A stretch of DNA of 64,000 bases, taken from the NCBI GenBank assembly GCA_014381745.1, contig JACNLA010000023.1, forward strand, positions 1 to 64,000, in the 5' to 3' direction. Positions 1 through 64,000 of the stretch are shown here, in pieces; position 1 is the stretch's first letter, and each line of letters opens with the position of its first letter. Source of the DNA: Actinomycetota bacterium (GTDB lineage: Bacteria; Actinomycetota; Acidimicrobiia; Acidimicrobiales; MedAcidi-G1). The position numbers and the translations under genes are program-made. Below the pieces are notes generated by a model. The model saw only the letters and a program-made list of their open reading frames with translations, was not told the origin of the DNA and did no database searches.

Positions 1-331
1 GCACCAGGGCCAGGTCGGCGGTTGAAGCACCGGTGACCATGTTGCGCGTGTACTGAATGTGCCCGGGGGTGTCGGCGATTATGAACTTGCGCCGTGGCGT
101 TGCGAAGTAGCGGTAGGCCACGTCGATCGTGATTCCCTGCTCACGCTCGGCCCGGAGGCCGTCGGTGAGCAGCGCCAGGTTGGTGTACTCGTTGCCCATC
201 TGTTGAGACGTGCGTTCCACGGACTCCAACTGGTCCTGGAAGATGGACTTGGTGTCGTAGAGCAGTCGGCCGATGAGCGTGGACTTACCGTCGTCGACGC
301 TGCCGGCTGTTGCAAAGCGGAGGAGTTCCAT
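1..331 (-). CDS. cysN: Sulfate adenylyltransferase subunit 1 (GTPase), 3' end outside window
   Basis: The regulatory GTPase half of ATP sulfurylase, which drives formation of APS from sulfate and ATP together with CysD. Only about the first 110 codons lie in the window. The translation shows the P-loop GSVDDGKST near residue 9, the switch-I region with [13 protein letters not shown], and the G3 motif DTPGH, all typical of CysN/EF-Tu-like GTPases. The ATG shares its A with the TGA stop of cysD, so the two are translationally coupled. The gene continues beyond base 1. Whether it is fused to an APS kinase (CysC) domain cannot be seen. Confidence 0.95.
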
Positions 332-1245
332 CAGAAGTACCCCTCCTTCTTACGGTCCTCCATGGCGGCCTCGGAGACTCGATCGTCGGCACGGGTTGCG
401 CCCCGCTCGGTGATCCTGGTGGCCGACACCTCCTCTATGACCTGATCGATTGTGGTGGCAGCCGACTCCACGGCCCCGGTGCAGCTCATGTCGCCGACCG
501 TGCGGTAGCGCACCCGTCGGATCGCTGCATGCTCGCCGGGGAGTTGTTCAACAAAGGGGCTCTCCGCCAGCAGCATCCCGTCGCGCTCGAACACGGGACG
601 ATCGTGTGCGTAGTAGACGTCCGGGATCTCCACACCCTCGCTCTGGATGTACTGCCAGACATCCAACTCGGTCCAGTTGGAGATCGGGAACACCCGGATG
701 TGCTCACCGCGGCGGATGCGGCCGTTGTAGAGGCTCCAGACCTCGGGACGCTGGTTCTTGGGATCCCACTGGCCGAACTCGTCGCGGAACGAATACACGC
801 GCTCCTTGGCACGGGCCTTCTCTTCGTCTCGCCGGGCACCGCCGAACAGGGCGTCAAAGCCGTGCTCGGCGACGGCATCCAGAAGCGTCGTGGTCTGGAG
901 GCGGTTGCGGCTGGCCCTGGGGCCGGTCTCCTCTGTGACCCTGCCCTCGTCGATCGACTTCTGTACAGAGGCCACGACCAGGCGGGCGCCGGCGTCGGCA
1001 AGGCAGCGGTCCCGAAACTCGATCACCTCGGGAAAGTTGTGGCCGGTGTCCACGTGCATGACCGGGAAGGGCAGGCGTGCCGGAGCGAACGCCTTGACCG
1101 CCAGGCGCAGCATGACTATCGAGTCCTTGCCACCCGAGAAGAGCAGGCAGGGACGTTCGAACTCGGCGGCCACCTCACGGAACACGTGGATGGACTCGGC
1201 CTCGAGATACCCGAGGTGGCTGAGCTCGTAGGCGGTTGCTGTCAT
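331..1245 (-). CDS. cysD: Sulfate adenylyltransferase subunit 2
   Basis: The catalytic subunit of ATP sulfurylase, an adenine-nucleotide alpha-hydrolase (PP-loop) protein of 304 residues, close to the usual ~300. The PP-loop SGGKDS appears in [15 protein letters not shown] near residue 37. The conserved segments [27 protein letters not shown] and [15 protein letters not shown] follow. The start [15 protein letters not shown] is preferred because longer in-frame ATG starts add an unconserved tail. It is the first gene of a cysDN operon, divergent from cysQ across about 100 bases that should hold both promoters. Confidence 0.96.
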
Positions 1246-1343
1246 GGAAACCCCGGAAGACGGGCGATACTCGTGCCTAGATCGTATTGGCGACGCTACC
1301 GACATCACCAACACTCACCTAGACAGACCAGGAAGCACACCCG

Positions 1344-2129
1344 ATGGCCACACCCGACGACCACGTGCTGGCAGAGGCCCTCGCCACTCAGGCCGGCGAA
1401 CTCCTCCTGGAGGTACGCGACCGGCTGGTCAGCGAAGGCGCCGAAGCCGGGGACCTACGGGAACAGGGCGACCGACAGGCCCACGCCTTCCTGATGGGGT
1501 CGCTGGCGAAGATGCGTCCTAACGACGCTGTGCTCTCAGAGGAGGGAGCAGGCCACAAGATCCACCCGGACCGCTCCGAGACTGAGAGGGTCTGGATCAT
1601 CGACCCCCTTGACGGGACCCGCGAGTTCAGCGAGCCACCACGCAGCGACTGGGCGGTGCACGTTGCCTTGGCCGAGGGTGGGCTGCCGACGGTCGGGGCC
1701 GTTGCCCTGCCCTCTCTGGGGGTGACGCTCGCAACGGGAGTGTCGCTGGGAGCGGCCACGTTGTCACCGGTTCCCGAACGGCCGCGGGTGGTTGTGAGCC
1801 GAACCCGACCTCCGGCCGAGGCGCTTGCCGTGGCCGAGGCACTTGCTGGCGTGCTCGTCGAGATGGGATCGGCCGGAGCCAAGGCCATGGCCGTGGTCCG
1901 CGGAGAGGCCGACGTCTACGTCCACTCGGGTGGCCAGTACGAGTGGGACAACTGCGCTCCGGTGGCAGTTGCCGCGGCGGTCGGCCTCCACACCTCGCGC
2001 CTCGACGGGTCGCCTCTCAGCTACAACCACGCCGACCCGTACCTTCCCGATCTGGTGATCTGCCGGGCCGAGTTGGCCGATGCGGTGCTGGCCACCCTGT
2101 TGGACCGGGCCGGCCCGGCCACCGGCTGA
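1344..2129 (+). CDS. cysQ: 3'(2'),5'-bisphosphate nucleotidase (CysQ/IMPase family)
   Basis: A lithium-sensitive phosphatase of the inositol monophosphatase superfamily, 261 residues. It is expected to remove the 3'-phosphate from PAP/PAPS generated by sulfate assimilation. The metal-binding signature [11 protein letters not shown] lies near residue 77, preceded by the metal ligand motif LSEEG. The C-terminal [14 protein letters not shown] matches the second family motif (WD-x-A/C). Its position divergent from cysDN supports the PAP role over a generic inositol phosphatase. The exact substrate is inferred from context. Confidence 0.9.
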
Positions 2130-2134
2130 GACCC

Positions 2135-2794
2135 GTGCGCCTCGTCATCGCCCGCTGCACCGTCGATTACGACGGACGCCTCAGCGCCCACCTGCCTGAG
2201 GCCACCCGCCTGCTCATGGTCAAGGCCGACGGATGCATAGCGATCCACGCCGACGGCGGTGCCTACAAACCCTTGAACTGGATGACCGCTCCGAACACGC
2301 TGACCGAGGAGGACGACTGCTGGGTCGTGCGCAACCCCAGGGGAGAAACGCTCACGATCACCATCCACGAGGTCATCAGCGACACCGACCATGAACTCGG
2401 CGAGGACCCGGGTCTCCAAAAGGACGGCGTCGAGGCACACCTCCAGGAACTCTTGGCAGCCGACCCCACGTTCATGGCCGATGACCTGCGCCTCGTCAGG
2501 CGGGAGTACCCCACAGCCATCGGCCCGGTGGACCTGTTGTGCCGCGACGCAGACGGCATTGCGGTCGCCATCGAGGTCAAGCGCCGGGGCGAGATCGACG
2601 GGGTCGAACAGCTCACCCGCTACCTGGACTTTCTGAACAGGGACCCGATGCTCAAGCCGGTGCGCGGCATGTTCGTGGCCCAGGAGGTCAAGCCACAGGC
2701 GAGGGTCCTGGCCGACGACCGTGACATCACCTGGTTGGAGGTCGACTACGACGACCTGCGGGGTATCGAGTCAAACGAGCTGAAGCTGTTCTGA
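2135..2794 (+). CDS. nucS: Mismatch-specific endonuclease NucS/EndoMS
   Basis: A 219-residue homologue of NucS, which replaces MutS/MutL mismatch repair in most actinobacteria by cutting both strands at mismatches, guided by the sliding clamp. The N-terminal half has the family's beta-rich DNA-binding domain ([31 protein letters not shown]). The C-terminal half has the RecB-like nuclease core: GPVDLLCRD, then [19 protein letters not shown] with the E-x-K pair. The GTG at 2135, 5 bases after the cysQ stop, matches the usual N-terminus ([15 protein letters not shown]). The stop overlaps the ATG of the next gene. Confidence 0.95.
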
Positions 2795-3993
2795 TGCGAG
2801 TTGACGTAGCGGTGGTCGGTGGTGGGCCCGCGGGGTCAGCGGCTGCCACCATCCTGGCCCGTGCGGGGCGCTCTGTGCTTCTCATCGACAAAGCCACCTT
2901 CCCCAGGGAAAAGTGCTGTGGGGATGGCCTGACCACCCTGGCGCTGAGGCTCTGTGAGCAACTGGGGCTGAAACCGGACCAGATCTCCGGTTGGCAGCCA
3001 GTGGACGGGGCGGTGATGCACTCGCCATCGGGCTGGGCAACCACGTTCCCACTCCCCACCGGCTCTGGGCAGTTCGCCGCCGTCGTACCCAGAGCTGAGC
3101 TGGATGCTGCGCTGCTGGACCTCGCCGACACGGCCGGTGCAGACGTCTGCCAGGACAGCGCCCTGACTGAAATACAGACCGACGGCGGCTCAGCGACCCT
3201 TGCGGTCGACGGCATCGGCGAAGTGACAGCCGGTGCTGTCGTGGCGGCGGACGGAATGTGGTCGCCCACCAGAAGGGCACTGGGGCTCTCAGATGACGGC
3301 TACCGGGGCGAGTGGCACGCCTTTCGGCAGTACGTGTCCGACGTGGGCCCAGCTGCTGCCGACCTGCACGTCTGGTTCCAGGCCGACCTGCTGCCCGGTT
3401 ACGCCTGGAGTTTCCCCCTGCCCGACGGACGAGCAAACGTGGGCTTTGGCGTTCTAAGGGGTGGACGCATCCCCATCGGTGAGACCGGTGCCATCTGGTC
3501 CGGCCTGCTGGAGCGTCCCGAGATCCGGGAGGTCCTCGGGGCGTGTGCCGTTCCAGTGGGTCGCCACACGGCGTGGCCGATCCCCGCACGGATCTCCTCT
3601 GCGGTGCTCGACCACGGGCCGGTGCTGTTCGCCGGCGACGCCGCCGGTGCGACCGACTCTCTCACCGGTGAGGGGATCGGGCAGGCACTTCTCACCGGAA
3701 CGCTGGCAGCAAAGGCGATCCTGGCCGGTGGCCCACCTGACTCGATCGGGTCCCGGTACAGACAGGTTGTGAGACGGGATCTGGTGGCCGACCATCGCAT
3801 GTCAATGGTGCTGCAGCGCCTCATGTCAAATGCCATGACAGCCAACGGTGTCGTTCGACTGGCTGGAGCCACCGCTTGGACGAGGCGCAACTTTGCACGG
3901 TGGCTGTTTGAGGACTACCCGAGGGCCCTGCTGGCCACGCCGAGGCGTTGGCGCCGGGGAGCTCTCAGCCAACCCGGGACCTACCGCCCGTAG
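2794..3993 (+). CDS. Geranylgeranyl reductase-family FAD oxidoreductase
   Basis: A 399-residue flavoprotein of the geranylgeranyl/digeranylgeranyl reductase family, which saturates isoprenoid chains (of menaquinone, for example). The N-terminus has the Rossmann dinucleotide fold VAVVGGGPAGSAAATILA followed by the acidic residue in LLIDK. The family motif PREKCCGDGLT comes next, and the second FAD contact LFAGDAAGATDSLTGEGIGQAL lies near residue 285. It overlaps nucS by 1 base. A menaquinone-modifying (MenJ-like) role is plausible, but the substrate cannot be decided from sequence. Confidence 0.85.
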   Translation: MRVDVAVVGGGPAGSAAATILARAGRSVLLIDKATFPREKCCGDGLTTLALRLCEQLGLKPDQISGWQPVDGAVMHSPSGWATTFPLPTGSGQFAAVVPRAELDAALLDLADTAGADVCQDSALTEIQTDGGSATLAVDGIGEVTAGAVVAADGMWSPTRRALGLSDDGYRGEWHAFRQYVSDVGPAAADLHVWFQADLLPGYAWSFPLPDGRANVGFGVLRGGRIPIGETGAIWSGLLERPEIREVLGACAVPVGRHTAWPIPARISSAVLDHGPVLFAGDAAGATDSLTGEGIGQALLTGTLAAKAILAGGPPDSIGSRYRQVVRRDLVADHRMSMVLQRLMSNAMTANGVVRLAGATAWTRRNFARWLFEDYPRALLATPRRWRRGALSQPGTYRP

Positions 3994-4004
3994 GCTTGTC
4001 TCCC

Positions 4005-4628
4005 ATGGTCACGACTCCAGAGCCGGAGAGGCCCCTCCACCTGGTTGTCGACGGCCCAGAAGAAGCCGGCGAACCGCCGGAACCAGCCGAACCCGGCCAC
4101 CCTCTCGGCAAGGTGGGCGTGGCCCTTGACGATGCCGTCGACAGGCTCTGGGAGCCACTCCGTGGGAACCCGCTTGCCGACCGGATCTTCTACACCGCCA
4201 GCGAACTTGGTGACTTCAGCCTCATCTGGCACATTGCCGGCACCGCCCGGGGCCTCACCACACGTCGCGGCCACCGTGAGGCAGCCCGCCTGGCCCTCGC
4301 CCTGGGGCTCGAGTCGGCACTGGTCAACGGCGCCGTCAAGTCCCTCTTCCGGCGCGAGCGGCCCCTCCACGAGGAGGAGCGGCCCCACAACCTGAGGCAG
4401 CCTCTCACGAGCAGCTTCCCCTCTGGACACGCTTCGGCTGCGTTCATGGCCGCGACCCTGCTCTCGGAACGCTCGAGGGTGAAGCCCCTCTGGTACGGGC
4501 TGGCCGGAGTTGTTGCAGCGTCGCGGATCCATGTGCGTATCCACCACGCCAGCGATGTGGTGGTGGGCGCCGGGGTTGGCCTGTTAATCGGACGCGCTGT
4601 CCGAAAGGCCGTTCGGCTATCTCGCTGA
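4005..4628 (+). CDS. PAP2-family membrane phosphatase
   Basis: A 207-residue type-2 phosphatidic acid phosphatase. All three catalytic motifs are visible: KSLFRRERP, PSGHASAAF and SRIHVRIHHASDVVVG (SR-x5-H-x3-D). The first ~45 residues are a charged Pro/Glu-rich cytoplasmic tail, and the C-terminal half has short hydrophobic segments. The ATG at 4005 is preferred over a longer frame that would run into the upstream gene. It follows the prenyl-reductase gene by 12 bases, so dephosphorylation of a prenyl or phospholipid phosphate is a reasonable guess. The substrate is unknown. Confidence 0.85.
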   Translation: MVTTPEPERPLHLVVDGPEEAGEPPEPAEPGHPLGKVGVALDDAVDRLWEPLRGNPLADRIFYTASELGDFSLIWHIAGTARGLTTRRGHREAARLALALGLESALVNGAVKSLFRRERPLHEEERPHNLRQPLTSSFPSGHASAAFMAATLLSERSRVKPLWYGLAGVVAASRIHVRIHHASDVVVGAGVGLLIGRAVRKAVRLSR

Positions 4629-4629
4629 A

Positions 4630-4648
4630 TCAGGCCGGAAGGGCCTGA
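4630..4648. terminator. Short hairpin between convergent genes
   Basis: Arms TCAGGCC (4630-4636) and GGCCTGA (4642-4648) form a 7-bp perfect stem with a 5-base loop directly after the PAP2 stop. No T-run follows on either strand. It is placed where a bidirectional terminator for the converging genes would be expected. Confidence 0.45.
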
Positions 4649-4664
4649 CACTCGGCCCGTTGGC

Positions 4665-4850
4665 CTAGTTGGCGGAAGCGGCCTCTATCGCAGCGTCGCT
4701 CGTTGCCAGCAGAAGGCGAAGGTCGAGCAGCAGGTCGGCCACCTCGGAGGACGCAATGAGCTCACGGCTCTTAGTGGTGCCGAGCCCGCGGTCGATGATG
4801 GCCTTGATCTCGTCGATCGTTGCTGTGTCGAGCGTCTCGGTCACTGCCAT
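4665..4850 (-). CDS. Small acidic helical protein, unknown
   Basis: A 61-residue ORF. Its predicted product is largely helical and acidic (MAVTETLDTATIDEIKAIID and a Leu-rich LLLDLRLLLATSD stretch). On the coding strand a purine-rich ribosome-binding-like stretch (GAAGGGAGATGGCAG) spans the ATG. No family is recognised. Codon third positions look coding-like, and no credible ORF opposes it. It is an isolated single gene, convergent with the PAP2 gene. Confidence 0.5.
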   Translation of the reverse strand: MAVTETLDTATIDEIKAIIDRGLGTTKSRELIASSEVADLLLDLRLLLATSDAAIEAASAN

Positions 4851-4960
4851 CTCCCTTCGGGTTTCTCAAGTCTGCCTGCTGTGTGAATCCCACACTAGAC
4901 GCTCCCCCGCACTATCCGCGCCCAAATCAGACTGTCACACCCTGTCTTCATACTTGAAAC

Positions 4961-5185
4961 ATGAACGAACAACTCAAGCTCACCAGGCCCACCAAGAGAC
5001 AGATGGCATGGCCCCGGCACCGCTCAATGAACGAACGCACCCGTCAGATCGGTCTGGCTGGTGTTGCCGAGGCCCGGGCGCTGCTGGACAGCCACCCAAG
5101 GTCTCGTTTCGAGCGGCTTGTATCACCATCGGAGTCCAGCCCCGACAGGGACGACGCTGCCCCCGACATGCAACGTGCAGCTTGA
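4961..5185 (+). CDS. Possible small basic protein, unknown
   Basis: A 74-residue ORF, Arg-rich at the start and acidic at the end. No family is recognised. A CATACT -10-like hexamer sits 6 bases before the ATG, which would fit a leaderless transcript. Otherwise the 370-base stretch between 4851 and 5222 holds nothing I can name. The reading frame could be spurious in this high-GC sequence. Confidence 0.3.
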   Translation: MNEQLKLTRPTKRQMAWPRHRSMNERTRQIGLAGVAEARALLDSHPRSRFERLVSPSESSPDRDDAAPDMQRAA

Positions 5186-5222
5186 CTGTGGCAGATGCGG
5201 TCATGGCCGTTCGGCTGTTCCG

Positions 5223-5729
5223 ATGAAGGCCACCGCCCTGGCGTGTATGGCCATGCTCCTGATGCTTCCTGCCTGCTCGACCGACCAACTCCCATCTGAC
5301 GGCCTCGGCACGGTGGTCGGCGTAATAGACGGCGACACCGTGGTTATCGATCTGGCCGGCACCGAGGAGATAGTCAGGCTTCTCGGCATCGACACCCCCG
5401 AGACCGTGCATCCCGACCGTCCACCTGAATGCTTCGGGTCCGAGGCCTCCAGCCGCATGGCACTGTTGCTTCCACCCGGGACAGCTGTTCTAGTGCAGCG
5501 CGATGTCGAGGCCAGAGACCGCTACGGACGCCTTCTCGCCTATGTGGAGCGGCTTTCGGACGGGTTGGCGGTGAACGCCTCCATGGTTGAACGGGGCTTC
5601 GCCTCGTCGCTCCACATTTCCCCCAACGACGGGCTGCGTCGTGAGCTGGCCGCCGCCGAAAGCCGTGCACGGGCAGCAGCGCTGGGCCTCTGGTCTGCCT
5701 GTGGCGGACCCCACGAGCCGCTTTCCTGA
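5223..5729 (+). CDS. Thermonuclease-family (SNase) lipoprotein
   Basis: A 168-residue staphylococcal-nuclease-fold protein that probably cleaves extracellular nucleic acid. The start at 5223 gives a signal peptide with lipobox LPAC (Cys near residue 18), so export and lipid anchoring are predicted. SNase motifs follow: VVGVIDGDTVVIDL, IVRLLGIDTPET (catalytic Arg and Asp region), and RDRYGRLLAYV with the second catalytic Arg. The C-terminal ALGLW is typical of the family. In-frame starts further upstream would bury the signal peptide and are rejected. Confidence 0.88.
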   Translation: MKATALACMAMLLMLPACSTDQLPSDGLGTVVGVIDGDTVVIDLAGTEEIVRLLGIDTPETVHPDRPPECFGSEASSRMALLLPPGTAVLVQRDVEARDRYGRLLAYVERLSDGLAVNASMVERGFASSLHISPNDGLRRELAAAESRARAAALGLWSACGGPHEPLS

Positions 5730-5764
5730 TCTGTGCAGCCCATACCTGGAGTACCGTTCCCTCT

Positions 5765-6598
5765 GTGAGGACGCTCGCAGAGGCACTCGGCCACGGGCCC
5801 GACGAAAGGTTGCTGGTGCTGACCGCCGACCAGCTCGGCATGTGCCACGCCTCCAACCTTGGCGTCTACGAGAGCCTCCGTTCCGGCTTGGCAACCGGAG
5901 CTTCCCTCATGGTTCCCGGACCATGGTCTCGCGAGGCCGCCTACCACTACCGGGGCGAGCCCGTCGGCGTGCACCTGACGCTCAACGCCGAGCTGGACTG
6001 CTACCGGTGGCGACCAATTACCCACGCCCCATCGCTGCTTGACGGCGACGGCGGCTACCCACGCACCGTCGACGACCTCTGGGACCACGCCGACCTGGAG
6101 GAGGCCCGGCGTGAATGCCGAGCGCAGCTGGAGCGGGCGATCCTCTGGGGCTTCGATGTGAGCCACATCAGCTCGCACATGGGGGCGCTCCAGAACCGCC
6201 CCGAGTTCTTTGACATCTACCTTGAGCTGGCGCTCGACTTCAACCTTCCGATGAGGCTCGAGGGTGCTTCCGCCGAGGCCACCGCCGGCTTTCCGTTCCG
6301 TTCCCTCGCCGCCGAGGAGGGCATCCTCACAGTCGACCACCACCGGCTCGAGAGGCTGGCTGACCCCGCTGCCATAGAGCGCTCGGCCATGGAGTTGTTG
6401 CCAGGGGTGACCGAGTTGGTTGTGGAGCCGGCAGACGACACTCCCGAGCTACGGGCCCTGTGCCACGGCTGGGGTAGGCGCGTCGAGCACCGGGACCTGG
6501 TCTGTGACAACTCCGAGCTGTGGTCCGACGTGGACCGTGGCGACGTGACCCTCATCAGCTGGCGTGACATCCGCGAGGCACAGCGGGCCGGAACCTGA
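5765..6598 (+). CDS. ChbG/YdjC-type carbohydrate deacetylase
   Basis: A 277-residue protein of the YdjC/ChbG/HpnK deacetylase family, metal-dependent N- or O-deacetylases of small sugars. Supporting motifs are LTADQLGMCHASNLGVYES near residue 18 (the family's D-D-x-G..N-x-G/A segment), GVHLTLNAE (metal-binding His), and SHISSHMGALQNRPEFFD near residue 137 (the usual H-x-H-x-H-x-P region). The GTG start at 5765 is the first usable codon. It stands 36 bases after the nuclease gene. The substrate is unknown. Confidence 0.8.
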   Translation: MRTLAEALGHGPDERLLVLTADQLGMCHASNLGVYESLRSGLATGASLMVPGPWSREAAYHYRGEPVGVHLTLNAELDCYRWRPITHAPSLLDGDGGYPRTVDDLWDHADLEEARRECRAQLERAILWGFDVSHISSHMGALQNRPEFFDIYLELALDFNLPMRLEGASAEATAGFPFRSLAAEEGILTVDHHRLERLADPAAIERSAMELLPGVTELVVEPADDTPELRALCHGWGRRVEHRDLVCDNSELWSDVDRGDVTLISWRDIREAQRAGT

Positions 6599-6613
6599 TC
6601 TCCCCTGGTTCGG

Positions 6614-7006
6614 CTATTCGAACCGGGTCTCGGCAACCAGACCAGCCAGCGAACTCGCCCACGAATCACCGGCGAACAACGGTCGCAGCCCATACACGTA
6701 GGCCTCGTAGTCTCCCTCGACCTTGCACTGACCCGTCATGAATGCGACGTCGGGGTCCAGCTCACCCCGGATCCAGGCCACTGCCTCCGGATACTTCCAC
6801 GTGACCGTGGCATCTGAGTCGCCCGGCTTGCCGGGGAGCACATCGCTCACGCCACCGTCGGCCACGGCAATGCGGAACTCCACCCGGCCCAGTGGGGTGC
6901 TGGTGACCACGAACCTGACGGTGCCGTCCACCCCGCTCTGTTCGGGAAGCCCCGCTGAAACCGTCGCCAGCTCTGCCAGCCATTCCTCTGACAGGAACTG
7001 TGTCAT
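6614..7006 (-). CDS. SCP2 sterol-carrier-like domain protein
   Basis: A 130-residue protein with the SCP2 fold signature. It has a central beta-sheet (TVRFVVTSTPLGRVEFRIAVADGG), then TVTWKYPEAVAWIRGELDPDVAFMTGQCKVEGDY, the characteristic segment in which a Gly/Lys-rich turn follows 'AFMTG'. Such small proteins bind lipids or acyl groups. It overlaps the end of mca by 4 bases (ATGA), so the two are co-translated. Whether it serves mycothiol-dependent detoxification is not known. Confidence 0.75.
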   Translation of the reverse strand: MTQFLSEEWLAELATVSAGLPEQSGVDGTVRFVVTSTPLGRVEFRIAVADGGVSDVLPGKPGDSDATVTWKYPEAVAWIRGELDPDVAFMTGQCKVEGDYEAYVYGLRPLFAGDSWASSLAGLVAETRFE

Positions 7007-7968
7007 CTGGTCTTGTCCATCAGGGCCTCGCCGTCGGGGGGCCTACCGCCGACGCCCCGGTGAGCAACCGCGTTGATCTCGTCGGCGGACATGGTTCTGA
7101 TACCCGCGAACAGGTCATCCTCGACCTTTCCGTCGACAGGACCACCCACAAGAGACTGCGCCAGCACGTAGTCGTCGTAGGGGTGGACGGTCCTGGCCAC
7201 CTCATCGGGAAGCCCGAACCAGAACGGTGACTCTGGATCCACCTGGGTGGCGTGTGCGAGAAGGGCATCGCGTCGGACGTCCCAGTAGTCGCCGACGGGG
7301 ACCTGCGTGGTTATGAGGTGGTCCTGAGAGGGGCGCTTGAACCACCACTCGCTGTAGGGCGACTCGATTCCCAACTCCAGGTGCTTCTTGTGGAGCCCTT
7401 CGATTCGGGCACGTGACCAGGTGGTGAAGTAGAGCTTCAGCGGATGCCACGGCTCGCCGGTGCCGATACAGCACTCCGGGTCTCCGGCCACCTCGAAGGC
7501 TGGAACGGAAATGTCATGCACCTGGAGGTGGTCGGGGTGGTTGTAGCCGCGGCGGTCGTCCGGGTAGGTCACGATGACGTGTGGTCGGACCCTGCGTATG
7601 ACCTCAACCAGCCTGTTGATCGCCTCGTCTGGGCTGGCGTTGGCAAAGGCATCGGGATGGTTGTTCTCCTCGGAGTCAGGCATGCCGGAGTCGCGGTAGC
7701 CCAGCATCACGACCTCGTCGTAGCCGATGATCTCTGCGGATTTCTCGAGCTCCGCGGCCCTCACGCCGACGAGGTCTTCCCTCACCTCAGGCGTGTCCAT
7801 GACCGGGTTCAAGATGTCGCCCACCTCGCCACCAGTGCAGCAGACCAGGACACAGTGCACGCCCTCGCCGTGACAACTGGCGACGGTCGCCGCACCCTTG
7901 GACGCCTCGTCATCGGGGTGGGCGTGGATCGTCATGAGCCTCAGTTCGGGCTCAGCCGGGTTCCCCAT
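7003..7968 (-). CDS. mca: Mycothiol S-conjugate amidase
   Basis: A zinc amidase that cleaves mycothiol S-conjugates into a mercapturate and GlcN-Ins, part of actinobacterial detoxification. The 321 residues have the PIG-L/LmbE zinc motif HAHPDDEAS at residue 15, TGGEVGDILNP, and the third ligand segment NHPDHLQVH. The length and the C-terminal EWWFKRPSQDHLIT region fit Mca better than the paralogue MshB. It is the strongest single marker that the host makes mycothiol. Confidence 0.93.
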   Translation of the reverse strand: MGNPAEPELRLMTIHAHPDDEASKGAATVASCHGEGVHCVLVCCTGGEVGDILNPVMDTPEVREDLVGVRAAELEKSAEIIGYDEVVMLGYRDSGMPDSEENNHPDAFANASPDEAINRLVEVIRRVRPHVIVTYPDDRRGYNHPDHLQVHDISVPAFEVAGDPECCIGTGEPWHPLKLYFTTWSRARIEGLHKKHLELGIESPYSEWWFKRPSQDHLITTQVPVGDYWDVRRDALLAHATQVDPESPFWFGLPDEVARTVHPYDDYVLAQSLVGGPVDGKVEDDLFAGIRTMSADEINAVAHRGVGGRPPDGEALMDKTR

Positions 7969-8096
7969 GGACGGACACGGTAGCGGCGGCTACCGCCTGC
8001 GCTGCACGCTTTGGCAGGTCCCGTAGTACGTTGCTGGCTGGAGCAGAGTTCGCCCATCCGGATGGACCGCGTAGGCCCCACGAGAGGAGCCGTCAG

Positions 8097-8546
8097 GTGG
8101 AACCCGAGGTCTGGCGCTGGATATGGCTGGTTGCATCGGCCACCTTCGTGGTAGGCGAGATCGCAATGGCCGGAACCTTCTTCCTGCTTCCATTTGGCGT
8201 TGGTGCAGCTCTTGCAACCGTCGTGGCATTCTCTGGCGCCGCCGCGTCCTGGCAGTGGCTGACCTTCGTCGTGGTGTCAGGCGGTTCGTTCGCCGCCGTA
8301 CGCCCACTCGCCCGACGCCTCGAACGCGGTGGCAACCCCGTAGGCGTGGGTGCCGGGCGCCTCGTGGGCGAGACCGGCATCGTGATCACCGACCTGACAC
8401 CTGACCCGGAGCAGATGGGCGTTGTCCGCATCGGGCGCGAGGAATGGAACGCCGAGACCACCAACCAGAGCCACCTTGCTGAAGGCACACGCATCGAGGT
8501 GGTCCAGATCGAGGGCACCAGAGCCGTGGTAAGGCCCATCGATTAA
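8097..8546 (+). CDS. NfeD-like membrane protein
   Basis: A 149-residue short NfeD. Two or three N-terminal transmembrane helices ([37 protein letters not shown]) are followed by a C-terminal OB-fold domain (residues ~85-149) with [12 protein letters not shown] and [17 protein letters not shown]. The GTG at 8097 is preceded by GAGAGGAG. Short NfeD proteins pair with SPFH proteins in membrane microdomains, and the SPFH gene is next, across a strong hairpin. Confidence 0.88.
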
Positions 8547-8558
8547 CACACTGCACCG

Positions 8559-8587
8559 TGCTGGTCCGGTTTGGCCGGACCAGCACA
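8559..8587. terminator. Perfect 12-bp hairpin between nfeD-like and SPFH genes
   Basis: Arms GTGCTGGTCCGG (8559-8570) and CCGGACCAGCAC (8576-8587) are exactly complementary with a TTTGG loop. There is no T-tract afterwards, and the SPFH start follows 24 bases later. It may be an attenuator, an RNA-processing site or a partial terminator adjusting the ratio of the two proteins. Confidence 0.6.
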
Positions 8588-8611
8588 ACCAACAGAAACG
8601 AGATCAACAAC

Positions 8612-9556
8612 ATGGCAGCAGCAGTAATCGTCCTCGTGGTAATCGCCTTCGTCCTGTTCGTGTTCGCCGCTGCGGCGATCAAGATCGTCAGACCCTTCCA
8701 GCGGGGGATCATCGAACAACTGGGTAGGTACAAGACGACAACCGACCCGGGCCTGAAGATCATCATCCCGGTGATCCAGTCGCTGATCCGGGTCGACATG
8801 CGCGAGCAGGTCGTCGACGTGCCTCCCCAGGAGGTCATCACCAGGGACAACGTGACCGTCACCGTTGATGCCGTCATCTACTACGAGCCAACTGACGCCC
8901 AGCGCCTCGTCTACAACGTGGCCAACTTTCTGATGGCCATCACCAAGTTGGCCCAGACAAACCTGCGGAACGTGATCGGAGAGATGAGCCTCGATCAGGC
9001 TCTCACGTCGCGCGACAACGTGAACGTCTCGCTCCGCGAGGTTCTCGACGACGCCACCGACAAGTGGGGTGTGCGGGTTGTGAGGGTCGAGATCCAACGG
9101 ATCGACCCGCCGGGCGATGTCATGGCGGCAATGCACCAGCAAATGAAGGCGGAGCGCACCAGGCGGGCAGTGGTGCTCGAGGCCGACGGTGTCCGCGAGG
9201 CATCGATCACGCGTGCCGAAGGTGAGAAGCAGGCAGTGATTCTGGCATCAGAGGCAATCAAACAACAGGCCATCCTGGAGGCCGAGGGCGAGGCCCAGGC
9301 CATTCAGGCGGTCGCCGACGCCGAGCGCTACAGGCAGTTGACGGTTGCAGAGGGTGAGGCCGAGGCCGTACTCAAGGTCTACAGCGCCATCCACGAAGGC
9401 GACCCCACACCGGACCTGATCGCCATCAAGTACCTGGAGGCCCTGGGTGAGATCGCCGACGGCCAGGCCACCAAGATCTTCCTGCCCGCCGAGCTGAGCT
9501 CGACCATGGGCTCGCTCGGTGCCATAGCCGAACTCTTCAAGGGAGATGAGGCCTAG
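8612..9556 (+). CDS. SPFH/Band-7 (stomatin/QmcA-like) protein
   Basis: A 314-residue membrane-anchored SPFH protein. One N-terminal transmembrane helix ([20 protein letters not shown]) is followed by the Band-7 domain: [37 protein letters not shown], and [21 protein letters not shown] coiled-coil C-terminal region rich in Glu/Ala carries the repeated flotillin-like EAEGEAQAI segments. It is paired with the NfeD-like gene. The stop overlaps the end of the convergent downstream gene by 4 bases. A scaffold role for membrane quality control is the usual family view. Confidence 0.9.
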
Positions 9557-10776
9557 TTCCCAGCGGGCACCAGCTCGTCTTCGCCCTCTTCCTCCTCGAC
9601 CAGGTCCCAGCCGCAGAGACGGGCCAGCAGCGCACGACCTTCGTCGGGTCCGCTGGCGATGAGTTCGTTGCCCGCCTCGAGGCGCACGGGCCCACGGGGC
9701 CGGTACACGTAGCCGCCCCCGCGGCGAACGGCGAGAACCGTGAAGCCGGGTTCAATGTTGAGCTGGAGGTCCGAGAGGGTGGCGCCGTCCACTGCTGAAC
9801 CAGCGGCAACGGGATAGCGCACCACGACCTCGTCGGCCTCGCCCAGGGCGATGCCGAGGATGGGGTGGAGCTCCTCTTCCTCCTCGATGAGCCACACCAT
9901 GGCCTGAGCCTGATCGCCGATGTCCTCGGCGGCCTCGGCCAACTGGAGCACACCCAGCAGCTCCGAAGGGTCGAGGTCACTGCCGGCCGACCGGAGCACC
10001 CAGAGCTCCAGATGGTTCTTCATCTCGTCGAGACGGTCCTCGAGGTGTCGCACCTCGGCAGCGAGACCCCGGTCTGCCAGAACCAGGGCGCTGTAGGCGA
10101 GGCCGACGGCGGCCTCGGAGAGGTTCTTCATCTCGACGAGCACGTCGACGGCCCGGTCCAGATCGGTGAGGGCCTCTCCCTCTATCGCATGCGGCGGCTC
10201 CCAGACCGGTGCAGCGGCCAACTCACGGAGGCGGGTGATGCCCTCGGGTGAGCCCCGCAGGAACAGAACATCGTCTGGCACCAGGACCGTGTCGCCGTCG
10301 ACATCGGTGATCCACTGCCGGCCCCGGCGGACCGCCATGACCCGCATTCCGGCCTGGATGGTCAACTCCAGGGCCTCGAGCGGCCGGTGTGCCATATGGG
10401 AGCCCTCGCGTACGAGGACCCGGTGCGACACCTCCTCGGCATCGGACAGGTCGGCGACAAGTTGTTGCGGTATCCCGAGGCGGCGCGTGACGATGCGTGA
10501 GATATCCACGGCATCGTTGGCGATGCGCTCGATGGCGGACACCACCTGCAGCACCGACGACATCCCCTCAGCCTCACGCGGGCTACGGGCGGCCAGAACG
10601 CAGACGGCGCGCATGTCATGCACCATCTCGCTCATCTGGGCCTCGAGCTCGTCGACCTCCTCGGCCATGTCCGGATCGTTGAAGTAGACCGATGCGTAGG
10701 CGAGGTCGACCATCAGCTCGGATGTGTCCTTGGCCTCGGCAAGCATGGCCCGCAGGTTGCGGGGTCTGTCGTCCAT
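9553..10776 (-). CDS. Duplicated PhoU / TrkA-C regulatory protein
   Basis: A 407-residue soluble protein made of two similar halves. PhoU-like helical bundles lie at residues ~1-105 and ~205-310, each with a run like [22 protein letters not shown] or [22 protein letters not shown]. Each is followed by a TrkA-C (RCK_C) domain at ~110-190 ([17 protein letters not shown]) and ~320-395 ([17 protein letters not shown]). RCK_C domains bind small ligands and gate ion transporters. The ATG has an AACGAGGAAC ribosome site. It lies downstream of, and on the same strand as, the SLC41-type transporter, so regulation of that transporter is inferred. Confidence 0.8.
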
Positions 10777-10811
10777 TAGTTCCTCGTTGAATGTATGGGG
10801 TGAATGGTACG

Positions 10812-10828
10812 CCCACCGGGTCGGTGGG
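10812..10828 (-). promoter_or_regulatory. Leader hairpin before PhoU/TrkA-C gene
   Basis: CCCACCG (10812-10818) and CGGTGGG (10822-10828) form a 7-bp stem with a 3-base loop, 36 bases before the start codon of the PhoU/TrkA-C gene. It lies in the 88-base gap behind the transporter gene. It could be a terminator for the transporter transcript or a leader element. No T-run is present. Confidence 0.35.
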
Positions 10829-10864
10829 TATTGGGGATAATCAAATGATGCGTGGCAGGCATGT

Positions 10865-12079
10865 TCACGCCACCCCCACGGCGACCATCGCCAGGATCAG
10901 GGTGAAGGCACCGGCCAGGTCCAGCGTCGAGGTGACAACCGGGATGCCGTAGGTGTCTGGGTCGAGCCCGAAGCGGACGGCCGCCATGGTCGTGTAGTAG
11001 GCGACAACGATCACGAAAAGGGTTGCGGCGAGGCCCCCGAGGAGGGTCAGGGCCAGCAGATCGCCGAATCCCGGTGTGGTCTGGCCGGTGGCCTCGGCGG
11101 CCAGGTGGGCAACCACAGCCGCCAGCAGGAACACCGGGACTGCCAGAGCTACAAGGCTGCGCATGTCCCTCAGGCTGGAGCGGCTGGGCAACGGTGTGGC
11201 GTCATCGAGGCCCAGGTGGAACTGGGTGGACAGACGGCTGGAGAGGATGCCGCCCAGGGCCCCGGCAACACCCAGGAAGGCGGGAAGCAGGATCAGCACG
11301 GCCTCGGCGGCCAGCAGGTCCTCGAGGCGCCTCTCCACGGTGACGCCGGCAACAAGGTCCAGAAGGGCCGCTGCAGCCAGGACCGGGACCGACTGGCGGA
11401 CGATGCTGCGAAGCTGCTCGCGGCGACTCCTCCATGCGGCAATCAGGGCAACCCCGCCTGTGACAGTTGCGGCTGCGCCTACCAACCCGGTCACGCCGCT
11501 GCGGCCGGCCACGGATGCCGCCAGAACGAGGGCAGGCACGGTCGCCAGGTCACCGAGGGTGCTGACGAGGGGCGCCATCACGTTGTCGAGGTCCCACCCG
11601 AAACGAACCGAGCCGGCGGCCAGACCCATGGTCACCAAACCCACCCCCACCGATGCCAGGAGGCCACCCAGAACCGACACGACCACGAAGTCGGCGAGTG
11701 TCATCGTGGGGCTGATTCCGAACACGATGGCCGTCCCCTTGGCCATGACGGCCAGCACGACGCTCAGGGTCAGGGTCAGAACGGCAGCAGCCGTCAGGTT
11801 CTGGATGACGACCCCTTCAGAGTGCAGACCCAGCCTGAACGTTCCAGCGTGGACGGCTGTTCCCAGCCTGCTGCCCATGGCGCCGAACACGTTGCCCCTC
11901 AGGGCAATGGCCCCGGGCACGAGCAGCAACAGACCGGGCAGGTCCCGCAGGGTGTCGTCGGCAGATGCCAGGACCAGGCCACCTGCGGATGCGGCCAGCA
12001 CCCCGATCAGGAGCGCGACGAACCGCTGTCTGGTGTCAGCCGACGGTGCGGCTACAGGGGCGCGGCGCGCTGTACGCAT
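10865..12079 (-). CDS. SLC41/MgtE-type divalent cation transporter
   Basis: A 404-residue polytopic membrane protein with two internally repeated MgtE/SLC41 membrane domains. The repeat signatures are PGAIALRGNVFGAMGSRLG with FGWDLDNVMAPLVSTLGDL, and PAFLGVAGALGGILSSRLS with FGLDPDTYGIPVVTSTLDL. The second segment of each carries the acidic/Asn residues expected to line the pore. It has no N-terminal CBS or MgtE_N domain, unlike bacterial MgtE, which fits SLC41-like proteins. The ATG at 12079 (MRTARRAP) is preferred over a longer start. Mg2+ is the likely cargo. Confidence 0.78.
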   Translation of the reverse strand: MRTARRAPVAAPSADTRQRFVALLIGVLAASAGGLVLASADDTLRDLPGLLLLVPGAIALRGNVFGAMGSRLGTAVHAGTFRLGLHSEGVVIQNLTAAAVLTLTLSVVLAVMAKGTAIVFGISPTMTLADFVVVSVLGGLLASVGVGLVTMGLAAGSVRFGWDLDNVMAPLVSTLGDLATVPALVLAASVAGRSGVTGLVGAAATVTGGVALIAAWRSRREQLRSIVRQSVPVLAAAALLDLVAGVTVERRLEDLLAAEAVLILLPAFLGVAGALGGILSSRLSTQFHLGLDDATPLPSRSSLRDMRSLVALAVPVFLLAAVVAHLAAEATGQTTPGFGDLLALTLLGGLAATLFVIVVAYYTTMAAVRFGLDPDTYGIPVVTSTLDLAGAFTLILAMVAVGVA

Positions 12080-12145
12080 GGCACCAGTGTGGTCGCCAGC
12101 CCGCCCGCCAACGGCGCATTTCGCCAGATTGTCCGCCACCCCGCG

Positions 12146-15100
12146 TCAGCGGAAGTCTCTGGCCCTGGCCGGGCTGGCCAGCGGCAGGGGCTCCAGGCGC
12201 TCGGCCACCACGTTGACGACGCCGTCTGCCACCTCGGCCCTGCCCCTAACCAGGAGGGCCACCGCCCCTGCCGCCGCCTCACGATGGTGGGCCCAGCAAC
12301 CCTTCGAGACGATCACGTTGACGAGGCCTGTCTCGTCCTCGAGGTTCACAAAGGTGACCCCTCCGGCGGTGGGTGGCCGCTGACGGTGTGTCACCACGCC
12401 GGCCACCACCACCCGCTGACGGTCTGCCACCGACGCCAGGTCGGCTGCGGTGAGCACCCCCTCGGCTGTCAGGCGCTCCCGTACGAACCTGGTCGGGTGG
12501 CCGTCGGGCGACACCCCCGTGGCCCAGAGGTCGGCCCGGGCGGTATCGGGTTCTGAGAGCCCGGGCAGCGGCGGAGGCTCCACCCCGGTCACGATGCCCG
12601 GCAGGCGATCGGCACCCGAGGCTGCCAGGGCCCCCGCCGACCAGAGGGCGGAACGGCGATCGACATCGAAGCACCCGAAGGCCCCTGCGGTGGCAAGTGC
12701 CTCCATGACGTCGCTACCGGGACCTATCCGGCGCTGCAGGTCCTCGATGGAGCGATAAGGCCGACCGGCGGTGATTCTCTCGGCCAGGTCGTCTCCCACC
12801 CCCCTCACCGATCCCAAGCCCAGCCTGATCACAGGGCCCTCTCCCTTCATGGAGGCATCCTCCAGGGTTGCCCCCGCACCGGACAGGTTCAGGTCGGGGG
12901 TGCGTACCTCCACACCGTGGCGACGGGCGTCCTGAACCAGGGTGTGGGGGGCGTAGAACCCCATGGGTTGGGCGTTCAGGAGGGCTGCACAGAACGCCGC
13001 CGGGTGGTGGAGCTTGATCCAACAGCTGGCATACACCAGGTGGGCGAAGGACACCGAGTGGCTCTCGGGGAACCCGTAGTCGGAGAATGCGGCCAGCTTC
13101 TCCCAAACCTCAGCGATGGTCTCCGGCTGCACGCCCCGCTCGGCGGCCCCGGCCCGGAAACGCTCCTGCAGGGCGGCCATGCGTTCACGGCTGCGCTTGG
13201 AGCCCATGGCCTGGCGCAGGCGGTCGGCCTCGGAGGCGGTGAACCCGGCCACGTCCATGGACAACTGCATGAGCTGCTCCTGGAACAGCGGCACCCCGAG
13301 GGTTCTGGACAGGGCCTTCTCGCAGAGGGGATGCGGGTAGGTGACCGGTTCACGGCCGTTGCGGCGCCGGATGTAGGGGTGCACCGACCCGCCCTGGATG
13401 GGGCCGGGCCGAATCAGTGCTATCTCGACGACCAGGTCGTAGAAGCAGCGGGGCCGCAGCCGGGGCAGGGTGGCCATCTGGGCCCGGCTCTCGATCTGGA
13501 ACACCCCGATGGTGTCGGCGGCACAGACCATGTCGTAGACGGCGTCCTCCTGGGGGAGCCGGGCCAGGTCCACCTGTACGTCCTCGTGGGCGGCGATCAG
13601 GTCCACGGCCCCGTGGAGGGCGCTCAACATGCCGAGGCCCAGCAGGTCGAACTTGACGAGGCCCACGGCGGCACAGTCCTCCTTGTCCCACTGAAGGACG
13701 CTGCGGTCGGCCATGGTGGCCCACTCGATGGGGCACACCTCGGCCAGGGGGCGGTCGCAGATGACCATGCCGCCCGAGTGGACACCCAGGTGCCGGGGGG
13801 CGTCGCACAGCTCGTCGGCCATCTTGGCCACCAGTGCCGGGACTCCCCCGGTGTCCCCCACCCGGGACCTGCGCTCCAGCCCCTTTGCAAACGCGTCCTG
13901 TTGACCCTGCGCGTAGCCGAGCGCCCTGGCCACGTCGCGCACCGCCGAGCGGGCCCGGTAGGTGATGACGTTTGCCACCTGGGCGGTGTGGCGCCTCCCG
14001 TAGCGGCCGTAGACGTACTGGATGACCTCTTCGCGGCGACCGCTCTCGATGTCGATGTCGATGTCGGGCGGCCCGTCGCGCTCAGGTGACAGAAAGCGCT
14101 CGAACAACAGGCCCAGGCCCACAGCGTCGGCGTTGGTGATGCCGAGGGCGTAGCAGACCGCCGAGTTGGCGGCCGATCCGCGACCCTGGCAGTAGATGTC
14201 GGAACGGCGGCAGAACTGGACCAGGTCCCAGACCACGAGGAAGTAGCCGGCAAACCCCAGCTGCCCGATGACGGCCAGCTCGTGGTCGACCTGCTTCCAG
14301 GCCCCGGAAACCCGCTCGGACCCCCGAGGCCCGTAGCGGTCGGCGGCACCGGCCTCGGCGAGGCGCCGGAGGTAGCCGATCTCGTCCAGCCCATCGGGGC
14401 ACGGGTAGGGAGGCAGGTTGGGGGCTATCAGCTCCAGGTCGAAGGCGCAGCGGTCCCCCAGTTCGGCTGCAGCCTCGACCACGCCGGGGAAGCGGGCGAA
14501 GCGGCGGGCCTGCTCGGCCCCGGAACGCAGGTGGGCGCTGCCGGCCGCCGGCAACCAGCCGTCCAGTTCCTGAAGGGAGCGGCGGGCCCGCACGGCGGCC
14601 ATGACGGTCGCCAGGCGGCGGCGGGAGAGGTTGTGGTGGTGGACGTTGTTGGTGGCCACCGCCGTGACCCCGGCCGACACTGCCAGAAGGGCCAGAGCCT
14701 CGTTCCTGCCTGCGTCCAGGGGGTTGCCGTGGTCCCATAGCTCTACGGCCACCCGGTCGCGGCCGAACCGGGCCACCAGGTCATCGAGGACACGCCGGGC
14801 GGCCGACGGGCCATCGCTGACGAGGGCTGTGGGCACCGCCCCCTTGCGGCAACCCGTGAGCACCAGCCAGGGAGCGTGTCCCTCTCCGCCCGCCCCCTCG
14901 TAGAACCCGGTCAGCATGTCGAGGGAAAGCCGCGGGTGGCCCTTGCTGCCGGCCAGCTGTGCCTCGGTGATGGCCGTGCCCAGACGGGCGTACCCGGCGG
15001 GGCCCTCGGCCAGCACCACCAGATGGGTGCCAGGTGGATCAGGGGAACCGGTACGGGGTGAGGGGGCGTCTATCGTGAGCTCTGTGCCGAACACAGTGGG

Positions 15101-15289
15101 TAGGCCGTGTCGCCGTGCCGCCTCAGCGAACCGGACCACCCCGTAGAAGCCGTCGTGGTCGGTGACGGCCAGGGCGGTCAACCCCAGCCGGGATGCCTCG
15201 GCCACCAGCTCGGCAGGGTCAGAGGCGCCGTCCAGGAAGCTGAAGTGCGAGTGGCAGTGCAACTCGGCGTAGGGAACTGGGCTCGCCAT
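12146..15289 (-). CDS. dnaE2: Error-prone DNA polymerase III alpha subunit
   Basis: The SOS translesion polymerase (ImuC) that works with ImuA' and ImuB in damage-induced mutagenesis. The 1047 residues match DnaE2 length rather than replicative DnaE1 (~1170). The N-terminal PHP domain is ELHCHSHFSFLDGASDP. The polymerase active site includes GRGSAANSAVCYALGIT and the catalytic acidic run PPDIDIDIE, with a helix-hairpin-helix region and a C-terminal OB fold (VVVAGVVTHRQRPPTAGG). A LexA box lies 11 bases upstream of the ATG. Its partners imuA'-imuB are 42 kb away under a near-identical box. Confidence 0.96.
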   Translation of the reverse strand: MASPVPYAELHCHSHFSFLDGASDPAELVAEASRLGLTALAVTDHDGFYGVVRFAEAARRHGLPTVFGTELTIDAPSPRTGSPDPPGTHLVVLAEGPAGYARLGTAITEAQLAGSKGHPRLSLDMLTGFYEGAGGEGHAPWLVLTGCRKGAVPTALVSDGPSAARRVLDDLVARFGRDRVAVELWDHGNPLDAGRNEALALLAVSAGVTAVATNNVHHHNLSRRRLATVMAAVRARRSLQELDGWLPAAGSAHLRSGAEQARRFARFPGVVEAAAELGDRCAFDLELIAPNLPPYPCPDGLDEIGYLRRLAEAGAADRYGPRGSERVSGAWKQVDHELAVIGQLGFAGYFLVVWDLVQFCRRSDIYCQGRGSAANSAVCYALGITNADAVGLGLLFERFLSPERDGPPDIDIDIESGRREEVIQYVYGRYGRRHTAQVANVITYRARSAVRDVARALGYAQGQQDAFAKGLERRSRVGDTGGVPALVAKMADELCDAPRHLGVHSGGMVICDRPLAEVCPIEWATMADRSVLQWDKEDCAAVGLVKFDLLGLGMLSALHGAVDLIAAHEDVQVDLARLPQEDAVYDMVCAADTIGVFQIESRAQMATLPRLRPRCFYDLVVEIALIRPGPIQGGSVHPYIRRRNGREPVTYPHPLCEKALSRTLGVPLFQEQLMQLSMDVAGFTASEADRLRQAMGSKRSRERMAALQERFRAGAAERGVQPETIAEVWEKLAAFSDYGFPESHSVSFAHLVYASCWIKLHHPAAFCAALLNAQPMGFYAPHTLVQDARRHGVEVRTPDLNLSGAGATLEDASMKGEGPVIRLGLGSVRGVGDDLAERITAGRPYRSIEDLQRRIGPGSDVMEALATAGAFGCFDVDRRSALWSAGALAASGADRLPGIVTGVEPPPLPGLSEPDTARADLWATGVSPDGHPTRFVRERLTAEGVLTAADLASVADRQRVVVAGVVTHRQRPPTAGGVTFVNLEDETGLVNVIVSKGCWAHHREAAAGAVALLVRGRAEVADGVVNVVAERLEPLPLASPARARDFR

Positions 15290-15300
15290 GCCCTCTGACC

Positions 15301-15322
15301 GTATCGAACATACGTTCGATAC
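15301..15322 (-). promoter_or_regulatory. LexA (SOS) box of dnaE2
   Basis: The core TCGAAC-ATAC-GTTCGA is extended to 9-bp perfect arms (GTATCGAAC / GTTCGATAC). It matches the actinobacterial LexA consensus and sits 11 bases before the dnaE2 ATG, so LexA would block an essentially leaderless promoter. Confidence 0.92.
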
Positions 15323-15348
15323 TCAACGGGTTGCCCGCGAAACGGCCC

Positions 15349-16017
15349 TCAGCCCACCAGGCCGCTGATGAGGGCGTCGACCTCGGGTGGGCAGTCACCC
15401 AGATCGCCGTCGGCGATGCAGGGCTGTCCCAGGAGTTGTGCCACCAACTCTGCACCCATGCCGCCGAAGGTTGACGGCACGGTCACCGACGGAGCGGTCG
15501 ATGTCGTGGCTTCCCCTGTCGGAGGGACGGTGGTGGGCGGAGCCGTGGTGGTCGTCGGCACCGCGGGCACCCCGCCCGTGCCAAGTCCCCGGGCTGCGTT
15601 CTCGGTGAGGTGGGCGGCCCTCGTGGCTGGCCCGTACCAGCCGTCGACGGTCACCCCCAGGACGGTCTGGAGAAGACGGGCGGCGGTGCTCTTTCCCCAG
15701 ACGTAGCTGCCGGTCAGGACGGCCTCTTCGTCGATGGGGATCGTGGTGGTGGTAGCCGGCGGAGCAGCCGTGGTGGTGGCAGGCACACCCGGCACGGTTG
15801 TCGCCACGGGCACCTCATCAGCAGGCTCAACGGTGGTCGTAACCGCCACCGTCGTGGTCGGCAGAACCGTGGTCGTCGTGGTCGGCGGTGCGACCGTCGT
15901 GGGTGGAGCCGGGTACAGAACGGGTCGCACAGAGGGTTCGGCGGCGCGCGAGGCCAGCACACCGCCCGCGGCGATCACACACAAGGTCACAACGACCTGA
16001 ATTACCCGACGAAACAT
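15349..16017 (-). CDS. Secreted Thr/Pro-rich protein with peptidoglycan-binding-like motif
   Basis: A 222-residue exported protein. The start MFRRVIQ gives an N-terminal membrane/signal helix (VVVTLCVIAAGGVLASRAA), followed by a long low-complexity TTT/PPTT/VATT linker typical of actinobacterial cell-wall proteins. Near residue 120, LLQTVLGVTVDGWYGPATRAAH resembles a PG_binding_1 repeat (L-Q..LGV.VDG.YGP.T..A). A second low-complexity linker follows. The C-terminus has GQPCIADGDLGDCPPEVD with two Cys. No enzymatic domain is visible. Its role in the envelope is inferred. Confidence 0.65.
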   Translation of the reverse strand: MFRRVIQVVVTLCVIAAGGVLASRAAEPSVRPVLYPAPPTTVAPPTTTTTVLPTTTVAVTTTVEPADEVPVATTVPGVPATTTAAPPATTTTIPIDEEAVLTGSYVWGKSTAARLLQTVLGVTVDGWYGPATRAAHLTENAARGLGTGGVPAVPTTTTAPPTTVPPTGEATTSTAPSVTVPSTFGGMGAELVAQLLGQPCIADGDLGDCPPEVDALISGLVG

Positions 16018-16093
16018 GGCCCCATAGCCTCGCACCATCCGGCCCGGAATCCGCGGCATACAGCCTGATCTGCGGTTTCTGTGCCAAATGACC

Positions 16094-16112
16094 GTTTACA
16101 CAGTTTGTCAAC
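16094..16112. promoter_or_regulatory. Inverted repeat upstream of PLP-enzyme operon
   Basis: GTTTACA-N5-TGTCAAC is an imperfect inverted repeat (6 of 7 positions pair), about 70 bases before the GTG of the PLP gene. The TTTGTCAAC half recurs upstream of the molybdenum hydroxylase operon at 53917. It could be an operator. It also supplies a TTGTCA -35-like hexamer. Confidence 0.4.
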
Positions 16113-16181
16113 CTGTCTTACCCGTTGGGGTAGCCTGAGCCACCAGCCCCGTCCCCACCCAACAAAGGACACGTATATCTA

Positions 16182-17699
16182 GTGAGCGTCCCAGCGAACT
16201 TCGACCACAGCAGGTACGGCCTGCTCACCGACCTCGTCGACGACGCCGGCTACCAGCGCAGCATCGACCGCTTCAGGTCCTGTGGCATCGTCCTTCCAAC
16301 GTTCGCCCAGCTGGCCGACCCCTCACGCATTCCCGACGGAATCAGGGCCCGCCTGACCGGCATCGACCGCGATGCCGCCGACCCGCTCAACTTGTTCCGG
16401 GTCCACTGGTACAACGACCTCCACGGAGGCATCGTCGACGTTCCTGAACACGTCGTCCTCCCAACTGAACTAACCGGCGTTGCGGCCCCCATCATCGTGG
16501 CCTTCGGCAACCGCTTCCCCATGATCGGCGCACACAAGGTGCTGGCCGCATACGCCTGCCTGGTTCCCCGGATCGTGACCGGCCAGTTCGACCCAACGGT
16601 GCACCGTGCCATATGGCCGTCAACGGGCAACTACGCCCGCGGTGGCGTCGCCATCTCGACGCTCATGGACTCACGGGGCGTAGCCGTGCTGCCGGAGAAC
16701 ATGAGCCGGGAACGCTTCGAATGGCTTGACCGCTGGATCGCCGATCCCGACGACGTGATCCGCACGACAGGTTCTGAGAGCAACGTCAAGGAGATCTACG
16801 ACGCCTGTGACGAGCTCAGCCTCAACCCTCAAAACTTCATCTTCAACCAGTTCACAGAGTTCGCCAACCACGTCGGCCACCACGAGGTGACGGGTCGTGC
16901 CCTCGAACACGTCTACGTCCACAACCGTGACAAGCAGCCCGGCCTGAAGCTGGCCGCCTTTGTCGCTGCATCCGGATCATCGGGAACCCTTGCAGCCGGA
17001 GAACGCCTCAAGTCCGACCACGGCGCCAGGATCGTGGCGGTCGAGGCCCTCGAGTGTCCCACGATGCTCAACAACGGCTTCGGCGAGCACAACATCCAGG
17101 GAATCGGCGACAAGCACATTCCGCTCATCCACAACGTCACAAACACCGACGTGATAGTGGCCGTCAGCGACCGGGCGTGTGATGAGCTTGGGGTCACGTT
17201 CAGCACCGATGCCGGCCGGGACCTCCTGGCTGATGAGCACGGGGTCGACCGGAGCGTCATCGACCAGCTCTGCCACCTCGGGCTCTCGAGCATCTGCAAC
17301 GTCCTGGCATCAATCAAGACCGCTCGCACCCTCGATCTGGGCCCCGAAGATGCCATTGTCACGGTCGCAACCGACGGGGGCGAGATGTACGGCAGCGAAC
17401 GCGAATCGATGGCAGCGGGCAGGTACGCCGGAGGCTTCGGCACCAGCGAGGCGGCCGACGCCATCGCCGAACACCTTGCCGGTGCCGACGCGACCAACCT
17501 CGAGGTTCTGGACGACTACGGACGGGACCGCATCTTCAACCTCGGCTACTTCACCTGGGTGGAACAACAGGGCGTGGAGTTCGACGACTTCGAAGCTCGC
17601 CGGAACCAGTCCTTCTGGAAGCAGATCCAGGGTCTGGCGCCGGCATGGGACGCCATGATCGACGAGTTCAACGCCCGGACGGGCGTATCGGGCGACTGA
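16182..17699 (+). CDS. Fold-type-II PLP-dependent enzyme (cysteine-synthase-like)
   Basis: A 505-residue member of the cysteine synthase/threonine synthase superfamily, longer than CysK (~310). The probable Schiff-base lysine is in PMIGAHKVLAAYACL near residue 122. Residue TGNYARGG is the substrate-loop equivalent of TSGNTG. FVAASGSSGTLAAGERL is the phosphate-binding glycine loop near residue 270. A GTG start at 16182 with AAAGGA upstream fits. It is followed 7 bases later by a second PLP enzyme, and then by a convergent nucleoside-type ABC transporter. An amino-acid lyase or synthase is likely, but the substrate is not recognisable. Confidence 0.7.
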   Translation: MSVPANFDHSRYGLLTDLVDDAGYQRSIDRFRSCGIVLPTFAQLADPSRIPDGIRARLTGIDRDAADPLNLFRVHWYNDLHGGIVDVPEHVVLPTELTGVAAPIIVAFGNRFPMIGAHKVLAAYACLVPRIVTGQFDPTVHRAIWPSTGNYARGGVAISTLMDSRGVAVLPENMSRERFEWLDRWIADPDDVIRTTGSESNVKEIYDACDELSLNPQNFIFNQFTEFANHVGHHEVTGRALEHVYVHNRDKQPGLKLAAFVAASGSSGTLAAGERLKSDHGARIVAVEALECPTMLNNGFGEHNIQGIGDKHIPLIHNVTNTDVIVAVSDRACDELGVTFSTDAGRDLLADEHGVDRSVIDQLCHLGLSSICNVLASIKTARTLDLGPEDAIVTVATDGGEMYGSERESMAAGRYAGGFGTSEAADAIAEHLAGADATNLEVLDDYGRDRIFNLGYFTWVEQQGVEFDDFEARRNQSFWKQIQGLAPAWDAMIDEFNARTGVSGD

Positions 17700-17706
17700 A
17701 AACCGG

Positions 17707-18921
17707 GTGAGTTCACCGCAGCGGCCAGTTGGTTGGCTGGGATCCCCTCCGGGCGCCCGTTGGCCCACCGGATCAGAGGGCCTCGACGCCGACCCCAACC
17801 CGTTCATCCGCTTTCGCCACCTGCTCTGGTCACATCACCTGGCCCTCGCTGCAGGGCTCGACGACGCAACCTTCGTCGAGATCGTGCGCCGACTGGATGA
17901 TGCGGTAGCCGAGGTTGACGGTGTCGGATTCCGCGAGACTCCACTCGTCGACCTGGACGGGGTCGGATCCGCCATCGACCACACCGGCAGGCTCCTAGGC
18001 AAGGACGAGACCGGCAACGTCTCAGGGACACACAAGGCACGCCACCTGTTCGGCCTTGCCCTACATCTCGAGGTCGATGGTGTGTCCGCCGAGACCCCGC
18101 TGGTCATCGCCTCGTGTGGAAACGCCGCCCTTGCTGCCGCTGTCGTGGCGCGGGCAGCCGGCCGGCCGCTCACGATCCACGTACCGACCTGGGCCGATCC
18201 TGCGGTACTGGCCATGCTCGACGACCTGGGTGCCACCGTAAAGACCTGTGAGAGGCGCGACGGCGAGGTGGGAGATCCGTGCGTCCTGCGCTCCCGTGAG
18301 CTGGTCTCCGATGGAGCGATCCCGTTCACCTGCCAGGGAACCGAAAACCTCATGACAATCGACGGTGGCCGGACGATCGGGTTCGAGTTGGCGGCCGGCC
18401 TGATGGAATCGGAAACCACCTGTGATCACCTGTTCATCCAGGTTGGTGGTGGAGCCCTGGCCAGCTCAGCCATTCAGGCCCTCACCGAAGCCGTTGACCT
18501 GGGAGTCCTCGCCTCAAGGCCCCGACTGCACGCCGTCCAGTCGGAGGGATGTGCCCCACTGGCTCGTGCGTTCAGCCTTGTGCAACAACTTGACTATCCC
18601 CCTGGTGCCCTTACCAGCACCAATGGCACCGCCTTCATGTGGCCGTGGGACAACCCGGCCTCGCTTGCCACGGGCATCCTTGACGACATCGTCTACGACT
18701 GGCATCCGATCATCGCTGCGATGCTGGAAGACGGCGGTACTCCGGTGGTGGCTACCGAGGCGGATATCGCCGAGGCCCATCGGCTCGTCCACGCAAACAC
18801 CGGGGTGGATGCAGACCCGACCGGAACAGCCGGCCTGGCCGGCCTTCTGGCCGCACGCCGGGAAGACCTGGTGGAAGCCGACGAGACCGTGGTGGTCCTG
18901 CTCACCGGAACCGAGCGCTGA
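17707..18921 (+). CDS. Threonine-synthase-like PLP enzyme
   Basis: A 404-residue fold-type-II PLP protein. The candidate Schiff-base lysine is in KDETGNVSGTHKARH near residue 102. ASCGNAALAAAVVARAAG corresponds to the S-G-N-A/T-G substrate loop. IQVGGGALASS near residue 244 is the phosphate-binding loop, and the C-terminal DADPTGTAGLAGLL fits the family. It starts with GTG 7 bases after the first PLP gene, so the two form an operon. The 'THKARH' context differs from the canonical 'SFKDRG' of threonine synthase, so a different beta-elimination or replacement is probable. Confidence 0.7.
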   Translation: MSSPQRPVGWLGSPPGARWPTGSEGLDADPNPFIRFRHLLWSHHLALAAGLDDATFVEIVRRLDDAVAEVDGVGFRETPLVDLDGVGSAIDHTGRLLGKDETGNVSGTHKARHLFGLALHLEVDGVSAETPLVIASCGNAALAAAVVARAAGRPLTIHVPTWADPAVLAMLDDLGATVKTCERRDGEVGDPCVLRSRELVSDGAIPFTCQGTENLMTIDGGRTIGFELAAGLMESETTCDHLFIQVGGGALASSAIQALTEAVDLGVLASRPRLHAVQSEGCAPLARAFSLVQQLDYPPGALTSTNGTAFMWPWDNPASLATGILDDIVYDWHPIIAAMLEDGGTPVVATEADIAEAHRLVHANTGVDADPTGTAGLAGLLAARREDLVEADETVVVLLTGTER

Positions 18922-18928
18922 CCGACCC

Positions 18929-19861
18929 TCACCGCTCCTCGCGCCGGTAGGCGATACCGAGCGACGCAGGTGCAGGTGACGGACGGTTGCGTGCCCTAAT
19001 CGAGATGGCGACGAGAACACCGATGGTCAACAGATAGGGAAGCATCGAAAGCAGGATCGGCGAGAAATCAACGCCGAACGTCTGAAGCCTGGTCTTGAGC
19101 GCAAGGGTGCCACCAAACAGGAGTGCCCCCAGAGCCACCCGGCCCGGCTTCCATGCCCCGAAGATCACCAGAGCCACGGCGATCCAACCCCGACCAGCGG
19201 TGATCCCCTCGGCCCACTGGGGCGTGAGTGAAAGCGTGAGGTAGGCACCCGAGGCACCAGCCAACCCTCCCCCGACGGCGACGGCGGCAAGGCGGAGGCC
19301 GACCACGGAGTGGCCTGCCGCATCGGCCGTAGACGCTGACTCCCCTGCAGCCCGCAGGGCGAGACCGGTACGGGTCCGGCTGAGGATGAACCAGACCACA
19401 ACCCCGACCAGAACCGACAGGTAGACCATCGGCGACTGCTGGAACAGGACGGGCCCGATCCAGCGGATGTCTGACAGCACAGGCCAGTCAACGGGCGCCA
19501 GCACGGCACCGGGCGGTCTGCCGACTGCGTTCTTACCCAGATAGGCGGCAAGGCCCAGGCCCAGGATCGTGAGCGAAAGGCCAGACACGACCTGCTCGGC
19601 ACCCAGAACCACCGTGAACCAGCCATGGAGCAGCGCTGTCAGGGCACCAGCCGCTACCGCCACGGCCAGCGCCAGCCACGGGTTGCCGAACTCCAGGGCG
19701 GTCATGAAACCGGTCACAGCCCCCATGGCCATCATGCCCTCGACACCCAGGTTCAAGATCCCGGCCTTCTCCGACACCATCTCGCCCAGCGCTGCCAGAT
19801 ACAAAAGGGCACCGAACGACACCGATGCCGCACACAGGCCGATGAGAGAGGCCTCGTTCAC
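18929..19861 (-). CDS. BMP-type nucleoside ABC transporter permease (second)
   Basis: A 310-residue permease of the BPD_transp_2 (livH/rbsC-like) superfamily, with about eight hydrophobic segments. GEMVSEKAGILNLGVEGMMAMGA is the hallmark of the NupQ/YufQ-type subunit of purine nucleoside importers. The permease loop LRAAGESASTADAAGHSV is the ATPase-contact region. It overlaps the upstream permease by 4 bases and is the last gene of a four-gene operon (23681 down to 18929). Confidence 0.88.
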   Translation of the reverse strand: MNEASLIGLCAASVSFGALLYLAALGEMVSEKAGILNLGVEGMMAMGAVTGFMTALEFGNPWLALAVAVAAGALTALLHGWFTVVLGAEQVVSGLSLTILGLGLAAYLGKNAVGRPPGAVLAPVDWPVLSDIRWIGPVLFQQSPMVYLSVLVGVVVWFILSRTRTGLALRAAGESASTADAAGHSVVGLRLAAVAVGGGLAGASGAYLTLSLTPQWAEGITAGRGWIAVALVIFGAWKPGRVALGALLFGGTLALKTRLQTFGVDFSPILLSMLPYLLTIGVLVAISIRARNRPSPAPASLGIAYRREER

Positions 19862-20949
19862 GACGCCTCCGCCTTCGCTTCGTCTCCACCGGGATCGCCG
19901 GGGATCAGACGGATCTGGTACCGGCTCAACACGCCGGCACCGATTGCCCCGAACAGGATCAGGGCCTGGAGGATCGTGGAGACCGACGACGAGACGCCCA
20001 TTGTCTGAATGCTCTGTCCACCTATTTGGACAGCGCCGAACAAGAGAGCCACAGCGGCAACGCCGGAGGGCCGCATCAGCGCCAGTGCCGCCACGATTAT
20101 TCCCGCATAGCCGAAGCCGTTGGAGATGCCCTCGGTCAACCGGTCCGCCGTGCCCGCCAGCTCTATTCCACCGGCAAGGCCCGCAACGCCACCGGCCATG
20201 ACGAGGACCGTGGCCGTCTTACGTTCAAGCGATAGTCCGGCATAGCGGGCAGTTGCCCCCGACGAACCGGCTACCCGCAGTTCGAACCCCCACGCTGTCC
20301 GGTTCACAGCGATCGCGAACAAGATGATGACGACAAGTGCAATGAGGACCCCGACATGGGCACGCCCGAACAGCACCGGCAAGCGGCCATGGTCCGGGAT
20401 CATCGGGGCCAGCGGGAAGTTGAACGAGTCAGGGTCCTTCCACGGGCCGTGTATGAGCCACTGAACGAGACGGAGGGCGACCTCGTTGAGCATCAGGGTC
20501 GTGAGGATCTCGTTCACCCCGATCTGTGAGCGTGCCACAGCCGGTCCGAGGGCCCACAGGCTTCCACCGACCACGCCACCCACGAGGATCGCAGTCACCA
20601 GAACGGGGCCGGGCCAGCCTTCGCCGATCCTCGCCACGCCGGCAGCCATCATCGCACCGGCCAGAATCTGTCCTTCGGCTCCGATGTTCCACAACCCCAT
20701 AGACCCGGCAATGGCCACCGCCAGGCCGGCCAGACCCAGGGGAACGGCCCGGTTCAGGGTTACCGACCACGAGTCGGGGTCTCCGAGAGCCGCCACGAAC
20801 ATGCGCTCGTAGACCGCGATCGGGTCATGTCCCGCACCCAGCAACAGCACAATCCCGATTGTGAGTGCGACGACGAGACCTATGGCAAACGACCTGGGCT
20901 GACCGCCACGAAGGACCTGCTCACGCCTGACCAGAACCGGGCGGTTCAC
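19858..20949 (-). CDS. BMP-type nucleoside ABC transporter permease (first)
   Basis: A 363-residue permease, the NupP/YufP-type partner of the following gene. It has multiple transmembrane segments. LAVAIAGSMGLWNIGAEGQILAGAMMAA is the family signature, and ELRVAGSSGATARYAGLS is the cytoplasmic coupling loop. The start overlaps the ATPase stop by 4 bases. The pair forms the membrane channel of the importer. Confidence 0.87.
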   Translation of the reverse strand: MNRPVLVRREQVLRGGQPRSFAIGLVVALTIGIVLLLGAGHDPIAVYERMFVAALGDPDSWSVTLNRAVPLGLAGLAVAIAGSMGLWNIGAEGQILAGAMMAAGVARIGEGWPGPVLVTAILVGGVVGGSLWALGPAVARSQIGVNEILTTLMLNEVALRLVQWLIHGPWKDPDSFNFPLAPMIPDHGRLPVLFGRAHVGVLIALVVIILFAIAVNRTAWGFELRVAGSSGATARYAGLSLERKTATVLVMAGGVAGLAGGIELAGTADRLTEGISNGFGYAGIIVAALALMRPSGVAAVALLFGAVQIGGQSIQTMGVSSSVSTILQALILFGAIGAGVLSRYQIRLIPGDPGGDEAKAEAS

Positions 20950-22529
20950 GTGCCCACCCCTGCGGCATAGCCGATCATCGCCTCACCGATGTCCGAGCGA
21001 ACCGCCGTGATGGGATCAAACTCACCTACAACAATCCCGTCGTGCATCACGAGCAGGCGGTCGGTGAGCGTCAACAACTCATCAAGGTCCTCTGAGACCA
21101 GCAGCACCGCTGCACCTGCCTCCCTCGCCTCGACCAGAAGGTCCTGAATGGCCTTCACACCCTGCACATCCAGCCCACGGGTCGGCTGGGCCGCCACAAC
21201 CACCCGGGGCCGACCGCTCAACTCCCGTCCGACAAGCAACCGCTGCAGGTTGCCCCCTGAGAGACCGGCCATGGGCTCATCCAGGGGGCCGGTACGGACA
21301 CCGAACCTCTCGACAATGTCCACGCAGTGGGCCTCGGCCAGGTCAGAGACAATGAACGGACCTCGTCGATGCTCCCCGTAGGTCCGCAGTATTGAGTTGT
21401 CGATCACCGACAGGCGAGGCGCCAGGCCGACTCCAAGACGGTCCTCGGGTATGTAGCCGAGCCCAGCCTCGAACAGCCGGCGTGGTGATACACCGGTCAT
21501 GTCCTGACCTGCCAGGCGTACGGTCCCTGCAGTCGATTCCCGTAGACCTGCAATGACCTGACACAGTTCCCTCTGCCCGTTGCCGGCCACGCCGGCAATT
21601 CCCACGATCTCACCGGCCCGGACCTTGAGGTCCACCGACTCCAGTGCCGGCAGGCCACGGTCCCCAAGCGCACAAAGACCTGTCACCTCGAGCAGAGCAT
21701 CACCCACGGGGTGGGGCGGGGGCCGCTCAGTGGTCATCGGCGATGATCCCACCATGAGCGACGCCAACTCTCCCGCATCGGTGTCCGCGACGCGCAGAGA
21801 TGCGGCGACCGTCCGTCCTCCCCGCAGCACCGTCGCCTCGTCGCAAAATCCTGTCACCTCGTGGAGCTTGTGGCTGATGAAGATCACCGACCTTCCGGCG
21901 TCGGCCATCTTCCGGAGCACCACACCCAACTCGTCGGCTTCGGCCGGTGTGAGAACCGCCGTCGGTTCGTCCAGGATCAGGATTCGGGCATCCCGCCAAA
22001 GGGCCTTGAGGATCTCAACCCGTTGGCGTTCACCCATGGAGAGCTGCCAGACAGGGTGGTCCGGTTGAGTCGCCAGACCGAACCTCTCGGCCAACTCCGC
22101 CACCTCGTCCTCTATGGCCTGGCGTCGCAGGATTCTGCTCGCAGCACCGAGCACCACGTTCTCGGCCACGGTGAAAGAGGGCACCAGCCGGAACTCCTGG
22201 TGGACCATTCCGATTCCCGCCGTCAGAGCATCGGCTGGTGCTCGAAACCTGTGCTCAATCCCCTCGACGCTGACCACGCCCTCATCAGGCCGGTAGACCC
22301 CGGCCAGCACGTTCATCAGCGTCGACTTTCCGGCGCCATTTTCTCCGAGCACCGCATGAATGCTCCCGGTACGCACCGTCAGGCTGGCGCCGGCGTTGGC
22401 GACCACCCCGGGGAACCGTTTCCAGATTCCCGACAACTCCACAGCTGGCCACTCCATAGCTCCTGGTGTCGGCGGCTCAGGTTCGGTCATTGTCGGAGTT
22501 GCCTCATCGGGGGTTGCCTTCGGGGCCAA
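20946..22529 (-). CDS. BMP-type nucleoside ABC transporter ATPase (two ABC domains)
   Basis: A 527-residue double ATPase of the sugar/nucleoside (RbsA/NupO) type. Domain 1 has Walker A GENGAGKST, signature LSMGERQRVEI and Walker B ILILDEPTAVLTP. Domain 2 has a degenerate P-loop (GIAGVAGNGQREL), signature LSGGNLQRLLVGREL, and AAQPTRGLDV in place of an acidic Walker B. This asymmetry is normal for the family. A later ATG (MTEPEPPTP) is an alternative start. It drives import of the ligand caught by the upstream lipoprotein. Confidence 0.9.
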   Translation of the reverse strand: MAPKATPDEATPTMTEPEPPTPGAMEWPAVELSGIWKRFPGVVANAGASLTVRTGSIHAVLGENGAGKSTLMNVLAGVYRPDEGVVSVEGIEHRFRAPADALTAGIGMVHQEFRLVPSFTVAENVVLGAASRILRRQAIEDEVAELAERFGLATQPDHPVWQLSMGERQRVEILKALWRDARILILDEPTAVLTPAEADELGVVLRKMADAGRSVIFISHKLHEVTGFCDEATVLRGGRTVAASLRVADTDAGELASLMVGSSPMTTERPPPHPVGDALLEVTGLCALGDRGLPALESVDLKVRAGEIVGIAGVAGNGQRELCQVIAGLRESTAGTVRLAGQDMTGVSPRRLFEAGLGYIPEDRLGVGLAPRLSVIDNSILRTYGEHRRGPFIVSDLAEAHCVDIVERFGVRTGPLDEPMAGLSGGNLQRLLVGRELSGRPRVVVAAQPTRGLDVQGVKAIQDLLVEAREAGAAVLLVSEDLDELLTLTDRLLVMHDGIVVGEFDPITAVRSDIGEAMIGYAAGVGT

Positions 22530-22601
22530 GCGCGACGACGGCGCCGGGAAGATCCCCCTCGGCGCCGCCGTGCACGTGTGTCAGATTCGAGATGAGCCGG
22601 A

Positions 22602-23681
22602 TCAGCCGGTTGAGCCGATCACTCCCTCTACGAAGAAGTCCATTCCGAGCATTGAACCGTCGTCCATGGTCTCACCGGCAGCGACAACCAGATAGCCGTC
22701 CTGGTCGTTGATCGGGCCACTGAAGACGTGGAAGTTGCCGGCAATTATTGCCGCCTTCTTGTCGGCGACAGCGGCCTTTACGCCTGCATCGACGTCGGCG
22801 GCGATGTCGGATATGTCGACCACGCCGTCGGCCATTGAGCCCCAGTAGGAGCCCGGCGTGTAGGTGCCGGCCCTGGCGGCCTCGATGATCTCCGCGTAGC
22901 GCGGACCCCAGCTCCAGACCGGTGCGGCCAGGAACGCATTGGGAGCAAAGGCGCTCATGTCGGAGTTGTAGGAAACCCAACGGGCACCCGCCGCTTCGGC
23001 CTTTTCGCCGGCAGCTGTGGAGTCCTGGTGCATTGCGATCACGTCGGCTCCCTTGTCGAGCAGGGCCTGGGCCGAGTCGCCCTCGACCGCTGGATCGAAC
23101 CACGTGCTGGTCCAGATCACCTCTACCTGTGCGTCCGGGTTGACAGCACGTACGCCCAGCGTAAAGGCGTTGATGCCGCGGATGACCTCTGGAATCGGGA
23201 ACGCCGCCACGTAGCCGAGCAGGTTCGACTCGGTCGCTGAACCGGCGACCATTCCTGTCAGGTAGCGGGGTTCGTACATGCGGCCGAAGGTGTTGCCGAA
23301 GTTGGTGTCGTTGGACTTGAAACCGGACACATGCTCAAAGACCACATCCGGGTACTCGTCGGCAAGGGCCAACATGTCGTCCATGTACCCAAAAGAGGTA
23401 CCGATGATCACGTTGTATCCCTGATCGATGAAGTCACGCGCGTGGTTACCGAAGTCGGCGGTTCCCTCGGGCACCGCCTCGACGTAAGCCGTTTCCACGC
23501 CGGTCTCGGCCGCCGCTGCGATCCGTCCCTGGTCGTGGGCCCAGGTCCAGCCGGCGTCACCGACAGGTCCGACGTAGATGAACGCGGCCTTGGTGTCCGC
23601 ATCATCGTCGGAGCCGCATGCCGCAGCCACCATTCCAAAGGCCAGGACCACCGCTAGGAGGCCGAGTAGGCGTCGATACAT
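22602..23681 (-). CDS. BMP-family substrate-binding lipoprotein
   Basis: A 359-residue periplasmic-type binding protein of the BMP/Med/PnrA family, which usually binds purine nucleosides. The start MYRRLLG follows AAGGGG. The signal peptide ends in a lipobox AAACGS (Cys near residue 22). The family motif FIYVGPVGDAGWTWAHDQGR begins the mature domain. Later AFPIPEVIRGINAFTLGVRAVNP and GADVIAMHQDSTA match ligand-contact segments. It is the first gene of the importer operon, and a 15-base motif shared with the molybdenum hydroxylase promoter lies about 70 bases upstream. Confidence 0.9.
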   Translation of the reverse strand: MYRRLLGLLAVVLAFGMVAAACGSDDDADTKAAFIYVGPVGDAGWTWAHDQGRIAAAAETGVETAYVEAVPEGTADFGNHARDFIDQGYNVIIGTSFGYMDDMLALADEYPDVVFEHVSGFKSNDTNFGNTFGRMYEPRYLTGMVAGSATESNLLGYVAAFPIPEVIRGINAFTLGVRAVNPDAQVEVIWTSTWFDPAVEGDSAQALLDKGADVIAMHQDSTAAGEKAEAAGARWVSYNSDMSAFAPNAFLAAPVWSWGPRYAEIIEAARAGTYTPGSYWGSMADGVVDISDIAADVDAGVKAAVADKKAAIIAGNFHVFSGPINDQDGYLVVAAGETMDDGSMLGMDFFVEGVIGSTG

Positions 23682-23749
23682 CTGTTTCCCCTTTCGTCGG
23701 ACACGATCGGGGTCGCTGCATCGACCCCCGTTCATCTCGCACCTGAACT

Positions 23750-23764
23750 TTCAACATTCTGTCA
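23750..23764. promoter_or_regulatory. Candidate shared operator before the BMP importer
   Basis: TTCAACATTCTGTCA differs at one position from TTCAACATTTTGTCA at 53908-53922, upstream of the three-gene molybdenum hydroxylase operon. It is in the non-coding gap (23682-23800), where the importer promoter must be. A common regulator of import and catabolism is inferred. Confidence 0.45.
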
Positions 23765-23800
23765 GGCATTCAACCTGTGCGCCACCGTTGAGTTAACGCG

Positions 23801-24052
23801 TCACCCAGCATTCAGCTGAAGCGAGACCCGCGTGGCTCCGTTACCAACCGCTGCCCGGAGAACCTCGTCGACTGTAGAAAGGACCACATCAGATTCGCCG
23901 CAGACAGATGTGCCGAATGGTCCGATTTCCACCGCCAGGCCAGCCGATTCCGCGACCTCTATGGCAGCCAGAACATGAGGGCCTGGATCGCCCTCGACAA
24001 ATGGCTCAATCGTGAACTCGGCGGTTATCTGCACCTGACCATCATGCCCCAC
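23801..24052 (-). CDS. Thiamine-binding-like small protein (MTH1187/YkoF-type)
   Basis: An 83-residue ferredoxin-fold protein of the MTH1187/YqgV family. ITAEFTIEPFVEGDPGPHVLAAIEVAESAGL and EIGPFGTSVCGESDVVL are characteristic: two alternate beta-strands and a G-P-x-x-T segment. Family members bind thiamine or related pyrimidines. It lies directly behind the creatininase gene (25-base gap) on the same strand. A GTG at VQITAEF is an alternative start. Salvage or sensing of a pyrimidine is inferred. Confidence 0.65.
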   Translation of the reverse strand: MGHDGQVQITAEFTIEPFVEGDPGPHVLAAIEVAESAGLAVEIGPFGTSVCGESDVVLSTVDEVLRAAVGNGATRVSLQLNAG

Positions 24053-24077
24053 ACGGAGCTGTTGTGCGAAGGGTCTC

Positions 24078-24848
24078 TCAGGACCTGAACTCGAACCGGG
24101 CTATCTCACGTAGCTGTTCGGTGAGTTGCGCTACGGCCGACTCGAACAGCTCCCGACCCAGATCGGGGTTGGCACCGGTTGGATCACCGATGTGGCCGTC
24201 GGGTCCGAAATCACGGCTGGTCCACCCGAACTGGACGGGACCACCAAAGCGAACCGACGCGTTTTCTGCCATCCACTCAGGTACACGGCGCACAGCCAGA
24301 TCCATGTTGACCTCACCCGGTCGCAGGTGGGCGAACACCGAGGTCTCGTTGAGGCCGCCATGAATGCCCATTCCAAGTTCCTCCTCGGTGCTCATGCCGC
24401 CAGACGCTGGAGGGAGCGACGGATGCACGAGAAATGTCAAGAGGTCGTGCTTCACCCGGATGTCGCGGCAGGCCACCGAGAGAAGCGACGAGTTGCCACC
24501 GTGGGCGTTCAGGAACACGAGCCTGCGGGCGGACGTTGTGGCGACACATGCGCTGATGTCGTCGAGGACCCGCAGCATCGTGTCGGAGCTCAGCCACATC
24601 GTTCCCGGTGACCACGCATGCTCGTTGGACTTGGACACAGACAGGGTCGGGAGAAGCCAGAGGTCGACCTCGTTGCCGACCTTGTCGAGCAGTGCCGAAG
24701 CCACCTCGTCGGCGATGACCGCGTCCACAGACATGGGCAGATGTGGGCCGTGTTGTTCGATTGCACCAACGGGAAGCAGGATGATCGAATCGGCGCCTAC
24801 GGCTTCTGAGATACACGGCCCTGAAAGGTCGGCGAGGCGTCCGGACAT
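24078..24848 (-). CDS. Creatininase-family cyclic amidohydrolase
   Basis: A 256-residue metal-dependent hydrolase of the creatininase superfamily, members of which open cyclic or formyl amides (creatinine, and FAPy intermediates in the F420 pathway). Metal and active-site motifs are PVGAIEQHGPHLPMSVDAVIAD (Glu, His, Asp ligands) near residue 27, RLVFLNAHGGNSS near residue 108 and EEELGMGIHGGLNETS near residue 152. It is divergent from the CodA-like gene. In this island it is a candidate for the missing hydantoinase step or for creatinine turnover. Specificity cannot be read from sequence. Confidence 0.8.
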   Translation of the reverse strand: MSGRLADLSGPCISEAVGADSIILLPVGAIEQHGPHLPMSVDAVIADEVASALLDKVGNEVDLWLLPTLSVSKSNEHAWSPGTMWLSSDTMLRVLDDISACVATTSARRLVFLNAHGGNSSLLSVACRDIRVKHDLLTFLVHPSLPPASGGMSTEEELGMGIHGGLNETSVFAHLRPGEVNMDLAVRRVPEWMAENASVRFGGPVQFGWTSRDFGPDGHIGDPTGANPDLGRELFESAVAQLTEQLREIARFEFRS

Positions 24849-24977
24849 GATGTCACCCTAACCAGCGGACCGTTGGCGGAACGCTGCGGGCACGAACCCG
24901 TATGTAGCATCAGACAGTTGGCGGACTACCGCCCGAGAATACGGACAAGGGACCCGGGTGTCGTGGAAGACGAACAG

Positions 24978-26207
24978 GTGACAGAGCTGGTCCTACGTAA
25001 CGCCAGGCTCGCCGATGGACGCCTCGTGGATGTCAGCGTCGTCAACGGCCTGATCAGCGCTGTCCACGATGCGGGAGATCGACCAGATGGTGACCTGCCC
25101 GGACACGACCTTGGCGGCTGGCTGCTCCTGCCGGCAATGGTGGAGCCACATGCCCACCTCGACAAGGCGCTCACTGCGGAGCGGGTGCACAACGTGACGG
25201 GCGACCTGCATGGGGCAATCGAGGCATGGATTTCAGCCAGCTCGGCCGGAAGGTTCAGCTTTGAGGACACTTCCCAGCGGGCCAGCACCGCCATGGAACT
25301 TCTCCTCGTTCACGGGGTTACCGCTGTGCGTACACACGTGAACGTGGGGGCCGGCACCCAGAACCTAGAGGCCGTCATGGATGCCCGATCACACATGGCG
25401 GGCCTGATGGACGTGCAGATCGTTGCCCTCACAGGCAACCCCATGACGGGCCCGGAGGGAGCCGCCAACAGGGCATCACTTGATGCGGCCATCGAGGCTG
25501 GCGCCGACCTGGTGGGAGGCTGCCCCCACCTGGACCCCGACGGGCCCGGCCTGATCTCGCACGCCCTCACGGTCGCCGCTGAAGCCGGAGTCGGTGTGGA
25601 CCTCCATGTCGACGAGACGCTCGACCCGGCGGTGCTCACCCTCCGGGACCTGGCCCGCCAGGTCATCGACTCCGGTTTCCAGAACTCCGTTTCCGCCGGC
25701 CACTGTGTGACCCTCGGAATGCAGAGCCCCCACGTGCAGGCAGAGGTTTCCGCCCTCGTCGCTGAGGCTGGCATACCCATCTTTCCCCTTCCACAGACCA
25801 ACCTGTTCCTGCAGGGCCGCGACCACCCCTCAGCGACGCCGCGGGGCCTCACGGCAGTCGCCGCCCTCCAGAAGGCGGGTGTGCTGGTGGCCGCCGGAGC
25901 CGACAACGTCCAGGATCCGTTCAACCTTGTGGGCCGCAGTGACCCTCTGGAGACCGCAGCCCTCATGGTGATGGCCAGCCACCAGTCTCCCGAAAGCTCC
26001 TACTCGATGGTCAGCACCAATGCCCGTAGAGCGCTGGGTCTCCCTGAATCGTTGATCCAGGTCGGCGACGTTGCCGATCTGGTGGCGATAGACGCCACCT
26101 CGATACGAGCGGCGATCGCCGATGCCCCCATGTCCCGGCGCACCTTCAGACGAGGCGCCCTTGTCGCCTCAACCGACCAGGCGGTCAGGATCCACCGAAG
26201 CGGTTGA
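24978..26207 (+). CDS. CodA-like amidohydrolase (cytosine/creatinine-type deaminase)
   Basis: A 409-residue amidohydrolase. The metal motif LPAMVEPHAHLDKALT near residue 56 is the cytosine deaminase form (E-P-H-x-H-L-D-K). DLHVDETLDP gives the next ligand/catalytic region, SAGHCVTL a His, and AAGADNVQDPFNL the late catalytic Asp, all as in CodA. GTG at 24978 is preceded by GGAAG at about 8 bases. Family members deaminate cytosine, isocytosine or creatinine. The divergent creatininase neighbour makes creatinine an alternative substrate. Confidence 0.75.
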   Translation: MTELVLRNARLADGRLVDVSVVNGLISAVHDAGDRPDGDLPGHDLGGWLLLPAMVEPHAHLDKALTAERVHNVTGDLHGAIEAWISASSAGRFSFEDTSQRASTAMELLLVHGVTAVRTHVNVGAGTQNLEAVMDARSHMAGLMDVQIVALTGNPMTGPEGAANRASLDAAIEAGADLVGGCPHLDPDGPGLISHALTVAAEAGVGVDLHVDETLDPAVLTLRDLARQVIDSGFQNSVSAGHCVTLGMQSPHVQAEVSALVAEAGIPIFPLPQTNLFLQGRDHPSATPRGLTAVAALQKAGVLVAAGADNVQDPFNLVGRSDPLETAALMVMASHQSPESSYSMVSTNARRALGLPESLIQVGDVADLVAIDATSIRAAIADAPMSRRTFRRGALVASTDQAVRIHRSG

Positions 26208-26210
26208 CCA

Positions 26211-27782
26211 TTACCTGATCAGGGAAGTGCCCCGGAGATCGCTGTGGACAGCATCTGCGGCGTTGCGGCCGGCCGCACCAACCACCCCGGCGCCCGGGAA
26301 GGTCCCGGCGCCGGAAAGGTAGAGGCCACGCACCGGCGTGCGGTACCTCGTTGTCTCCCTGGGACGTCCCAGGAACGCCGCAAGGGGTGTGACCGCACAC
26401 GACGGCGTGTGTCCCCGGTGCATGGTGAACTCGTTCTCATAGCGGTTCGGCGTCATCACCCGCCACGAATCAACCAGGTCCAATGCACCCGGTTCCATCA
26501 TCCCCGCCCACAGTTCCAACCAGCGTTCCGGTTCGCCCGATCCATCCCACCCCCCCATCAGGGAATAGGGGGTAAACAGAACCTCGAGGCTGAGCACATG
26601 GCGCCCAACTCCGGGAGCCATGGTCGGATCCGTCACAGATGGCAAATCCGACAGGAGTGTGGGAATCTCGGCCACGCGACCCTCCGACCTTGCGACATGG
26701 GCGTCCGCCACCTCAGCCGGTGAGGGCGACACGTACATTGACTGGCCCAACTGGTCAAGGTCCGGGTGGCGCTCGGCCAGTCCGGCACCACCGGCCAGGG
26801 TCGGCCGTCCGGTCAATACCGCGTCGATCTTGGACTCGTACCCGTCAGAAATCGGCATGTTTCGCCACCTGTCGACACACCGGCGGGCGGCAGCGGGTGG
26901 GTCGCCCAACCAGTCCACGAAGACGCGTGCAGGGTCACATGCAGCAACCACAACGTCAGCTCTGAGGCTCGTCCCGTCGGTGAGCCGCACACCGGCAACC
27001 CTGCCGTCGTCCACGATCAACCGCTCAACACGGCTGTCGCACCTGACCCGCCCACCTGCCGCCTCCATAGAGGCCCGCAGCGAATCGGTCAGCGCTCCGC
27101 TTCCACCGACCGGCCGGCCGCTTCGCACCAGGTGACGGCTGGCGTAGTTGATTGCAGCCAGACCCGTACCGGGCATGCCCGGCGGCAGACCCCAGACGCT
27201 CGGTCCAACCGTGATCCCGGGCATCGAAAGGTGCCAGTCGTCGAAGTACCTGCCCAGCACCTCGCTGGCGCTGGATCGGGACCAGTCCAGCAGGCGCGCC
27301 ATGCCCCTACCGCCTCGACGGAGGGCCACGCCGGCGAACCGGCGTGCCGACGGGACGGTCCCGGCCATTGCGATTACCAGCTCGGCAACAGGCATGGCAT
27401 CTCGCAGGTACCGCCGGTAGGCATTGACCTGATGCGGGTAGGAGGCTGCCAGGCCGTCAACGGTCTGTTCCGCATCATGGAACACAGCCCAGGGCTCACC
27501 GCCGTCGTGGAAGGCGAAGATGGCACCCGCTCCGGGCTCCAGGTAGCGAAGGCCATGGTCTGCCAATGACAGTTCGTCGGAGATGGGCATGGCCCGGATG
27601 AGGGTGTGGTCGCAGTGGCAGATGTTGAAGCGCGCACCTAGATCGGAGACGGTCGAGGTGCACCCACCGACGTCGGGCCTCGACTCCAACAGGAGCGTGT
27701 CGATACCCGACCGTGAAAGGTAGGAGCCACAGATGAGGCCGTTGTGACCACCACCTACGACGATTACCTCAGCGTCGTTCAC
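26211..27782 (-). CDS. NAD(P)/FAD-dependent oxidoreductase (phytoene-desaturase-like)
   Basis: A 523-residue flavoprotein. The GTG start gives an N-terminal Rossmann fold AEVIVVGGGHNGLICGSYL followed by the adenosine-contact Glu in LLLESRPDVGGCTSTV. The distal flavin segment GLYLSGAGTFPGAGVVGAAG near residue 495 is the FAD-closing motif of the amine-oxidase/phytoene desaturase group. It is convergent with the CodA-like gene, with a 3-base gap. An LLM monooxygenase gene lies upstream. The substrate is unknown, and carotenoid chemistry is not implied by the neighbourhood. Confidence 0.75.
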   Translation of the reverse strand: MNDAEVIVVGGGHNGLICGSYLSRSGIDTLLLESRPDVGGCTSTVSDLGARFNICHCDHTLIRAMPISDELSLADHGLRYLEPGAGAIFAFHDGGEPWAVFHDAEQTVDGLAASYPHQVNAYRRYLRDAMPVAELVIAMAGTVPSARRFAGVALRRGGRGMARLLDWSRSSASEVLGRYFDDWHLSMPGITVGPSVWGLPPGMPGTGLAAINYASRHLVRSGRPVGGSGALTDSLRASMEAAGGRVRCDSRVERLIVDDGRVAGVRLTDGTSLRADVVVAACDPARVFVDWLGDPPAAARRCVDRWRNMPISDGYESKIDAVLTGRPTLAGGAGLAERHPDLDQLGQSMYVSPSPAEVADAHVARSEGRVAEIPTLLSDLPSVTDPTMAPGVGRHVLSLEVLFTPYSLMGGWDGSGEPERWLELWAGMMEPGALDLVDSWRVMTPNRYENEFTMHRGHTPSCAVTPLAAFLGRPRETTRYRTPVRGLYLSGAGTFPGAGVVGAAGRNAADAVHSDLRGTSLIR

Positions 27783-27816
27783 GTGTCCACCCGTGTTCTG
27801 AACCGGCACGGCGTGC

Positions 27817-28968
27817 TCAGGGGAAGCGGGGCAGGACGTTGGTGGCGATCCGGCCCAACTGGTCATTGACCGCTGCGTAGGAATCGCCGGGCATCATCGG
27901 AAACAACATCAGGTTCTCCACTCCGAGCAGATCCCGATACCACTCGATCTGCTCGCCGACATCGTCGGCGGTTCCGACCAGCCAGATCTTTTGATCAATG
28001 GACTCCTCGAGTTCTGGGATCAGGCCGGGTGCGGCGGGCTTCCCATCAGCCCCCATGTAGCCCTTGCTCCACCCGTAGGGGCCCAGGAACTTCCACATCT
28101 CATCGTGGCCCGGACGAACCTCGGCAACCGCCTGTTCATAGGTGTCAGCCACATGCACGCAGCGCACCAACATCCGCTTCTCACCCCGACCAAGGGCAGA
28201 CCCGTGAGCCTCCTCCCAGACCTCACCGAACCGATCCCAGTTCTGTTTCGTGAACGTCGGATGGTTGTTCCAAAACACCCCACCCCAGCCCCAGCGGGGC
28301 ACCTGCTCCAACGTCGGCGGCGATGTGACCGCCTGCCATGTCTCAAACGGGTAGATCGGCTGTGGCACAAGGGTTAGTTCCTCAACAAACCCTCCCCTGT
28401 CGGGAATCCCCGGTGGTGGGAAGTCGTAGACCTCCCCATGAAAGGAGAAGCTCTCCTCGTTTAGTGCCAGGTTGATGACCTGCATCGCCTCGTCGAACTG
28501 AAGCCTGTTGAAGGTGTCGGCATCTGCCCTGTCGGGGTTGTCGAAGCTTCCGATCCTCGTGCCCAACACCTCGGCCTCACGTGGGACGGTTCCCCTGCCG
28601 ACACCCAGGATGGCACGCCCGCCGGAGATGTTGTGGAGCGTGGCGAAATCCTCGGCAAGCCGCAGAGGATGCCACTGGGGAACAATGTTGAACGCCATGC
28701 CGATCCGGAGAAACTCGGTGCGCTCGGCGATTACGGCACCCAGCAGGATTCCGTTCGGCACAACCTCGTAGCCCTCGTACTGGAAGTGGTGCTCGGTCAG
28801 CCAGAAGGAGTCGTAGCCGAGTTCCTCACACAAAACGGCCGTATCGATGATCTGCTCCGTGGCCTCCCAGACAACCTCCCTACCAAAGCGCCGATCCGTG
28901 GGCGCCGGTGGGCCTGCACCGGCATCATCCATCTCCACCCCACCGAACAGGAACACACCGGTACGCAT
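27817..28968 (-). CDS. Luciferase-like (LLM) flavin monooxygenase
   Basis: A 383-residue TIM-barrel protein of the bacterial luciferase superfamily. GYDSFWLTEHHF near residue 46 is the alkanal-monooxygenase/FMN-type signature, and GGRAILGVGRGTVPREAEVLG is the phosphate-binding region. The C-terminal LVGTADDVGEQIEWYRDLLGVENLMLFP is typical. ATG at 28968 with GGTGGA upstream is preferred over an in-frame GTG three codons earlier. This member is distinct from the three F420-type LLM genes later in the island and is probably an FMN monooxygenase opening or hydroxylating a small substrate. Confidence 0.78.
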   Translation of the reverse strand: MRTGVFLFGGVEMDDAGAGPPAPTDRRFGREVVWEATEQIIDTAVLCEELGYDSFWLTEHHFQYEGYEVVPNGILLGAVIAERTEFLRIGMAFNIVPQWHPLRLAEDFATLHNISGGRAILGVGRGTVPREAEVLGTRIGSFDNPDRADADTFNRLQFDEAMQVINLALNEESFSFHGEVYDFPPPGIPDRGGFVEELTLVPQPIYPFETWQAVTSPPTLEQVPRWGWGGVFWNNHPTFTKQNWDRFGEVWEEAHGSALGRGEKRMLVRCVHVADTYEQAVAEVRPGHDEMWKFLGPYGWSKGYMGADGKPAAPGLIPELEESIDQKIWLVGTADDVGEQIEWYRDLLGVENLMLFPMMPGDSYAAVNDQLGRIATNVLPRFP

Positions 28969-29083
28969 GGTTTCCACCGTAGGAGCACAAGACCAAAGGT
29001 GCCCAGCCGCGGACGATCCCCGGAATCACACAACCTGCCTGCCCACTTCGTCTCGTGCGGTAGCCGTGGCTATCTTTGGCGGA

Positions 29084-29101
29084 CCCGGGTGCAAACCCGG
29101 G
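29084..29101 (+). promoter_or_regulatory. GCAA-tetraloop hairpin in leader of ABC transporter
   Basis: CCCGGGT-GCAA-ACCCGGG is a perfect 7-bp stem closed by a GNRA tetraloop, 40 bases before the ATPase GTG. It suggests a structured mRNA leader. I do not recognise a known riboswitch, and the surrounding bases do not fold into a tRNA. Confidence 0.4.
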
Positions 29102-29141
29102 ATCGACCATCAGACACCATGGAACCGCAGCGGAGGATCGA

Positions 29142-29900
29142 GTGGGCACATCCAGCAAGGTAGTAACCAACGGATCCCTGGCCTTTGACAAGATTGGAAT
29201 GGTCTTTCCCGACGGGACCGAGGCACTCAGAGACATCTCCTTCACTGTCGACAAGGGTGAGTTCATTACGGTCGTGGGCCCGTCGGGTTGCGGCAAGTCG
29301 ACGCTCCTCAAGATCGCCTCAGGTCTGCTCGAGCCGACCGGCGGCTCAGTAGCGGTCGACCGCGACCATCTCGGCTACGTATTTCAGGACGCCACGCTCC
29401 TGCAGTGGCGCACCGTGCGGGCAAACGTCGAGCTGTTCAGCGAACTCAACGACGTACCTGTGGTTGAACGCAGGCAGTTGGCTCAGGAGGCAATCGACCT
29501 GGTCGGCCTAAAGGGGTTCGAGGACCACTACCCCAAGTCTCTCTCGGGCGGAATGAAAATGCGGTGCTCCCTGGCCCGATCTCTCACCCTCAAGCCGCCC
29601 GTGTTCCTGTTCGACGAACCGTTCGGAGCGGTCGACGAGATCACACGGGAGCACCTCAACAGCGAGACCCAACAACTGTTCCTGCGAGAAGGGTTTGCCG
29701 GCCTCTTCATCACCCACTCGATCAGCGAGGCGGTGTTTCTCTCCACCAAGGTGCTCGTAATGTCGGCCCGGCCGGGCCGGATCGTCGCCGAGTTCGACGT
29801 TCCCTTCGACTACCCGCGCGAACCTGAACTCAGGTTCGATCCAGACTTTGCAGAGTTAAGCGGAAGGGTGTCCGTTGAGCTGCGGGGGTCACACTCATGA
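29142..29900 (+). CDS. Nitrate/taurine/pyrimidine-type ABC transporter ATPase
   Basis: A 252-residue ATPase of the SsuB/TauB/ThiZ group. Walker A is GPSGCGKST near residue 45. The Q-loop is in GYVFQDATLLQW, the signature is LSGGMKMRCSLARSL, and Walker B is VFLFDEPFGAVDE. GTG at 29142 has an ideal CGGAGG six bases upstream. It overlaps the permease start by 4 bases. No binding protein is encoded nearby, so the cargo is unknown. The catabolic surroundings favour a nitrogenous base or pyrimidine. Confidence 0.88.
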   Translation: MGTSSKVVTNGSLAFDKIGMVFPDGTEALRDISFTVDKGEFITVVGPSGCGKSTLLKIASGLLEPTGGSVAVDRDHLGYVFQDATLLQWRTVRANVELFSELNDVPVVERRQLAQEAIDLVGLKGFEDHYPKSLSGGMKMRCSLARSLTLKPPVFLFDEPFGAVDEITREHLNSETQQLFLREGFAGLFITHSISEAVFLSTKVLVMSARPGRIVAEFDVPFDYPREPELRFDPDFAELSGRVSVELRGSHS

Positions 29901-30754
29901 CCACAAACGACGATCAGACAACCAAAGCCCCCGACCCGACCGGCGCACCGGAAGCGAGCCGGGCGGTAAGAGTCTCCAAGGCCGTGCTGCCACCCCTCGG
30001 GCTTGGGCTGGCACTCGTCGGCTTCTGGTACTACGTCTCATACGTGGTGCTCGAAGAGAGCCGCCGCTTCCTCCTTCGACCCATCCACCAGGTGATAGAG
30101 GTGGGGTTCCTCGACGCCGACAACCGAACTGATGAGCTCCAAGCCCTTTGGTCAAGCACCAGAATTGCCCTGATCGGACTGTCGATAGCCATCTCCATTG
30201 GCTTCACGCTGGCAATAATCATGAGCCAGGCAAGGGTCGTGGAGAAGGCCATCTTCCCCTACATGGTGACCCTCCAGGCCATTCCCATCCTGGCCGTGGT
30301 GCCGCTCATCTCCTTCTGGTTCGGAACTGGGGCGACCTCACGAATCGTGGTCTGCGTAATGATCTCCCTGTTCCCCATCATCGTGAACACGCTCTTCGGC
30401 CTGCAGTCAGCGGAACAGGGAGCACACGACCTGTTCACGCTCCACCATGCCAGCCGGATGACAAGGCTCAGAAAGCTGATGTTCCCGGCGGCCCTACCGG
30501 CCATCTTCGCCGGGCTCAGGATCTCAGCGGGCCTGTCGGTCATCGGCGCAATCGTCGGCGACTTCTTCTTCGGCAAGGGCGACGCCGGAATCGGTCAACT
30601 CCTGCGGAGACATGCCAGCAGGCTCAACGGCGAGGAACTGCTCGCCTCGGTGATCCTGTCATCGCTGCTCGGTGTGGTCGTGTTCGGCTTCTTCGGCTGG
30701 ATCCAGAAGCGGGCAACAGGCCGCTGGCACGACGCCATCACAGCAGAGGCCTGA
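29897..30754 (+). CDS. ABC transporter permease (SsuC/ThiX-like)
   Basis: A 285-residue permease of the BPD_transp_1 family with about six transmembrane helices. The cytoplasmic coupling loop appears as HHASRMTRLRKLMFPAALPAIFAGLRISAG (E-A-A-x3-G-like region). It is translationally coupled to the ATPase. Together they form an importer lacking a substrate-binding protein in this window. A short inverted repeat at 30749-30785 spans its stop and the stop of the convergent ridA. Confidence 0.85.
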   Translation: MTTNDDQTTKAPDPTGAPEASRAVRVSKAVLPPLGLGLALVGFWYYVSYVVLEESRRFLLRPIHQVIEVGFLDADNRTDELQALWSSTRIALIGLSIAISIGFTLAIIMSQARVVEKAIFPYMVTLQAIPILAVVPLISFWFGTGATSRIVVCVMISLFPIIVNTLFGLQSAEQGAHDLFTLHHASRMTRLRKLMFPAALPAIFAGLRISAGLSVIGAIVGDFFFGKGDAGIGQLLRRHASRLNGEELLASVILSSLLGVVVFGFFGWIQKRATGRWHDAITAEA

Positions 30755-30779
30755 TCTAGACCCGCCGACCGGGGCAGCA

Positions 30780-31166
30780 TCAGGCGACAGCCACCACCGC
30801 AACCTCGACCTTCCAGGCAGGCTGCGCCAACTCAGGTACGTAGACAAGCGTCGAGGCCACCAGGTTTCCCAACAGCGCATTGTCACGAGCGGCCATAACC
30901 GCTCCAATCTCCTCGCCGGAGACCACATAGGTGATGACCGAAACGACATCTTCGAAACCCATCGAGGCCTCTTCAAGAATCGCTTCAATATTGGACCACA
31001 CCGTGGTGGCCTGACCGGCAACGTCTACGCACACGGAACCATCGGGTTCGATGGGTACCACCCCGGATGTGTGGAGAATCCGATCGGCGTGTACAGACAT
31101 CACAGCATGGGCGTAGTTGGCAGCGGGTGGGGCAATTCCGTCCGGACTGATTCGTTCAGGCCCCAT
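30780..31166 (-). CDS. RidA/RutC-family enamine/imine deaminase
   Basis: A 128-residue YjgF/RidA protein. [44 protein letters not shown] and [26 protein letters not shown] follow the family pattern, although the usual C-terminal catalytic-site Arg segment is replaced by STLVYV. RidA proteins hydrolyse reactive enamines or aminoacrylate-type intermediates, and RutC does so in pyrimidine catabolism. ATG at 31166 is used. It is divergent from an F420-type LLM gene across 58 bases with mirror-image -10 elements, reminiscent of a rut-like pairing. Confidence 0.82.
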
Positions 31167-31174
31167 GCAGAAGG

Positions 31175-31216
31175 ACGCTAGCCGGATGAAGCCGGAGAAG
31201 ACCGCCGGGCTAGCGT
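31175..31216. promoter_or_regulatory. Mirror-image divergent leaderless promoters (ridA / LLM)
   Basis: ACGCTAGCC (31175-31183) and GGCTAGCGT (31208-31216) are perfect inverted copies. Read outward, each gives GGCTAGCGT followed by exactly 8 bases and then ATG, so TAGCGT fits a TANNNT -10 box for leaderless mRNAs in both directions. The 9-bp identity may also make it an operator. Confidence 0.5.
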
Positions 31217-31224
31217 TGCCGACC

Positions 31225-32250
31225 ATGACCTCCAGAATCGCCCTCTACCTCCAGGACAAACACCCGATCCCATATGAGTTGGAGATGGCCCGTTACGCCG
31301 AGGAACGGGGAATCACCGAAATCTGGCAGGCCGACACCAGGCTGGCCCGAGACTGTGTGGTGATGATGAGTGCCCTGCTGGCCGAAACCAACACTGTCCG
31401 CGTCGGATCCGGAGTACTCCCGATCTGGACCAGGAACCCGGCGATCATCGCCGCCACGTGGAGCACGATGTGGGAGCTGGCCGGACCGGCCGCCGACGGG
31501 ACCAGCCGGGTAATGCTGGGCCTTGGTGCGTGGTGGGAACCAATCACGTCCAGAGTAGGCGAGAACCGGCGCCGGCCCCTGAAGGCCATGCGCGAGAACA
31601 TCGAGTCGATTCGCCAACTCTTCACGATGGAAGAGGTCAGCTACACGGGCGAGTTCGTGAACCTGGACAGGGTGAGCCTGGACGTGGCATACGGCGATGT
31701 CGGACCTCGCGACATTCCGATCTACCTGGGTGCCACTGGCCCGAAGATGCTGGAGTTGGCTGGCGAGATTTGTGACGGCGTCGTCCTCAACTACGTGGTC
31801 ACGCCCGACTACATCCGCGAGGCGGTCGCACGCGTCGAGGTCGGAGCAGAGAGGGCCGGCCGGTCCCTGGACGACGTCGACCGTCCCGAACTGCTCGTCT
31901 GCTCGCTCTCCGATGATGACCCGGATGAGGCGGTCCGGACTGGCAAGTCACTTGTCGCCTACTACCTCGGCACGGAGCCACACATCATGGAAGCCAGCGG
32001 GGCAGACCCCGAACTGGTGGACCGCGTCAAGGAGGTGGTCGGCTGGCCTGCCACCGAGGCCGACTACCGACGGGCCGCCGACCTCATCCCCGACGATCTG
32101 GCCCGCTCCCTCATGGCGGTCGGTACCGCAACCCAATGTCGTGACACGGTGGCGGAGTACGTGGACGCTGGGGTCACCTGCCCGGTCCTCTACCCGCTCA
32201 TGGACGACATGGTTCCAGTGATCGACGCCTTCTCCGCCTGGAGCCCGTGA
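31225..32250 (+). CDS. F420-type LLM oxidoreductase
   Basis: A 341-residue TIM-barrel oxidoreductase of the methylene-H4MPT reductase-like (F420) branch. The N-terminus is [20 protein letters not shown], followed by [37 protein letters not shown] is the F420-family strand and loop, and [25 protein letters not shown] is the conserved later barrel part. It is paralogous over its whole length to the LLM gene at 43382-44383. It is coupled by a 4-base overlap to the following amidohydrolase. It probably reduces or opens a heterocycle. The substrate is unknown. Confidence 0.8.
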
Positions 32251-33614
32251 TCGCCACCACGCTGATAACGGGAGGTGCCGTCGTAACCGTTGACGACGAG
32301 GGTCATGTTCTGGACCCGGGCTGGGTCCTCGTCAACAACGACCTGATCGCCGAGACCGGTACAGGGGATCCCCCGGCCGAAGCCCGCCGATCAGCCGAGT
32401 TGGTCCTGGATGTATCGGGCAGTGCGGTAATGCCAGGCATGGTCAACGGCCACACCCATCTATTCCAGACCCTCTTCAGGGGCCTTGCCGACGACAAGCC
32501 GCTACTGGAGTGGCTACGGGACTGCATCTGGCCAGGGGCGACCGAGTTGGATGCCGAGGCCGCGCACGCAGCGGCAACCCTCGGCATGGTCGAAAACCTC
32601 CGCGGTGGAGCCACGTCGATCGTCGACCACCAATACATCCACGGCGCACCGGCCATCGACGACGCCGTCTGCCGCGCCGCAGCCGAAACCGGAGTGAGGT
32701 TCGTCCTTGCCAGCGGATGGGCGGACCGCAACTACCACCCGCCCCTCACCGAATCCGCCGACACCGTTATCGACCGGATACGACCAGTACGTGAGACATG
32801 GCACGGCGCAGCGAATGGAAGGATCAGCGTCGGGCTGGCCCCGCTCATTCCATGGGGCTGCTCCGACGAGGCAGTCGAACTAACGGTGTCGGAGTGCAGG
32901 TCATGGGGTGGATCCACTCATCTCCACTGCGCCGAGACAGCCGTCGAGGTCGAGATGAACCTGGAGGAACGGGGCCAACGACATGTTCCGTGGCTGGATT
33001 CCCTGGGGGTGCTCGGTCCCGATCTCCAGTTGGCACACTCGGTTTGGCTGGACGATTCGGAACTGGACCTTATTGCACAGAGCGGTGCGATGGTTGTCCA
33101 CTGTCCGGTCTCAAACATGTATCTGGCATCCGGTGTCGCCAGGATCCGGGAGATGCTGGACATGGGCATCACCGTCGCCCTGGCCACCGACGGGCCGGGC
33201 AGCAACAACCGCCAGGACATGTTCGAGGCGTGCAAGGCCACGGTGCTTCTCCAGAAGGTGGACCGCCTCGACGCCACGGTTCTACAACCGGAGGAGGTCC
33301 TGGAAATGGCCTGCAGGGGCGGGGCATCGGCAATGGGTAGACCAGATGATCTGGGCTCCATTCAGCCCGGGATGAAGGCCGATCTCGTTGTCGTGGACCT
33401 GACCACCCCATTCTCAGCCCCGGTCCACAGGGTCCCATCGGCCCTCGTCTACTGCGCGTCACCCCGCGACGTACTCCACGTCATGGTCGACGGAAACCTC
33501 CTTATGCGGGACCGCACGATGACGACCATCAACGAGCATGAAGCCATCGCCCGGGCTACTGACTCGGCACGTCGGGTCTTTGGCCGTGCAGGTATTACCA
33601 CGAGGCTCACCTGA
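32247..33614 (+). CDS. Amidohydrolase (guanine/8-oxoguanine/triazine deaminase type)
   Basis: A 455-residue TrzA/AtzA-type amidohydrolase, expected to deaminate an aromatic N-heterocycle. Metal motifs are [18 protein letters not shown] near residue 60 (H-x-H), [12 protein letters not shown] near residue 220 (third His and catalytic Glu), [14 protein letters not shown] (fourth His) and [17 protein letters not shown] (Asp). GTG overlaps the LLM stop (GTGA). It is the middle of an operon-like run leading to ygfM-xdhD. The substrate is uncertain between guanine-like, pterin-like and triazine-like rings. Confidence 0.82.
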
Positions 33615-33756
33615 GGCAAGATCCTCCCACTCCGGCCCTTGAGTGAACCGGGCCTGGTGCTATCGTCGAAGACACAAATCGGATCATCTGCTCGACCGCC
33701 TGGCGTATCCACGGGAGAGCCCACAACAACCCGCTGGGAAGAAGGGTTGGAGGGCA

Positions 33757-34497
33757 ATGCCGCGAGCAACCAGTTACCACCGGCCAACAACCATCGAAGG
33801 TGCCGTCACTCTCCTGGCCGCACAGGACCACATGGCCCTCGCCGGTGGAACCATCCTGAACGCCGATGACGACCCCACGCCCGTGGCCATGGTCGATCTT
33901 CAGGGCCTGGGTTTGACGGACATGGAGTCAGGTGCCGATCGGATCCGGTTGGGCGCAATGGTCACCCTCGACAACCTGAAGTCCGATGACCGTGTGCCCG
34001 ATAGCGTGCGCGATGCCGCACGGGCAGAGTTGCCGAGCACCCTGAGAACCCTCGCCACGGTCGGCGGAACAGTCGCAGTTGGCGACCCCGACAGCGTTCT
34101 GCTGGCCGCCCTGCTGGTCCATGCCGCAGAGGTCCACGTAGCTGGACCCGACGGAACCGGCGGCGCACCGCTGGCCAACGTACTCAGGTCCAACGGCCCG
34201 TGTCACGGCCACCTGATCACCGCTGTCTCCCTGACAACCGGAGGAACCACCGTGTGTGAGTCCGTCGGCCGCACTCCTGCCGATACGCCGATCGTCTCAG
34301 CGACCGGGCGGTACCTTGACGGCGTGACCACGGTCGCCCTCACCGGGGTGGCATCCACTCCGGTGCTGATCGATCCAGGGGACCCGACGTCGGGTCTCGA
34401 ACCGCTGGGCGACTTCCGGGGCAGTGCCGACTATCGCCTGCACCTGGCCTCGGTGTTGACCGATCGGATTCTCGCCTCGCTGAAGGACGCTTCCTGA
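33757..34497 (+). CDS. ygfM: YgfM-like FAD-type subunit of XdhD system
   Basis: A 246-residue CoxM/FAD-domain protein, shorter than a normal hydroxylase FAD subunit (~285, as at 53031). The order of segments matches E. coli YgfM as I remember it: YHRPTTIEGAVTLLA, ALAGGTILNAD, RIRLGAMVTLDNLK, TLATVGGTVAVGDPDSVLLAALL. The usual FAD-binding GGN-I/x-A-x-A-x-P-x-x-D loop is altered (GGTVAVGDPDSV), so FAD binding may be weakened. ATG follows TTGGAGGGCA. The stop shares a base with the xdhD ATG. It probably partners with XdhD. Confidence 0.75.
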   Translation: MPRATSYHRPTTIEGAVTLLAAQDHMALAGGTILNADDDPTPVAMVDLQGLGLTDMESGADRIRLGAMVTLDNLKSDDRVPDSVRDAARAELPSTLRTLATVGGTVAVGDPDSVLLAALLVHAAEVHVAGPDGTGGAPLANVLRSNGPCHGHLITAVSLTTGGTTVCESVGRTPADTPIVSATGRYLDGVTTVALTGVASTPVLIDPGDPTSGLEPLGDFRGSADYRLHLASVLTDRILASLKDAS

Positions 34498-37418
34498 TGG
34501 AGGTCTCCATCCGCCTGAACGGCAACAACCAGACCTTCGAGTGCGAGGTCCACGACACTCTCCTGACCCTGCTCCGCCGCGAAGGCATGGCCAGCGTCAG
34601 GTTCGGCTCAACCTCCGGCGAGACAGGCGCGGCAGCCATTCTGATCGACGGAAAGCTCGCCAGCAGCGACGTCGTCCTGGCCGCACAGGCCGACGAACAC
34701 GAGGTGACGACCCTGGAGTCGCTCAACACCGAACGCGGCCTCCATCCCCTGCAGGATGCGTTCACGGCCACGGGTGCGATGCAGTCCGGCTACTCCGTCG
34801 GCGCCATGATTCTTGGCACCCTCGCCCTCCTCGCGCACGACCCAGACCCGTCCGAGGCCGACATCCGGGACATGCTCTCGGGAATCCTCGACCGCGAAAC
34901 GGCATACGTAAAGCCCGTTGCCGCCATACGCCGCGCTGCCGCTCTGATGCGCGGCGACGACGTCGAGGCTTTCGAGCCCCTGATGCTCGAGCCCATGACC
35001 GACGGCGTGAACGCTGTCGAGGTAACCGAAGACGACCCGCCTCCGAACGCCCCACCGGCGGTACCACGTGTAGTGACCTCGCCCGATGTCCCCGAGATGG
35101 AGGTGGTGGGCCGCCCTGAGGTCAAGGTCGACGCAGTGCGTCTCGTCAAGGGCAACCCTGCATTTACAGCAGACTTTGAAATGCGCGACCTGCTTCACGC
35201 CAAGGTCCTGCGGAGTCCTCACGCCCATGCTCGAATCGTCAGCATTGATGACTCGGCCGCACGCTCACTGCCGGGGGTTCATGCCGTCATCCACCACGGC
35301 AATACAGCCCGCGTGAAATACGCCTCGGGCGGACAGTCGTACCCAAACCCCAAGCCCCACGATCAGGTCAGCTTTGACGACGTGGTCCGCCACGTGGGCG
35401 ACAGGGTTGCTGCCGTGGCAGCCGAAACCCCTGAGATAGCTGCCGAGGCCTGCAGGCTCATAGAGGTCACCTACGAGATCCTCCCGGCGGTATTCGACGA
35501 GCTCGAAACCCGCCTTGACGGAGCTCCGATCATTCATCCCGAGGAAGACACCATCGACATCGTCGACCGTGAGCACAACGTCGTCCACCGGATGCACGCT
35601 CACCGCGGCGACGTAGAGGTTGCGCTAAATAATGCCGACCACGTCTACGAGCAGACCTTCCGCGTCCACCAGGTTCAGCAGTGCCCGATCGAACCGCACA
35701 TCTCCGTCGCCTGGCTGGACTCAGACGAACGCTTGGTCGTCCGCACCGCAACGCAGGTTCCGTTCCACACCCGCCGCATGTTGGCACCCCTCATCGACAT
35801 GGAGGTCAAGGACATTCGCGTCATCAAGCCGCGCATCGGCGGCGGCTTTGGCGCCAAGCAGGAGATGCTGATCGAGGACATCGCCGCACACCTGGCAATC
35901 GCCACTCACCGCCCCGTTCAGTTGGAGTTGACCAGAGAGGAGGAGTTCTTCGCCAGCCGCACCAGGCACCCGCAGACCATCACCTACCGGACCGGCGTCG
36001 ACTCCGACGGAACGCTCGTAGCCCAGGACATGACCCTCGTGGGCAACACAGGCCCCTACGGAGCCCACGGCCTGACCGTCCAGATCGTCACCGGCCTACG
36101 CGGTCTGACCTCCTACAACTGCGACAACAAGCAGTTCAACTGCGATGTCGTCTACACCAATATCCCCGTTCCTGGCGCCTACCGAGGCTACGGAGCACCC
36201 CAGGCCCTTTTCGCCCTGGAGTCACACATGGAAGACATCGCCGACGATCTTGGGATTGACCCCATCGGTTTTCGCCGTCAGAACTGGGTGAAGGTCGGCG
36301 ACGAGATGAACATCGCCCCACACCTGGGAGAGGGTGGAGCCAGCGACGAGGAGCTGGACGAGTACCCGGTGGTGGAGTCGAACGGCATCGAGGAATGCGT
36401 GGCCCAGGGGATGCGAGCGATCTCGTGGCACCGACGCAGCGACCCCGACTGGCGGGCCCCGGCCGACCGGCCACACATCAGGCGCGGCCTCGGCTTCGCC
36501 TTCTGCATGCACGGAACAGCCATTCCCTTCCTGGACATGGGCGGTGCCAGCATCAAGTTGAACGACGACGGGTCGTTCAACCTGCTTGTAGGTGCCACCG
36601 ACCTCGGGACCGGGGCCGACACCGTCCTTGCCCAGATAGCGGCCGAGGTCCTGGGAGTTCGCCTCGAGGACATCATCATCTACTCCTCCGACACGGACAT
36701 GACGCCTTTCGACACCGGTGCGTACGCCTCCAGCACCACCTACATCTCCGGCACCGCGGTGCAAAAGGCCTCTCGGGTGGTTGCCACGCGGCTCCGGGAG
36801 AGGGCCGCCATGCTCCTCGGAGTCGACGCTCCTGAGTCGATCCAACTGCGGGACCGGAGTGCGTGGACTCCCGACGGACGCTCAGTCACCCTTGAGGAAG
36901 TGGCCCTCGACTCTCTGCACATCAACGAGCAGGAGCAGATCATGGGAACTGCCTCACACGTCTCCCCCGACAGCCCTCCGCCGTTCGCCGCGCAGTTCGT
37001 CGAGACCGAGGTCGATATCCAGACCGGCCAGGTCACCGTCATCTCGATGGTCATGGCCGTCGACTGTGGTGTGACCATCAACCCCATAACCGCCAGCGGC
37101 CAGGTCGAGGGCGGCATGCTGCAGGCCCTCGGGTACGCACACTGTGAGGAGATCGTCCTCGACGATGACGGCAAGATGGTAAACCCGGCATTTGGCCCGT
37201 ACCGGATCTACACCGCAGACGAGATGCCCCACACCGAGGTGTTCCTCGTGCAGACCATGGAGGCGACCGGGCCCTTCGGCGCAAAGGCCGTTGCCGAAAT
37301 TCCCAAGGACGGTGTAGCACCGGCTCTCCGGAACGCCATCGCCAACGCCACCGGTACCCGGATCTACGACCTGCCCTTCACGCCTGAACGGGTCCACCGG
37401 GCACTCAACAACGTCTGA
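34497..37418 (+). CDS. xdhD: XdhD-like molybdenum hydroxylase with cysteine-free Fe-S domain
   Basis: A 973-residue fusion of a ferredoxin/[2Fe-2S]-type domain (1-~150) and a molybdopterin domain (~200-973). The expected eight cluster cysteines are replaced: by alignment to the paralogue at 45461, S38, T43, A46, D58, S97, S100, D132 and E134. The molybdenum half is intact: LRSPHAHARI, RIGGGFGAKQEM, GAYRGYGAPQALFALE, and the active-site Glu in GPFGAKAVAEIP. E. coli XdhD, from memory, shows the same loss, so this is a conserved trait and not decay. In E. coli it is tied to selenium-dependent purine or selenate chemistry. It is coupled to ygfM and followed 2 bases later by an SsnA-like gene. Confidence 0.85.
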   Translation: MEVSIRLNGNNQTFECEVHDTLLTLLRREGMASVRFGSTSGETGAAAILIDGKLASSDVVLAAQADEHEVTTLESLNTERGLHPLQDAFTATGAMQSGYSVGAMILGTLALLAHDPDPSEADIRDMLSGILDRETAYVKPVAAIRRAAALMRGDDVEAFEPLMLEPMTDGVNAVEVTEDDPPPNAPPAVPRVVTSPDVPEMEVVGRPEVKVDAVRLVKGNPAFTADFEMRDLLHAKVLRSPHAHARIVSIDDSAARSLPGVHAVIHHGNTARVKYASGGQSYPNPKPHDQVSFDDVVRHVGDRVAAVAAETPEIAAEACRLIEVTYEILPAVFDELETRLDGAPIIHPEEDTIDIVDREHNVVHRMHAHRGDVEVALNNADHVYEQTFRVHQVQQCPIEPHISVAWLDSDERLVVRTATQVPFHTRRMLAPLIDMEVKDIRVIKPRIGGGFGAKQEMLIEDIAAHLAIATHRPVQLELTREEEFFASRTRHPQTITYRTGVDSDGTLVAQDMTLVGNTGPYGAHGLTVQIVTGLRGLTSYNCDNKQFNCDVVYTNIPVPGAYRGYGAPQALFALESHMEDIADDLGIDPIGFRRQNWVKVGDEMNIAPHLGEGGASDEELDEYPVVESNGIEECVAQGMRAISWHRRSDPDWRAPADRPHIRRGLGFAFCMHGTAIPFLDMGGASIKLNDDGSFNLLVGATDLGTGADTVLAQIAAEVLGVRLEDIIIYSSDTDMTPFDTGAYASSTTYISGTAVQKASRVVATRLRERAAMLLGVDAPESIQLRDRSAWTPDGRSVTLEEVALDSLHINEQEQIMGTASHVSPDSPPPFAAQFVETEVDIQTGQVTVISMVMAVDCGVTINPITASGQVEGGMLQALGYAHCEEIVLDDDGKMVNPAFGPYRIYTADEMPHTEVFLVQTMEATGPFGAKAVAEIPKDGVAPALRNAIANATGTRIYDLPFTPERVHRALNNV

Positions 37419-37420
37419 GC

Positions 37421-38746
37421 ATGGGCGCCGAACAGGGCCTCCTCATCCAGCCCGACTGGCTGGTAACCGATGCCCGCACCCCACCCAGACCCGGCTGGGG
37501 TGTCCGGGTTGTAGCTGATCTGATCGACGCCGTCGGACCCAACTCCGACCTGGCCGGAGCACATCCCTCAGATGATGTCGTAGCTGCCCCCGGTCGGATC
37601 CTCATGCCCGGATTCGTGAACTCCCACGTCCACATGTACGGGGTTCTTGCCCACGGGATTCCCACAGAGTCGGCTCCAGCCGGCTTCTGGCCATTCCTCG
37701 AGGACTTCTGGTGGCCGCAGGTCGAGGACCGCCTCGACCACGAGATGATCCGGGCAGCAGCCGACTGGGTCTGCACCGAGATGCTGCTGTCTGGAACCAC
37801 GACCTTCCTCGACATCTTGGAGGCCCCTGCGACGCTGCCGGACGCCCTGCTCATGGAAAAAGAGATCGTGGACGAACACGGGCTGAGGGGAATCCTGAGC
37901 TTTGAGGCCACCGAAAGGTCGGGGCCGGAAATTGGGCAGAGAGGCCTGCAGGAGAACCTGTCGATGATCGACGCCTGCGGAGACGGTGACCTGACCTCGG
38001 GGATGATGTGCACCCACACCACGTTCACCTGCTCCGACGACTTCATCAGACAGGCGTACGAGTTGGCGGCCGCCAACGACGTCCTGCTCCACGCCCACTG
38101 CAACGAGGGTGTCCACGAGGGATCTTGGTGCCTTGAACACAACGGACGTAGAACCGTCGAGCACTACGACCACCTCGGCGTGGCAGGCCCCCGCTTCCTT
38201 GCCTCCCAGTGCGTCCACCTCTCACCCGACGAGTTCAACCTTGTCGTGGACCGGGGTATCAGGTGCACCCATATGCCTCTGGCGAACTGCGAGGTCGGAG
38301 GAGGCATCGCCCCGGTCCCGGAGTTGTTGGAGGCCGGCGTGACCGTGGGTCTCGGGTCTGACGGCTACGTGAACGACATCTACGAGGTCATGCGGGGTGC
38401 GTTCCTGATCCACAAGGCCAGGCTTCAAGACCCCGGGGTCATGCCGGCCCCGGAGGTACTGGCCATGGCCACGGAGACAGGTGCACGGGCGCTGGGCCTC
38501 GACATGGTCGGTCGCCTCGAACCCGGATGGTCGGCAGATCTGCAGTTAATCGATGCAGCCTTCCCGACACCGGTAAACGAGGGCAACCTGATCGGCCAGA
38601 TCATCCTGTCCAGGAGCGGACACCATGTCGATTCCGTGATGGTCGCCGGTTCCTGGAGGGTGAGGAACAAAGAGGTGATCGGCTCAGACCCGGAGAGGCA
38701 GTCGGCGCGGCTGCACGAACAGGCCACCCGACTCTGGGGTTCTTGA
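37421..38746 (+). CDS. SsnA-like amidohydrolase (full length)
   Basis: A 441-residue amidohydrolase, about the length of E. coli SsnA. RILMPGFVNSHVHMYGVLAHGI near residue 62 gives H-x-H. FLEDFWWPQVEDRLDHEMI resembles the SsnA segment with WWRLDRAL, and TTTFLDILEAP its conserved turn. Later ligands are in LLHAHCNEGVHE, QCVHLSPDE and GLGSDGYVNDIYE. Family members deaminate N-heterocycles. It stands between xdhD and xdhC in the same operon and may supply or clear the XdhD substrate. It is distinct from the closer, shortened SsnA at 44424. Confidence 0.75.
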   Translation: MGAEQGLLIQPDWLVTDARTPPRPGWGVRVVADLIDAVGPNSDLAGAHPSDDVVAAPGRILMPGFVNSHVHMYGVLAHGIPTESAPAGFWPFLEDFWWPQVEDRLDHEMIRAAADWVCTEMLLSGTTTFLDILEAPATLPDALLMEKEIVDEHGLRGILSFEATERSGPEIGQRGLQENLSMIDACGDGDLTSGMMCTHTTFTCSDDFIRQAYELAAANDVLLHAHCNEGVHEGSWCLEHNGRRTVEHYDHLGVAGPRFLASQCVHLSPDEFNLVVDRGIRCTHMPLANCEVGGGIAPVPELLEAGVTVGLGSDGYVNDIYEVMRGAFLIHKARLQDPGVMPAPEVLAMATETGARALGLDMVGRLEPGWSADLQLIDAAFPTPVNEGNLIGQIILSRSGHHVDSVMVAGSWRVRNKEVIGSDPERQSARLHEQATRLWGS

Positions 38747-39570
38747 TGGCTACGGCATACGGGGATCGGCTAGTCAGGACCCTGCCCGGGCGTACCGCCG
38801 AGGCTCACATCCTGAACGACCTTGTCGATCTGCTCGCCAAGGGCCGGTCCGCTGTGCTTGCCACCGTGATAAGCACCGACAGGTCCGTACCCCGACACGC
38901 CGGCTCCAAGATGCTCGTCACCGCCGATGGCCTACGTATCGGCTCGGTTGGCGGAGGCGAGATGGAGGCACGCGTGGTCGCAGAGACAGATGCCTGTCTG
39001 GCAGAAGGAACGCCACGTCTGCTGGACTACCAATTGGTCGACCCCGGCAACGGCGACCCCGGCGTGTGCGGTGGCCGGGCCACAATTCTCCTGGAGCCAC
39101 ATATGCCACCTTCCACGATCCTGGTTATCGGATACGGCCACATTGGCCACGCTGTGACGGACCTTGCCCACTGGCTTGGCTACCGGGTGGTTGCGACCGA
39201 CGACCGCTCCGGCACCCTGGACGACAGCTCCGCTGCGGATGTAGCAGTGGTTGGCCCGGTTTCTGTGGCACTCGAACAGGTCGAGTTGACGCCGAGAGAC
39301 CATGCGGTGGTCGTCACCCGAAACACCGACCTTGACGTGGAGAGCATCCAGTGCCTTTTGGCCACAAGCGTCGGCTCAATCGGCGTCATGGGAAGCGCCC
39401 GGCGCTGGGAGACCACATGCAGCCGGCTCCTGGACCTCGGCGCCACGACAGCTGACCTGGAACGGGTCACCTCGCCGATCGGCCTGGACCTGGGTGCCGA
39501 GAACCCGGAGGAGATCGCCGTCTCTGTAATGGCCCAGATCGTTGCCCGTGACCGCAGCTCGGCGGGCTGA
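38746..39570 (+). CDS. XdhC/CoxI-type molybdenum hydroxylase maturation protein
   Basis: A 274-residue XdhC-family protein that handles and sulfurates (or here perhaps selenates) the molybdenum cofactor before insertion. The N-terminal XdhC domain has STDRSVPRHAGSKMLV and IGSVGGGEMEARV. The C-terminal Rossmann domain has ILVIGYGHIGHAVTDLAHWLGY and GVMGSARRW, ending GLDLGAENPEEIAVSVMAQI. ATG overlaps the amidohydrolase stop. In E. coli this module is the N-terminal half of YqeB. Here it is a separate gene 3 bases before the other half. Confidence 0.85.
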   Translation: MATAYGDRLVRTLPGRTAEAHILNDLVDLLAKGRSAVLATVISTDRSVPRHAGSKMLVTADGLRIGSVGGGEMEARVVAETDACLAEGTPRLLDYQLVDPGNGDPGVCGGRATILLEPHMPPSTILVIGYGHIGHAVTDLAHWLGYRVVATDDRSGTLDDSSAADVAVVGPVSVALEQVELTPRDHAVVVTRNTDLDVESIQCLLATSVGSIGVMGSARRWETTCSRLLDLGATTADLERVTSPIGLDLGAENPEEIAVSVMAQIVARDRSSAG

Positions 39571-39573
39571 GGG

Positions 39574-40377
39574 TTGTTGTTCGAAGACCATCTCTGCCTG
39601 CTCCGTGGCGGCGGCGACCTCGGCACCGGAGCAGCGCTTCGCCTCCACCGGGCGGGCTTTCCAGTTGCCGTTTGTGAGCTGGCCAGCCCGCTGGCCGTAC
39701 GACGTACGGTGGCGCTGTCAACGGCCGTCACCGACGGCGAGCTCACGATCGAGGACATGCGTGCACGCCGGGTTGACCTGACGACGGACCTTGTGTCGAT
39801 AGCAGCTACAGGGGTGGTACCGGTGCTGGTCAGCCCTGGACTTCCAGACATCCCGCTGTCTGTCGTGGTCGATTCCAGGCTTGCCAAGCAAGCCCTCGAC
39901 ACCACCATCAACGACGCTTCGCTCGTGGTCGCCCTGGGGCCGGGCTTTGTGGCCGGAGTCGACTGCCACGCCGTTGTGGAAACGCTCCGCGGACCCCGCC
40001 TGGGACGAGTCATATGGGACGGACCCGCAGCAGCCGACACCGGGGTTCCCGGCGAGGTCGGCGGCAGAAGCACCGACCGACTGCTGAGATCTCCCGCAGA
40101 TGGGGAGGTGACATGGAACTACGGCATCGGTGATCTCGTAGAGGCCGACGCCTTGCTCGGGGTGGTATCAGGGGTTGAAATCCGAAGTTCCGTGGCAGGA
40201 ACCATCCGTGGTCTGATCGTGAACGGTGCGACGGTCACGACCGGACTGAAGGTCGGCGACGTGGATCCCAGGAGAACAGGAGAAGGCGGCGGAGTTGACG
40301 AGGTCTCAGACAAGGCCCTCTCGGTTGGAGGCGGTGTGGTCGAGGCGGTCCTGACATGGCTGAACCGGAACGGCTGA
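39574..40377 (+). CDS. yqeB: YqeB-family selenium-dependent molybdenum hydroxylase accessory protein
   Basis: A 267-residue protein matching the C-terminal half of E. coli YqeB / EF2563, a marker of selenium-dependent molybdenum hydroxylase maturation. Key segments are LLRGGGDLGTGAALRLHRAGF, VALGPGFVAGVDCHAVVET, TGVPGEVGGRSTDRLLRSPADG, LKVGDVDPR and VSDKALSVGGGVVEA. No ATG is available. TTG at 39574 or 39577 follows GAGGG, so initiation is probably weak and coupled to xdhC. Its presence predicts labile selenium in at least one hydroxylase here. SelD was not found in the window. Confidence 0.85.
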   Translation: MLFEDHLCLLRGGGDLGTGAALRLHRAGFPVAVCELASPLAVRRTVALSTAVTDGELTIEDMRARRVDLTTDLVSIAATGVVPVLVSPGLPDIPLSVVVDSRLAKQALDTTINDASLVVALGPGFVAGVDCHAVVETLRGPRLGRVIWDGPAAADTGVPGEVGGRSTDRLLRSPADGEVTWNYGIGDLVEADALLGVVSGVEIRSSVAGTIRGLIVNGATVTTGLKVGDVDPRRTGEGGGVDEVSDKALSVGGGVVEAVLTWLNRNG

Positions 40378-40382
40378 GTCCC

Positions 40383-41351
40383 ATGATCAGAGCCAGCCTG
40401 AACCTGATCCCGGAAGCACCGGTGGACAAGATGGTGGACCTTGCGGTTGCCGCCGAGGAGCTGGGTTTCAGACGCTGCTGGGTCTACGACGAGGGCCTGG
40501 CCACCCGTGACGTGTACGTAACGATGACCGCGATCCTGCTCGCCACGGACGGGCTCGAGGTGGGTCCCGGCATCACCAACGCCTACACCCGCCATCCGGG
40601 ACAGACCGCTGCTGCAATAGCCAGCCTCGACGAGATGTCGGGTGGTAGGGCATTTCTGGGACTGGGAGCCGGAGGCAGCCTCACCCTGGACCCGCTGGCC
40701 ATCCCGAGGTACCGACCGCTCGAGACCGTGCGGCAGGCGATAGTCGCCTGCCGGGGCCTGTTCGGAGGCGAAACCGTAGACATGGAAGGTCCGGGTTTCT
40801 CGCTCCGGTCCGCCCGCCTCGACTACAGCCGCCCAGACATCCAGATCTGGCTGGCTGGGAGGGGCCCCAAGATGTTGGATCTGGCCGGATCAGTCGCCGA
40901 TGGGGTCCTGTTGGACTTCATCTACAAACCGTCCCTCGGCGCCTACGTGGAGCGGGTCAGAAGAGGGGCAGAAGCGACCGGGAACCAGCCCGAGATCTGC
41001 TACTCGACAATGATCGTTACCGACGAGAGGGCCCTTGAAGCTGTAAGGCCCCACATGACCTACCGCCTGGTCGACTCGCCGCCCGATGTCAGGGAGGCCT
41101 TGGGAATTTCGGACTCCGACGTCGCCGCCATCAGGTCGGCGATGGCCGATGGGCTCAAAGCAGCTGCCCGGCTGGTTCCAGACGAATGGGTCCTACCTTT
41201 TGTTGTAAGCGGCACGATCGAGGAATGCTCAGCCGAACTCCACAACCTCATGGAGACACACGGGATCAGTGAGTTCAAGATTCCGGTCTACGACGTGGAC
41301 CACGGTCGAGAACTGCTCGAGGTGACCGCAACGGTGCTGGAGCCCCGATGA
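40383..41351 (+). CDS. F420-type LLM oxidoreductase (methylene-H4MPT reductase-like)
   Basis: A 322-residue LLM protein. VGPGITNAYTRHPGQTAAAIASLDEMSGGRAFLGLGAG is very like the F420-binding segment of methylenetetrahydromethanopterin reductase, and IQIWLAGRGPKMLDLAGSVADGVLLD is the later barrel signature. The ATG at 40383 (MIRASLNLIP) is preferred to one 9 codons earlier that overlaps yqeB. It stands directly after yqeB in the same operon, so a redox role linked to XdhD or its product is inferred. Confidence 0.78.
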   Translation: MIRASLNLIPEAPVDKMVDLAVAAEELGFRRCWVYDEGLATRDVYVTMTAILLATDGLEVGPGITNAYTRHPGQTAAAIASLDEMSGGRAFLGLGAGGSLTLDPLAIPRYRPLETVRQAIVACRGLFGGETVDMEGPGFSLRSARLDYSRPDIQIWLAGRGPKMLDLAGSVADGVLLDFIYKPSLGAYVERVRRGAEATGNQPEICYSTMIVTDERALEAVRPHMTYRLVDSPPDVREALGISDSDVAAIRSAMADGLKAAARLVPDEWVLPFVVSGTIEECSAELHNLMETHGISEFKIPVYDVDHGRELLEVTATVLEPR

Positions 41352-42052
41352 ACCCCCGTTTCGACGAACCCTGTCTCACACTCCCGGCGCAACAGGTCCT
41401 AACCGAACATGATGTCGGAGTTCCCGACACCCGTTCTCTGCCCGGCCTGAACGACCCGGAAGCACCACCGGTTGTCGAACCGGTTGATGAGCCGATGGTC
41501 GAGGTCTCCCACGGTCGCATTCTCCTGCTCCAGAACTATCAGAGGGCCGGATGGGTGCACGCCCGGGAGGGATGCTGGCTGCGCCGGTCGGTAGCTGACC
41601 TGTTGACAGGTGTCGCCGACAACCTCCCCGAGCGTTGGGGCCTCGCCGTGTTCGACGCATGGAGGCCACTCGAGTTGCAGGTCGAGTTGTACCAGGCGGC
41701 ACTCGCCGATCCTGAGGTGCCTGCATGGCTGTTCGCCGAACCCGATCCGGAACCATCGCGTCCACCACCACACCTCACAGGCGGTGCCGTGGACCTAACC
41801 CTCACACACGACGGCGTCGCACTCGCCCCCGGAACCGGTTTCGATGACATGTCTTCAATGGCCGGGGCTTCAGCACTCGAACATCTACCAGGCCCTGACC
41901 GCGAGGTGAGGCGCCTCCTCTTCTGGGCGATGAGGGACGCCGGCTTCGTTGTCTTCGACGGCGAGTGGTGGCACTTTGAGTTCGGCACCCGCCGTTGGGG
42001 TGCAATAACCGACAACCAGCCCCTCTTCGGGCCGGCAGCACCGCCGGCCTGA
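41348..42052 (+). CDS. M15 D-Ala-D-Ala dipeptidase-like (VanX-type) hydrolase
   Basis: A 234-residue zinc peptidase of the VanX/DdpX family. The motifs LAVFDAWRP (family Arg), PHLTGGAVDLTL (S/P-x-H-x-x-G-x-A-x-D zinc His/Asp) and EWWHFEFG (catalytic Glu and second zinc His) are all present. It overlaps the LLM stop by 4 bases (ATGA), so it belongs to the operon. A cell-wall peptidase is unexpected here. It may act on a dipeptide-like or amide product of ring cleavage, or recycle cell-wall D-Ala-D-Ala. Confidence 0.85.
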   Translation: MNPRFDEPCLTLPAQQVLTEHDVGVPDTRSLPGLNDPEAPPVVEPVDEPMVEVSHGRILLLQNYQRAGWVHAREGCWLRRSVADLLTGVADNLPERWGLAVFDAWRPLELQVELYQAALADPEVPAWLFAEPDPEPSRPPPHLTGGAVDLTLTHDGVALAPGTGFDDMSSMAGASALEHLPGPDREVRRLLFWAMRDAGFVVFDGEWWHFEFGTRRWGAITDNQPLFGPAAPPA

Positions 42053-42069
42053 GCCATCCGAAAACCTGG

Positions 42070-43368
42070 TCAGGCGTGCTCCCACAGGCGCCGTGATCTG
42101 GCAGCCAGATCCCTGTGGGCGGCTGCCAGGTCGATTCCGACTACCTCGCCGTCGGTCACCACAGGGTTGCCACCGACGAGCACGTGGCGGGCGCGGCGAT
42201 CGGGTCCCAGAACGAGGCCGGCCAACGGGTCGGCGATGTCACCGAGGTCGTCGCCGGGCCAGACGACCATGTCAGCCCGCTGACCCGGCTCTATCAGGCC
42301 GGTGTCGTCGAGGCCGAGGCACCCGGCACCTCCCCTGGTGGCCATGTCCACGACATCGACCGGCATCAGCGCATCCGGGCGCAGCTCGCGCAGCCTCGCC
42401 GTGTAGAGCGCCTGGCGGAGCTCCGGAAAGAGCCCGCCCACCTCGTTTGAGGCGACGCCGTCCACCCCGAGACCGACGGGACAACCGGCAGCCCTCAGGT
42501 CGGTGACCCTGCACATGCCTGCCGCTATCCGGGCATTCGATGACGGGCAGTGGGCAATGCCAGTACCTGCCGCTCCGAGCACGCCCATCTCGTCGTCGTC
42601 GATGTGGATGCCGTGCGCCAGCCAGACGTCGTCGCCGACCCAACCCCACTCCTCGAGCATCTCCACCGGTCGTCGACCGAACCGTTCGAGGCAGTGGGCC
42701 TGCTCCTCGACCGTCTCACACAGATGTGTGTGCAGGCGCAGACCGTGACGTCGAGCCAACTCGGCTGACTGGACCATCAGGTCGGTGGTTACGGAGAAGG
42801 GGCTGCATGGTGCCACCACCACGTGGACCATCTCGGCGTCGTGGTGGCGGGCGATGACCGACTCGGTCGACGCCAGGATGGCGTCGATGTCCTCGACCAC
42901 GTGGTCCGGCGGCAGGCCCCCGCGGCTCTCACCCAGGTCCATCGAACCCCGGGAGAGGTGCAGCCGGATGCCGACCGAGTGGGCGGCGTCGACGATTGCA
43001 TCAAACACCTCGTCGTCGCCCCCGGGGACCAGATAGTGGTGGTCTGATGCAGTCGTGCACCCCGTGGCGGCCAACTCCCCCAGGCCGACCATGGCAGCCG
43101 CCCTGACGTCGTCAACCGACAACCGGCCCCACACGGGGTAGAGGTGGGTCAGCCAGTCAAAGAGGTTGCAGCCGTCGGCCCTGCCGCGGGTCATCCACTG
43201 GTAAAGGTGATGGTGCGTGTTAATGAGCCCTGCTGTGACGATGTCACCATCACAGCGCAGGACCTCGTCTCCGGGCTGGGGCTCCACCGACCCGACCGCC
43301 GTGATGCGACCGCCTTCAACGGCAATGTCACCCGGGTGGCGGGCACCTCTGACTACCAGGCGGGACAT
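42070..43368 (-). CDS. 8-oxoguanine deaminase-like amidohydrolase
   Basis: A 432-residue amidohydrolase. VTAGLINTHHHLYQWMTRG near residue 46 with NLFDWLTHLYPVWGRLS is the signature of the 8-oxoguanine/guanine deaminase subgroup. CTTASDHHYLVPGG, LHTHLCETVEEQ (His and Glu), WLAHGIHIDDDE and GLGVDGVASNE supply the remaining metal and catalytic residues. It would turn 8-oxoguanine into urate, the substrate level at which the neighbouring molybdenum hydroxylases operate. It is last in the long minus-strand operon, 13 bases after an LLM gene, and convergent with the VanX-like gene. Confidence 0.82.
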   Translation of the reverse strand: MSRLVVRGARHPGDIAVEGGRITAVGSVEPQPGDEVLRCDGDIVTAGLINTHHHLYQWMTRGRADGCNLFDWLTHLYPVWGRLSVDDVRAAAMVGLGELAATGCTTASDHHYLVPGGDDEVFDAIVDAAHSVGIRLHLSRGSMDLGESRGGLPPDHVVEDIDAILASTESVIARHHDAEMVHVVVAPCSPFSVTTDLMVQSAELARRHGLRLHTHLCETVEEQAHCLERFGRRPVEMLEEWGWVGDDVWLAHGIHIDDDEMGVLGAAGTGIAHCPSSNARIAAGMCRVTDLRAAGCPVGLGVDGVASNEVGGLFPELRQALYTARLRELRPDALMPVDVVDMATRGGAGCLGLDDTGLIEPGQRADMVVWPGDDLGDIADPLAGLVLGPDRRARHVLVGGNPVVTDGEVVGIDLAAAHRDLAARSRRLWEHA

Positions 43369-43381
43369 GTGGAGAATCCTC

Positions 43382-44383
43382 TCACGGGGTCCAGTCAGCG
43401 AACGTGTCGACCATCAACTTCACGTCCGGGCCGAGCGGGTAGAGGATTGGACAGGTGCAACCATCTGCCATGTACTGGGCCACCTTCTCCCTGCATTCGT
43501 CCGGGGTGCCGGCTGCACAGATCATCTGCACGATGTCATCGGGCACCAGCTTCGATGCTGCCTCAACCTGCTCATGCGTGGCGGGCCACGTCAGGATCTT
43601 CCCAACCTCCTCAAGCAGCGACTCGGGGACGCCCGAAGCCTTCATGATGTGCGGCTGCTGACCCAGGTACTGGGTGACCATGAGGCGAGCTCCGTCAAGG
43701 GCCTCGGCGCGTGTTTCGGCAACCGAACAGACCACAAGTTGCGGCCGGTCCAGGTCGTCGACCGACCGGCCCGCCCGAGCGGCACCGATCTCAAGGTGCT
43801 CCATCGCCTGCTTGTTGTATCCAGGCGAGACCAGGTAGTTCAGGACAACCCCGTCAGCGATCTCGCCTGTCAACTCCATCATCTTCATCCCGGTCGCACC
43901 GATGTAGATGGGAACCTCCTTGGGGCGCCGCTCCTGGTAGACGTAGTCCAGCTCAACCCCGTCGAGGTGCACGTAGTCGCCATCGAACGTGACCGTCTCA
44001 TCTGCCAGCAGGGCCCGCACCGTCGTTACAACCTCTCGCATGACACCGAGGGGCCGCCTGCGGTTGATCCCGACCTTGGTAGCCAGCGGATCCCACCAGG
44101 CGCCGATGCCCAGAATCATCCTGCCGGGGGCCAGGTCGTCGAGCGTCGAGAAGGTGGATGCAAGGCGTGCCGGGTTGCGTGTCCAGCAGTCGACGACCCC
44201 CGAGCCGATCTTGATCGTGTCCGTGCAGGCCCCGAAGGCCGCCATCGGCACGACGGCATCGCGGACAAGGCGCGAGTCAGCCTGCCAAACGGCCTCGAAG
44301 CCACGCGATTCCGCGTATCGGGCGTGCTCGATGGCCTCTGTGATCGTGTGGGCATCCTGCAGGTAGATGGCGAGCCTCGTCAT
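43382..44383 (-). CDS. F420-type LLM oxidoreductase (paralogue)
   Basis: A 333-residue LLM protein closely paralogous to the gene at 31225. It shares [83 protein letters not shown] and [31 protein letters not shown] at 44383 is chosen because a TCCCCG/GAGGAGG stretch precedes it, and longer frames are unconserved. As at 31225, it sits next to an amidohydrolase, so the two pairs look like duplicated deaminase/reductase modules. Confidence 0.8.
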
Positions 44384-44423
44384 CGGGGAACCTCCTCGGC
44401 GATAGCGGTCAACATGTGCTCTC

Positions 44424-45464
44424 TCACATTTCCTCCAGTCGGGCGTGCAGTCGGACAGCCTCCTCAGCGGCCCTCGCACGGATCTCGTCTGCATCGACAC
44501 GGGTAGCTGAACCATCGGCCCAGACCACTCGGCCATCCACCTCGACCTGTAGGGGGCTGACACCCGGCGAGAAGGCCAGGTGCCACGGATCCATCGGGTC
44601 GTGGCTCCATGTGACCTGATCCCCGAGTGCCTCCGGGAAGAGATCCCAGCCGGTGGCCAGATAAGACCAGGCAGCCTCAGGCGAGGCTGTCACGTCATCT
44701 TCACGGTGGCGCACGTAGGCGACCCGGAACTCGTCGAGCATGTCGGCACCGATGCCGTCGGAGCCGAGAGCCACCGGGTTTGTGAAGCGGGCGGGGCGTG
44801 AGTATCCGACGGAGTTGTTCATGTTGGACCTGGGGTTGTGCACGATTGTGCCGGTCAGGCCGTGGTCATCGGCCAGGTGTACGCCGTGTACGAGCAACCA
44901 GTCGTCCGCGGTCAGGTTGCGGAGCCGGTCCGCTGCACCGGCGTCGGTCTCGCCCTCGGCCACGTGGATGTGTACGCCTACACCGAGTTCGGCAGCGAGG
45001 CCGGCTGCGGATTCGAGGGTCTCGTCGGTGCAGGTGAAGGCGGCGTGCACGCCGACCCTCCCCCGGCCGCCGGCACGCAGGTACCTCTCGTTCTCGGCGA
45101 GGCCCCGTCTGGCGCCCTCTGGTCCGTGGCGGTCCGTCACCCCGTACGCACAGTCGACCCTCACACCGACCTCTGCGCAGGCTTCGGCGATCACGTCCAG
45201 AGAACCCTCGATGGCCTCCGGTGACTCATGGTGGTCGATGACCGCCGTGCATCCCCGCTCAAGTGCCTCGAGGGCGCCCAGCATCGCAGACCAGCGGATG
45301 CCCTCAAGGTCAAGGGCCCTGTCGAGACGCCACCACACGAGCTCAAGGATGTCGGTGAACCCGGCCGGCGTCCTGGGTGGTGCCGGCATGCCGCGGGCCA
45401 GCGATGAGTAGAGGTGATGGTGGGCACAGACCAGGCCCGGCGTGGTGTTGGACAAGTTGCTCAT
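44424..45464 (-). CDS. ssnA: SsnA-like amidohydrolase, shortened
   Basis: A 346-residue protein strongly resembling E. coli SsnA (about 442, from memory): [71 protein letters not shown] and [15 protein letters not shown]. It lacks the N-terminal ~55-residue beta-sandwich strand block and has a shorter segment before the C-terminal [10 protein letters not shown]. The upstream bases are xdh coding, so the missing part is not frame-shifted. All metal ligands remain. It starts in the stop of the fused xdh gene (ATGA) and is probably a heterocycle deaminase. Confidence 0.75.
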
Positions 45465-48043
45465 CGGCCGTCCCACTCTGCCCAGGCTTCACGCTGGTTG
45501 GGAGAATTCATCGGGAGCTCAGCGCGCCACTCACCGTCGTGGGCGTGGAGGGCGGCTGCCACCGCTCCGGCTGTGGGAACCAGGCCGATCTCGCCGACTC
45601 CCTTGATGCCGTATGGAGAATCCGGCTGGGGTACCTCGACGAGGCGTACGTCAACAGGCGGCATGTCCTTGGGTCTGATGATTCCGAGGCTGCGAAGGGT
45701 CGTGTTGGCGGGCCTGGCGTCTGCATCTGCCGGGAAACCCTCGGTCAGGGCGTATCCGAGACCCATGTGCACGGCGCCCTCCACCTGTCCTTCGCAGAGC
45801 ATCGGGTTCACGGCCCGACCGACATCGTGTGCGGCCACGACCTGCTCCACGTCGCCGGTCTCGGGATCCAGGATCACCAGTTGTGCCGCGTATCCGAAGG
45901 TGGAGTGGATCACGGGGTGTTCGAGGCCTTCGTTCATGGAGTTTGTCCAGTCCACCCGGTACTCGCCCTCGTAGTCCACCCCGATCTGGCAACCGTCGGC
46001 GAGTGCCGCCCGGCAGGCGTCGGCCACCGACCCGGCTCCCATGAGGGTGCCGCGGCTGCCGGTCGTCTGGCCGGCACCAAGCTCACGGGTGGTGTCGACG
46101 ATTACCTCGATCAGAGCGGGATCCACGCCGAGTTCCTCGACCACCACCTGGATGGCAACCGTGTGGACTCCCTGACCCATCTCCGTCCAACAGTGCCTTA
46201 CCTCGACACCGCCGTCCTCACGAAAGCGGACCACCGCCCGTGCGATCTCCTTGAAACCGTTTCCGAGACCGGAGTTCTTGAGCCCCATGCCGAGACCGAC
46301 GGGCCTGCCGGCAGCCACGGCTGCGTCGTAGGGCTCCTTCACCTCGTCCAGGCACGCTCTGGCGCCGAGGGAGCCATCGTCCATCACCTGGCCCGGCCCC
46401 CAGACGGCCCCCGGACCCACGATGTTGCGACTGCGCATCTCCCAACCGGAGATTCCCGCCATCTGGGCGAGGCGGTCCATCACCCCCTCCATGGCGAACT
46501 GCGCCTGGTTGGCTCCAAAGCCACGGAACGCACCGCACACCGGATTGTTGGTGCGCACAGCCGTGGCCTCGACGTCGATGTTGCCGACCACATACGGGCC
46601 GCTCGCATGCCCAGCGGCGCGCTCGAGAACCTTCATGCCCACCGAGGCGTAGGGACCGGAGTCTCCGATCATGCGTACCCACAGCGCTGTCAGGTGACCG
46701 TCGGCGTCACAGCCGGCCCGGTACGCCATCCGGATCGGGTGCCTCTTCGGGTGCATGAGAAGAGACTCCTCACGGGACAGCGTGCACCGGACAGGCCGGT
46801 CAAGGAGGTGGGCTGCAAGGGCCGTCTGAGCCTGGTTGGACATGTCCTCCTTGCCCCCGAAGGCGCCGCCGTTGCTGACCAACTCGACGGTCACCATGCC
46901 GGTGTCGACTCCCAGGACGGAGGCGATCTGGTTGCGGTCGTCCCAGACACCCTGACCGCCTGAGTACACGTGGAGGCCTCCACCGTCGACCGGAACGGCG
47001 AGGGTTGACTCGGGCTCGACAAAGGCGTGCTCGATGCGCTGGGTCTGGAACACCTCGTCAACCACGTGGGCGGACTCTGCCAGGGCCGACTCGACCTCTC
47101 CTCGCGAGTAGCTGGACACGGAGAGGATGTTCCCTTCCAGCCCCCACACGGCATTCTCGTCTGATGACGCCGCCACGACCGGGTCGCTGAACACGGTCAG
47201 GGACACATATTCCACCTCTACGAGGGCGGCTGCCATCCGGGCTGTTTCCCGGTCGCCGGCTACAACGACGGCAAGTACGTCACCCAGGTAGGAGGTTCGG
47301 CCCCCCTCGGGGATGAGCACCGGCCAGTCGGTGTGAATGATGCCAACACGCAGGTCCCCGGGCACGTCTGCAGCGGTGAAGACGCCGTGGACCCCGTCGA
47401 CGGCCTCTGCAGCCGACGTGTCAATACGGCCCACGTCGGCGCGGGCGTGGTCGGCGAGATGAAGTGCTGCATGCAGCAGGCCTTCAGGAGCCATGTCGTC
47501 GATAAAGGGCCTGTCCCCGAGGCTCAGCTCTCCGGCCTGGTACTTGGTGCCGCTTGAACCGACTCCCCCACATTCCACCGTGACGGGAACTTCGCCGGCC
47601 GCCACCGACTCGACGGCGTCAAGGATCTTGATGTACCCGGTGCACCTGCAGAGGTGCCCACCCAGGTGGCGGGCTGCCTCGTCCCTCGTGAGGGCATCGC
47701 CCTTCTTGTCGATCAGCGCCTTGGCACGCATGACGATTCCCGGTGTGCAGAACCCGCACTGAAGCGCACCGTGGGCTGCAAAGGCATTCGAAAAGCGCTC
47801 CCGTTCGTTCTGATCGAGACCCTCAAGGGTGGTAACGGTGGCCCCATCGACCTTTTCCATCGAGGTCTGGCATGCAACCCGGGCCTTTCCGTCGACCAGC
47901 ACCGTGCAACAGCCGCACTGGCCCGACGGCGAGCAACCGTCCTTGGGTGACATGACCCCGAGCTCGTCGCGTAGAGCTACGAGCAGGTGGGGATGTGTGG
48001 CGCTTGCCTCGACGGTGGATCCGTTCAGGGTGAAGGTGGTCAC
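45461..48043 (-). CDS. xdh: Fused Fe-S/molybdenum xanthine dehydrogenase (selenium-dependent XDH-like)
   Basis: An 860-residue single-chain hydroxylase. The N-terminal domain keeps both [2Fe-2S] sites: DGCSPSGQCGCC with a later ARVACQ, then ALQCGFCTPGIV and HLCRCTGY. The molybdenum domain (from ~175) has SNGGAFGGKEDM, CGAFRGFGANQAQFAME and the catalytic Glu in YGIKGVGEIG. Length and fusion match selenium-dependent XDH of Enterococcus and Clostridium. No FAD domain is attached, so another flavoprotein must take the electrons. It overlaps ssnA and the carbamoylase by 4 bases each. Confidence 0.85.
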   Translation of the reverse strand: MTTFTLNGSTVEASATHPHLLVALRDELGVMSPKDGCSPSGQCGCCTVLVDGKARVACQTSMEKVDGATVTTLEGLDQNERERFSNAFAAHGALQCGFCTPGIVMRAKALIDKKGDALTRDEAARHLGGHLCRCTGYIKILDAVESVAAGEVPVTVECGGVGSSGTKYQAGELSLGDRPFIDDMAPEGLLHAALHLADHARADVGRIDTSAAEAVDGVHGVFTAADVPGDLRVGIIHTDWPVLIPEGGRTSYLGDVLAVVVAGDRETARMAAALVEVEYVSLTVFSDPVVAASSDENAVWGLEGNILSVSSYSRGEVESALAESAHVVDEVFQTQRIEHAFVEPESTLAVPVDGGGLHVYSGGQGVWDDRNQIASVLGVDTGMVTVELVSNGGAFGGKEDMSNQAQTALAAHLLDRPVRCTLSREESLLMHPKRHPIRMAYRAGCDADGHLTALWVRMIGDSGPYASVGMKVLERAAGHASGPYVVGNIDVEATAVRTNNPVCGAFRGFGANQAQFAMEGVMDRLAQMAGISGWEMRSRNIVGPGAVWGPGQVMDDGSLGARACLDEVKEPYDAAVAAGRPVGLGMGLKNSGLGNGFKEIARAVVRFREDGGVEVRHCWTEMGQGVHTVAIQVVVEELGVDPALIEVIVDTTRELGAGQTTGSRGTLMGAGSVADACRAALADGCQIGVDYEGEYRVDWTNSMNEGLEHPVIHSTFGYAAQLVILDPETGDVEQVVAAHDVGRAVNPMLCEGQVEGAVHMGLGYALTEGFPADADARPANTTLRSLGIIRPKDMPPVDVRLVEVPQPDSPYGIKGVGEIGLVPTAGAVAAALHAHDGEWRAELPMNSPNQREAWAEWDGR

Positions 48044-49008
48044 GCTGTTCCGGTTGTGTCGTCAGGGTTCAGGGTCGCGGCCACATCCTCGGGCACCTCC
48101 ACGCCCGTCTGCCCTGTGATCAGCCCGTACACCTCGGGTCGGCGGTAGTAGCCGAAGTTGAACAGCGTGTCCTTGTAGTTGGAGCACATGTCAAGGTCGC
48201 ACTCGGCAACCACCAACTCGTCTCCGTCAGTGGAGCAGACGGCCCGCACCTCGCCAGAAGGCGCCACGATCGAGCTCTCGCCCAGCAGGACACAGCCCTC
48301 CTCGTTGCCGGCCTTGGCGACGCCCACGACCCACATGCCGTTCTGGTAGGCGCCGGACTGCAGCACCAGGCCGTTGTGGAAGCCGGCCAAGACGTCCTGG
48401 GTTGGATCCGGCGGGTAGTGGACGGGGGTGTTGTAGCCGATGAGGGCCAGCTCGCAGCCCTGCAGGCCGAGCACCCGGTAGGTCTCGGGCCAGCGGCGGT
48501 CGTTGCAGATGGCCATCCCGACCACGCCACCGAATGCACCGAACACGTTGAACCCGTCGCCGGGTTCGAAGTAGTAGCGCTCCAGATGCTGGAACTCCCT
48601 CCAGGGCTCATGCTCGTGGTGGCCTGGCAGGTGGACCTTGCGGTAGCGGCCCGCCACGGAGCCGTCGCGCTCCACCAGGATGGCGGTGTTGTAGTGGTGC
48701 CCGTCGGGCGTCAACTCGGCGTAGCCGAGGTGGAACCCGACGCCCAGGCGGGCCGCCTCGTCAAACAGCGGCTGGGTGTCGGGACCGGGCATTTCGGTCT
48801 CGAAGAAGTTGTCGAACTCTGCGCGGTCGTCAACCCACCAGCGCGGGAAGAACGTCGTCAGGGCCAACTCCGGGAACACAACCAGGTCACAGCCGGCGTC
48901 GGCACCCTCACGCAGCAGGGCTACAAGCCTCTCGACCACGTCAGGTCGGGAATCGTCCCTCTGGATGGGGCCTGTCTGGGCAGCGCCGATTGTGAGGATC
49001 CGGCTCAT
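48040..49008 (-). CDS. N-carbamoyl-D-amino-acid hydrolase-like nitrilase
   Basis: A 322-residue carbon-nitrogen hydrolase. The Glu-Lys-Cys triad is visible in VVFPELALTTFFPRW (Glu near 47), YRKVHLPGHHEHEP (Lys) and GMAICNDRRWPETYR (Cys). The FPRWW and NDRRWPE contexts are those of N-carbamoyl-D-amino acid amidohydrolases, which release NH3 and CO2 from carbamoylated amino acids. It is followed at once by an L-carbamoylase-type peptidase gene, making a stereo-complementary pair. No hydantoinase is present in the window. Confidence 0.82.
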   Translation of the reverse strand: MSRILTIGAAQTGPIQRDDSRPDVVERLVALLREGADAGCDLVVFPELALTTFFPRWWVDDRAEFDNFFETEMPGPDTQPLFDEAARLGVGFHLGYAELTPDGHHYNTAILVERDGSVAGRYRKVHLPGHHEHEPWREFQHLERYYFEPGDGFNVFGAFGGVVGMAICNDRRWPETYRVLGLQGCELALIGYNTPVHYPPDPTQDVLAGFHNGLVLQSGAYQNGMWVVGVAKAGNEEGCVLLGESSIVAPSGEVRAVCSTDGDELVVAECDLDMCSNYKDTLFNFGYYRRPEVYGLITGQTGVEVPEDVAATLNPDDTTGTA

Positions 49009-50270
49009 GTTCCTTCTCCCTCCTCGGAGGCCCGACGATCCAGGGCCAACATGGTCTGGAGCAGCACGTCCGCTCCGGCAGCGAGGTCGGCGGCATCGGT
49101 GTGTTCTGCCGGATTGTGGCTGATGCCGTCCCTGCTCGGGACGAACACCATTCCGGTGGGACAGATCCGGGCCATCATCTGAGCGTCGTGACCGGCACCG
49201 GATGGCATCCGCGAAACACTGTGGCCGAGGCGCTCGGCCGTTCCGGCCACCGTGTCGACCACGGCTTCGGCGAACACCACCGGTTCGAATCGTGCGAGGC
49301 TGCGGGCCTCGACCCGGACACCCTCTGAATCAGCGACGCCTTCCACGAAGTTGGAGAGGTCGACCTCGGCGGCGAGGAGCAGCGCCTCGTCGGTGTTGCG
49401 GAGGTCTACGGTCATTACGGCCGTACCGGCTACCACGTTCACGAGGTCTGGTTGGAGGTCAAGCCGGCCGACGGTGGCCACCTGTCGACCCCCCATTCCG
49501 GAGGCAATGTCGCGCACGTGACACGCAATGGCCGCAGCCGCGTAGGCGGCGTCGTGTCGCAGGTCCATCGGCGTCGTTCCCGCATGGTTGGCCTGGCCGG
49601 TAATGGTCAACTCGGTCCACGAGATGCCCTGCACGCCGGTGACTGCCCCGATCGTGTGACCTCCAGCCTCGAGCACGGGCCCCTGCTCAATGTGCAGTTC
49701 GACGAAGGCGTGAGGTGCGGGACCGGGACACGGGTGGGTTCCCCGGTAACCGATCCTGTCAAGCTCGTCTCCGACAACTGATCCGTCGATCCCCTCAATG
49801 TCGAGGGCGTCCTCAAGGCCGAGGCCGCCCACGTAGACGAGGCTGCCGAGCATGTCCGGTGGGAACCTGGCTCCCTCCTCGTCTGTGAAGAAGGCCACGG
49901 CAATCGGATGCTCGGTCTCGACCCCTGCGCCGATGAGGGTCTCGATCACCTCGAGACCGGCCAGCACCCCAAGGTTTCCGTCGTAGCGGCCACCCGAGCG
50001 GACGGTGTCAATATGGCTTCCGGTCATCACGGCGGGGCCGTCGATGCGCCCGGGTCGGGTCGCCACAACGTTGCCAATCCCGTCGATGCGGACATCAAGG
50101 CCCAGGTCCCGCATCCAGGTGACCACCAGGTCGCGTCCGGCCCTGTCCTCATCGGTGAGGGCCAGGCGGCTTGAACCGCCGCCCTCGATTGGGCCGATCG
50201 CGGCAAGTTCCCCAATGCGGCGCATCAGACGGTCGGCGTCGATCCTTAGTGCGTCGTGGGGGTGGCTCAT
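49005..50270 (-). CDS. M20-family allantoate/N-carbamoyl-L-amino acid amidohydrolase
   Basis: A 421-residue dinuclear metallohydrolase of the HyuC/AllC/UAH group. Metal-site segments are TGSHIDTVRSGGRYDGNLGVLAGLE (His, Asp), FFTDEEGARFPPDMLGS (Glu pair) and VELHIEQGPVLE (His, Glu). The dimerisation lid has NHAGTTPMDLRHDA, and the final His is in PSRDGISHNPAEHTD. Members act on allantoate, ureidoglycolate or N-carbamoyl-L-amino acids. Both neighbours overlap it by 4 bases, so it is in the middle of the operon. Confidence 0.85.
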   Translation of the reverse strand: MSHPHDALRIDADRLMRRIGELAAIGPIEGGGSSRLALTDEDRAGRDLVVTWMRDLGLDVRIDGIGNVVATRPGRIDGPAVMTGSHIDTVRSGGRYDGNLGVLAGLEVIETLIGAGVETEHPIAVAFFTDEEGARFPPDMLGSLVYVGGLGLEDALDIEGIDGSVVGDELDRIGYRGTHPCPGPAPHAFVELHIEQGPVLEAGGHTIGAVTGVQGISWTELTITGQANHAGTTPMDLRHDAAYAAAAIACHVRDIASGMGGRQVATVGRLDLQPDLVNVVAGTAVMTVDLRNTDEALLLAAEVDLSNFVEGVADSEGVRVEARSLARFEPVVFAEAVVDTVAGTAERLGHSVSRMPSGAGHDAQMMARICPTGMVFVPSRDGISHNPAEHTDAADLAAGADVLLQTMLALDRRASEEGEGT

Positions 50271-52546
50271 GCCTCGCCCTCCGGGAAGACGATGTCGGTA
50301 GGGCGTACGGGCACCCGTGGCAGGTCGAGACCGGTGGCGACCCGTATGGCGGCGGCGACAGCTGCCGTGGACGAGATGGACGGGGGCTCGCCGATGCCCT
50401 TGGCTCCGAACGGGGCTCCCGGCTCGGCCTGCTCGATGAGGGCGGCGATCTCGACTGGGGGCATGTCGAGTGCTGTAGGCACCAGGTAGTCCGTGAACGA
50501 GGCGTTGCGAATCCGACCGTCCACGACCAGGACCTCCTCCATTACCGCCAGGCCGACGCCCTGGGCTGCACCGCCCTCGAGCTGACCCACAACCTGCATC
50601 GGGTTCAGGATTCGCCCCACGTCCTGGGATGTTGTCAACTCCACGACCTTGACGAGCCCCAGCCCGGTGTCGACGTCGACGATCGCCCTGTGGGCCGAGA
50701 ACGCGAACGAGACGTGTGCGTTCCCCTGACCGTCATCGTCCAGTGGCCACGTCTGTGCATGCCTGAACACGACGTCAGCCTCGACGGGTTCTGCCGTGGC
50801 CTCAGCCAGGTCGATGTCCAGGCCGCCGGCCAGCGAGACGATCCGGCCGTCCACCAGGACAAGGTCGCTGACATCTGCACCCTGTTGGGCGGCGACGCGT
50901 TCAAGCAGCTGCACCCTGACCTTTTCGCAGGCCTCCTTCACCGCGCCGCCCGACATCCATGTCTGACGGCTGGCGGACGTGGAACCGGCCGACCCAACCG
51001 TGGCGGTTGTCGCCGGCGCCATCACCACCTCCTCGACACCAAGCACCTCGCGGGTTATCTGCTGAGCAACGGTCACGAACCCCTGGCCCACCTCTGCGCA
51101 GGCGCTGGTAATCGTGGCGACACCGCCTTCAAGCCGGCAGGCAGCCTCGCTGGAATCATCAAAGCCCTCCGAGAACAACAGGTTCTTGAAGCCGAGGGCG
51201 AAGGCCTCGCCTCGTACGACGTCTTCCGGACCAGCGGTGCGGCCGGCACCACCTGGAAGCTCCATGGGGTCAAGGGCGATTGCCGCTGCTGAGGGATGCT
51301 CCGCACACGACCGAATCACCTCGGCAACCGGTGCAGTGCCGGTGATGGTCTGGCCGGTGAGAAGCTCGTCGCCGGGTTCAAGGGCGTTGTGAAGGCGCAA
51401 CTCGATGGGATTCATGCCCAGGGCCTCGGCCAGCTTGTCCATCTGTGCCTCGTGGGCGTAGCAGGTCTGAACGGCCCCAAATCCACGCATCGCACCGCAG
51501 GGTGGGTTGTTGGTTCGGACCACGGCACCGTCGATGTCGGCACTTGGCACCCTGTAGGGGCCCGCAGCGAAACAGGTGGCGTTGGCGATCACGGCGCTGC
51601 TGGACGAGGCGTAGGCACCTCCATCCAGGACCAGGCGCGCCTCGACCCGCACGAGGGTGCCGTCGCTGGTTGCGTGGTGCCGGTACCACATCTGTGCTGG
51701 GTGCCTGTGCACGTGGCCGTGGAAGGACTCCTCGCGTGAGTAGACCATCTTCACGGGCCTGTCGGTGTGTTGCGCCAGCATGCAGAGGTGGACATGCAGG
51801 CTGAGGTCCTCACGGGCTCCGAAGGCCCCGCCAACGCCGGCGAGGGTGAGCCTCACGCTCCCGGGCTCAAGACCGAGACAGTCGGCAACCTGGTCCCTGT
51901 CGGAGTGCAACCACTGTGTCGCCACGTAGAGGTCGATGCTTCCGTCGTCTGCCGGTACCGCCATGCCCGACTCGGGACCCAGGAACGCCTGGTCCTGCAT
52001 GGCAACCTCGTAGGTGCCCTCCACCTGAACGTCACCCACGACGTCCTGATCACCGTGACGGAGGTGGATGCGCCGGATCAGGTTTCCATCCGGGTGGATC
52101 GGTTCGACCTCTTCGACGGTCATCGGATCCACGGCAGGGGCGAGCACCTCGTAGTCGACGACGATTGCCTCGAGTGCCATGCGTACGGCCTCGGGATGGT
52201 CGGCTGCAACTATGGCGACCGGTTCGCCCTCGTAGCGGACGATGTCGCCGGCCAGCACAGGCTGGTCCCTGTGTTCCAGACCGAACTCCTTTTGGCCTGG
52301 AACGTCGTCGTGGAGCAGCACGGCGTGAACGCCGGTCACAGCGACTGCTGCACCTATCTGTATGGACCTGATCCTGGCGGAGGGGTGCGGAGAACGCAGA
52401 GTTCCGCCCCAGAGCATCCGGTCGTGCCACAGGTCGCTGGAGAAGGCAAACGAGCCGCTGGTCTTTGGTGCCCCGTCAGGTCGACGGGCGCTCTCACCTA
52501 TGCGCGGCGCTGTTCCGGTTCGTGCGGCGACCCGGGTGTCGGTCAC
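50267..52546 (-). CDS. Xanthine dehydrogenase-type molybdopterin subunit
   Basis: A 759-residue catalytic subunit of a three-subunit molybdenum hydroxylase. Substructures include RRPDGAPKTSGSFAFSSD, LRSPHPSARI, GVGGAFGAREDLS (cofactor loop), CGAMRGFGAVQTCYAHEAQ and the catalytic Glu in GAPFGAKGIGEPPSI. The GTG at 52546 overlaps the Fe-S stop (GTGA), which rejects a longer 875-codon frame running back through the Fe-S gene. Its substrate is probably hypoxanthine, xanthine or a related purine. It forms one enzyme with the next two upstream genes. Confidence 0.88.
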   Translation of the reverse strand: MTDTRVAARTGTAPRIGESARRPDGAPKTSGSFAFSSDLWHDRMLWGGTLRSPHPSARIRSIQIGAAVAVTGVHAVLLHDDVPGQKEFGLEHRDQPVLAGDIVRYEGEPVAIVAADHPEAVRMALEAIVVDYEVLAPAVDPMTVEEVEPIHPDGNLIRRIHLRHGDQDVVGDVQVEGTYEVAMQDQAFLGPESGMAVPADDGSIDLYVATQWLHSDRDQVADCLGLEPGSVRLTLAGVGGAFGAREDLSLHVHLCMLAQHTDRPVKMVYSREESFHGHVHRHPAQMWYRHHATSDGTLVRVEARLVLDGGAYASSSSAVIANATCFAAGPYRVPSADIDGAVVRTNNPPCGAMRGFGAVQTCYAHEAQMDKLAEALGMNPIELRLHNALEPGDELLTGQTITGTAPVAEVIRSCAEHPSAAAIALDPMELPGGAGRTAGPEDVVRGEAFALGFKNLLFSEGFDDSSEAACRLEGGVATITSACAEVGQGFVTVAQQITREVLGVEEVVMAPATTATVGSAGSTSASRQTWMSGGAVKEACEKVRVQLLERVAAQQGADVSDLVLVDGRIVSLAGGLDIDLAEATAEPVEADVVFRHAQTWPLDDDGQGNAHVSFAFSAHRAIVDVDTGLGLVKVVELTTSQDVGRILNPMQVVGQLEGGAAQGVGLAVMEEVLVVDGRIRNASFTDYLVPTALDMPPVEIAALIEQAEPGAPFGAKGIGEPPSISSTAAVAAAIRVATGLDLPRVPVRPTDIVFPEGEA

Positions 52547-53034
52547 GCCGCCGACCCCTCGTTGCGTCGGCCTGCGGCGGCCACGTTCACGGCCTCGAGG
52601 ATCCGCCCGTAACCGGTGCACCGGCAGAGGTTGCCGCTGATGGCTTCCCTGACGGTCAGGTCGTCTGGATCGGGGTTGGAGTCCAGCAGAGCACCGATCG
52701 ACACGATGAGACCGGGTGTGCAAAAACCGCACTGGACGGCTCCCGTGTCGATGAACGCCTGCTGTACATCGGAGAGGCCCTCGTCGTCGGCGACACCTTC
52801 GATGGTCGTGATCTCGCATCCTGTCGCCGACTCGGCTAGGACCAGGCAGCTGCACACCGTCTGACCGTCGAGCAGCACAGTGCATGAACCGCACTCGCCC
52901 TCTTCGCAGGCGTTCTTGGAACCGTGGAAGCCGAGCCGTTCGCGCAGCACCCAGAGGAGGCTTTCACCGGGGCGACCGTCGCCGACCCGGTGGTCGGTTC
53001 CGTTGACCCTGAGCAGGTACGGGTCGGTGCTCAC
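52543..53034 (-). CDS. Xanthine dehydrogenase-type [2Fe-2S] subunit
   Basis: A 163-residue small subunit with two intact [2Fe-2S] sites: KNACEEGECGSCTVLLDGQTVCSC near residue 42, and AVQCGFCTPGLIV with SGNLCRCTGYGRI near residues 100-140. It passes electrons from molybdenum to the FAD subunit. It overlaps both partners by 4 bases. It serves as a within-window control for the cysteine-free domain of xdhD. Confidence 0.93.
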   Translation of the reverse strand: MSTDPYLLRVNGTDHRVGDGRPGESLLWVLRERLGFHGSKNACEEGECGSCTVLLDGQTVCSCLVLAESATGCEITTIEGVADDEGLSDVQQAFIDTGAVQCGFCTPGLIVSIGALLDSNPDPDDLTVREAISGNLCRCTGYGRILEAVNVAAAGRRNEGSAA

Positions 53035-53888
53035 GTCGCCGCTACCTCCTCGAGGACCCTTGCCAGCGCCCTTCCGGCAAGTACCCCAACCGCATGACTG
53101 CGGTAACGGGCGGAACTGCGATGGTCGTTGATCGGGGTGGCAGAGCCTGCGACCAGGTCGGCGAATTCACCGATAGCCGTCTCGCCTGGGTGGCCGCCGG
53201 TATCCCAGTCGAGGCGCTGGCTGATGTGTTCCTCGGCTGCCGTGGCTCTAAGGGGTCTCGGTGAGACCGATCCCAGGCCGACCCTGATCCTGCGGGAACC
53301 ACGGTCCACCAACAAGGCGAGGGACGCAACGGAGATGACCATTGCGTTGCGGGTGCCCACCTTGCAGAACTCCTGGGGACCGTCCAGTACGGGAACCCTC
53401 ACGGCCTCGATCAGCTCTCCGGGAAGGAGACAGGTCTGCTTCACACCTGTGACGAAGTCGGCCACGGCAACCTCCCTTCGGCCGGCGCTCGAACACAACT
53501 CAAGCACGGCATCCAGTGCGACGAGGACGGGCAGGCTGTCGGCCGCCGGTGATGCCGTTGCGATGTTTCCGCCGAGGGTGGCGGCGTTGCGGATCTGGGG
53601 TGAACCGACCGTTCGTGCGGCCTGGGCAAGTGCCGGAAGGAGTGAGGCGATCTCAGGTCGGGAGATCTCACCAAAGGTGACACCTGCACCCAACCTGAGT
53701 TGGCCGCCGTCACGTCGCCATGCACCTAGTTCAGGAACACGGTTGAGGGTGACCACGTTCCCGATGCGTCGGCTGCCGCGGTTGACCTCGACCATGAGGT
53801 CGGTGCCACCTGCCAGCACCAGCGAGTCCGGGTCCGCGGCAAGGGCCGCGCAGGCATCTTCGAGGGAGGTAGCGATGGTCACCGGCAC
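53031..53888 (-). CDS. Xanthine dehydrogenase-type FAD subunit
   Basis: A ~285-residue CoxM/PucE-type flavin subunit. The two FAD loops are LVLAGGTDLMVEVNRG near residue 28 and NAATLGGNIATASPAADSLPVL near residue 100, both canonical, unlike YgfM at 33757. ATG at 53915 is possible but lies inside a TTGACA-containing promoter. The GTG codons at 53888 or 53882 fit a leaderless start better. It is the first gene of an operon that runs without a clear break to the 8-oxoguanine deaminase at 42070. Confidence 0.88.
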   Translation of the reverse strand: MPVTIATSLEDACAALAADPDSLVLAGGTDLMVEVNRGSRRIGNVVTLNRVPELGAWRRDGGQLRLGAGVTFGEISRPEIASLLPALAQAARTVGSPQIRNAATLGGNIATASPAADSLPVLVALDAVLELCSSAGRREVAVADFVTGVKQTCLLPGELIEAVRVPVLDGPQEFCKVGTRNAMVISVASLALLVDRGSRRIRVGLGSVSPRPLRATAAEEHISQRLDWDTGGHPGETAIGEFADLVAGSATPINDHRSSARYRSHAVGVLAGRALARVLEEVAAT

Positions 53889-53893
53889 TCCCA

Positions 53894-53944
53894 CATGCTG
53901 CCGTCCGTTCAACATTTTGTCAACGTCAGGGGGCGGGCTAACGT
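53894..53944. promoter_or_regulatory. Overlapping divergent promoters and candidate operator
   Basis: Forward: TTGTCA (53917-53922), 16 bases, then TAACGT (53939-53944), 6 bases before the regulator GTG. Reverse: TTGACA occupies 53923-53918. The imperfect inverted repeat GTTCAACA-TTT-TGTCAAC (53907-53924) covers both -35 regions, and its core recurs before the BMP importer. Confidence 0.5.
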
Positions 53945-53950
53945 GGCGCT

Positions 53951-54316
53951 GTGTCCAGACCGGTTCATCCCCTCATTGCCGCACTGGCCCCGGTGGCCGA
54001 GGCCCTGGGTGCCGGCCTGCTCGAACCCGACCAGATCACCGCCGCCGACCTGCCACTGGTCTGGGAAGGCGAGGTGGTCGGAGGCCTGCGTCGCCCCGAC
54101 CTCCACAACGCCCTTGACGTCTTGATCAAGGCTGCTGAGACCGACCTGGGAGTTGACCGCAACGCCATGGACCGCACCCAGAAACAGGCCGCTGTGGCTC
54201 TCCTCAACGAGTGGGGGGCCTTCACGCTGCGAAAGTCGGTCGAGGACGTCGCCGATGCCCTGGGAGTGAGCAGGTTCACCATCTACAACTATCTGGAACG
54301 GGCCGAATCGGCCTGA
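53951..54316 (+). CDS. YheO-like helix-turn-helix regulator (short)
   Basis: A 121-residue protein. The C-terminal ~40 residues, LLNEWGAFTLRKSVEDVADALGVSRFTIYNYLERAES, match the HTH end of YheO/DauR-type regulators (G-x-F-x-x-R/K-x-A-V-x-x-V-A-x-x-L-x-V-S-R-x-T-I/V-Y-x-Y-L). The usual N-terminal PAS-like domain (~100 residues) is missing, replaced by ~80 residues including LEPDQITAADLPLVWEGEV. GTG start with a near-leaderless promoter. Divergent from the hydroxylase operon, so control of the island is inferred. Confidence 0.7.
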   Translation: MSRPVHPLIAALAPVAEALGAGLLEPDQITAADLPLVWEGEVVGGLRRPDLHNALDVLIKAAETDLGVDRNAMDRTQKQAAVALLNEWGAFTLRKSVEDVADALGVSRFTIYNYLERAESA

Positions 54317-54343
54317 CCCGGTGGCGGGGGCTACCTTCGCCCC

Positions 54344-55789
54344 ATGGACGACGAGACCACCGATGACCTTGCCCGCTTCGACGCGGTAGGCCTTGCCGAC
54401 CTGATCCGCCACGGCGACCTCTCACCGGTAGAGGCCGTGCAGGCGACCATCAACCGCATCGAAGCCCTTGACGGCGAGCTGAACGCCGTTATCCACCGGC
54501 AGTTCGACAAGGCCCTCGACCTGGCCGCCTCACCCGACCTTCCGGACGGACCGTTCCGTGGTGTTCCGATGCTGATCAAGGACCTCTGGTCAGAAGAAGC
54601 AGGCCAACCACACCACTGCGGGGTCCAGGCGCTCAAGGACGCCAAGCTCACATCCACGATCGACTCCAACCTGGTGAAGCGCTACAGAGAAGCCGGGTTC
54701 ATCAACGTGGGCCGAACAAACACTCCGGAACTGGGCCTGGTGGCAACCACCGAACCTCTGGCCTACGGACCCAGCCGCAACCCCTGGAACACCGACTATG
54801 GAACCGGAGGCTCCTCGGGCGGCTCCGCAGCGGCAGTGGCTTCTGGAATGGTCCCGGCTGCGAACGCCAGCGACGGCGGTGGCTCCATCCGAATCCCCGC
54901 CGCCATGTGCGGCCTCGTCGGGCTGAAGCCCTCAAGGGGCAGGATCTCGATGGGCCCGGTGAAAGAGGAATGGGGCGTGTCGGTCCAACACGTTGTGTGT
55001 CACACCATGCGGGACTGCGCCGGGATCCTGGATGCCACGGCCATCCCGTTCCTGGGTGACGGCGTAGTGGCACCCGACCACGGTCGCCCCTACTCAGACA
55101 GGCTCGCTGGAGAACCCGCCAGGCTTCGGATCGGCCTGCTTGTCGACCACCCCATGACCGGCGTCCACCCTGACTGCGCTGATGCGGCCCGCCGGACCGC
55201 CACCCTCCTGGAAGGGCTCGGCCACGAGATCGTGGATGCGCATCCGCCCGCCCTCAACCAGTTGGAGGACCTGAGCTGGGCATTCAACGTGAACTGGGGT
55301 GTGGGTGCGGTCCTCAGCCTCGAACACCTGGGTGGGCAGTTGGGTCGAACCGTCACCGAGGACGACGTGGAGCCCGGAACCTGGCTGCTGGCCCAAATGG
55401 GTGTCGGCCACTCAGCATCCGACTACGCGAAGGCCCAGGGCCTCATGGCCACCTTCCGTAGGAACATGGCCTCATGGTGGGAGGACGGCTTCGACCTGCT
55501 GGTCACACCGACCACGGCCCAACCTCCACCCCTGCTTGGCGAGCTGACACCAACCGACGACGACCCCCTGCGGGCCTCAAAGCGATCAATGCCCTTCGCC
55601 GCGTTCACCTCACCGTTCAACACGACCGGTCAGCCGGCAATTTCGCTGCCCCTGGGATCGTCGGAGGGACTACCGGCGGGTGTCCAGATCGTTGCCGCCT
55701 ACGGCCGCGAAGACATCCTCATTGCGGTCGGATCGCAGTTGGAGGCCGAGGTCCGCTGGTCTGACACGAGGGCCCCCATACACGCCTGA
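54344..55789 (+). CDS. Amidase-signature hydrolase
   Basis: A 481-residue amidase. The Ser-cisSer-Lys triad is visible: Lys in GVPMLIKDLWSEE near residue 78, the Ser-rich loop TGGSSGGSAAAVASG near residue 152, and nucleophile Ser in DGGGSIRIPAAMCGLVGLKPS near residue 180. C-terminal QPAISLPLG and GLPAGVQIVAAYGRED are usual. It lies 27 bases after the HTH gene on the same strand. It probably finishes nitrogen release from an amide intermediate (GatA- or AtzE/AtzF-like role). No Gat partner is adjacent. Confidence 0.85.
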   Translation: MDDETTDDLARFDAVGLADLIRHGDLSPVEAVQATINRIEALDGELNAVIHRQFDKALDLAASPDLPDGPFRGVPMLIKDLWSEEAGQPHHCGVQALKDAKLTSTIDSNLVKRYREAGFINVGRTNTPELGLVATTEPLAYGPSRNPWNTDYGTGGSSGGSAAAVASGMVPAANASDGGGSIRIPAAMCGLVGLKPSRGRISMGPVKEEWGVSVQHVVCHTMRDCAGILDATAIPFLGDGVVAPDHGRPYSDRLAGEPARLRIGLLVDHPMTGVHPDCADAARRTATLLEGLGHEIVDAHPPALNQLEDLSWAFNVNWGVGAVLSLEHLGGQLGRTVTEDDVEPGTWLLAQMGVGHSASDYAKAQGLMATFRRNMASWWEDGFDLLVTPTTAQPPPLLGELTPTDDDPLRASKRSMPFAAFTSPFNTTGQPAISLPLGSSEGLPAGVQIVAAYGREDILIAVGSQLEAEVRWSDTRAPIHA

Positions 55790-55804
55790 CCGGCCAGAGC
55801 CTCG

Positions 55805-56200
55805 CTAGGCGTCAAACACGAGCACGCCCGGTAGATCCAGAAAGGCAGTCGTATCAGCGCTGATGATCGTCCTTCCCGAGACGAGTGCCGTGGCAGCCAC
55901 GATGAGATCATGACGACCTCGGGGGCGACCCGTCTTTCGTGAATGGGCCAGCAACACTGCGTGCCCATGCGCAACCTCGATGTCGTATGGCAACACGACA
56001 ACACTGTCAACGACTGCTCGAACGGACTCACGTCGATCATCCACGTGCTCTTCCGACGCCAGATGGATTCCAACCTCAAGTTCAGCAACAGTGACCGCAG
56101 AAACAGCCACATCGTCCTCATCCAGCAGAATCGACTCAAGGTCATGTCCGGCTCGCTCCAGATCGATCAGGACCGTCGTGTCCAACAGCAGTCGGCTCAC
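55805..56200 (-). CDS. vapC: VapC-type PIN-domain ribonuclease toxin
   Basis: A 131-residue PIN domain protein. Acidic active-site residues occur as expected: LLLDTTVLIDLERA (first Asp, residue 7), VTVAELEVGIHLA (Glu), and GRHDLIVAATAL (Asp), with a final IISADTTAFLDLPG. VapC toxins cleave tRNA or rRNA. Its ATG overlaps the antitoxin stop by 4 bases, so it is made after and with its neutraliser. It is convergent with the amidase. Confidence 0.88.
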   Translation of the reverse strand: MSRLLLDTTVLIDLERAGHDLESILLDEDDVAVSAVTVAELEVGIHLASEEHVDDRRESVRAVVDSVVVLPYDIEVAHGHAVLLAHSRKTGRPRGRHDLIVAATALVSGRTIISADTTAFLDLPGVLVFDA

Positions 56201-56463
56201 CGGCCATCCTCATCCCCTGCGACCGGGACGTCATCAGGTTCCAGAAGATCCCAGACGGACCGAAGATCGTCAATCCATGCTGAATCAGGAGGGTGTGCAC
56301 GGAGAGCCGCTTTCAACGCAGCACCGTTCGCACGTGGGGGTGCGCCCAACTGAGCCACCACGCGGCCGCGACGAACGATCGTGAAGGTTTCGTCCCCGTG
56401 CTCCACGGCATCCAGGAGGTCGGCGAAGTTGCGGGAAGCCTCTGTGGCAGAAATCTCTGACAT
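56197..56463 (-). CDS. vapB: Phd/YefM-type antitoxin
   Basis: An 88-residue antitoxin. The N-terminal SEISATEASRNFADLLDAVEHGDETFTIVRRGRVVAQL is the Phd/YefM DNA-binding fold. The C-terminal DSAWIDDLRSVWDLLEPDD is the toxin-binding tail. It is first in the pair with vapC and probably binds the three-fold 8-bp repeat just upstream of its ATG. Confidence 0.87.
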   Translation of the reverse strand: MSEISATEASRNFADLLDAVEHGDETFTIVRRGRVVAQLGAPPRANGAALKAALRAHPPDSAWIDDLRSVWDLLEPDDVPVAGDEDGR

Positions 56464-56467
56464 GAGA

Positions 56468-56488
56468 ATCAGATTATCAGATTATCAA
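56468..56488. repeat. Iterated 8-bp operator of the toxin-antitoxin pair
   Basis: ATCAGATT occurs twice in tandem from 56468 and is followed by a third partial copy (ATCAA). It lies 5 bases before the antitoxin start codon. The AT-rich block in a GC-rich region is where a Phd-type antitoxin would autoregulate, and it also supplies the -10 region. Confidence 0.6.
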
Positions 56489-56513
56489 CTACTGCGGGAT
56501 TGACCCGCGCCGA

Positions 56514-57017
56514 TCAGGCGTCCAGGACCTGGTGGGCTGCATCCTCGACCGAGACAACCGGCGGTTCCGTCGACCAGGGGAAGTTGATCCACTTGTCGGT
56601 GTGACACCACACGTACTCGCAGTCGACCACCGACTGGGGCTTTTGGTAGAGGACCGCCGAACGGACCTCGCCGACCTTCGCCAGCGCAGTCTCCCGCACC
56701 AGGTTCAGGGTGTGACCCGTGTCGGCCACGTCGTCGGTAATCAAGATCTTGGCGTCGCCCAGATCAACCCAGTCGACGTACGGGGGCAGCACGACCGGGA
56801 TGTCGAGCCTCTCGTCGACCCCCGTGTAGTACTCGATGTTCATCACGTAGAGGTTCTTTACCGCCAGGGCGTAGCCGAGGGACCCGGCCACGAACAGGCC
56901 CCCCCGAGCGATCGAAAGGATCATGTCGGGCCGGTAACCGTCGTCGGCGACAATGCCGGCCAACTCCCGGACGGCAACCCCGTACCGGGGCCAGTCCATC
57001 TCCTCGCGTTCCGCCAC
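56514..57017 (-). CDS. Purine-type phosphoribosyltransferase
   Basis: A 167-residue type-I PRTase. The PRPP loop is DLGDAKILITDDVADTGHTL near residue 88, and LSIARGGLFVAGSLGYAL near residue 32 is the PPi-binding loop. The final CHTDKWINFPW is the hood region of Gpt-like xanthine/guanine enzymes. GTG at 57017 (VAEREEMDWPRYG) with GGAG six bases upstream is preferred, and ATG at 56999 is possible. It is downstream of imuB on the same strand with a 61-base gap, so SOS co-transcription is possible. Base salvage would complement the catabolic island. Confidence 0.78.
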   Translation of the reverse strand: MAEREEMDWPRYGVAVRELAGIVADDGYRPDMILSIARGGLFVAGSLGYALAVKNLYVMNIEYYTGVDERLDIPVVLPPYVDWVDLGDAKILITDDVADTGHTLNLVRETALAKVGEVRSAVLYQKPQSVVDCEYVWCHTDKWINFPWSTEPPVVSVEDAAHQVLDA

Positions 57018-57078
57018 CCTCGTCTCCAGTCCTGTGCTCGTGGTTCCGGGCACGCTAGCGGGTCCAGAGGGTCGGCGA

Positions 57079-58653
57079 TCAGTCGTAGGTCGCAGCCACC
57101 CGCCAAGAGCCTCCCTCCAGAACCAGGAGGCGGGCCAGGCCATCGTCGGACACCACCTGCAGGCTGACCCTGCGGCTGTGGCGGAGCGGATCCCACCACC
57201 TCTCATCGACCGGCCAGGGGCCCGCCCATGAGATCACCCCGACCCCTGCACCGACCCCCTGACACACCCGAGCCGGTTCCGCCGAAACCACCCCCCGTCC
57301 ATCGACTGACACCGGGTGGCCGTCGGCATCCACGACCTCCACGACGGCTGGCTCCGGGTGCACAGCTGCAGGAGCAGGCGATGGAAGCACCCCCGGCCAT
57401 GGCGGACCGTCCGCAGGCGGTGACACTGGCCCGGCAGGCCCCTCCGGAAACGGAGCCAGGGTGAACTGCCCGGCCGGATCCCGCCCACCCCTCCACTCGG
57501 GCACCCCCACCGACCCGGGGCCCAGCATCACGGCCACCCTGGACAGGGCCCGGCACGCCCGCTCATCGGCCGCAGTGACCCCACCCCAAAACCCGGCCTG
57601 ATGGCTTCCGGCATGCACCACCTCTTCGGGGGTCAGGTCCAGACGCACCAGACCCGAGGTGGGCCGAACCGAGGGTGGACCGTGCAACCATCCCTCGAGT
57701 TGCCAGCGGACCCGGTCGGCCATGGCCCCGGCCCCGATGGCCCCCTCGTCACGCCATCTGCGGACCAACCGCTCACCGTGCCCGGTCTCGGCCTCGACGA
57801 CCACACAGGTACACGCCAGTCCCTGTCGGGCCAACTCATCGTGGAGTGACCCTGCCAGCGACCGGGCTGCAAAGGCCACCTGCTCGATCCGGTCCACCGG
57901 TGGGTCCATGTCCATGCCGACGGCCATGTCTGGCGGCTGGGCCACCATGTGGAGTTGACGGCCGTCGAGACCTGAGGCCAGGAGTTGGGCAGCCACGCCC
58001 TCGGATCCGAATCGGGCCACCACGTCCTGCGCGGGCAGGGCGGCCAAAGCTCCCAGGGTTGTGAGACCCAGCCGTACCAGAACATCGGTCAGGCCGGGAC
58101 GGCCCAACACCCCCACCGGGAGGGGCGCCAGGAAGGCCGGGGTTTCACCGTAAGGCACAACAACCATCTCCCCCGTTGCAGATCGTGATGCCAGACCGGC
58201 GGCAAACGGACCGTCGGCCACGCCTACACGGCAACCCGGATGGGCACCGCTCCCCAACGTGTCATCAAGGGCCATATTCACCGTGAGAGCGGTGCTGCCC
58301 ACCAGCGCCTCCTCGCCACCGAAGAGTCGTACAGGACCCCGGACAGCAAAGGCACAGGTTCCCGGACGTTGCACCTCGACCCACGGGGTGATGTCAGACA
58401 GTGCCTCCACCACCGCCTCGAAACGACGGGCCTCGATCACCTCGTCGCGCTCGAGGACCACCGCTTCGGGGCAGCATGCCTGGGCACGACGCCGGCGCTG
58501 CCCCTCAGCCACCCCGACAGACCGGGCGGCGACCGAGGCCGCCACAACCCGACCAGAGATAAGGACCATCGCAGGATCCGACGGAGCCACCCCCAGGGCG
58601 GTGAGAGGCCAGTCGGGGCACCTGACGACCAGGGTGCGAACCGGTTCTGTCAC
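57079..58653 (-). CDS. imuB: ImuB, catalytically inactive Y-family-like mutasome subunit
   Basis: A 524-residue protein with the Y-family polymerase fold but no canonical acidic DE catalytic pair. It starts RTLVVRCPDWPLTALGV (where DinB has an essential Asp), has SVGVAEGQRRRRAQACCP, VRGPVRLFGGEEAL and LGALAALPAQDVVARFG (helix-hairpin-helix), and a long Pro-rich C-terminus expected to bind the beta clamp. It overlaps imuA' by 4 bases. It works as the adaptor for DnaE2. Confidence 0.92.
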   Translation of the reverse strand: MTEPVRTLVVRCPDWPLTALGVAPSDPAMVLISGRVVAASVAARSVGVAEGQRRRRAQACCPEAVVLERDEVIEARRFEAVVEALSDITPWVEVQRPGTCAFAVRGPVRLFGGEEALVGSTALTVNMALDDTLGSGAHPGCRVGVADGPFAAGLASRSATGEMVVVPYGETPAFLAPLPVGVLGRPGLTDVLVRLGLTTLGALAALPAQDVVARFGSEGVAAQLLASGLDGRQLHMVAQPPDMAVGMDMDPPVDRIEQVAFAARSLAGSLHDELARQGLACTCVVVEAETGHGERLVRRWRDEGAIGAGAMADRVRWQLEGWLHGPPSVRPTSGLVRLDLTPEEVVHAGSHQAGFWGGVTAADERACRALSRVAVMLGPGSVGVPEWRGGRDPAGQFTLAPFPEGPAGPVSPPADGPPWPGVLPSPAPAAVHPEPAVVEVVDADGHPVSVDGRGVVSAEPARVCQGVGAGVGVISWAGPWPVDERWWDPLRHSRRVSLQVVSDDGLARLLVLEGGSWRVAATYD

Positions 58654-59396
58654 CCGCTGCCCGGATGTTCAAAGGGGGCCGGGCTCCCATCGGGAGAGGG
58701 CAGCAGGATTTCCATGCGACGCTCCCGGGCTGCTGCTCGCCTGCCGTTGACCACCACCTCGGCCCGCCTCAACCACAACCGACCGTGACCGCTCCCATGG
58801 CCCTCCCACGAGCCACCGGCAACCGCCAGCGTCAGATCGAAGCGTTCCGGCCACGGCCCGCCACCGACCTGTACCAGCACCGACCCACGTTCACGGGAAC
58901 GAGCCACCAGGCGCCTGACCGTGGAGGCACGCACCCGGTGACGCGGGGATACCAGGACCAGGTCCAAAGAGCCGATCAGGGTCCCGACCACATCACCCCA
59001 GAGAGCCGGTTCGGGTGCCGCCACGAGGGCCAGGCGTTCAAGAGCCACCCCGGCCTCAGATGCCGCCATCAACCCCAGGTCGGGATCACCCACGACAGCG
59101 GCCCAGGAACCCACCGTGGTCGCCCCGGCCACCAGAGCCAGAGCCAGGGAGCGGGCGCCGGGACCGGAGACCCCGACGCTGCTACCACGCCTCAGGCCAT
59201 CGGGAAACAGGTCCGCCAGCACCGGGAGGACCGGCAGCGTGTGCTCAACCGCCAGAGCTGTCGGACGGGCATGTCGGGCAACCTCGACCAACGTGGGAAC
59301 CGGGCGGAAGGTGGCCGCCGGCGGAGTCGGATGGTCCTCAGGAGGCAGGTCGTCGAACGGCTCAGGTTCGGCAAGGAGGGAGGAGGGCAGGACCAC
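58650..59396 (-). CDS. imuA: ImuA', RecA-like mutasome subunit
   Basis: A 248-residue RecA-like protein of the actinobacterial ImuA' type. LPVLADLFPDGLRRGSSVGVSGPGARSLALALVAG is the degenerate P-loop region, and LVLVSPRHRVRASTVRRLVARSRERGSVLVQVGG the later core. The GTG lies 8 bases after a perfect LexA box. It helps load ImuB and DnaE2 onto damaged DNA. Confidence 0.88.
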   Translation of the reverse strand: MVLPSSLLAEPEPFDDLPPEDHPTPPAATFRPVPTLVEVARHARPTALAVEHTLPVLPVLADLFPDGLRRGSSVGVSGPGARSLALALVAGATTVGSWAAVVGDPDLGLMAASEAGVALERLALVAAPEPALWGDVVGTLIGSLDLVLVSPRHRVRASTVRRLVARSRERGSVLVQVGGGPWPERFDLTLAVAGGSWEGHGSGHGRLWLRRAEVVVNGRRAAARERRMEILLPSPDGSPAPFEHPGSG

Positions 59397-59403
59397 ACCC
59401 CAG

Positions 59404-59423
59404 TATCGAACATATGTTCGATA
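59404..59423 (-). promoter_or_regulatory. LexA (SOS) box of imuA'-imuB
   Basis: TATCGAAC-ATAT-GTTCGATA is a perfect palindrome with the actinobacterial LexA core. It sits 8 bases before the imuA' start and shares TATCGAACATA and GTTCGATA with the dnaE2 box at 15301. Confidence 0.92.
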
Positions 59424-59454
59424 TATACAAATGCATATGCCGGGAACCTGCTCC

Positions 59455-60753
59455 TCAGCCTGCTATCAAAAACAGCGCTAAGACCGTGTAGGCGACCATC
59501 GCCCCCAACATCGGATACTGGCTGCGCAGGGCAACCACCGGCTTCCACTCCTCGACCGCACGATCATGGGACACAAGCACAGCAACCATGTGACCGACCA
59601 CAATCGAACCCAACTGCACCCACCCCACAGCCGTGGTCGAGATGAGGGTCCAGTTGATGGCGTGGTCCACGGTTCCAAACAGGTTCCAGCCCCTGCCCAG
59701 CGGGTCTGAGACCAGCGCAATGAATGCCTGCCCCTCAAGGAACAGCAGGGAGAAGTAGTGGGCCAGGTCGTAGCCGACAAGGATCGGCACGAGCGAGATT
59801 CCGAACCTGACAGCAAAGTCCGGATCGCCCGTAATGCGCCCACCTGCCCTACATGCCAGGTGGTAGACAAAACCCACCAGCACCACAATCCAGATGAGGC
59901 CAACCGTGCTCACCGCAGTCGCCTCCCAGCCGGCCCTACCCGCCATGAGATCACTCCAGGCGCTGGTCCGCGAGATCCCATCAAAGGCAGTGCCACCCAA
60001 CGCCGCCAGGAGCACCGACAACAACGCAGGCGAAGAGGCGAGTTCGGCCACGCCGACAAGCGGTGATCTCACGAGTAGCCCGCCTGATCCATCCCTCCGG
60101 AAGGGAGAAAGCGAGGCAATGGCGTCAAAGAGAACCCCGAAACCCTCGGCCTTGCGTGCCTCCTCCCAACCCCACCGGCGAGATATCGCCATCAGGCCCA
60201 CCGTGTAGGCCAGCCCCAGCCAACCAATGACCCGGGGGCTGGCACCATCGTGAAAAGCCAACTCCAGCCAGTGGAAGATGCTTATCGGTACAAGCGCGGC
60301 CCACCCCGAGGTAAGCCAACCCGGCGCTTCCCCGCCGGGAGAGCCACTAGCTATCCGACCCAGCGTCTCCCAGGGGCTGACCGCCCTCCATACCGGCCCC
60401 GCCAGCACCGAGGCAACCGGAACCCCCACCCAGAAGATGATGTAGACCGAAACCGGGGAGATGTTCCTGGCCGTGTCCGCGGCACCAACCATGCCGGCTG
60501 CCAGCACCACGAGGAACACGAGCAGAACCACAACCCTCAACACCTTCGCCAAGAAGTGGGCGATGCCCACAACCGAAGGCGCCATCCGGCGTCCTGCAGA
60601 CATGCCCCTCAACCGGGGATGGTGCCAGAGCAAGCCCAGGGCGGCGAAGGAGAGCACCAGGGCCACAGCGGCACCTCCCGCAGCCTGCCACTCGGGAATG
60701 GGCAGGTCGCTTCTACCGCCGACACCGTGGGCCAGCACCGCAGGCATCATCAC
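59455..60753 (-). CDS. Polytopic membrane protein, unknown
   Basis: A 432-residue integral membrane protein with roughly ten hydrophobic segments (for example VLRVVVLLVFLVVLAAGM, VYIIFWVGVPVASVLAGPVW). The N-terminus LAHGVGGRSDLPIPEWQ faces outside if the first helix inserts normally. Conserved-looking His residues occur in LLWHHPRLRG, GYDLAHYFSLL, VDHAINW and VVGHMVAVLVSHD. The start (GTG, then two ATGs) overlaps the lipoprotein stop (GTGA), so it is coupled to a His-rich lipoprotein, and a metal-handling role is inferred. No family is recognised. Confidence 0.7.
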   Translation of the reverse strand: MMMPAVLAHGVGGRSDLPIPEWQAAGGAAVALVLSFAALGLLWHHPRLRGMSAGRRMAPSVVGIAHFLAKVLRVVVLLVFLVVLAAGMVGAADTARNISPVSVYIIFWVGVPVASVLAGPVWRAVSPWETLGRIASGSPGGEAPGWLTSGWAALVPISIFHWLELAFHDGASPRVIGWLGLAYTVGLMAISRRWGWEEARKAEGFGVLFDAIASLSPFRRDGSGGLLVRSPLVGVAELASSPALLSVLLAALGGTAFDGISRTSAWSDLMAGRAGWEATAVSTVGLIWIVVLVGFVYHLACRAGGRITGDPDFAVRFGISLVPILVGYDLAHYFSLLFLEGQAFIALVSDPLGRGWNLFGTVDHAINWTLISTTAVGWVQLGSIVVGHMVAVLVSHDRAVEEWKPVVALRSQYPMLGAMVAYTVLALFLIAG

Positions 60754-61580
60754 GAGACTGCGAGTTCAAAGATTTTGAATCCAGCTTCGTGTAGTTCAGC
60801 CTCAAAAACACCGGGGATGTCTACTTCAACGAGCAGGACTGCCGGCATTCCCCCATGTACCGGCACCTTCAGGTCGTATACGTGCAGGTGGACGTTGTCG
60901 ACGACGTCGGTCGTCACGGTGACCTCGACAAGATCGCCGACGGAGGCCTCGAACCGTTGGATGCCGCCGACGATTACTCCACCCTCCAACTCCACCTCGA
61001 ATCGGACATCGGGTTCCAGCGCCGGTTCACCACCGGTGACCTCCACCACAGCCATTGCGCTGATGGCGCTGCCGTTCGCGTAGTAGTCCCTGTGGTCATT
61101 TGAGGAAAGGGTGACCATGACGGTGTGGCGACCATCGGTCAGACCGGTGACGTGATAGGTGGTCTCGGCAATCATTGCCACCGACGAGCCATCGACCGCC
61201 ACATGTACGTGCCCCTGCCCCTGACGATGCCCGACAGGTGGGTCAACAGCCACCAGTTCGAGGTCGCTGACTCCGATTTCCAGCATCACCCCACCAGAAC
61301 CATCGGGCTCGGCAGCGACCGACACCCCTGGCAGGGATGAAATACCGGTCAGGTCAACGGGCTGACCATGTTCGTGGTCAGCACTGTCAACCATGTCATG
61401 GTCACCATGGTCAGCCATCTCGTGTTCACCATGGTCAGCCATGTCGACGGTCACGGGCGCTCCGGTAGTAGCCGTTACCGGCCCGAGCTGACCCTCTTCT
61501 ACTTCGGTGATATCAGACCCACATGCGGTCAGAACTGTGGCGAGCGCCAGCAGCATGACGGCCTTAATGCGCGGCTTCAT
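60750..61580 (-). CDS. His/Asp/Met-rich lipoprotein, putative metal binder
   Basis: A 276-residue lipoprotein: MKPRIKAVMLLALATVLTACGS has a lipobox with Cys at residue 20. Residues ~45-70 form a His/Asp/Met-rich stretch (MADHGEHEMADHGDHDM) that suggests copper or another metal. The rest looks like two beta-sandwich domains: residues ~90-180 with HVHVAVDGSS and TYHVTGLTDGRHTVMV, and ~185-276, whose VTTDVVDNVHLHVYDL and final VPGVFEAELHEAG resemble a cupredoxin-like domain. GAGGAGG precedes the ATG. It is coupled to the membrane protein gene. Confidence 0.7.
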   Translation of the reverse strand: MKPRIKAVMLLALATVLTACGSDITEVEEGQLGPVTATTGAPVTVDMADHGEHEMADHGDHDMVDSADHEHGQPVDLTGISSLPGVSVAAEPDGSGGVMLEIGVSDLELVAVDPPVGHRQGQGHVHVAVDGSSVAMIAETTYHVTGLTDGRHTVMVTLSSNDHRDYYANGSAISAMAVVEVTGGEPALEPDVRFEVELEGGVIVGGIQRFEASVGDLVEVTVTTDVVDNVHLHVYDLKVPVHGGMPAVLLVEVDIPGVFEAELHEAGFKIFELAVS

Positions 61581-61618
61581 TGCGTCCTCCTCTTGTCGGT
61601 TGTTGTCTGGAACTTGCG

Positions 61619-62167
61619 TCAGACGACAACCGGAGGACCGCGACGCCCAACCGAGAGAACGACCGGTCGTACGGCAACCACGGCCAGAGCCGGCATTCTG
61701 GGTTTCGGTGTGGATTCTGTTTCACTCCATCCGGGAAGCAACACCAACCCAATCAGAACCGAACCGGCCTTTACCAACCCGATCAGCAGTGCCGCCACCG
61801 GGATCTGGAGAACCAAGCCCAGAAGAATCGCTGGCTCCCCCAGCAGTTCCACCAAGCTGGCACTTCCGACCAGAGCCTCGATGGCCTCCTGAAAGCAAAA
61901 CACCAGAACCTGAAGAGTTGCCAACCTGAGAACACCGGGATTCGTATCGGAACCTGCTGCACGTACTCCGATAACTGCCAACCAGACCAGAACGAGCACA
62001 CCTGCAAGACCGACCAGTGGACCGGCCACGGGAAGGTAGTCGTGTGACTTACCGACATCCAGCGTGATGGCGCCGGGATGGGCCCACAGGTAGGCGAGCG
62101 AGTGAACTAGCAGTGCCCCCGGTACTGCCAACAGAACTGTCGCCAGTCGACGGCGTGCAATCACGGC
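61619..62167 (-). CDS. Small polytopic membrane protein, unknown
   Basis: A ~182-residue membrane protein with about five hydrophobic segments (ATVLLAVPGALLVHSLAYLWA; LVGLAGVLVLVWLAVIGV; LLGLVLQIPVAALLIGLV). ATG at 62167 (MAVIARRRLATV) is used. An ATG at 62221 overlaps the end of the RNA methyltransferase gene and is also possible. The C-terminus is basic and Pro-rich. It is upstream of the His-rich lipoprotein and probably in the same operon. No family is recognised. Confidence 0.6.
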   Translation of the reverse strand, partial: AVIARRRLATVLLAVPGALLVHSLAYLWAHPGAITLDVGKSHDYLPVAGPLVGLAGVLVLVWLAVIGVRAAGSDTNPGVLRLATLQVLVFCFQEAIEALVGSASLVELLGEPAILLGLVLQIPVAALLIGLVKAGSVLIGLVLLPGWSETESTPKPRMPALAVVAVRPVVLSVGRRGPPVVV

Positions 62168-62210
62168 CATCAAGATACCGACCGTCGTCGCCGGCCTGCA
62201 GGGACCAAGG

Positions 62211-62810
62211 TCATATCGCATGCCGTCTGATCCAGGCGTGCATGGCTATCCCGGATGCGACACCGGCGTTGATGGACCGGGTCGATCCGAACTGTGAGAT
62301 GGAGCACACCATCGACGCTGCACCGCGCGCCGCATCGGAGAGACCGGGTCCCTCCTGGCCGAAAAGCAGCACACACCTCTCAGGCAGGTCCACCCCCTCA
62401 ATCGGAACCGAATCGGGGAGGTTGTCGATGCCGATAAGCGGCAGGTCCTCCCCCGCCGCCCACGACAACAGGTCTCCTATATCCAGGTGATGGAACACGT
62501 GCTGGTAGCGGTCGGTGACCATCGCCCCGCGACGGTTCCAGCGACGACGGCCGACTATGTGAACCCCCGAAGCCAGGAATGCGTTGGCGTTGCGCACAAC
62601 CGTCCCGATGTTCAGGTCGTGTTCCCAGTTCTCGATCGCCACGTGGAACGGGTGCCTGCTCAGGTCCAGGTCGGCCACGATGGCCTCGACGGTCCAGTAG
62701 CGGTACCTGTCCACGACGTTCCTGCGATCGCCGCCGGCAAGGAGTTCAGGGTCAAGGCGGTCGTCGTCGGGCCACGGTTCGGGATGCGGGCCGACACCGA
62801 CCTCGTCCAT
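62211..62810 (-). CDS. SpoU/TrmH-family RNA 2'-O-methyltransferase
   Basis: A 199-residue SPOUT methyltransferase. The three trefoil-knot motifs are ENWEHDLNIGTVVRNANAF (motif 1, N-x-G-x-x-x-R), CVLLFGQEGPGLSD (motif 2) and MVCSISQFGSTRSINAGVASGIAMHAW (motif 3, S-L/I-N-x-x-x-A). ATG at 62810 follows GGAGAGG at a good distance. tRNA or rRNA is the likely substrate. It lies 20 bases behind the beta-lactamase-like gene. Confidence 0.88.
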   Translation of the reverse strand: MDEVGVGPHPEPWPDDDRLDPELLAGGDRRNVVDRYRYWTVEAIVADLDLSRHPFHVAIENWEHDLNIGTVVRNANAFLASGVHIVGRRRWNRRGAMVTDRYQHVFHHLDIGDLLSWAAGEDLPLIGIDNLPDSVPIEGVDLPERCVLLFGQEGPGLSDAARGAASMVCSISQFGSTRSINAGVASGIAMHAWIRRHAI

Positions 62811-62829
62811 TGGGCCTCTCCGAAATTCC

Positions 62830-63999
62830 CTAGTCGGCAATCGCCTGGTTGACCAGGGTCCGCAGGTCCCAGCGCAGGGAAATGTGGGTGCCCGAGGGAA
62901 CCAACTGGGTCAGAAACACTGCGCTGATCTCCTCGACCGGGTCCACCCAGAAGGCGGTGCTGGCCAGGCCACCCCAGGAACACTCACCCTCGGTGGCATG
63001 GACGCGCCCTGCAGCCGCATCGTCGACCACGGCAAAACCCAGGCCGAAGCCAACGCCGTCGAAGAACCCCTCGTGGTAGAGCGGGTCACCGTATGCCGTG
63101 AGGTCGACACCCCCGGGCAGGTGGTTTCGCATCATCAGGTCGAGCGTGCGTGGCCCGATGATCCGACCACCGTCTGACATGCCGCCGGCCAGGAGCATCT
63201 GACAGAACCGGTGGTAGTCGGCCATTGACGAGACGAGGCCACCGCCACCGCTGCTCCAACCCGGCGACCGGAATGCGCTGGTGGCCGGCGCATCCATCAG
63301 ATCAGGTACCAGGGTCCCGGGAGCCGGCGTGTAGCAGGCAGCGAAACGACCGACATCCTCGTCGGCAACACCGAACGATGTATCCGGCATTCCCACCGGG
63401 TCCAGGATGTGTCGTTGCAGATAATCGGCGAAAGACATGCCCGACACGACCTCGACGACCCGGCCCAGCACGTCGGTTGCCATCGAATAGGACCAGCGCG
63501 AACCCGGCTGGTTGCGCAGCGGCAGGCCGGCCAGGGCTTCGATCACCGTCTCGAGGCCGCCTGAGAAATTCAGGACATCAAGACCCGAGTTGCGGTAGAT
63601 CTCATCCACCGGATGCTGTTGGAGGAACGAGTAGGTGAGCCCCGCTGTGTGGGTCAACAGGTGGGCGATGGTTATCGGCCGATCGGCCGGAACGGTCTCA
63701 GGATCGTCGGCCGTACCCCCGACGAAGACCTCCATGTCGGTGAACGAAGGTATGAACCTGGACAGCGGGTCCCTGAGGCGCAGCTGCCCTGCCTCGGCCA
63801 ACTGCATGACGGCAACCGAGGTGATCGGCTTGGTCATGGAGTAGAAGCGCCAGAGGGTGTCATCGGCCACCGGGATGCCGGCCTCCCGGTCCGCGAATCC
63901 TGCTGTTGCCCGCAGGGCGACCTTTCCGCGCCGTGCCACGAGCACGTCGGTACCGACCATGAGGGCATCGTCAACGAAGCGTCGTGCGAACGCCGCCAC
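62830..63999 (-). CDS. Class-C beta-lactamase-fold serine hydrolase, 5' end at or beyond window
   Basis: At least 389 residues of a beta-lactamase/esterase (Pfam Beta-lactamase, EstB/DAP-like) fold. The nucleophile motif is S-x-x-K in WRFYSMTKPITS near residue 54. The Tyr motif is probably WSYSMATDVLG near residue 169, and HTAGLTYSFL and GGGGLVSSMADYHRF are family landmarks. An in-frame GTG lies at the very end (63999), but the true start may be outside the window. Most chromosomal members are esterases or peptidases and not resistance enzymes. Confidence 0.83.
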   Translation of the reverse strand: MAAFARRFVDDALMVGTDVLVARRGKVALRATAGFADREAGIPVADDTLWRFYSMTKPITSVAVMQLAEAGQLRLRDPLSRFIPSFTDMEVFVGGTADDPETVPADRPITIAHLLTHTAGLTYSFLQQHPVDEIYRNSGLDVLNFSGGLETVIEALAGLPLRNQPGSRWSYSMATDVLGRVVEVVSGMSFADYLQRHILDPVGMPDTSFGVADEDVGRFAACYTPAPGTLVPDLMDAPATSAFRSPGWSSGGGGLVSSMADYHRFCQMLLAGGMSDGGRIIGPRTLDLMMRNHLPGGVDLTAYGDPLYHEGFFDGVGFGLGFAVVDDAAAGRVHATEGECSWGGLASTAFWVDPVEEISAVFLTQLVPSGTHISLRWDLRTLVNQAIAD

Positions 64000-64000
64000 C

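Follow-up and report, generated by a model that had tools for sequence, protein, structure and literature searches.

Background

Enzymes of the xanthine oxidase (XO) family classically contain molybdenum (Mo), two iron-sulfur (FeS) clusters and FAD, with the two [2Fe-2S] clusters placed between the flavin and the molybdenum. For XdhD of Escherichia coli, the enzyme together with a co-purified protein of ~30 kDa (putatively YgfM) made yanthine from urate and NADH, at 10 uM enzyme per 1 mM urate and without kinetics, and yanthine accumulation was also seen in a delta-xdhA strain (PMC12507026). Glu606 of XdhD was proposed to be a substrate-orienting residue, and F420-type proteins were noted to replace YgfK in the ssnA clusters of Chloroflexota (PMC12507026). 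Two papers treat YgfM as the electron-transfer module of XdhD and leave unmentioned that the clusters between flavin and Mo cannot form. We found no published mention of cluster loss in XdhD-type enzymes.

The window analysed here is a stretch of 64,000 nucleotides of an Actinomycetota bacterium of the Acidimicrobiales (contig JACNLA010000023.1, positions 1 to 64,000), which is related to the sludge bacterium Microthrix. Its xdhD-like gene has the following features (all coordinates are those of the window).

34497..37418, + strand: xdhD-like gene (ATG start, 973 aa), fused cluster-less FeS-type domain and molybdopterin-binding oxidoreductase
34497..34946, + strand: [2Fe-2S]x2-type domain, residues 1-150, ligand Cys 0/8 (Fer2_2, 4zoh_C, alignment)
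34608..34670, + strand: former ligand codons of the distal (ferredoxin-type) cluster, 38, 43, 46 and 58, now S, T, A and D
34785..34898, + strand: former ligand codons of the Mo-proximal cluster, 97, 100, 132 and 134, now S, S, D and E
35097..37415, + strand: residues 201-973, which bind the Mo cofactor and have an intact active site
36330..36332, + strand: Glu612, counterpart of E. coli XdhD Glu606
37296..37298, + strand: Glu934, the XO-family catalytic Glu

The emptied iron-sulfur domain and the intact molybdenum part

The initial annotation had stated that all eight cluster positions were changed within a domain of ferredoxin origin, and that the Mo half kept its cofactor loop and catalytic Glu; both statements held. 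In the alignment with the 45461 and 52543 proteins of the window (8/8 cluster Cys each), the 973-aa protein had 0/8, with S38, T43, A46 and D58 at the distal and S97, S100, D132 and E134 at the Mo-proximal ligand positions. When a substitute ligand was sought in residues 1-200, Cys16 was the only Cys and stood at no ligand position, so replacement by Cys elsewhere in this region was ruled out. Residues 1-149 matched solved FeS subunits of the XO family end to end (4zoh_C, E 4.2e-24; 3hrd_D, E 1e-22), and the Pfam domains were Fer2_2 (E 2.5e-15), Ald_Xan_dh_C, MoCoBD_1 and MoCoBD_2. With its Mo domains, the Moco loop GGGFG and Glu934 present and the eight-Cys pattern of two clusters absent, the protein is confirmed, as judged from its sequence, to be a fused FeS/Mo enzyme of the XO family that lacks the eight cluster Cys.

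The emptied domain is, by the dN/dS values, under purifying selection: the comparison of the window gene with its relative L017 gave 0.09 for residues 1-150 and 0.065 for the Mo part, and the domain had 0.06-0.15 overall. The domain is also predicted to keep its fold, the AF2 model of the whole protein having a pLDDT of 83.7 and its best PDB match in 1sij (Desulfovibrio gigas aldehyde oxidoreductase, TM 0.81/0.87).

Cluster loss among relatives

The survey covered 120 collected fused relatives and 50 separate FeS subunits. Both clusters were lost in 47 of the fused relatives, the N-terminal (distal) cluster only in 25, L046 among them, and the Mo-proximal cluster only in 1, and both were kept in 47; all separate subunits (50/50) keep 8/8 Cys. 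A total of 41 fused homologues, all of independent genomes (E. coli left out), share the eight-fold loss of the window protein with near-invariant substitutes, and chance or assembly error is thus excluded as its cause. Within this zero-Cys clade the substitutes S, D and E are each found in 41/41, and the sets vary by clade (STAD/SSDE, DSDG, SDSE; DADS/SNSD in E. coli). Every cluster-loser that could be read keeps the catalytic Glu, the Moco loop and the counterpart of E606. Note that the Glu612 equivalent is also present in 44/51 two-subunit relatives, and is therefore not diagnostic of urate.

Several apparent intermediates were discarded. Alignment register or domain trimming had produced an apparent 7/8 class (GCCC|CCCC) at 8 loci as well as a 5-Cys form at L136, but the raw sequences have 8/8 Cys; the flagging of ten 8/8 proteins as proximal-cluster losers by regular expression resulted from over-strict spacing, and their alignment columns show CCCC.

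The XdhD sequence of E. coli MG1655, taken from the RefSeq record, also has 0/8 cluster Cys, in agreement with the parallel drawn in the initial annotation. In the tree it groups outside the window clade, with 8/8 proteins of Spirochaetota and Cetobacterium (the cluster-bearing Spirochaetota enzyme is 52% identical to it). The AU test rejected a single origin of the cluster-less proteins of E. coli and of the window clade (p 2.15e-5), which rules out one shared loss, and losses fell in at least four lineages. Judged from alignment and tree, the losses are convergent and graded (distal-only, proximal-only and double) across a large family; the eight-Cys loss is confirmed at this level to be wider than first noted, occurring in related bacteria and independently in E. 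coli.

FAD partner and gene neighbourhood

The genes surrounding the xdhD-like gene are as follows.

31117..32250, + strand: LLM-class (F420-type) oxidoreductase (PF00296), conserved upstream in several Acidimicrobiia
32247..33614, + strand: amidohydrolase/deaminase-like protein (PF01979)
33643..34497 (likely true start 33757), + strand: YgfM-like FAD subunit (PF00941), stop overlapping the xdhD start by one base
37421..38746, + strand: SsnA-like amidohydrolase (TIGR03314, 249 bits, under the cut-off of 455.5)
38527..39570, + strand: XdhC-family Moco maturation factor (mechanical start; true start probably later)
39574..40377, + strand: YqeB, selenium-dependent Moco maturation (TIGR03309, above cut-off)
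40356..41351, + strand: LLM-class (F420-type) oxidoreductase, the second one in the operon
42070..43368, - strand: 8-oxoguanine deaminase (PRK08203, above cut-off)
43382..44563, - strand: LLM-class oxidoreductase, whose 57-63% identical homologues adjoin cluster-bearing XdhD-like genes in Chloroflexota
44424..45476, - strand: SsnA-like aminohydrolase (PRK07203, 262 bits, under the cut-off of 444)

Of the zero-Cys loci, 40/42 have a YgfM-like gene immediately upstream. The AF2 model of the window's FAD subunit has a pLDDT of 91.3, with a CODH FAD subunit as best PDB match. Across the aligned FAD subunits the flavin motifs GGT and TxGG are nearly invariant. The FAD subunit of the window lacks the Asn that usually follows TxGG. 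Both motifs are broken at one zero-Cys locus (L035), and broken FAD motifs also occur in the relatives L047, L135, L167, L173 and L175; apart from these six exceptions the motifs are mostly kept, and a generally dead FAD subunit is unsupported. In three forms with one Cys left (L039, L041 and L049) an FAD gene is absent from the adjacent positions. A YgfM-like gene is nevertheless present, unlinked, in each of these genomes, and a standalone enzyme without FAD was rejected on this ground. DHO_dh (UacX-like) genes adjoin L039 and L041.

Both selD and cofH are present in the genome, and YqeB adjacent to the enzyme together with selD corresponds to a selenium-dependent Mo hydroxylase system. In the F420 variant of urate clusters an LLM/F420 gene beside ssnA would take the place of ygfK. 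The window locus has LLM genes, with an XDH and the 8-oxoguanine deaminase nearby, and two SsnA-like proteins (at 37421 and 44424) that both score under the SsnA cut-offs. Homologues of ygeW, ygeY, hyuA or yqeA stand beside the zero-Cys genes of three other loci (L030, L062 and L023). The neighbourhood is most likely a purine-degradation locus of the F420/SsnA type.

Electron supply and alternative explanations

By analogy with XdhD-YgfM, we give a probability of about 0.5 to the reading that the 973-aa protein is an oxopurine (urate) reductive dehydroxylase with the emptied domain as scaffold. The Mo enzyme would take oxygen off an oxopurine (urate to 2,8-dioxopurine, as for E. coli XdhD), acting together with the YgfM-like FAD protein of the gene just upstream as a complex. 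The standard chain of FAD, distal cluster, proximal cluster and Mo would be absent because both [2Fe-2S] clusters are gone, and the emptied domain would stay folded and serve as a scaffold that links the Mo domain to the flavin subunit. We infer the substrate, the reaction direction and the scaffold role; as to the substrate, this is because the score for TIGR03313 (E. coli-type XdhD), 640 bits, is under the cut-off of 1101.9 and the protein lies outside the E. coli XdhD clade. For the electron supply we favour a net reduction with electrons that enter through the FAD subunit and bypass the clusters, to which we give slightly less than an even chance. If electrons tunnelled straight from FAD to Moco over about 26 A (distances assumed after XO structures), the rate would be ~0.002/s; for a catabolic enzyme this seems too slow, unless the geometry differs. 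Three readings of the electron supply are live: bypass from FAD, a direct donor at Mo, and redox-neutral hydroxyl exchange. The rerouted electron transfer of the initial annotation is thus one of three, and its suggestion that the domain is kept for structure is plausible. Its remark that electron flow is undescribed does not apply to the enzyme family, whose cofactors are classical, and stands for the cluster-less forms only.

Electrons or hydride might be fed in at or near Mo by an external donor, which could be reduced F420, a ferredoxin-type protein or a further flavoprotein, the FAD subunit and the emptied domain being structural. This is unlikely, though the most probable of the alternatives: LLM/F420-type genes flank the operon, cofH is in the genome, and L035 combines double cluster loss and a broken flavin motif with a retained adjacent LLM gene, but at several zero-Cys loci the stretch covered contains no LLM gene, and NADH was enough in the E. 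coli assay. To our knowledge, no direct-to-Mo electron donor is known in the XO family. Somewhat more doubtful is a redox-neutral enzyme, transhydroxylase- or isomerase-like, in which Mo would alternate between two organic substrates with no net electrons (for example, xanthine C8 hydroxylation to urate, after which the reduced Mo takes away the oxygen at C6 and 2,8-dioxopurine results) and the FAD-FeS wire would be dispensable. It would account for repeated loss of the wire at differing points across lineages with an invariant Mo site, and in L047, L135, L167, L173 and L175 it is the FAD motifs that are broken instead. Yanthine, however, was obtained from the stated components urate and NADH and accumulated without xdhA, and the zero-Cys loci mostly keep the flavin motifs, which suggests that FAD is still used; a slow NADH side reaction could explain the E. 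coli assay, given its enzyme-to-urate ratio and lack of kinetics. Still less probable is the extended claim that a lineage of the XO family gave up electron transfer, Mo running a closed redox cycle in which a hydroxyl is swapped between two substrates or two positions of a purine. If true, this cycle made the FeS/FAD wire dispensable and led to convergent loss in Acidimicrobiia/Chloroflexota and E. coli.

Two further explanations concern the domain or the gene itself. The near-invariance of the substitutes within each clade could mean that S, T and D/E hold another cofactor or metal, but the substitutes differ among clades and form no recognised motif, and we regard this as improbable. Pseudo-enzymes commonly lose cofactor sites and the window holds two other XDH-like enzymes, which would fit a decaying or inactive paralogue; the intact Mo site, the low dN/dS in cluster-losers, the maturation genes in the operon and the active E. 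coli parallel make this very improbable, and a pseudogene was rejected by the dN/dS and the Mo site.

The relatives form a natural series of a dismantled relay (distal only, proximal only, both) in at least four lineages with the Mo site intact throughout, and the double-losers include E. coli XdhD, a urate reductase that has been purified, is active and is discussed in medicine.

Comparison with known systems

The window protein and its partner share with E. coli XdhD-YgfM the fused FeS-type/Mo chain, the adjacent YgfM-type FAD subunit, 0/8 Cys, the Glu606 equivalent and a purine-degradation locus. They differ in sequence (37-38% identity), in the substitutes at the former Cys sites, in the cluster-less clade to which they belong and in the independent cluster loss; the E. 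coli locus has YgfK, whereas the window locus has F420-type LLM proteins. Aldehyde oxidoreductase (MOP) of D. gigas, the best fold match, likewise has a fused FeS-FeS-Mo chain, but it retains the two 2Fe-2S clusters and lacks an FAD subunit, in contrast to the cluster-less window protein with its FAD partner. The nearest PDB sequence for the Mo domain is 4-hydroxybenzoyl-CoA reductase of Thauera (1rm6, E 1e-100), an XO-family enzyme that is physiologically reductive; it has three subunits, all FeS clusters and an extra 4Fe-4S. The selenium-dependent XDH-like 45461 protein (near TIGR03311) is of the same family and fused FeS/Mo like the window protein, but has 8/8 Cys, no directly adjacent FAD gene and a distant Mo domain. 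A 2Fe-2S ferredoxin fold retained after Cys loss has been described for the N-terminal domain of proline dehydrogenase (PMC1949818), which is an unrelated enzyme whose domain is not an electron relay within a Mo enzyme.

The xdhD-like protein and its FeS domain

The xdhD-like protein (P0001; 973 residues; 34497-37418, + strand) matched the Pfam families Fer2_2, Ald_Xan_dh_C, MoCoBD_1 and MoCoBD_2, and its residues 1-149 matched solved FeS subunits of the xanthine oxidase (XO) family over the whole length (4zoh_C, E = 4.2e-24; 3hrd_D, E = 1e-22). The initial annotation held that all eight cluster Cys were changed, and this was borne out: the ligand positions of the distal, ferredoxin-type cluster are S38, T43, A46 and D58 (0/4 Cys), and those of the Mo-proximal cluster are S97, S100, D132 and E134 (0/4 Cys). 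The only Cys in residues 1-200, Cys16, is at no ligand position. The paralogues at 45461 and 52543 had 8/8 ligand Cys, as against 0/8 in the xdhD-like protein. The same loss, as had been claimed, was found in XdhD of E. coli MG1655 (sequence from NC_000913.3; 0/8), of which the residues (D, A, D, S and S, N, S, D) differ from those of the xdhD-like protein. The best relative (L017, 91% identical) was from an uncultured Candidatus Microthrix sp., which places the window in the Acidimicrobiia (Actinomycetota). The genome of the window organism comprises 44 contigs (2.19 Mb) and is 95.9% complete.

The emptied domain is maintained, not decaying. Between the window gene and L017, residues 1-150 had a dN/dS of 0.092, as against 0.065 in the Mo part; in other pairs, the emptied domain had 0.06-0.15. 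Among the 41 zero-Cys proteins of the window clade, S97, D132 and E134 never varied, and S38 and T43 hardly did. The AlphaFold2 model had a pLDDT of 83.7 (residues 1-150, mostly 77-94), with the fused aldehyde oxidoreductase of D. gigas as the top PDB match (TM 0.81/0.87). Every cluster-loser read had the Moco loop, the equivalent of E. coli Glu606 and the catalytic Glu, the last being ambiguous in a single case. Glu606 has been proposed to orient urate (PMC12507026); its equivalent also occurred in 44/51 separately encoded Mo subunits and is therefore not diagnostic.

Cluster loss across the family

Named genomes yielded 80 loci, and 76 genomes with a homologue were found in a scan of 400 Chloroflexota genomes. 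By similarity to the window protein, 120 fused FeS-Mo proteins were collected, mostly from metagenome-assembled genomes; the counts refer to sequences and do not give the number of independent events, and the cofactor states are predicted from sequence. Both clusters are probably lost in 47/120 (42, among them E. coli, without any ligand Cys, and five with one) and kept in another 47. The distal cluster alone would be missing in 25 (24 with D[ST]D[GA] at the distal and CCCC at the proximal positions, plus L046 with STAE and CCCC), and the proximal cluster alone in one (L137; CCCC and SDSE). All of the 50 separately encoded FeS subunits had 8/8 ligand Cys.

L137 (also L205; G519, Chloroflexota) keeps the distal cluster and has lost the Mo-proximal one, whereas single losses are commonly the other way round. 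L046 (Anaerolineae SB15) has lost the distal cluster with the proximal one intact, and its genome yielded no YgfM-like FAD gene. In Ktedonobacter-type Chloroflexota (L081, L176-L192), related fused proteins had 8/8 Cys, but some (e.g. L081, L176) had degraded Mo-site motifs, which is the opposite pattern to cluster loss with an intact Mo site.

The maximum likelihood tree for the Mo part, built from 58 rows in careful mode (a single gene, with a few long branches), needs three changes of the distal and three of the proximal cluster state. Both states change in E. coli and in the window clade, only the distal one in the DSDG clade and only the proximal one in L137. We read these changes as losses, because the eight-Cys state is common to the separate subunits and the outgroups. 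E. coli XdhD grouped with 8/8 proteins of Spirochaetota and Cetobacterium; L093 is 52% identical to it, with homologues of ssnA, ygfK, ygeY and ygeW as neighbours, and the Cetobacterium gene adjoins ssnA, ygeY-type and FAD genes. A single clade of the double-losers (with L046) was rejected (p-AU 2.15e-5). L046 was the basal branch of the window clade, with weak support (42/28), and lay inside the clade in the quick tree; if it is basal, the distal cluster would have been the first to go in the window clade.

Gene neighbourhood and substrate

The plus-strand operon around the xdhD-like gene and the block facing it are as follows.

Genes flanking the xdhD-like gene
31117 (+), LLM-class F420-type oxidoreductase, first gene of the operon
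32247 (+), amidohydrolase
33643 (+), YgfM-like FAD subunit; start probably 33757; overlaps the xdhD-like start by one base
37421 (+), SsnA-like, directly after the xdhD-like gene
38527 (+), XdhC-like
39574 (+), YqeB (over the TIGR03309 cut-off)
40356 (+), second LLM protein
41348 (+), M15 peptidase
42070-53915 (-), dense purine-degradation block

The minus-strand block encodes an 8-oxoguanine deaminase, an LLM protein, an SsnA-like protein, a selenium-dependent-XDH-like protein, a CN hydrolase, a hydantoinase/allantoate-type amidohydrolase, and a PucD-type XDH with its own FeS and FAD subunits. Of these, the deaminase scored above its family cut-off and the SsnA-like protein below. Homologues of the LLM protein of this block are 57-63% identical and occur close to ssnA and cluster-bearing XdhD-like genes in three Chloroflexota loci (L202, L204, L210), and ygeW, ygeY, hyuA or yqeA homologues adjoin zero-Cys homologues in L030, L062 and L023. 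From these neighbourhoods, our best guess for the substrate is therefore an oxopurine, most simply urate.

A PnrA/Bmp-type binding protein of an ABC nucleoside-type transporter and a creatininase-family protein (22602-24848, -) adjoin the purine block. The F420 gene cofH is present in the genome, and so is selD (L217, G000:C8:12185-13108). Since the family match of selD runs across an in-frame TGA, its product is probably a selenoprotein too.

Flavin partner and electron supply

A YgfM-like gene was directly upstream in 40/42 zero-Cys loci, and was unlinked but present in three genomes with one-Cys forms. The model of the window YgfM-like protein (pLDDT 91.3) matched CODH-type FAD subunits. 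FAD binding is likely but not certain, because the GGT and TxGG motifs are nearly invariant, yet the Asn that usually follows TxGG is replaced, and the motifs are broken in a few relatives (L035 among zero-Cys proteins; L047, L135, L167, L173 and L175 among 8/8 proteins).

FAD subunits with broken motifs adjoin 8/8 Mo enzymes (L047:3806-4618, L207:7235-8014, L210:7413-8201, L175:1735-2547), where the FAD-FeS-FeS-Mo chain seems to be cut at the flavin end. Dihydroorotate-dehydrogenase-fold genes, possibly UacX-like and encoding an FMN reductase partner, lie directly upstream of one-Cys XdhD-like genes (L039:8815-9957, L041:8841-9917); a similar gene is 3 kb upstream in L049 (5633-6733).

E. coli XdhD purified with a partner of ~30 kDa (putatively YgfM) formed yanthine (2,8-dioxopurine) from urate and NADH, in an assay with 10 uM enzyme, both reactants at 1 mM, and no kinetics (PMC12507026), and Percudani's commentary terms YgfM the electron-transfer module (PMC12990295). 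The missing clusters are not mentioned in the searched passages of either paper; in those of PMC12507026, Fe-S matches concern YgfK and "cysteine" is absent.

By a standard tunnelling rule with assumed distances, not measured on a structure, the loss of one cluster would still let through about 0.6 to 150 electrons per second, and the loss of both, over 26 A, about 0.002 per second. Therefore, the geometry is different, or the donor has another route to the Mo, or no net electrons are needed. We favour net reduction with FAD as the electron entry and some bypass of the clusters (about 45%). A donor acting directly at the Mo comes second and is rather improbable. Somewhat less probable again is a redox-neutral hydroxyl exchange, which would best explain the repeated, differently placed cuts of the chain but is the poorest fit to the E. 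coli result with NADH.

Comparison with known systems

Searches of the literature, in which few subscription papers were covered, found no report of cluster-less XO-family enzymes, which is weak evidence of absence. The xdhD-like protein shares the Mo half and the domain order with the XO family, but appears from its sequence to lack the two 2Fe-2S clusters, which are one of the defining features of that family. It is outside the clade of E. coli XdhD and below the TIGR03313 cut-off. Both the substrate and the electron donor of the xdhD-like enzyme are inferred; in anatomy it is like E. coli XdhD, and to that extent it would work in the same way.
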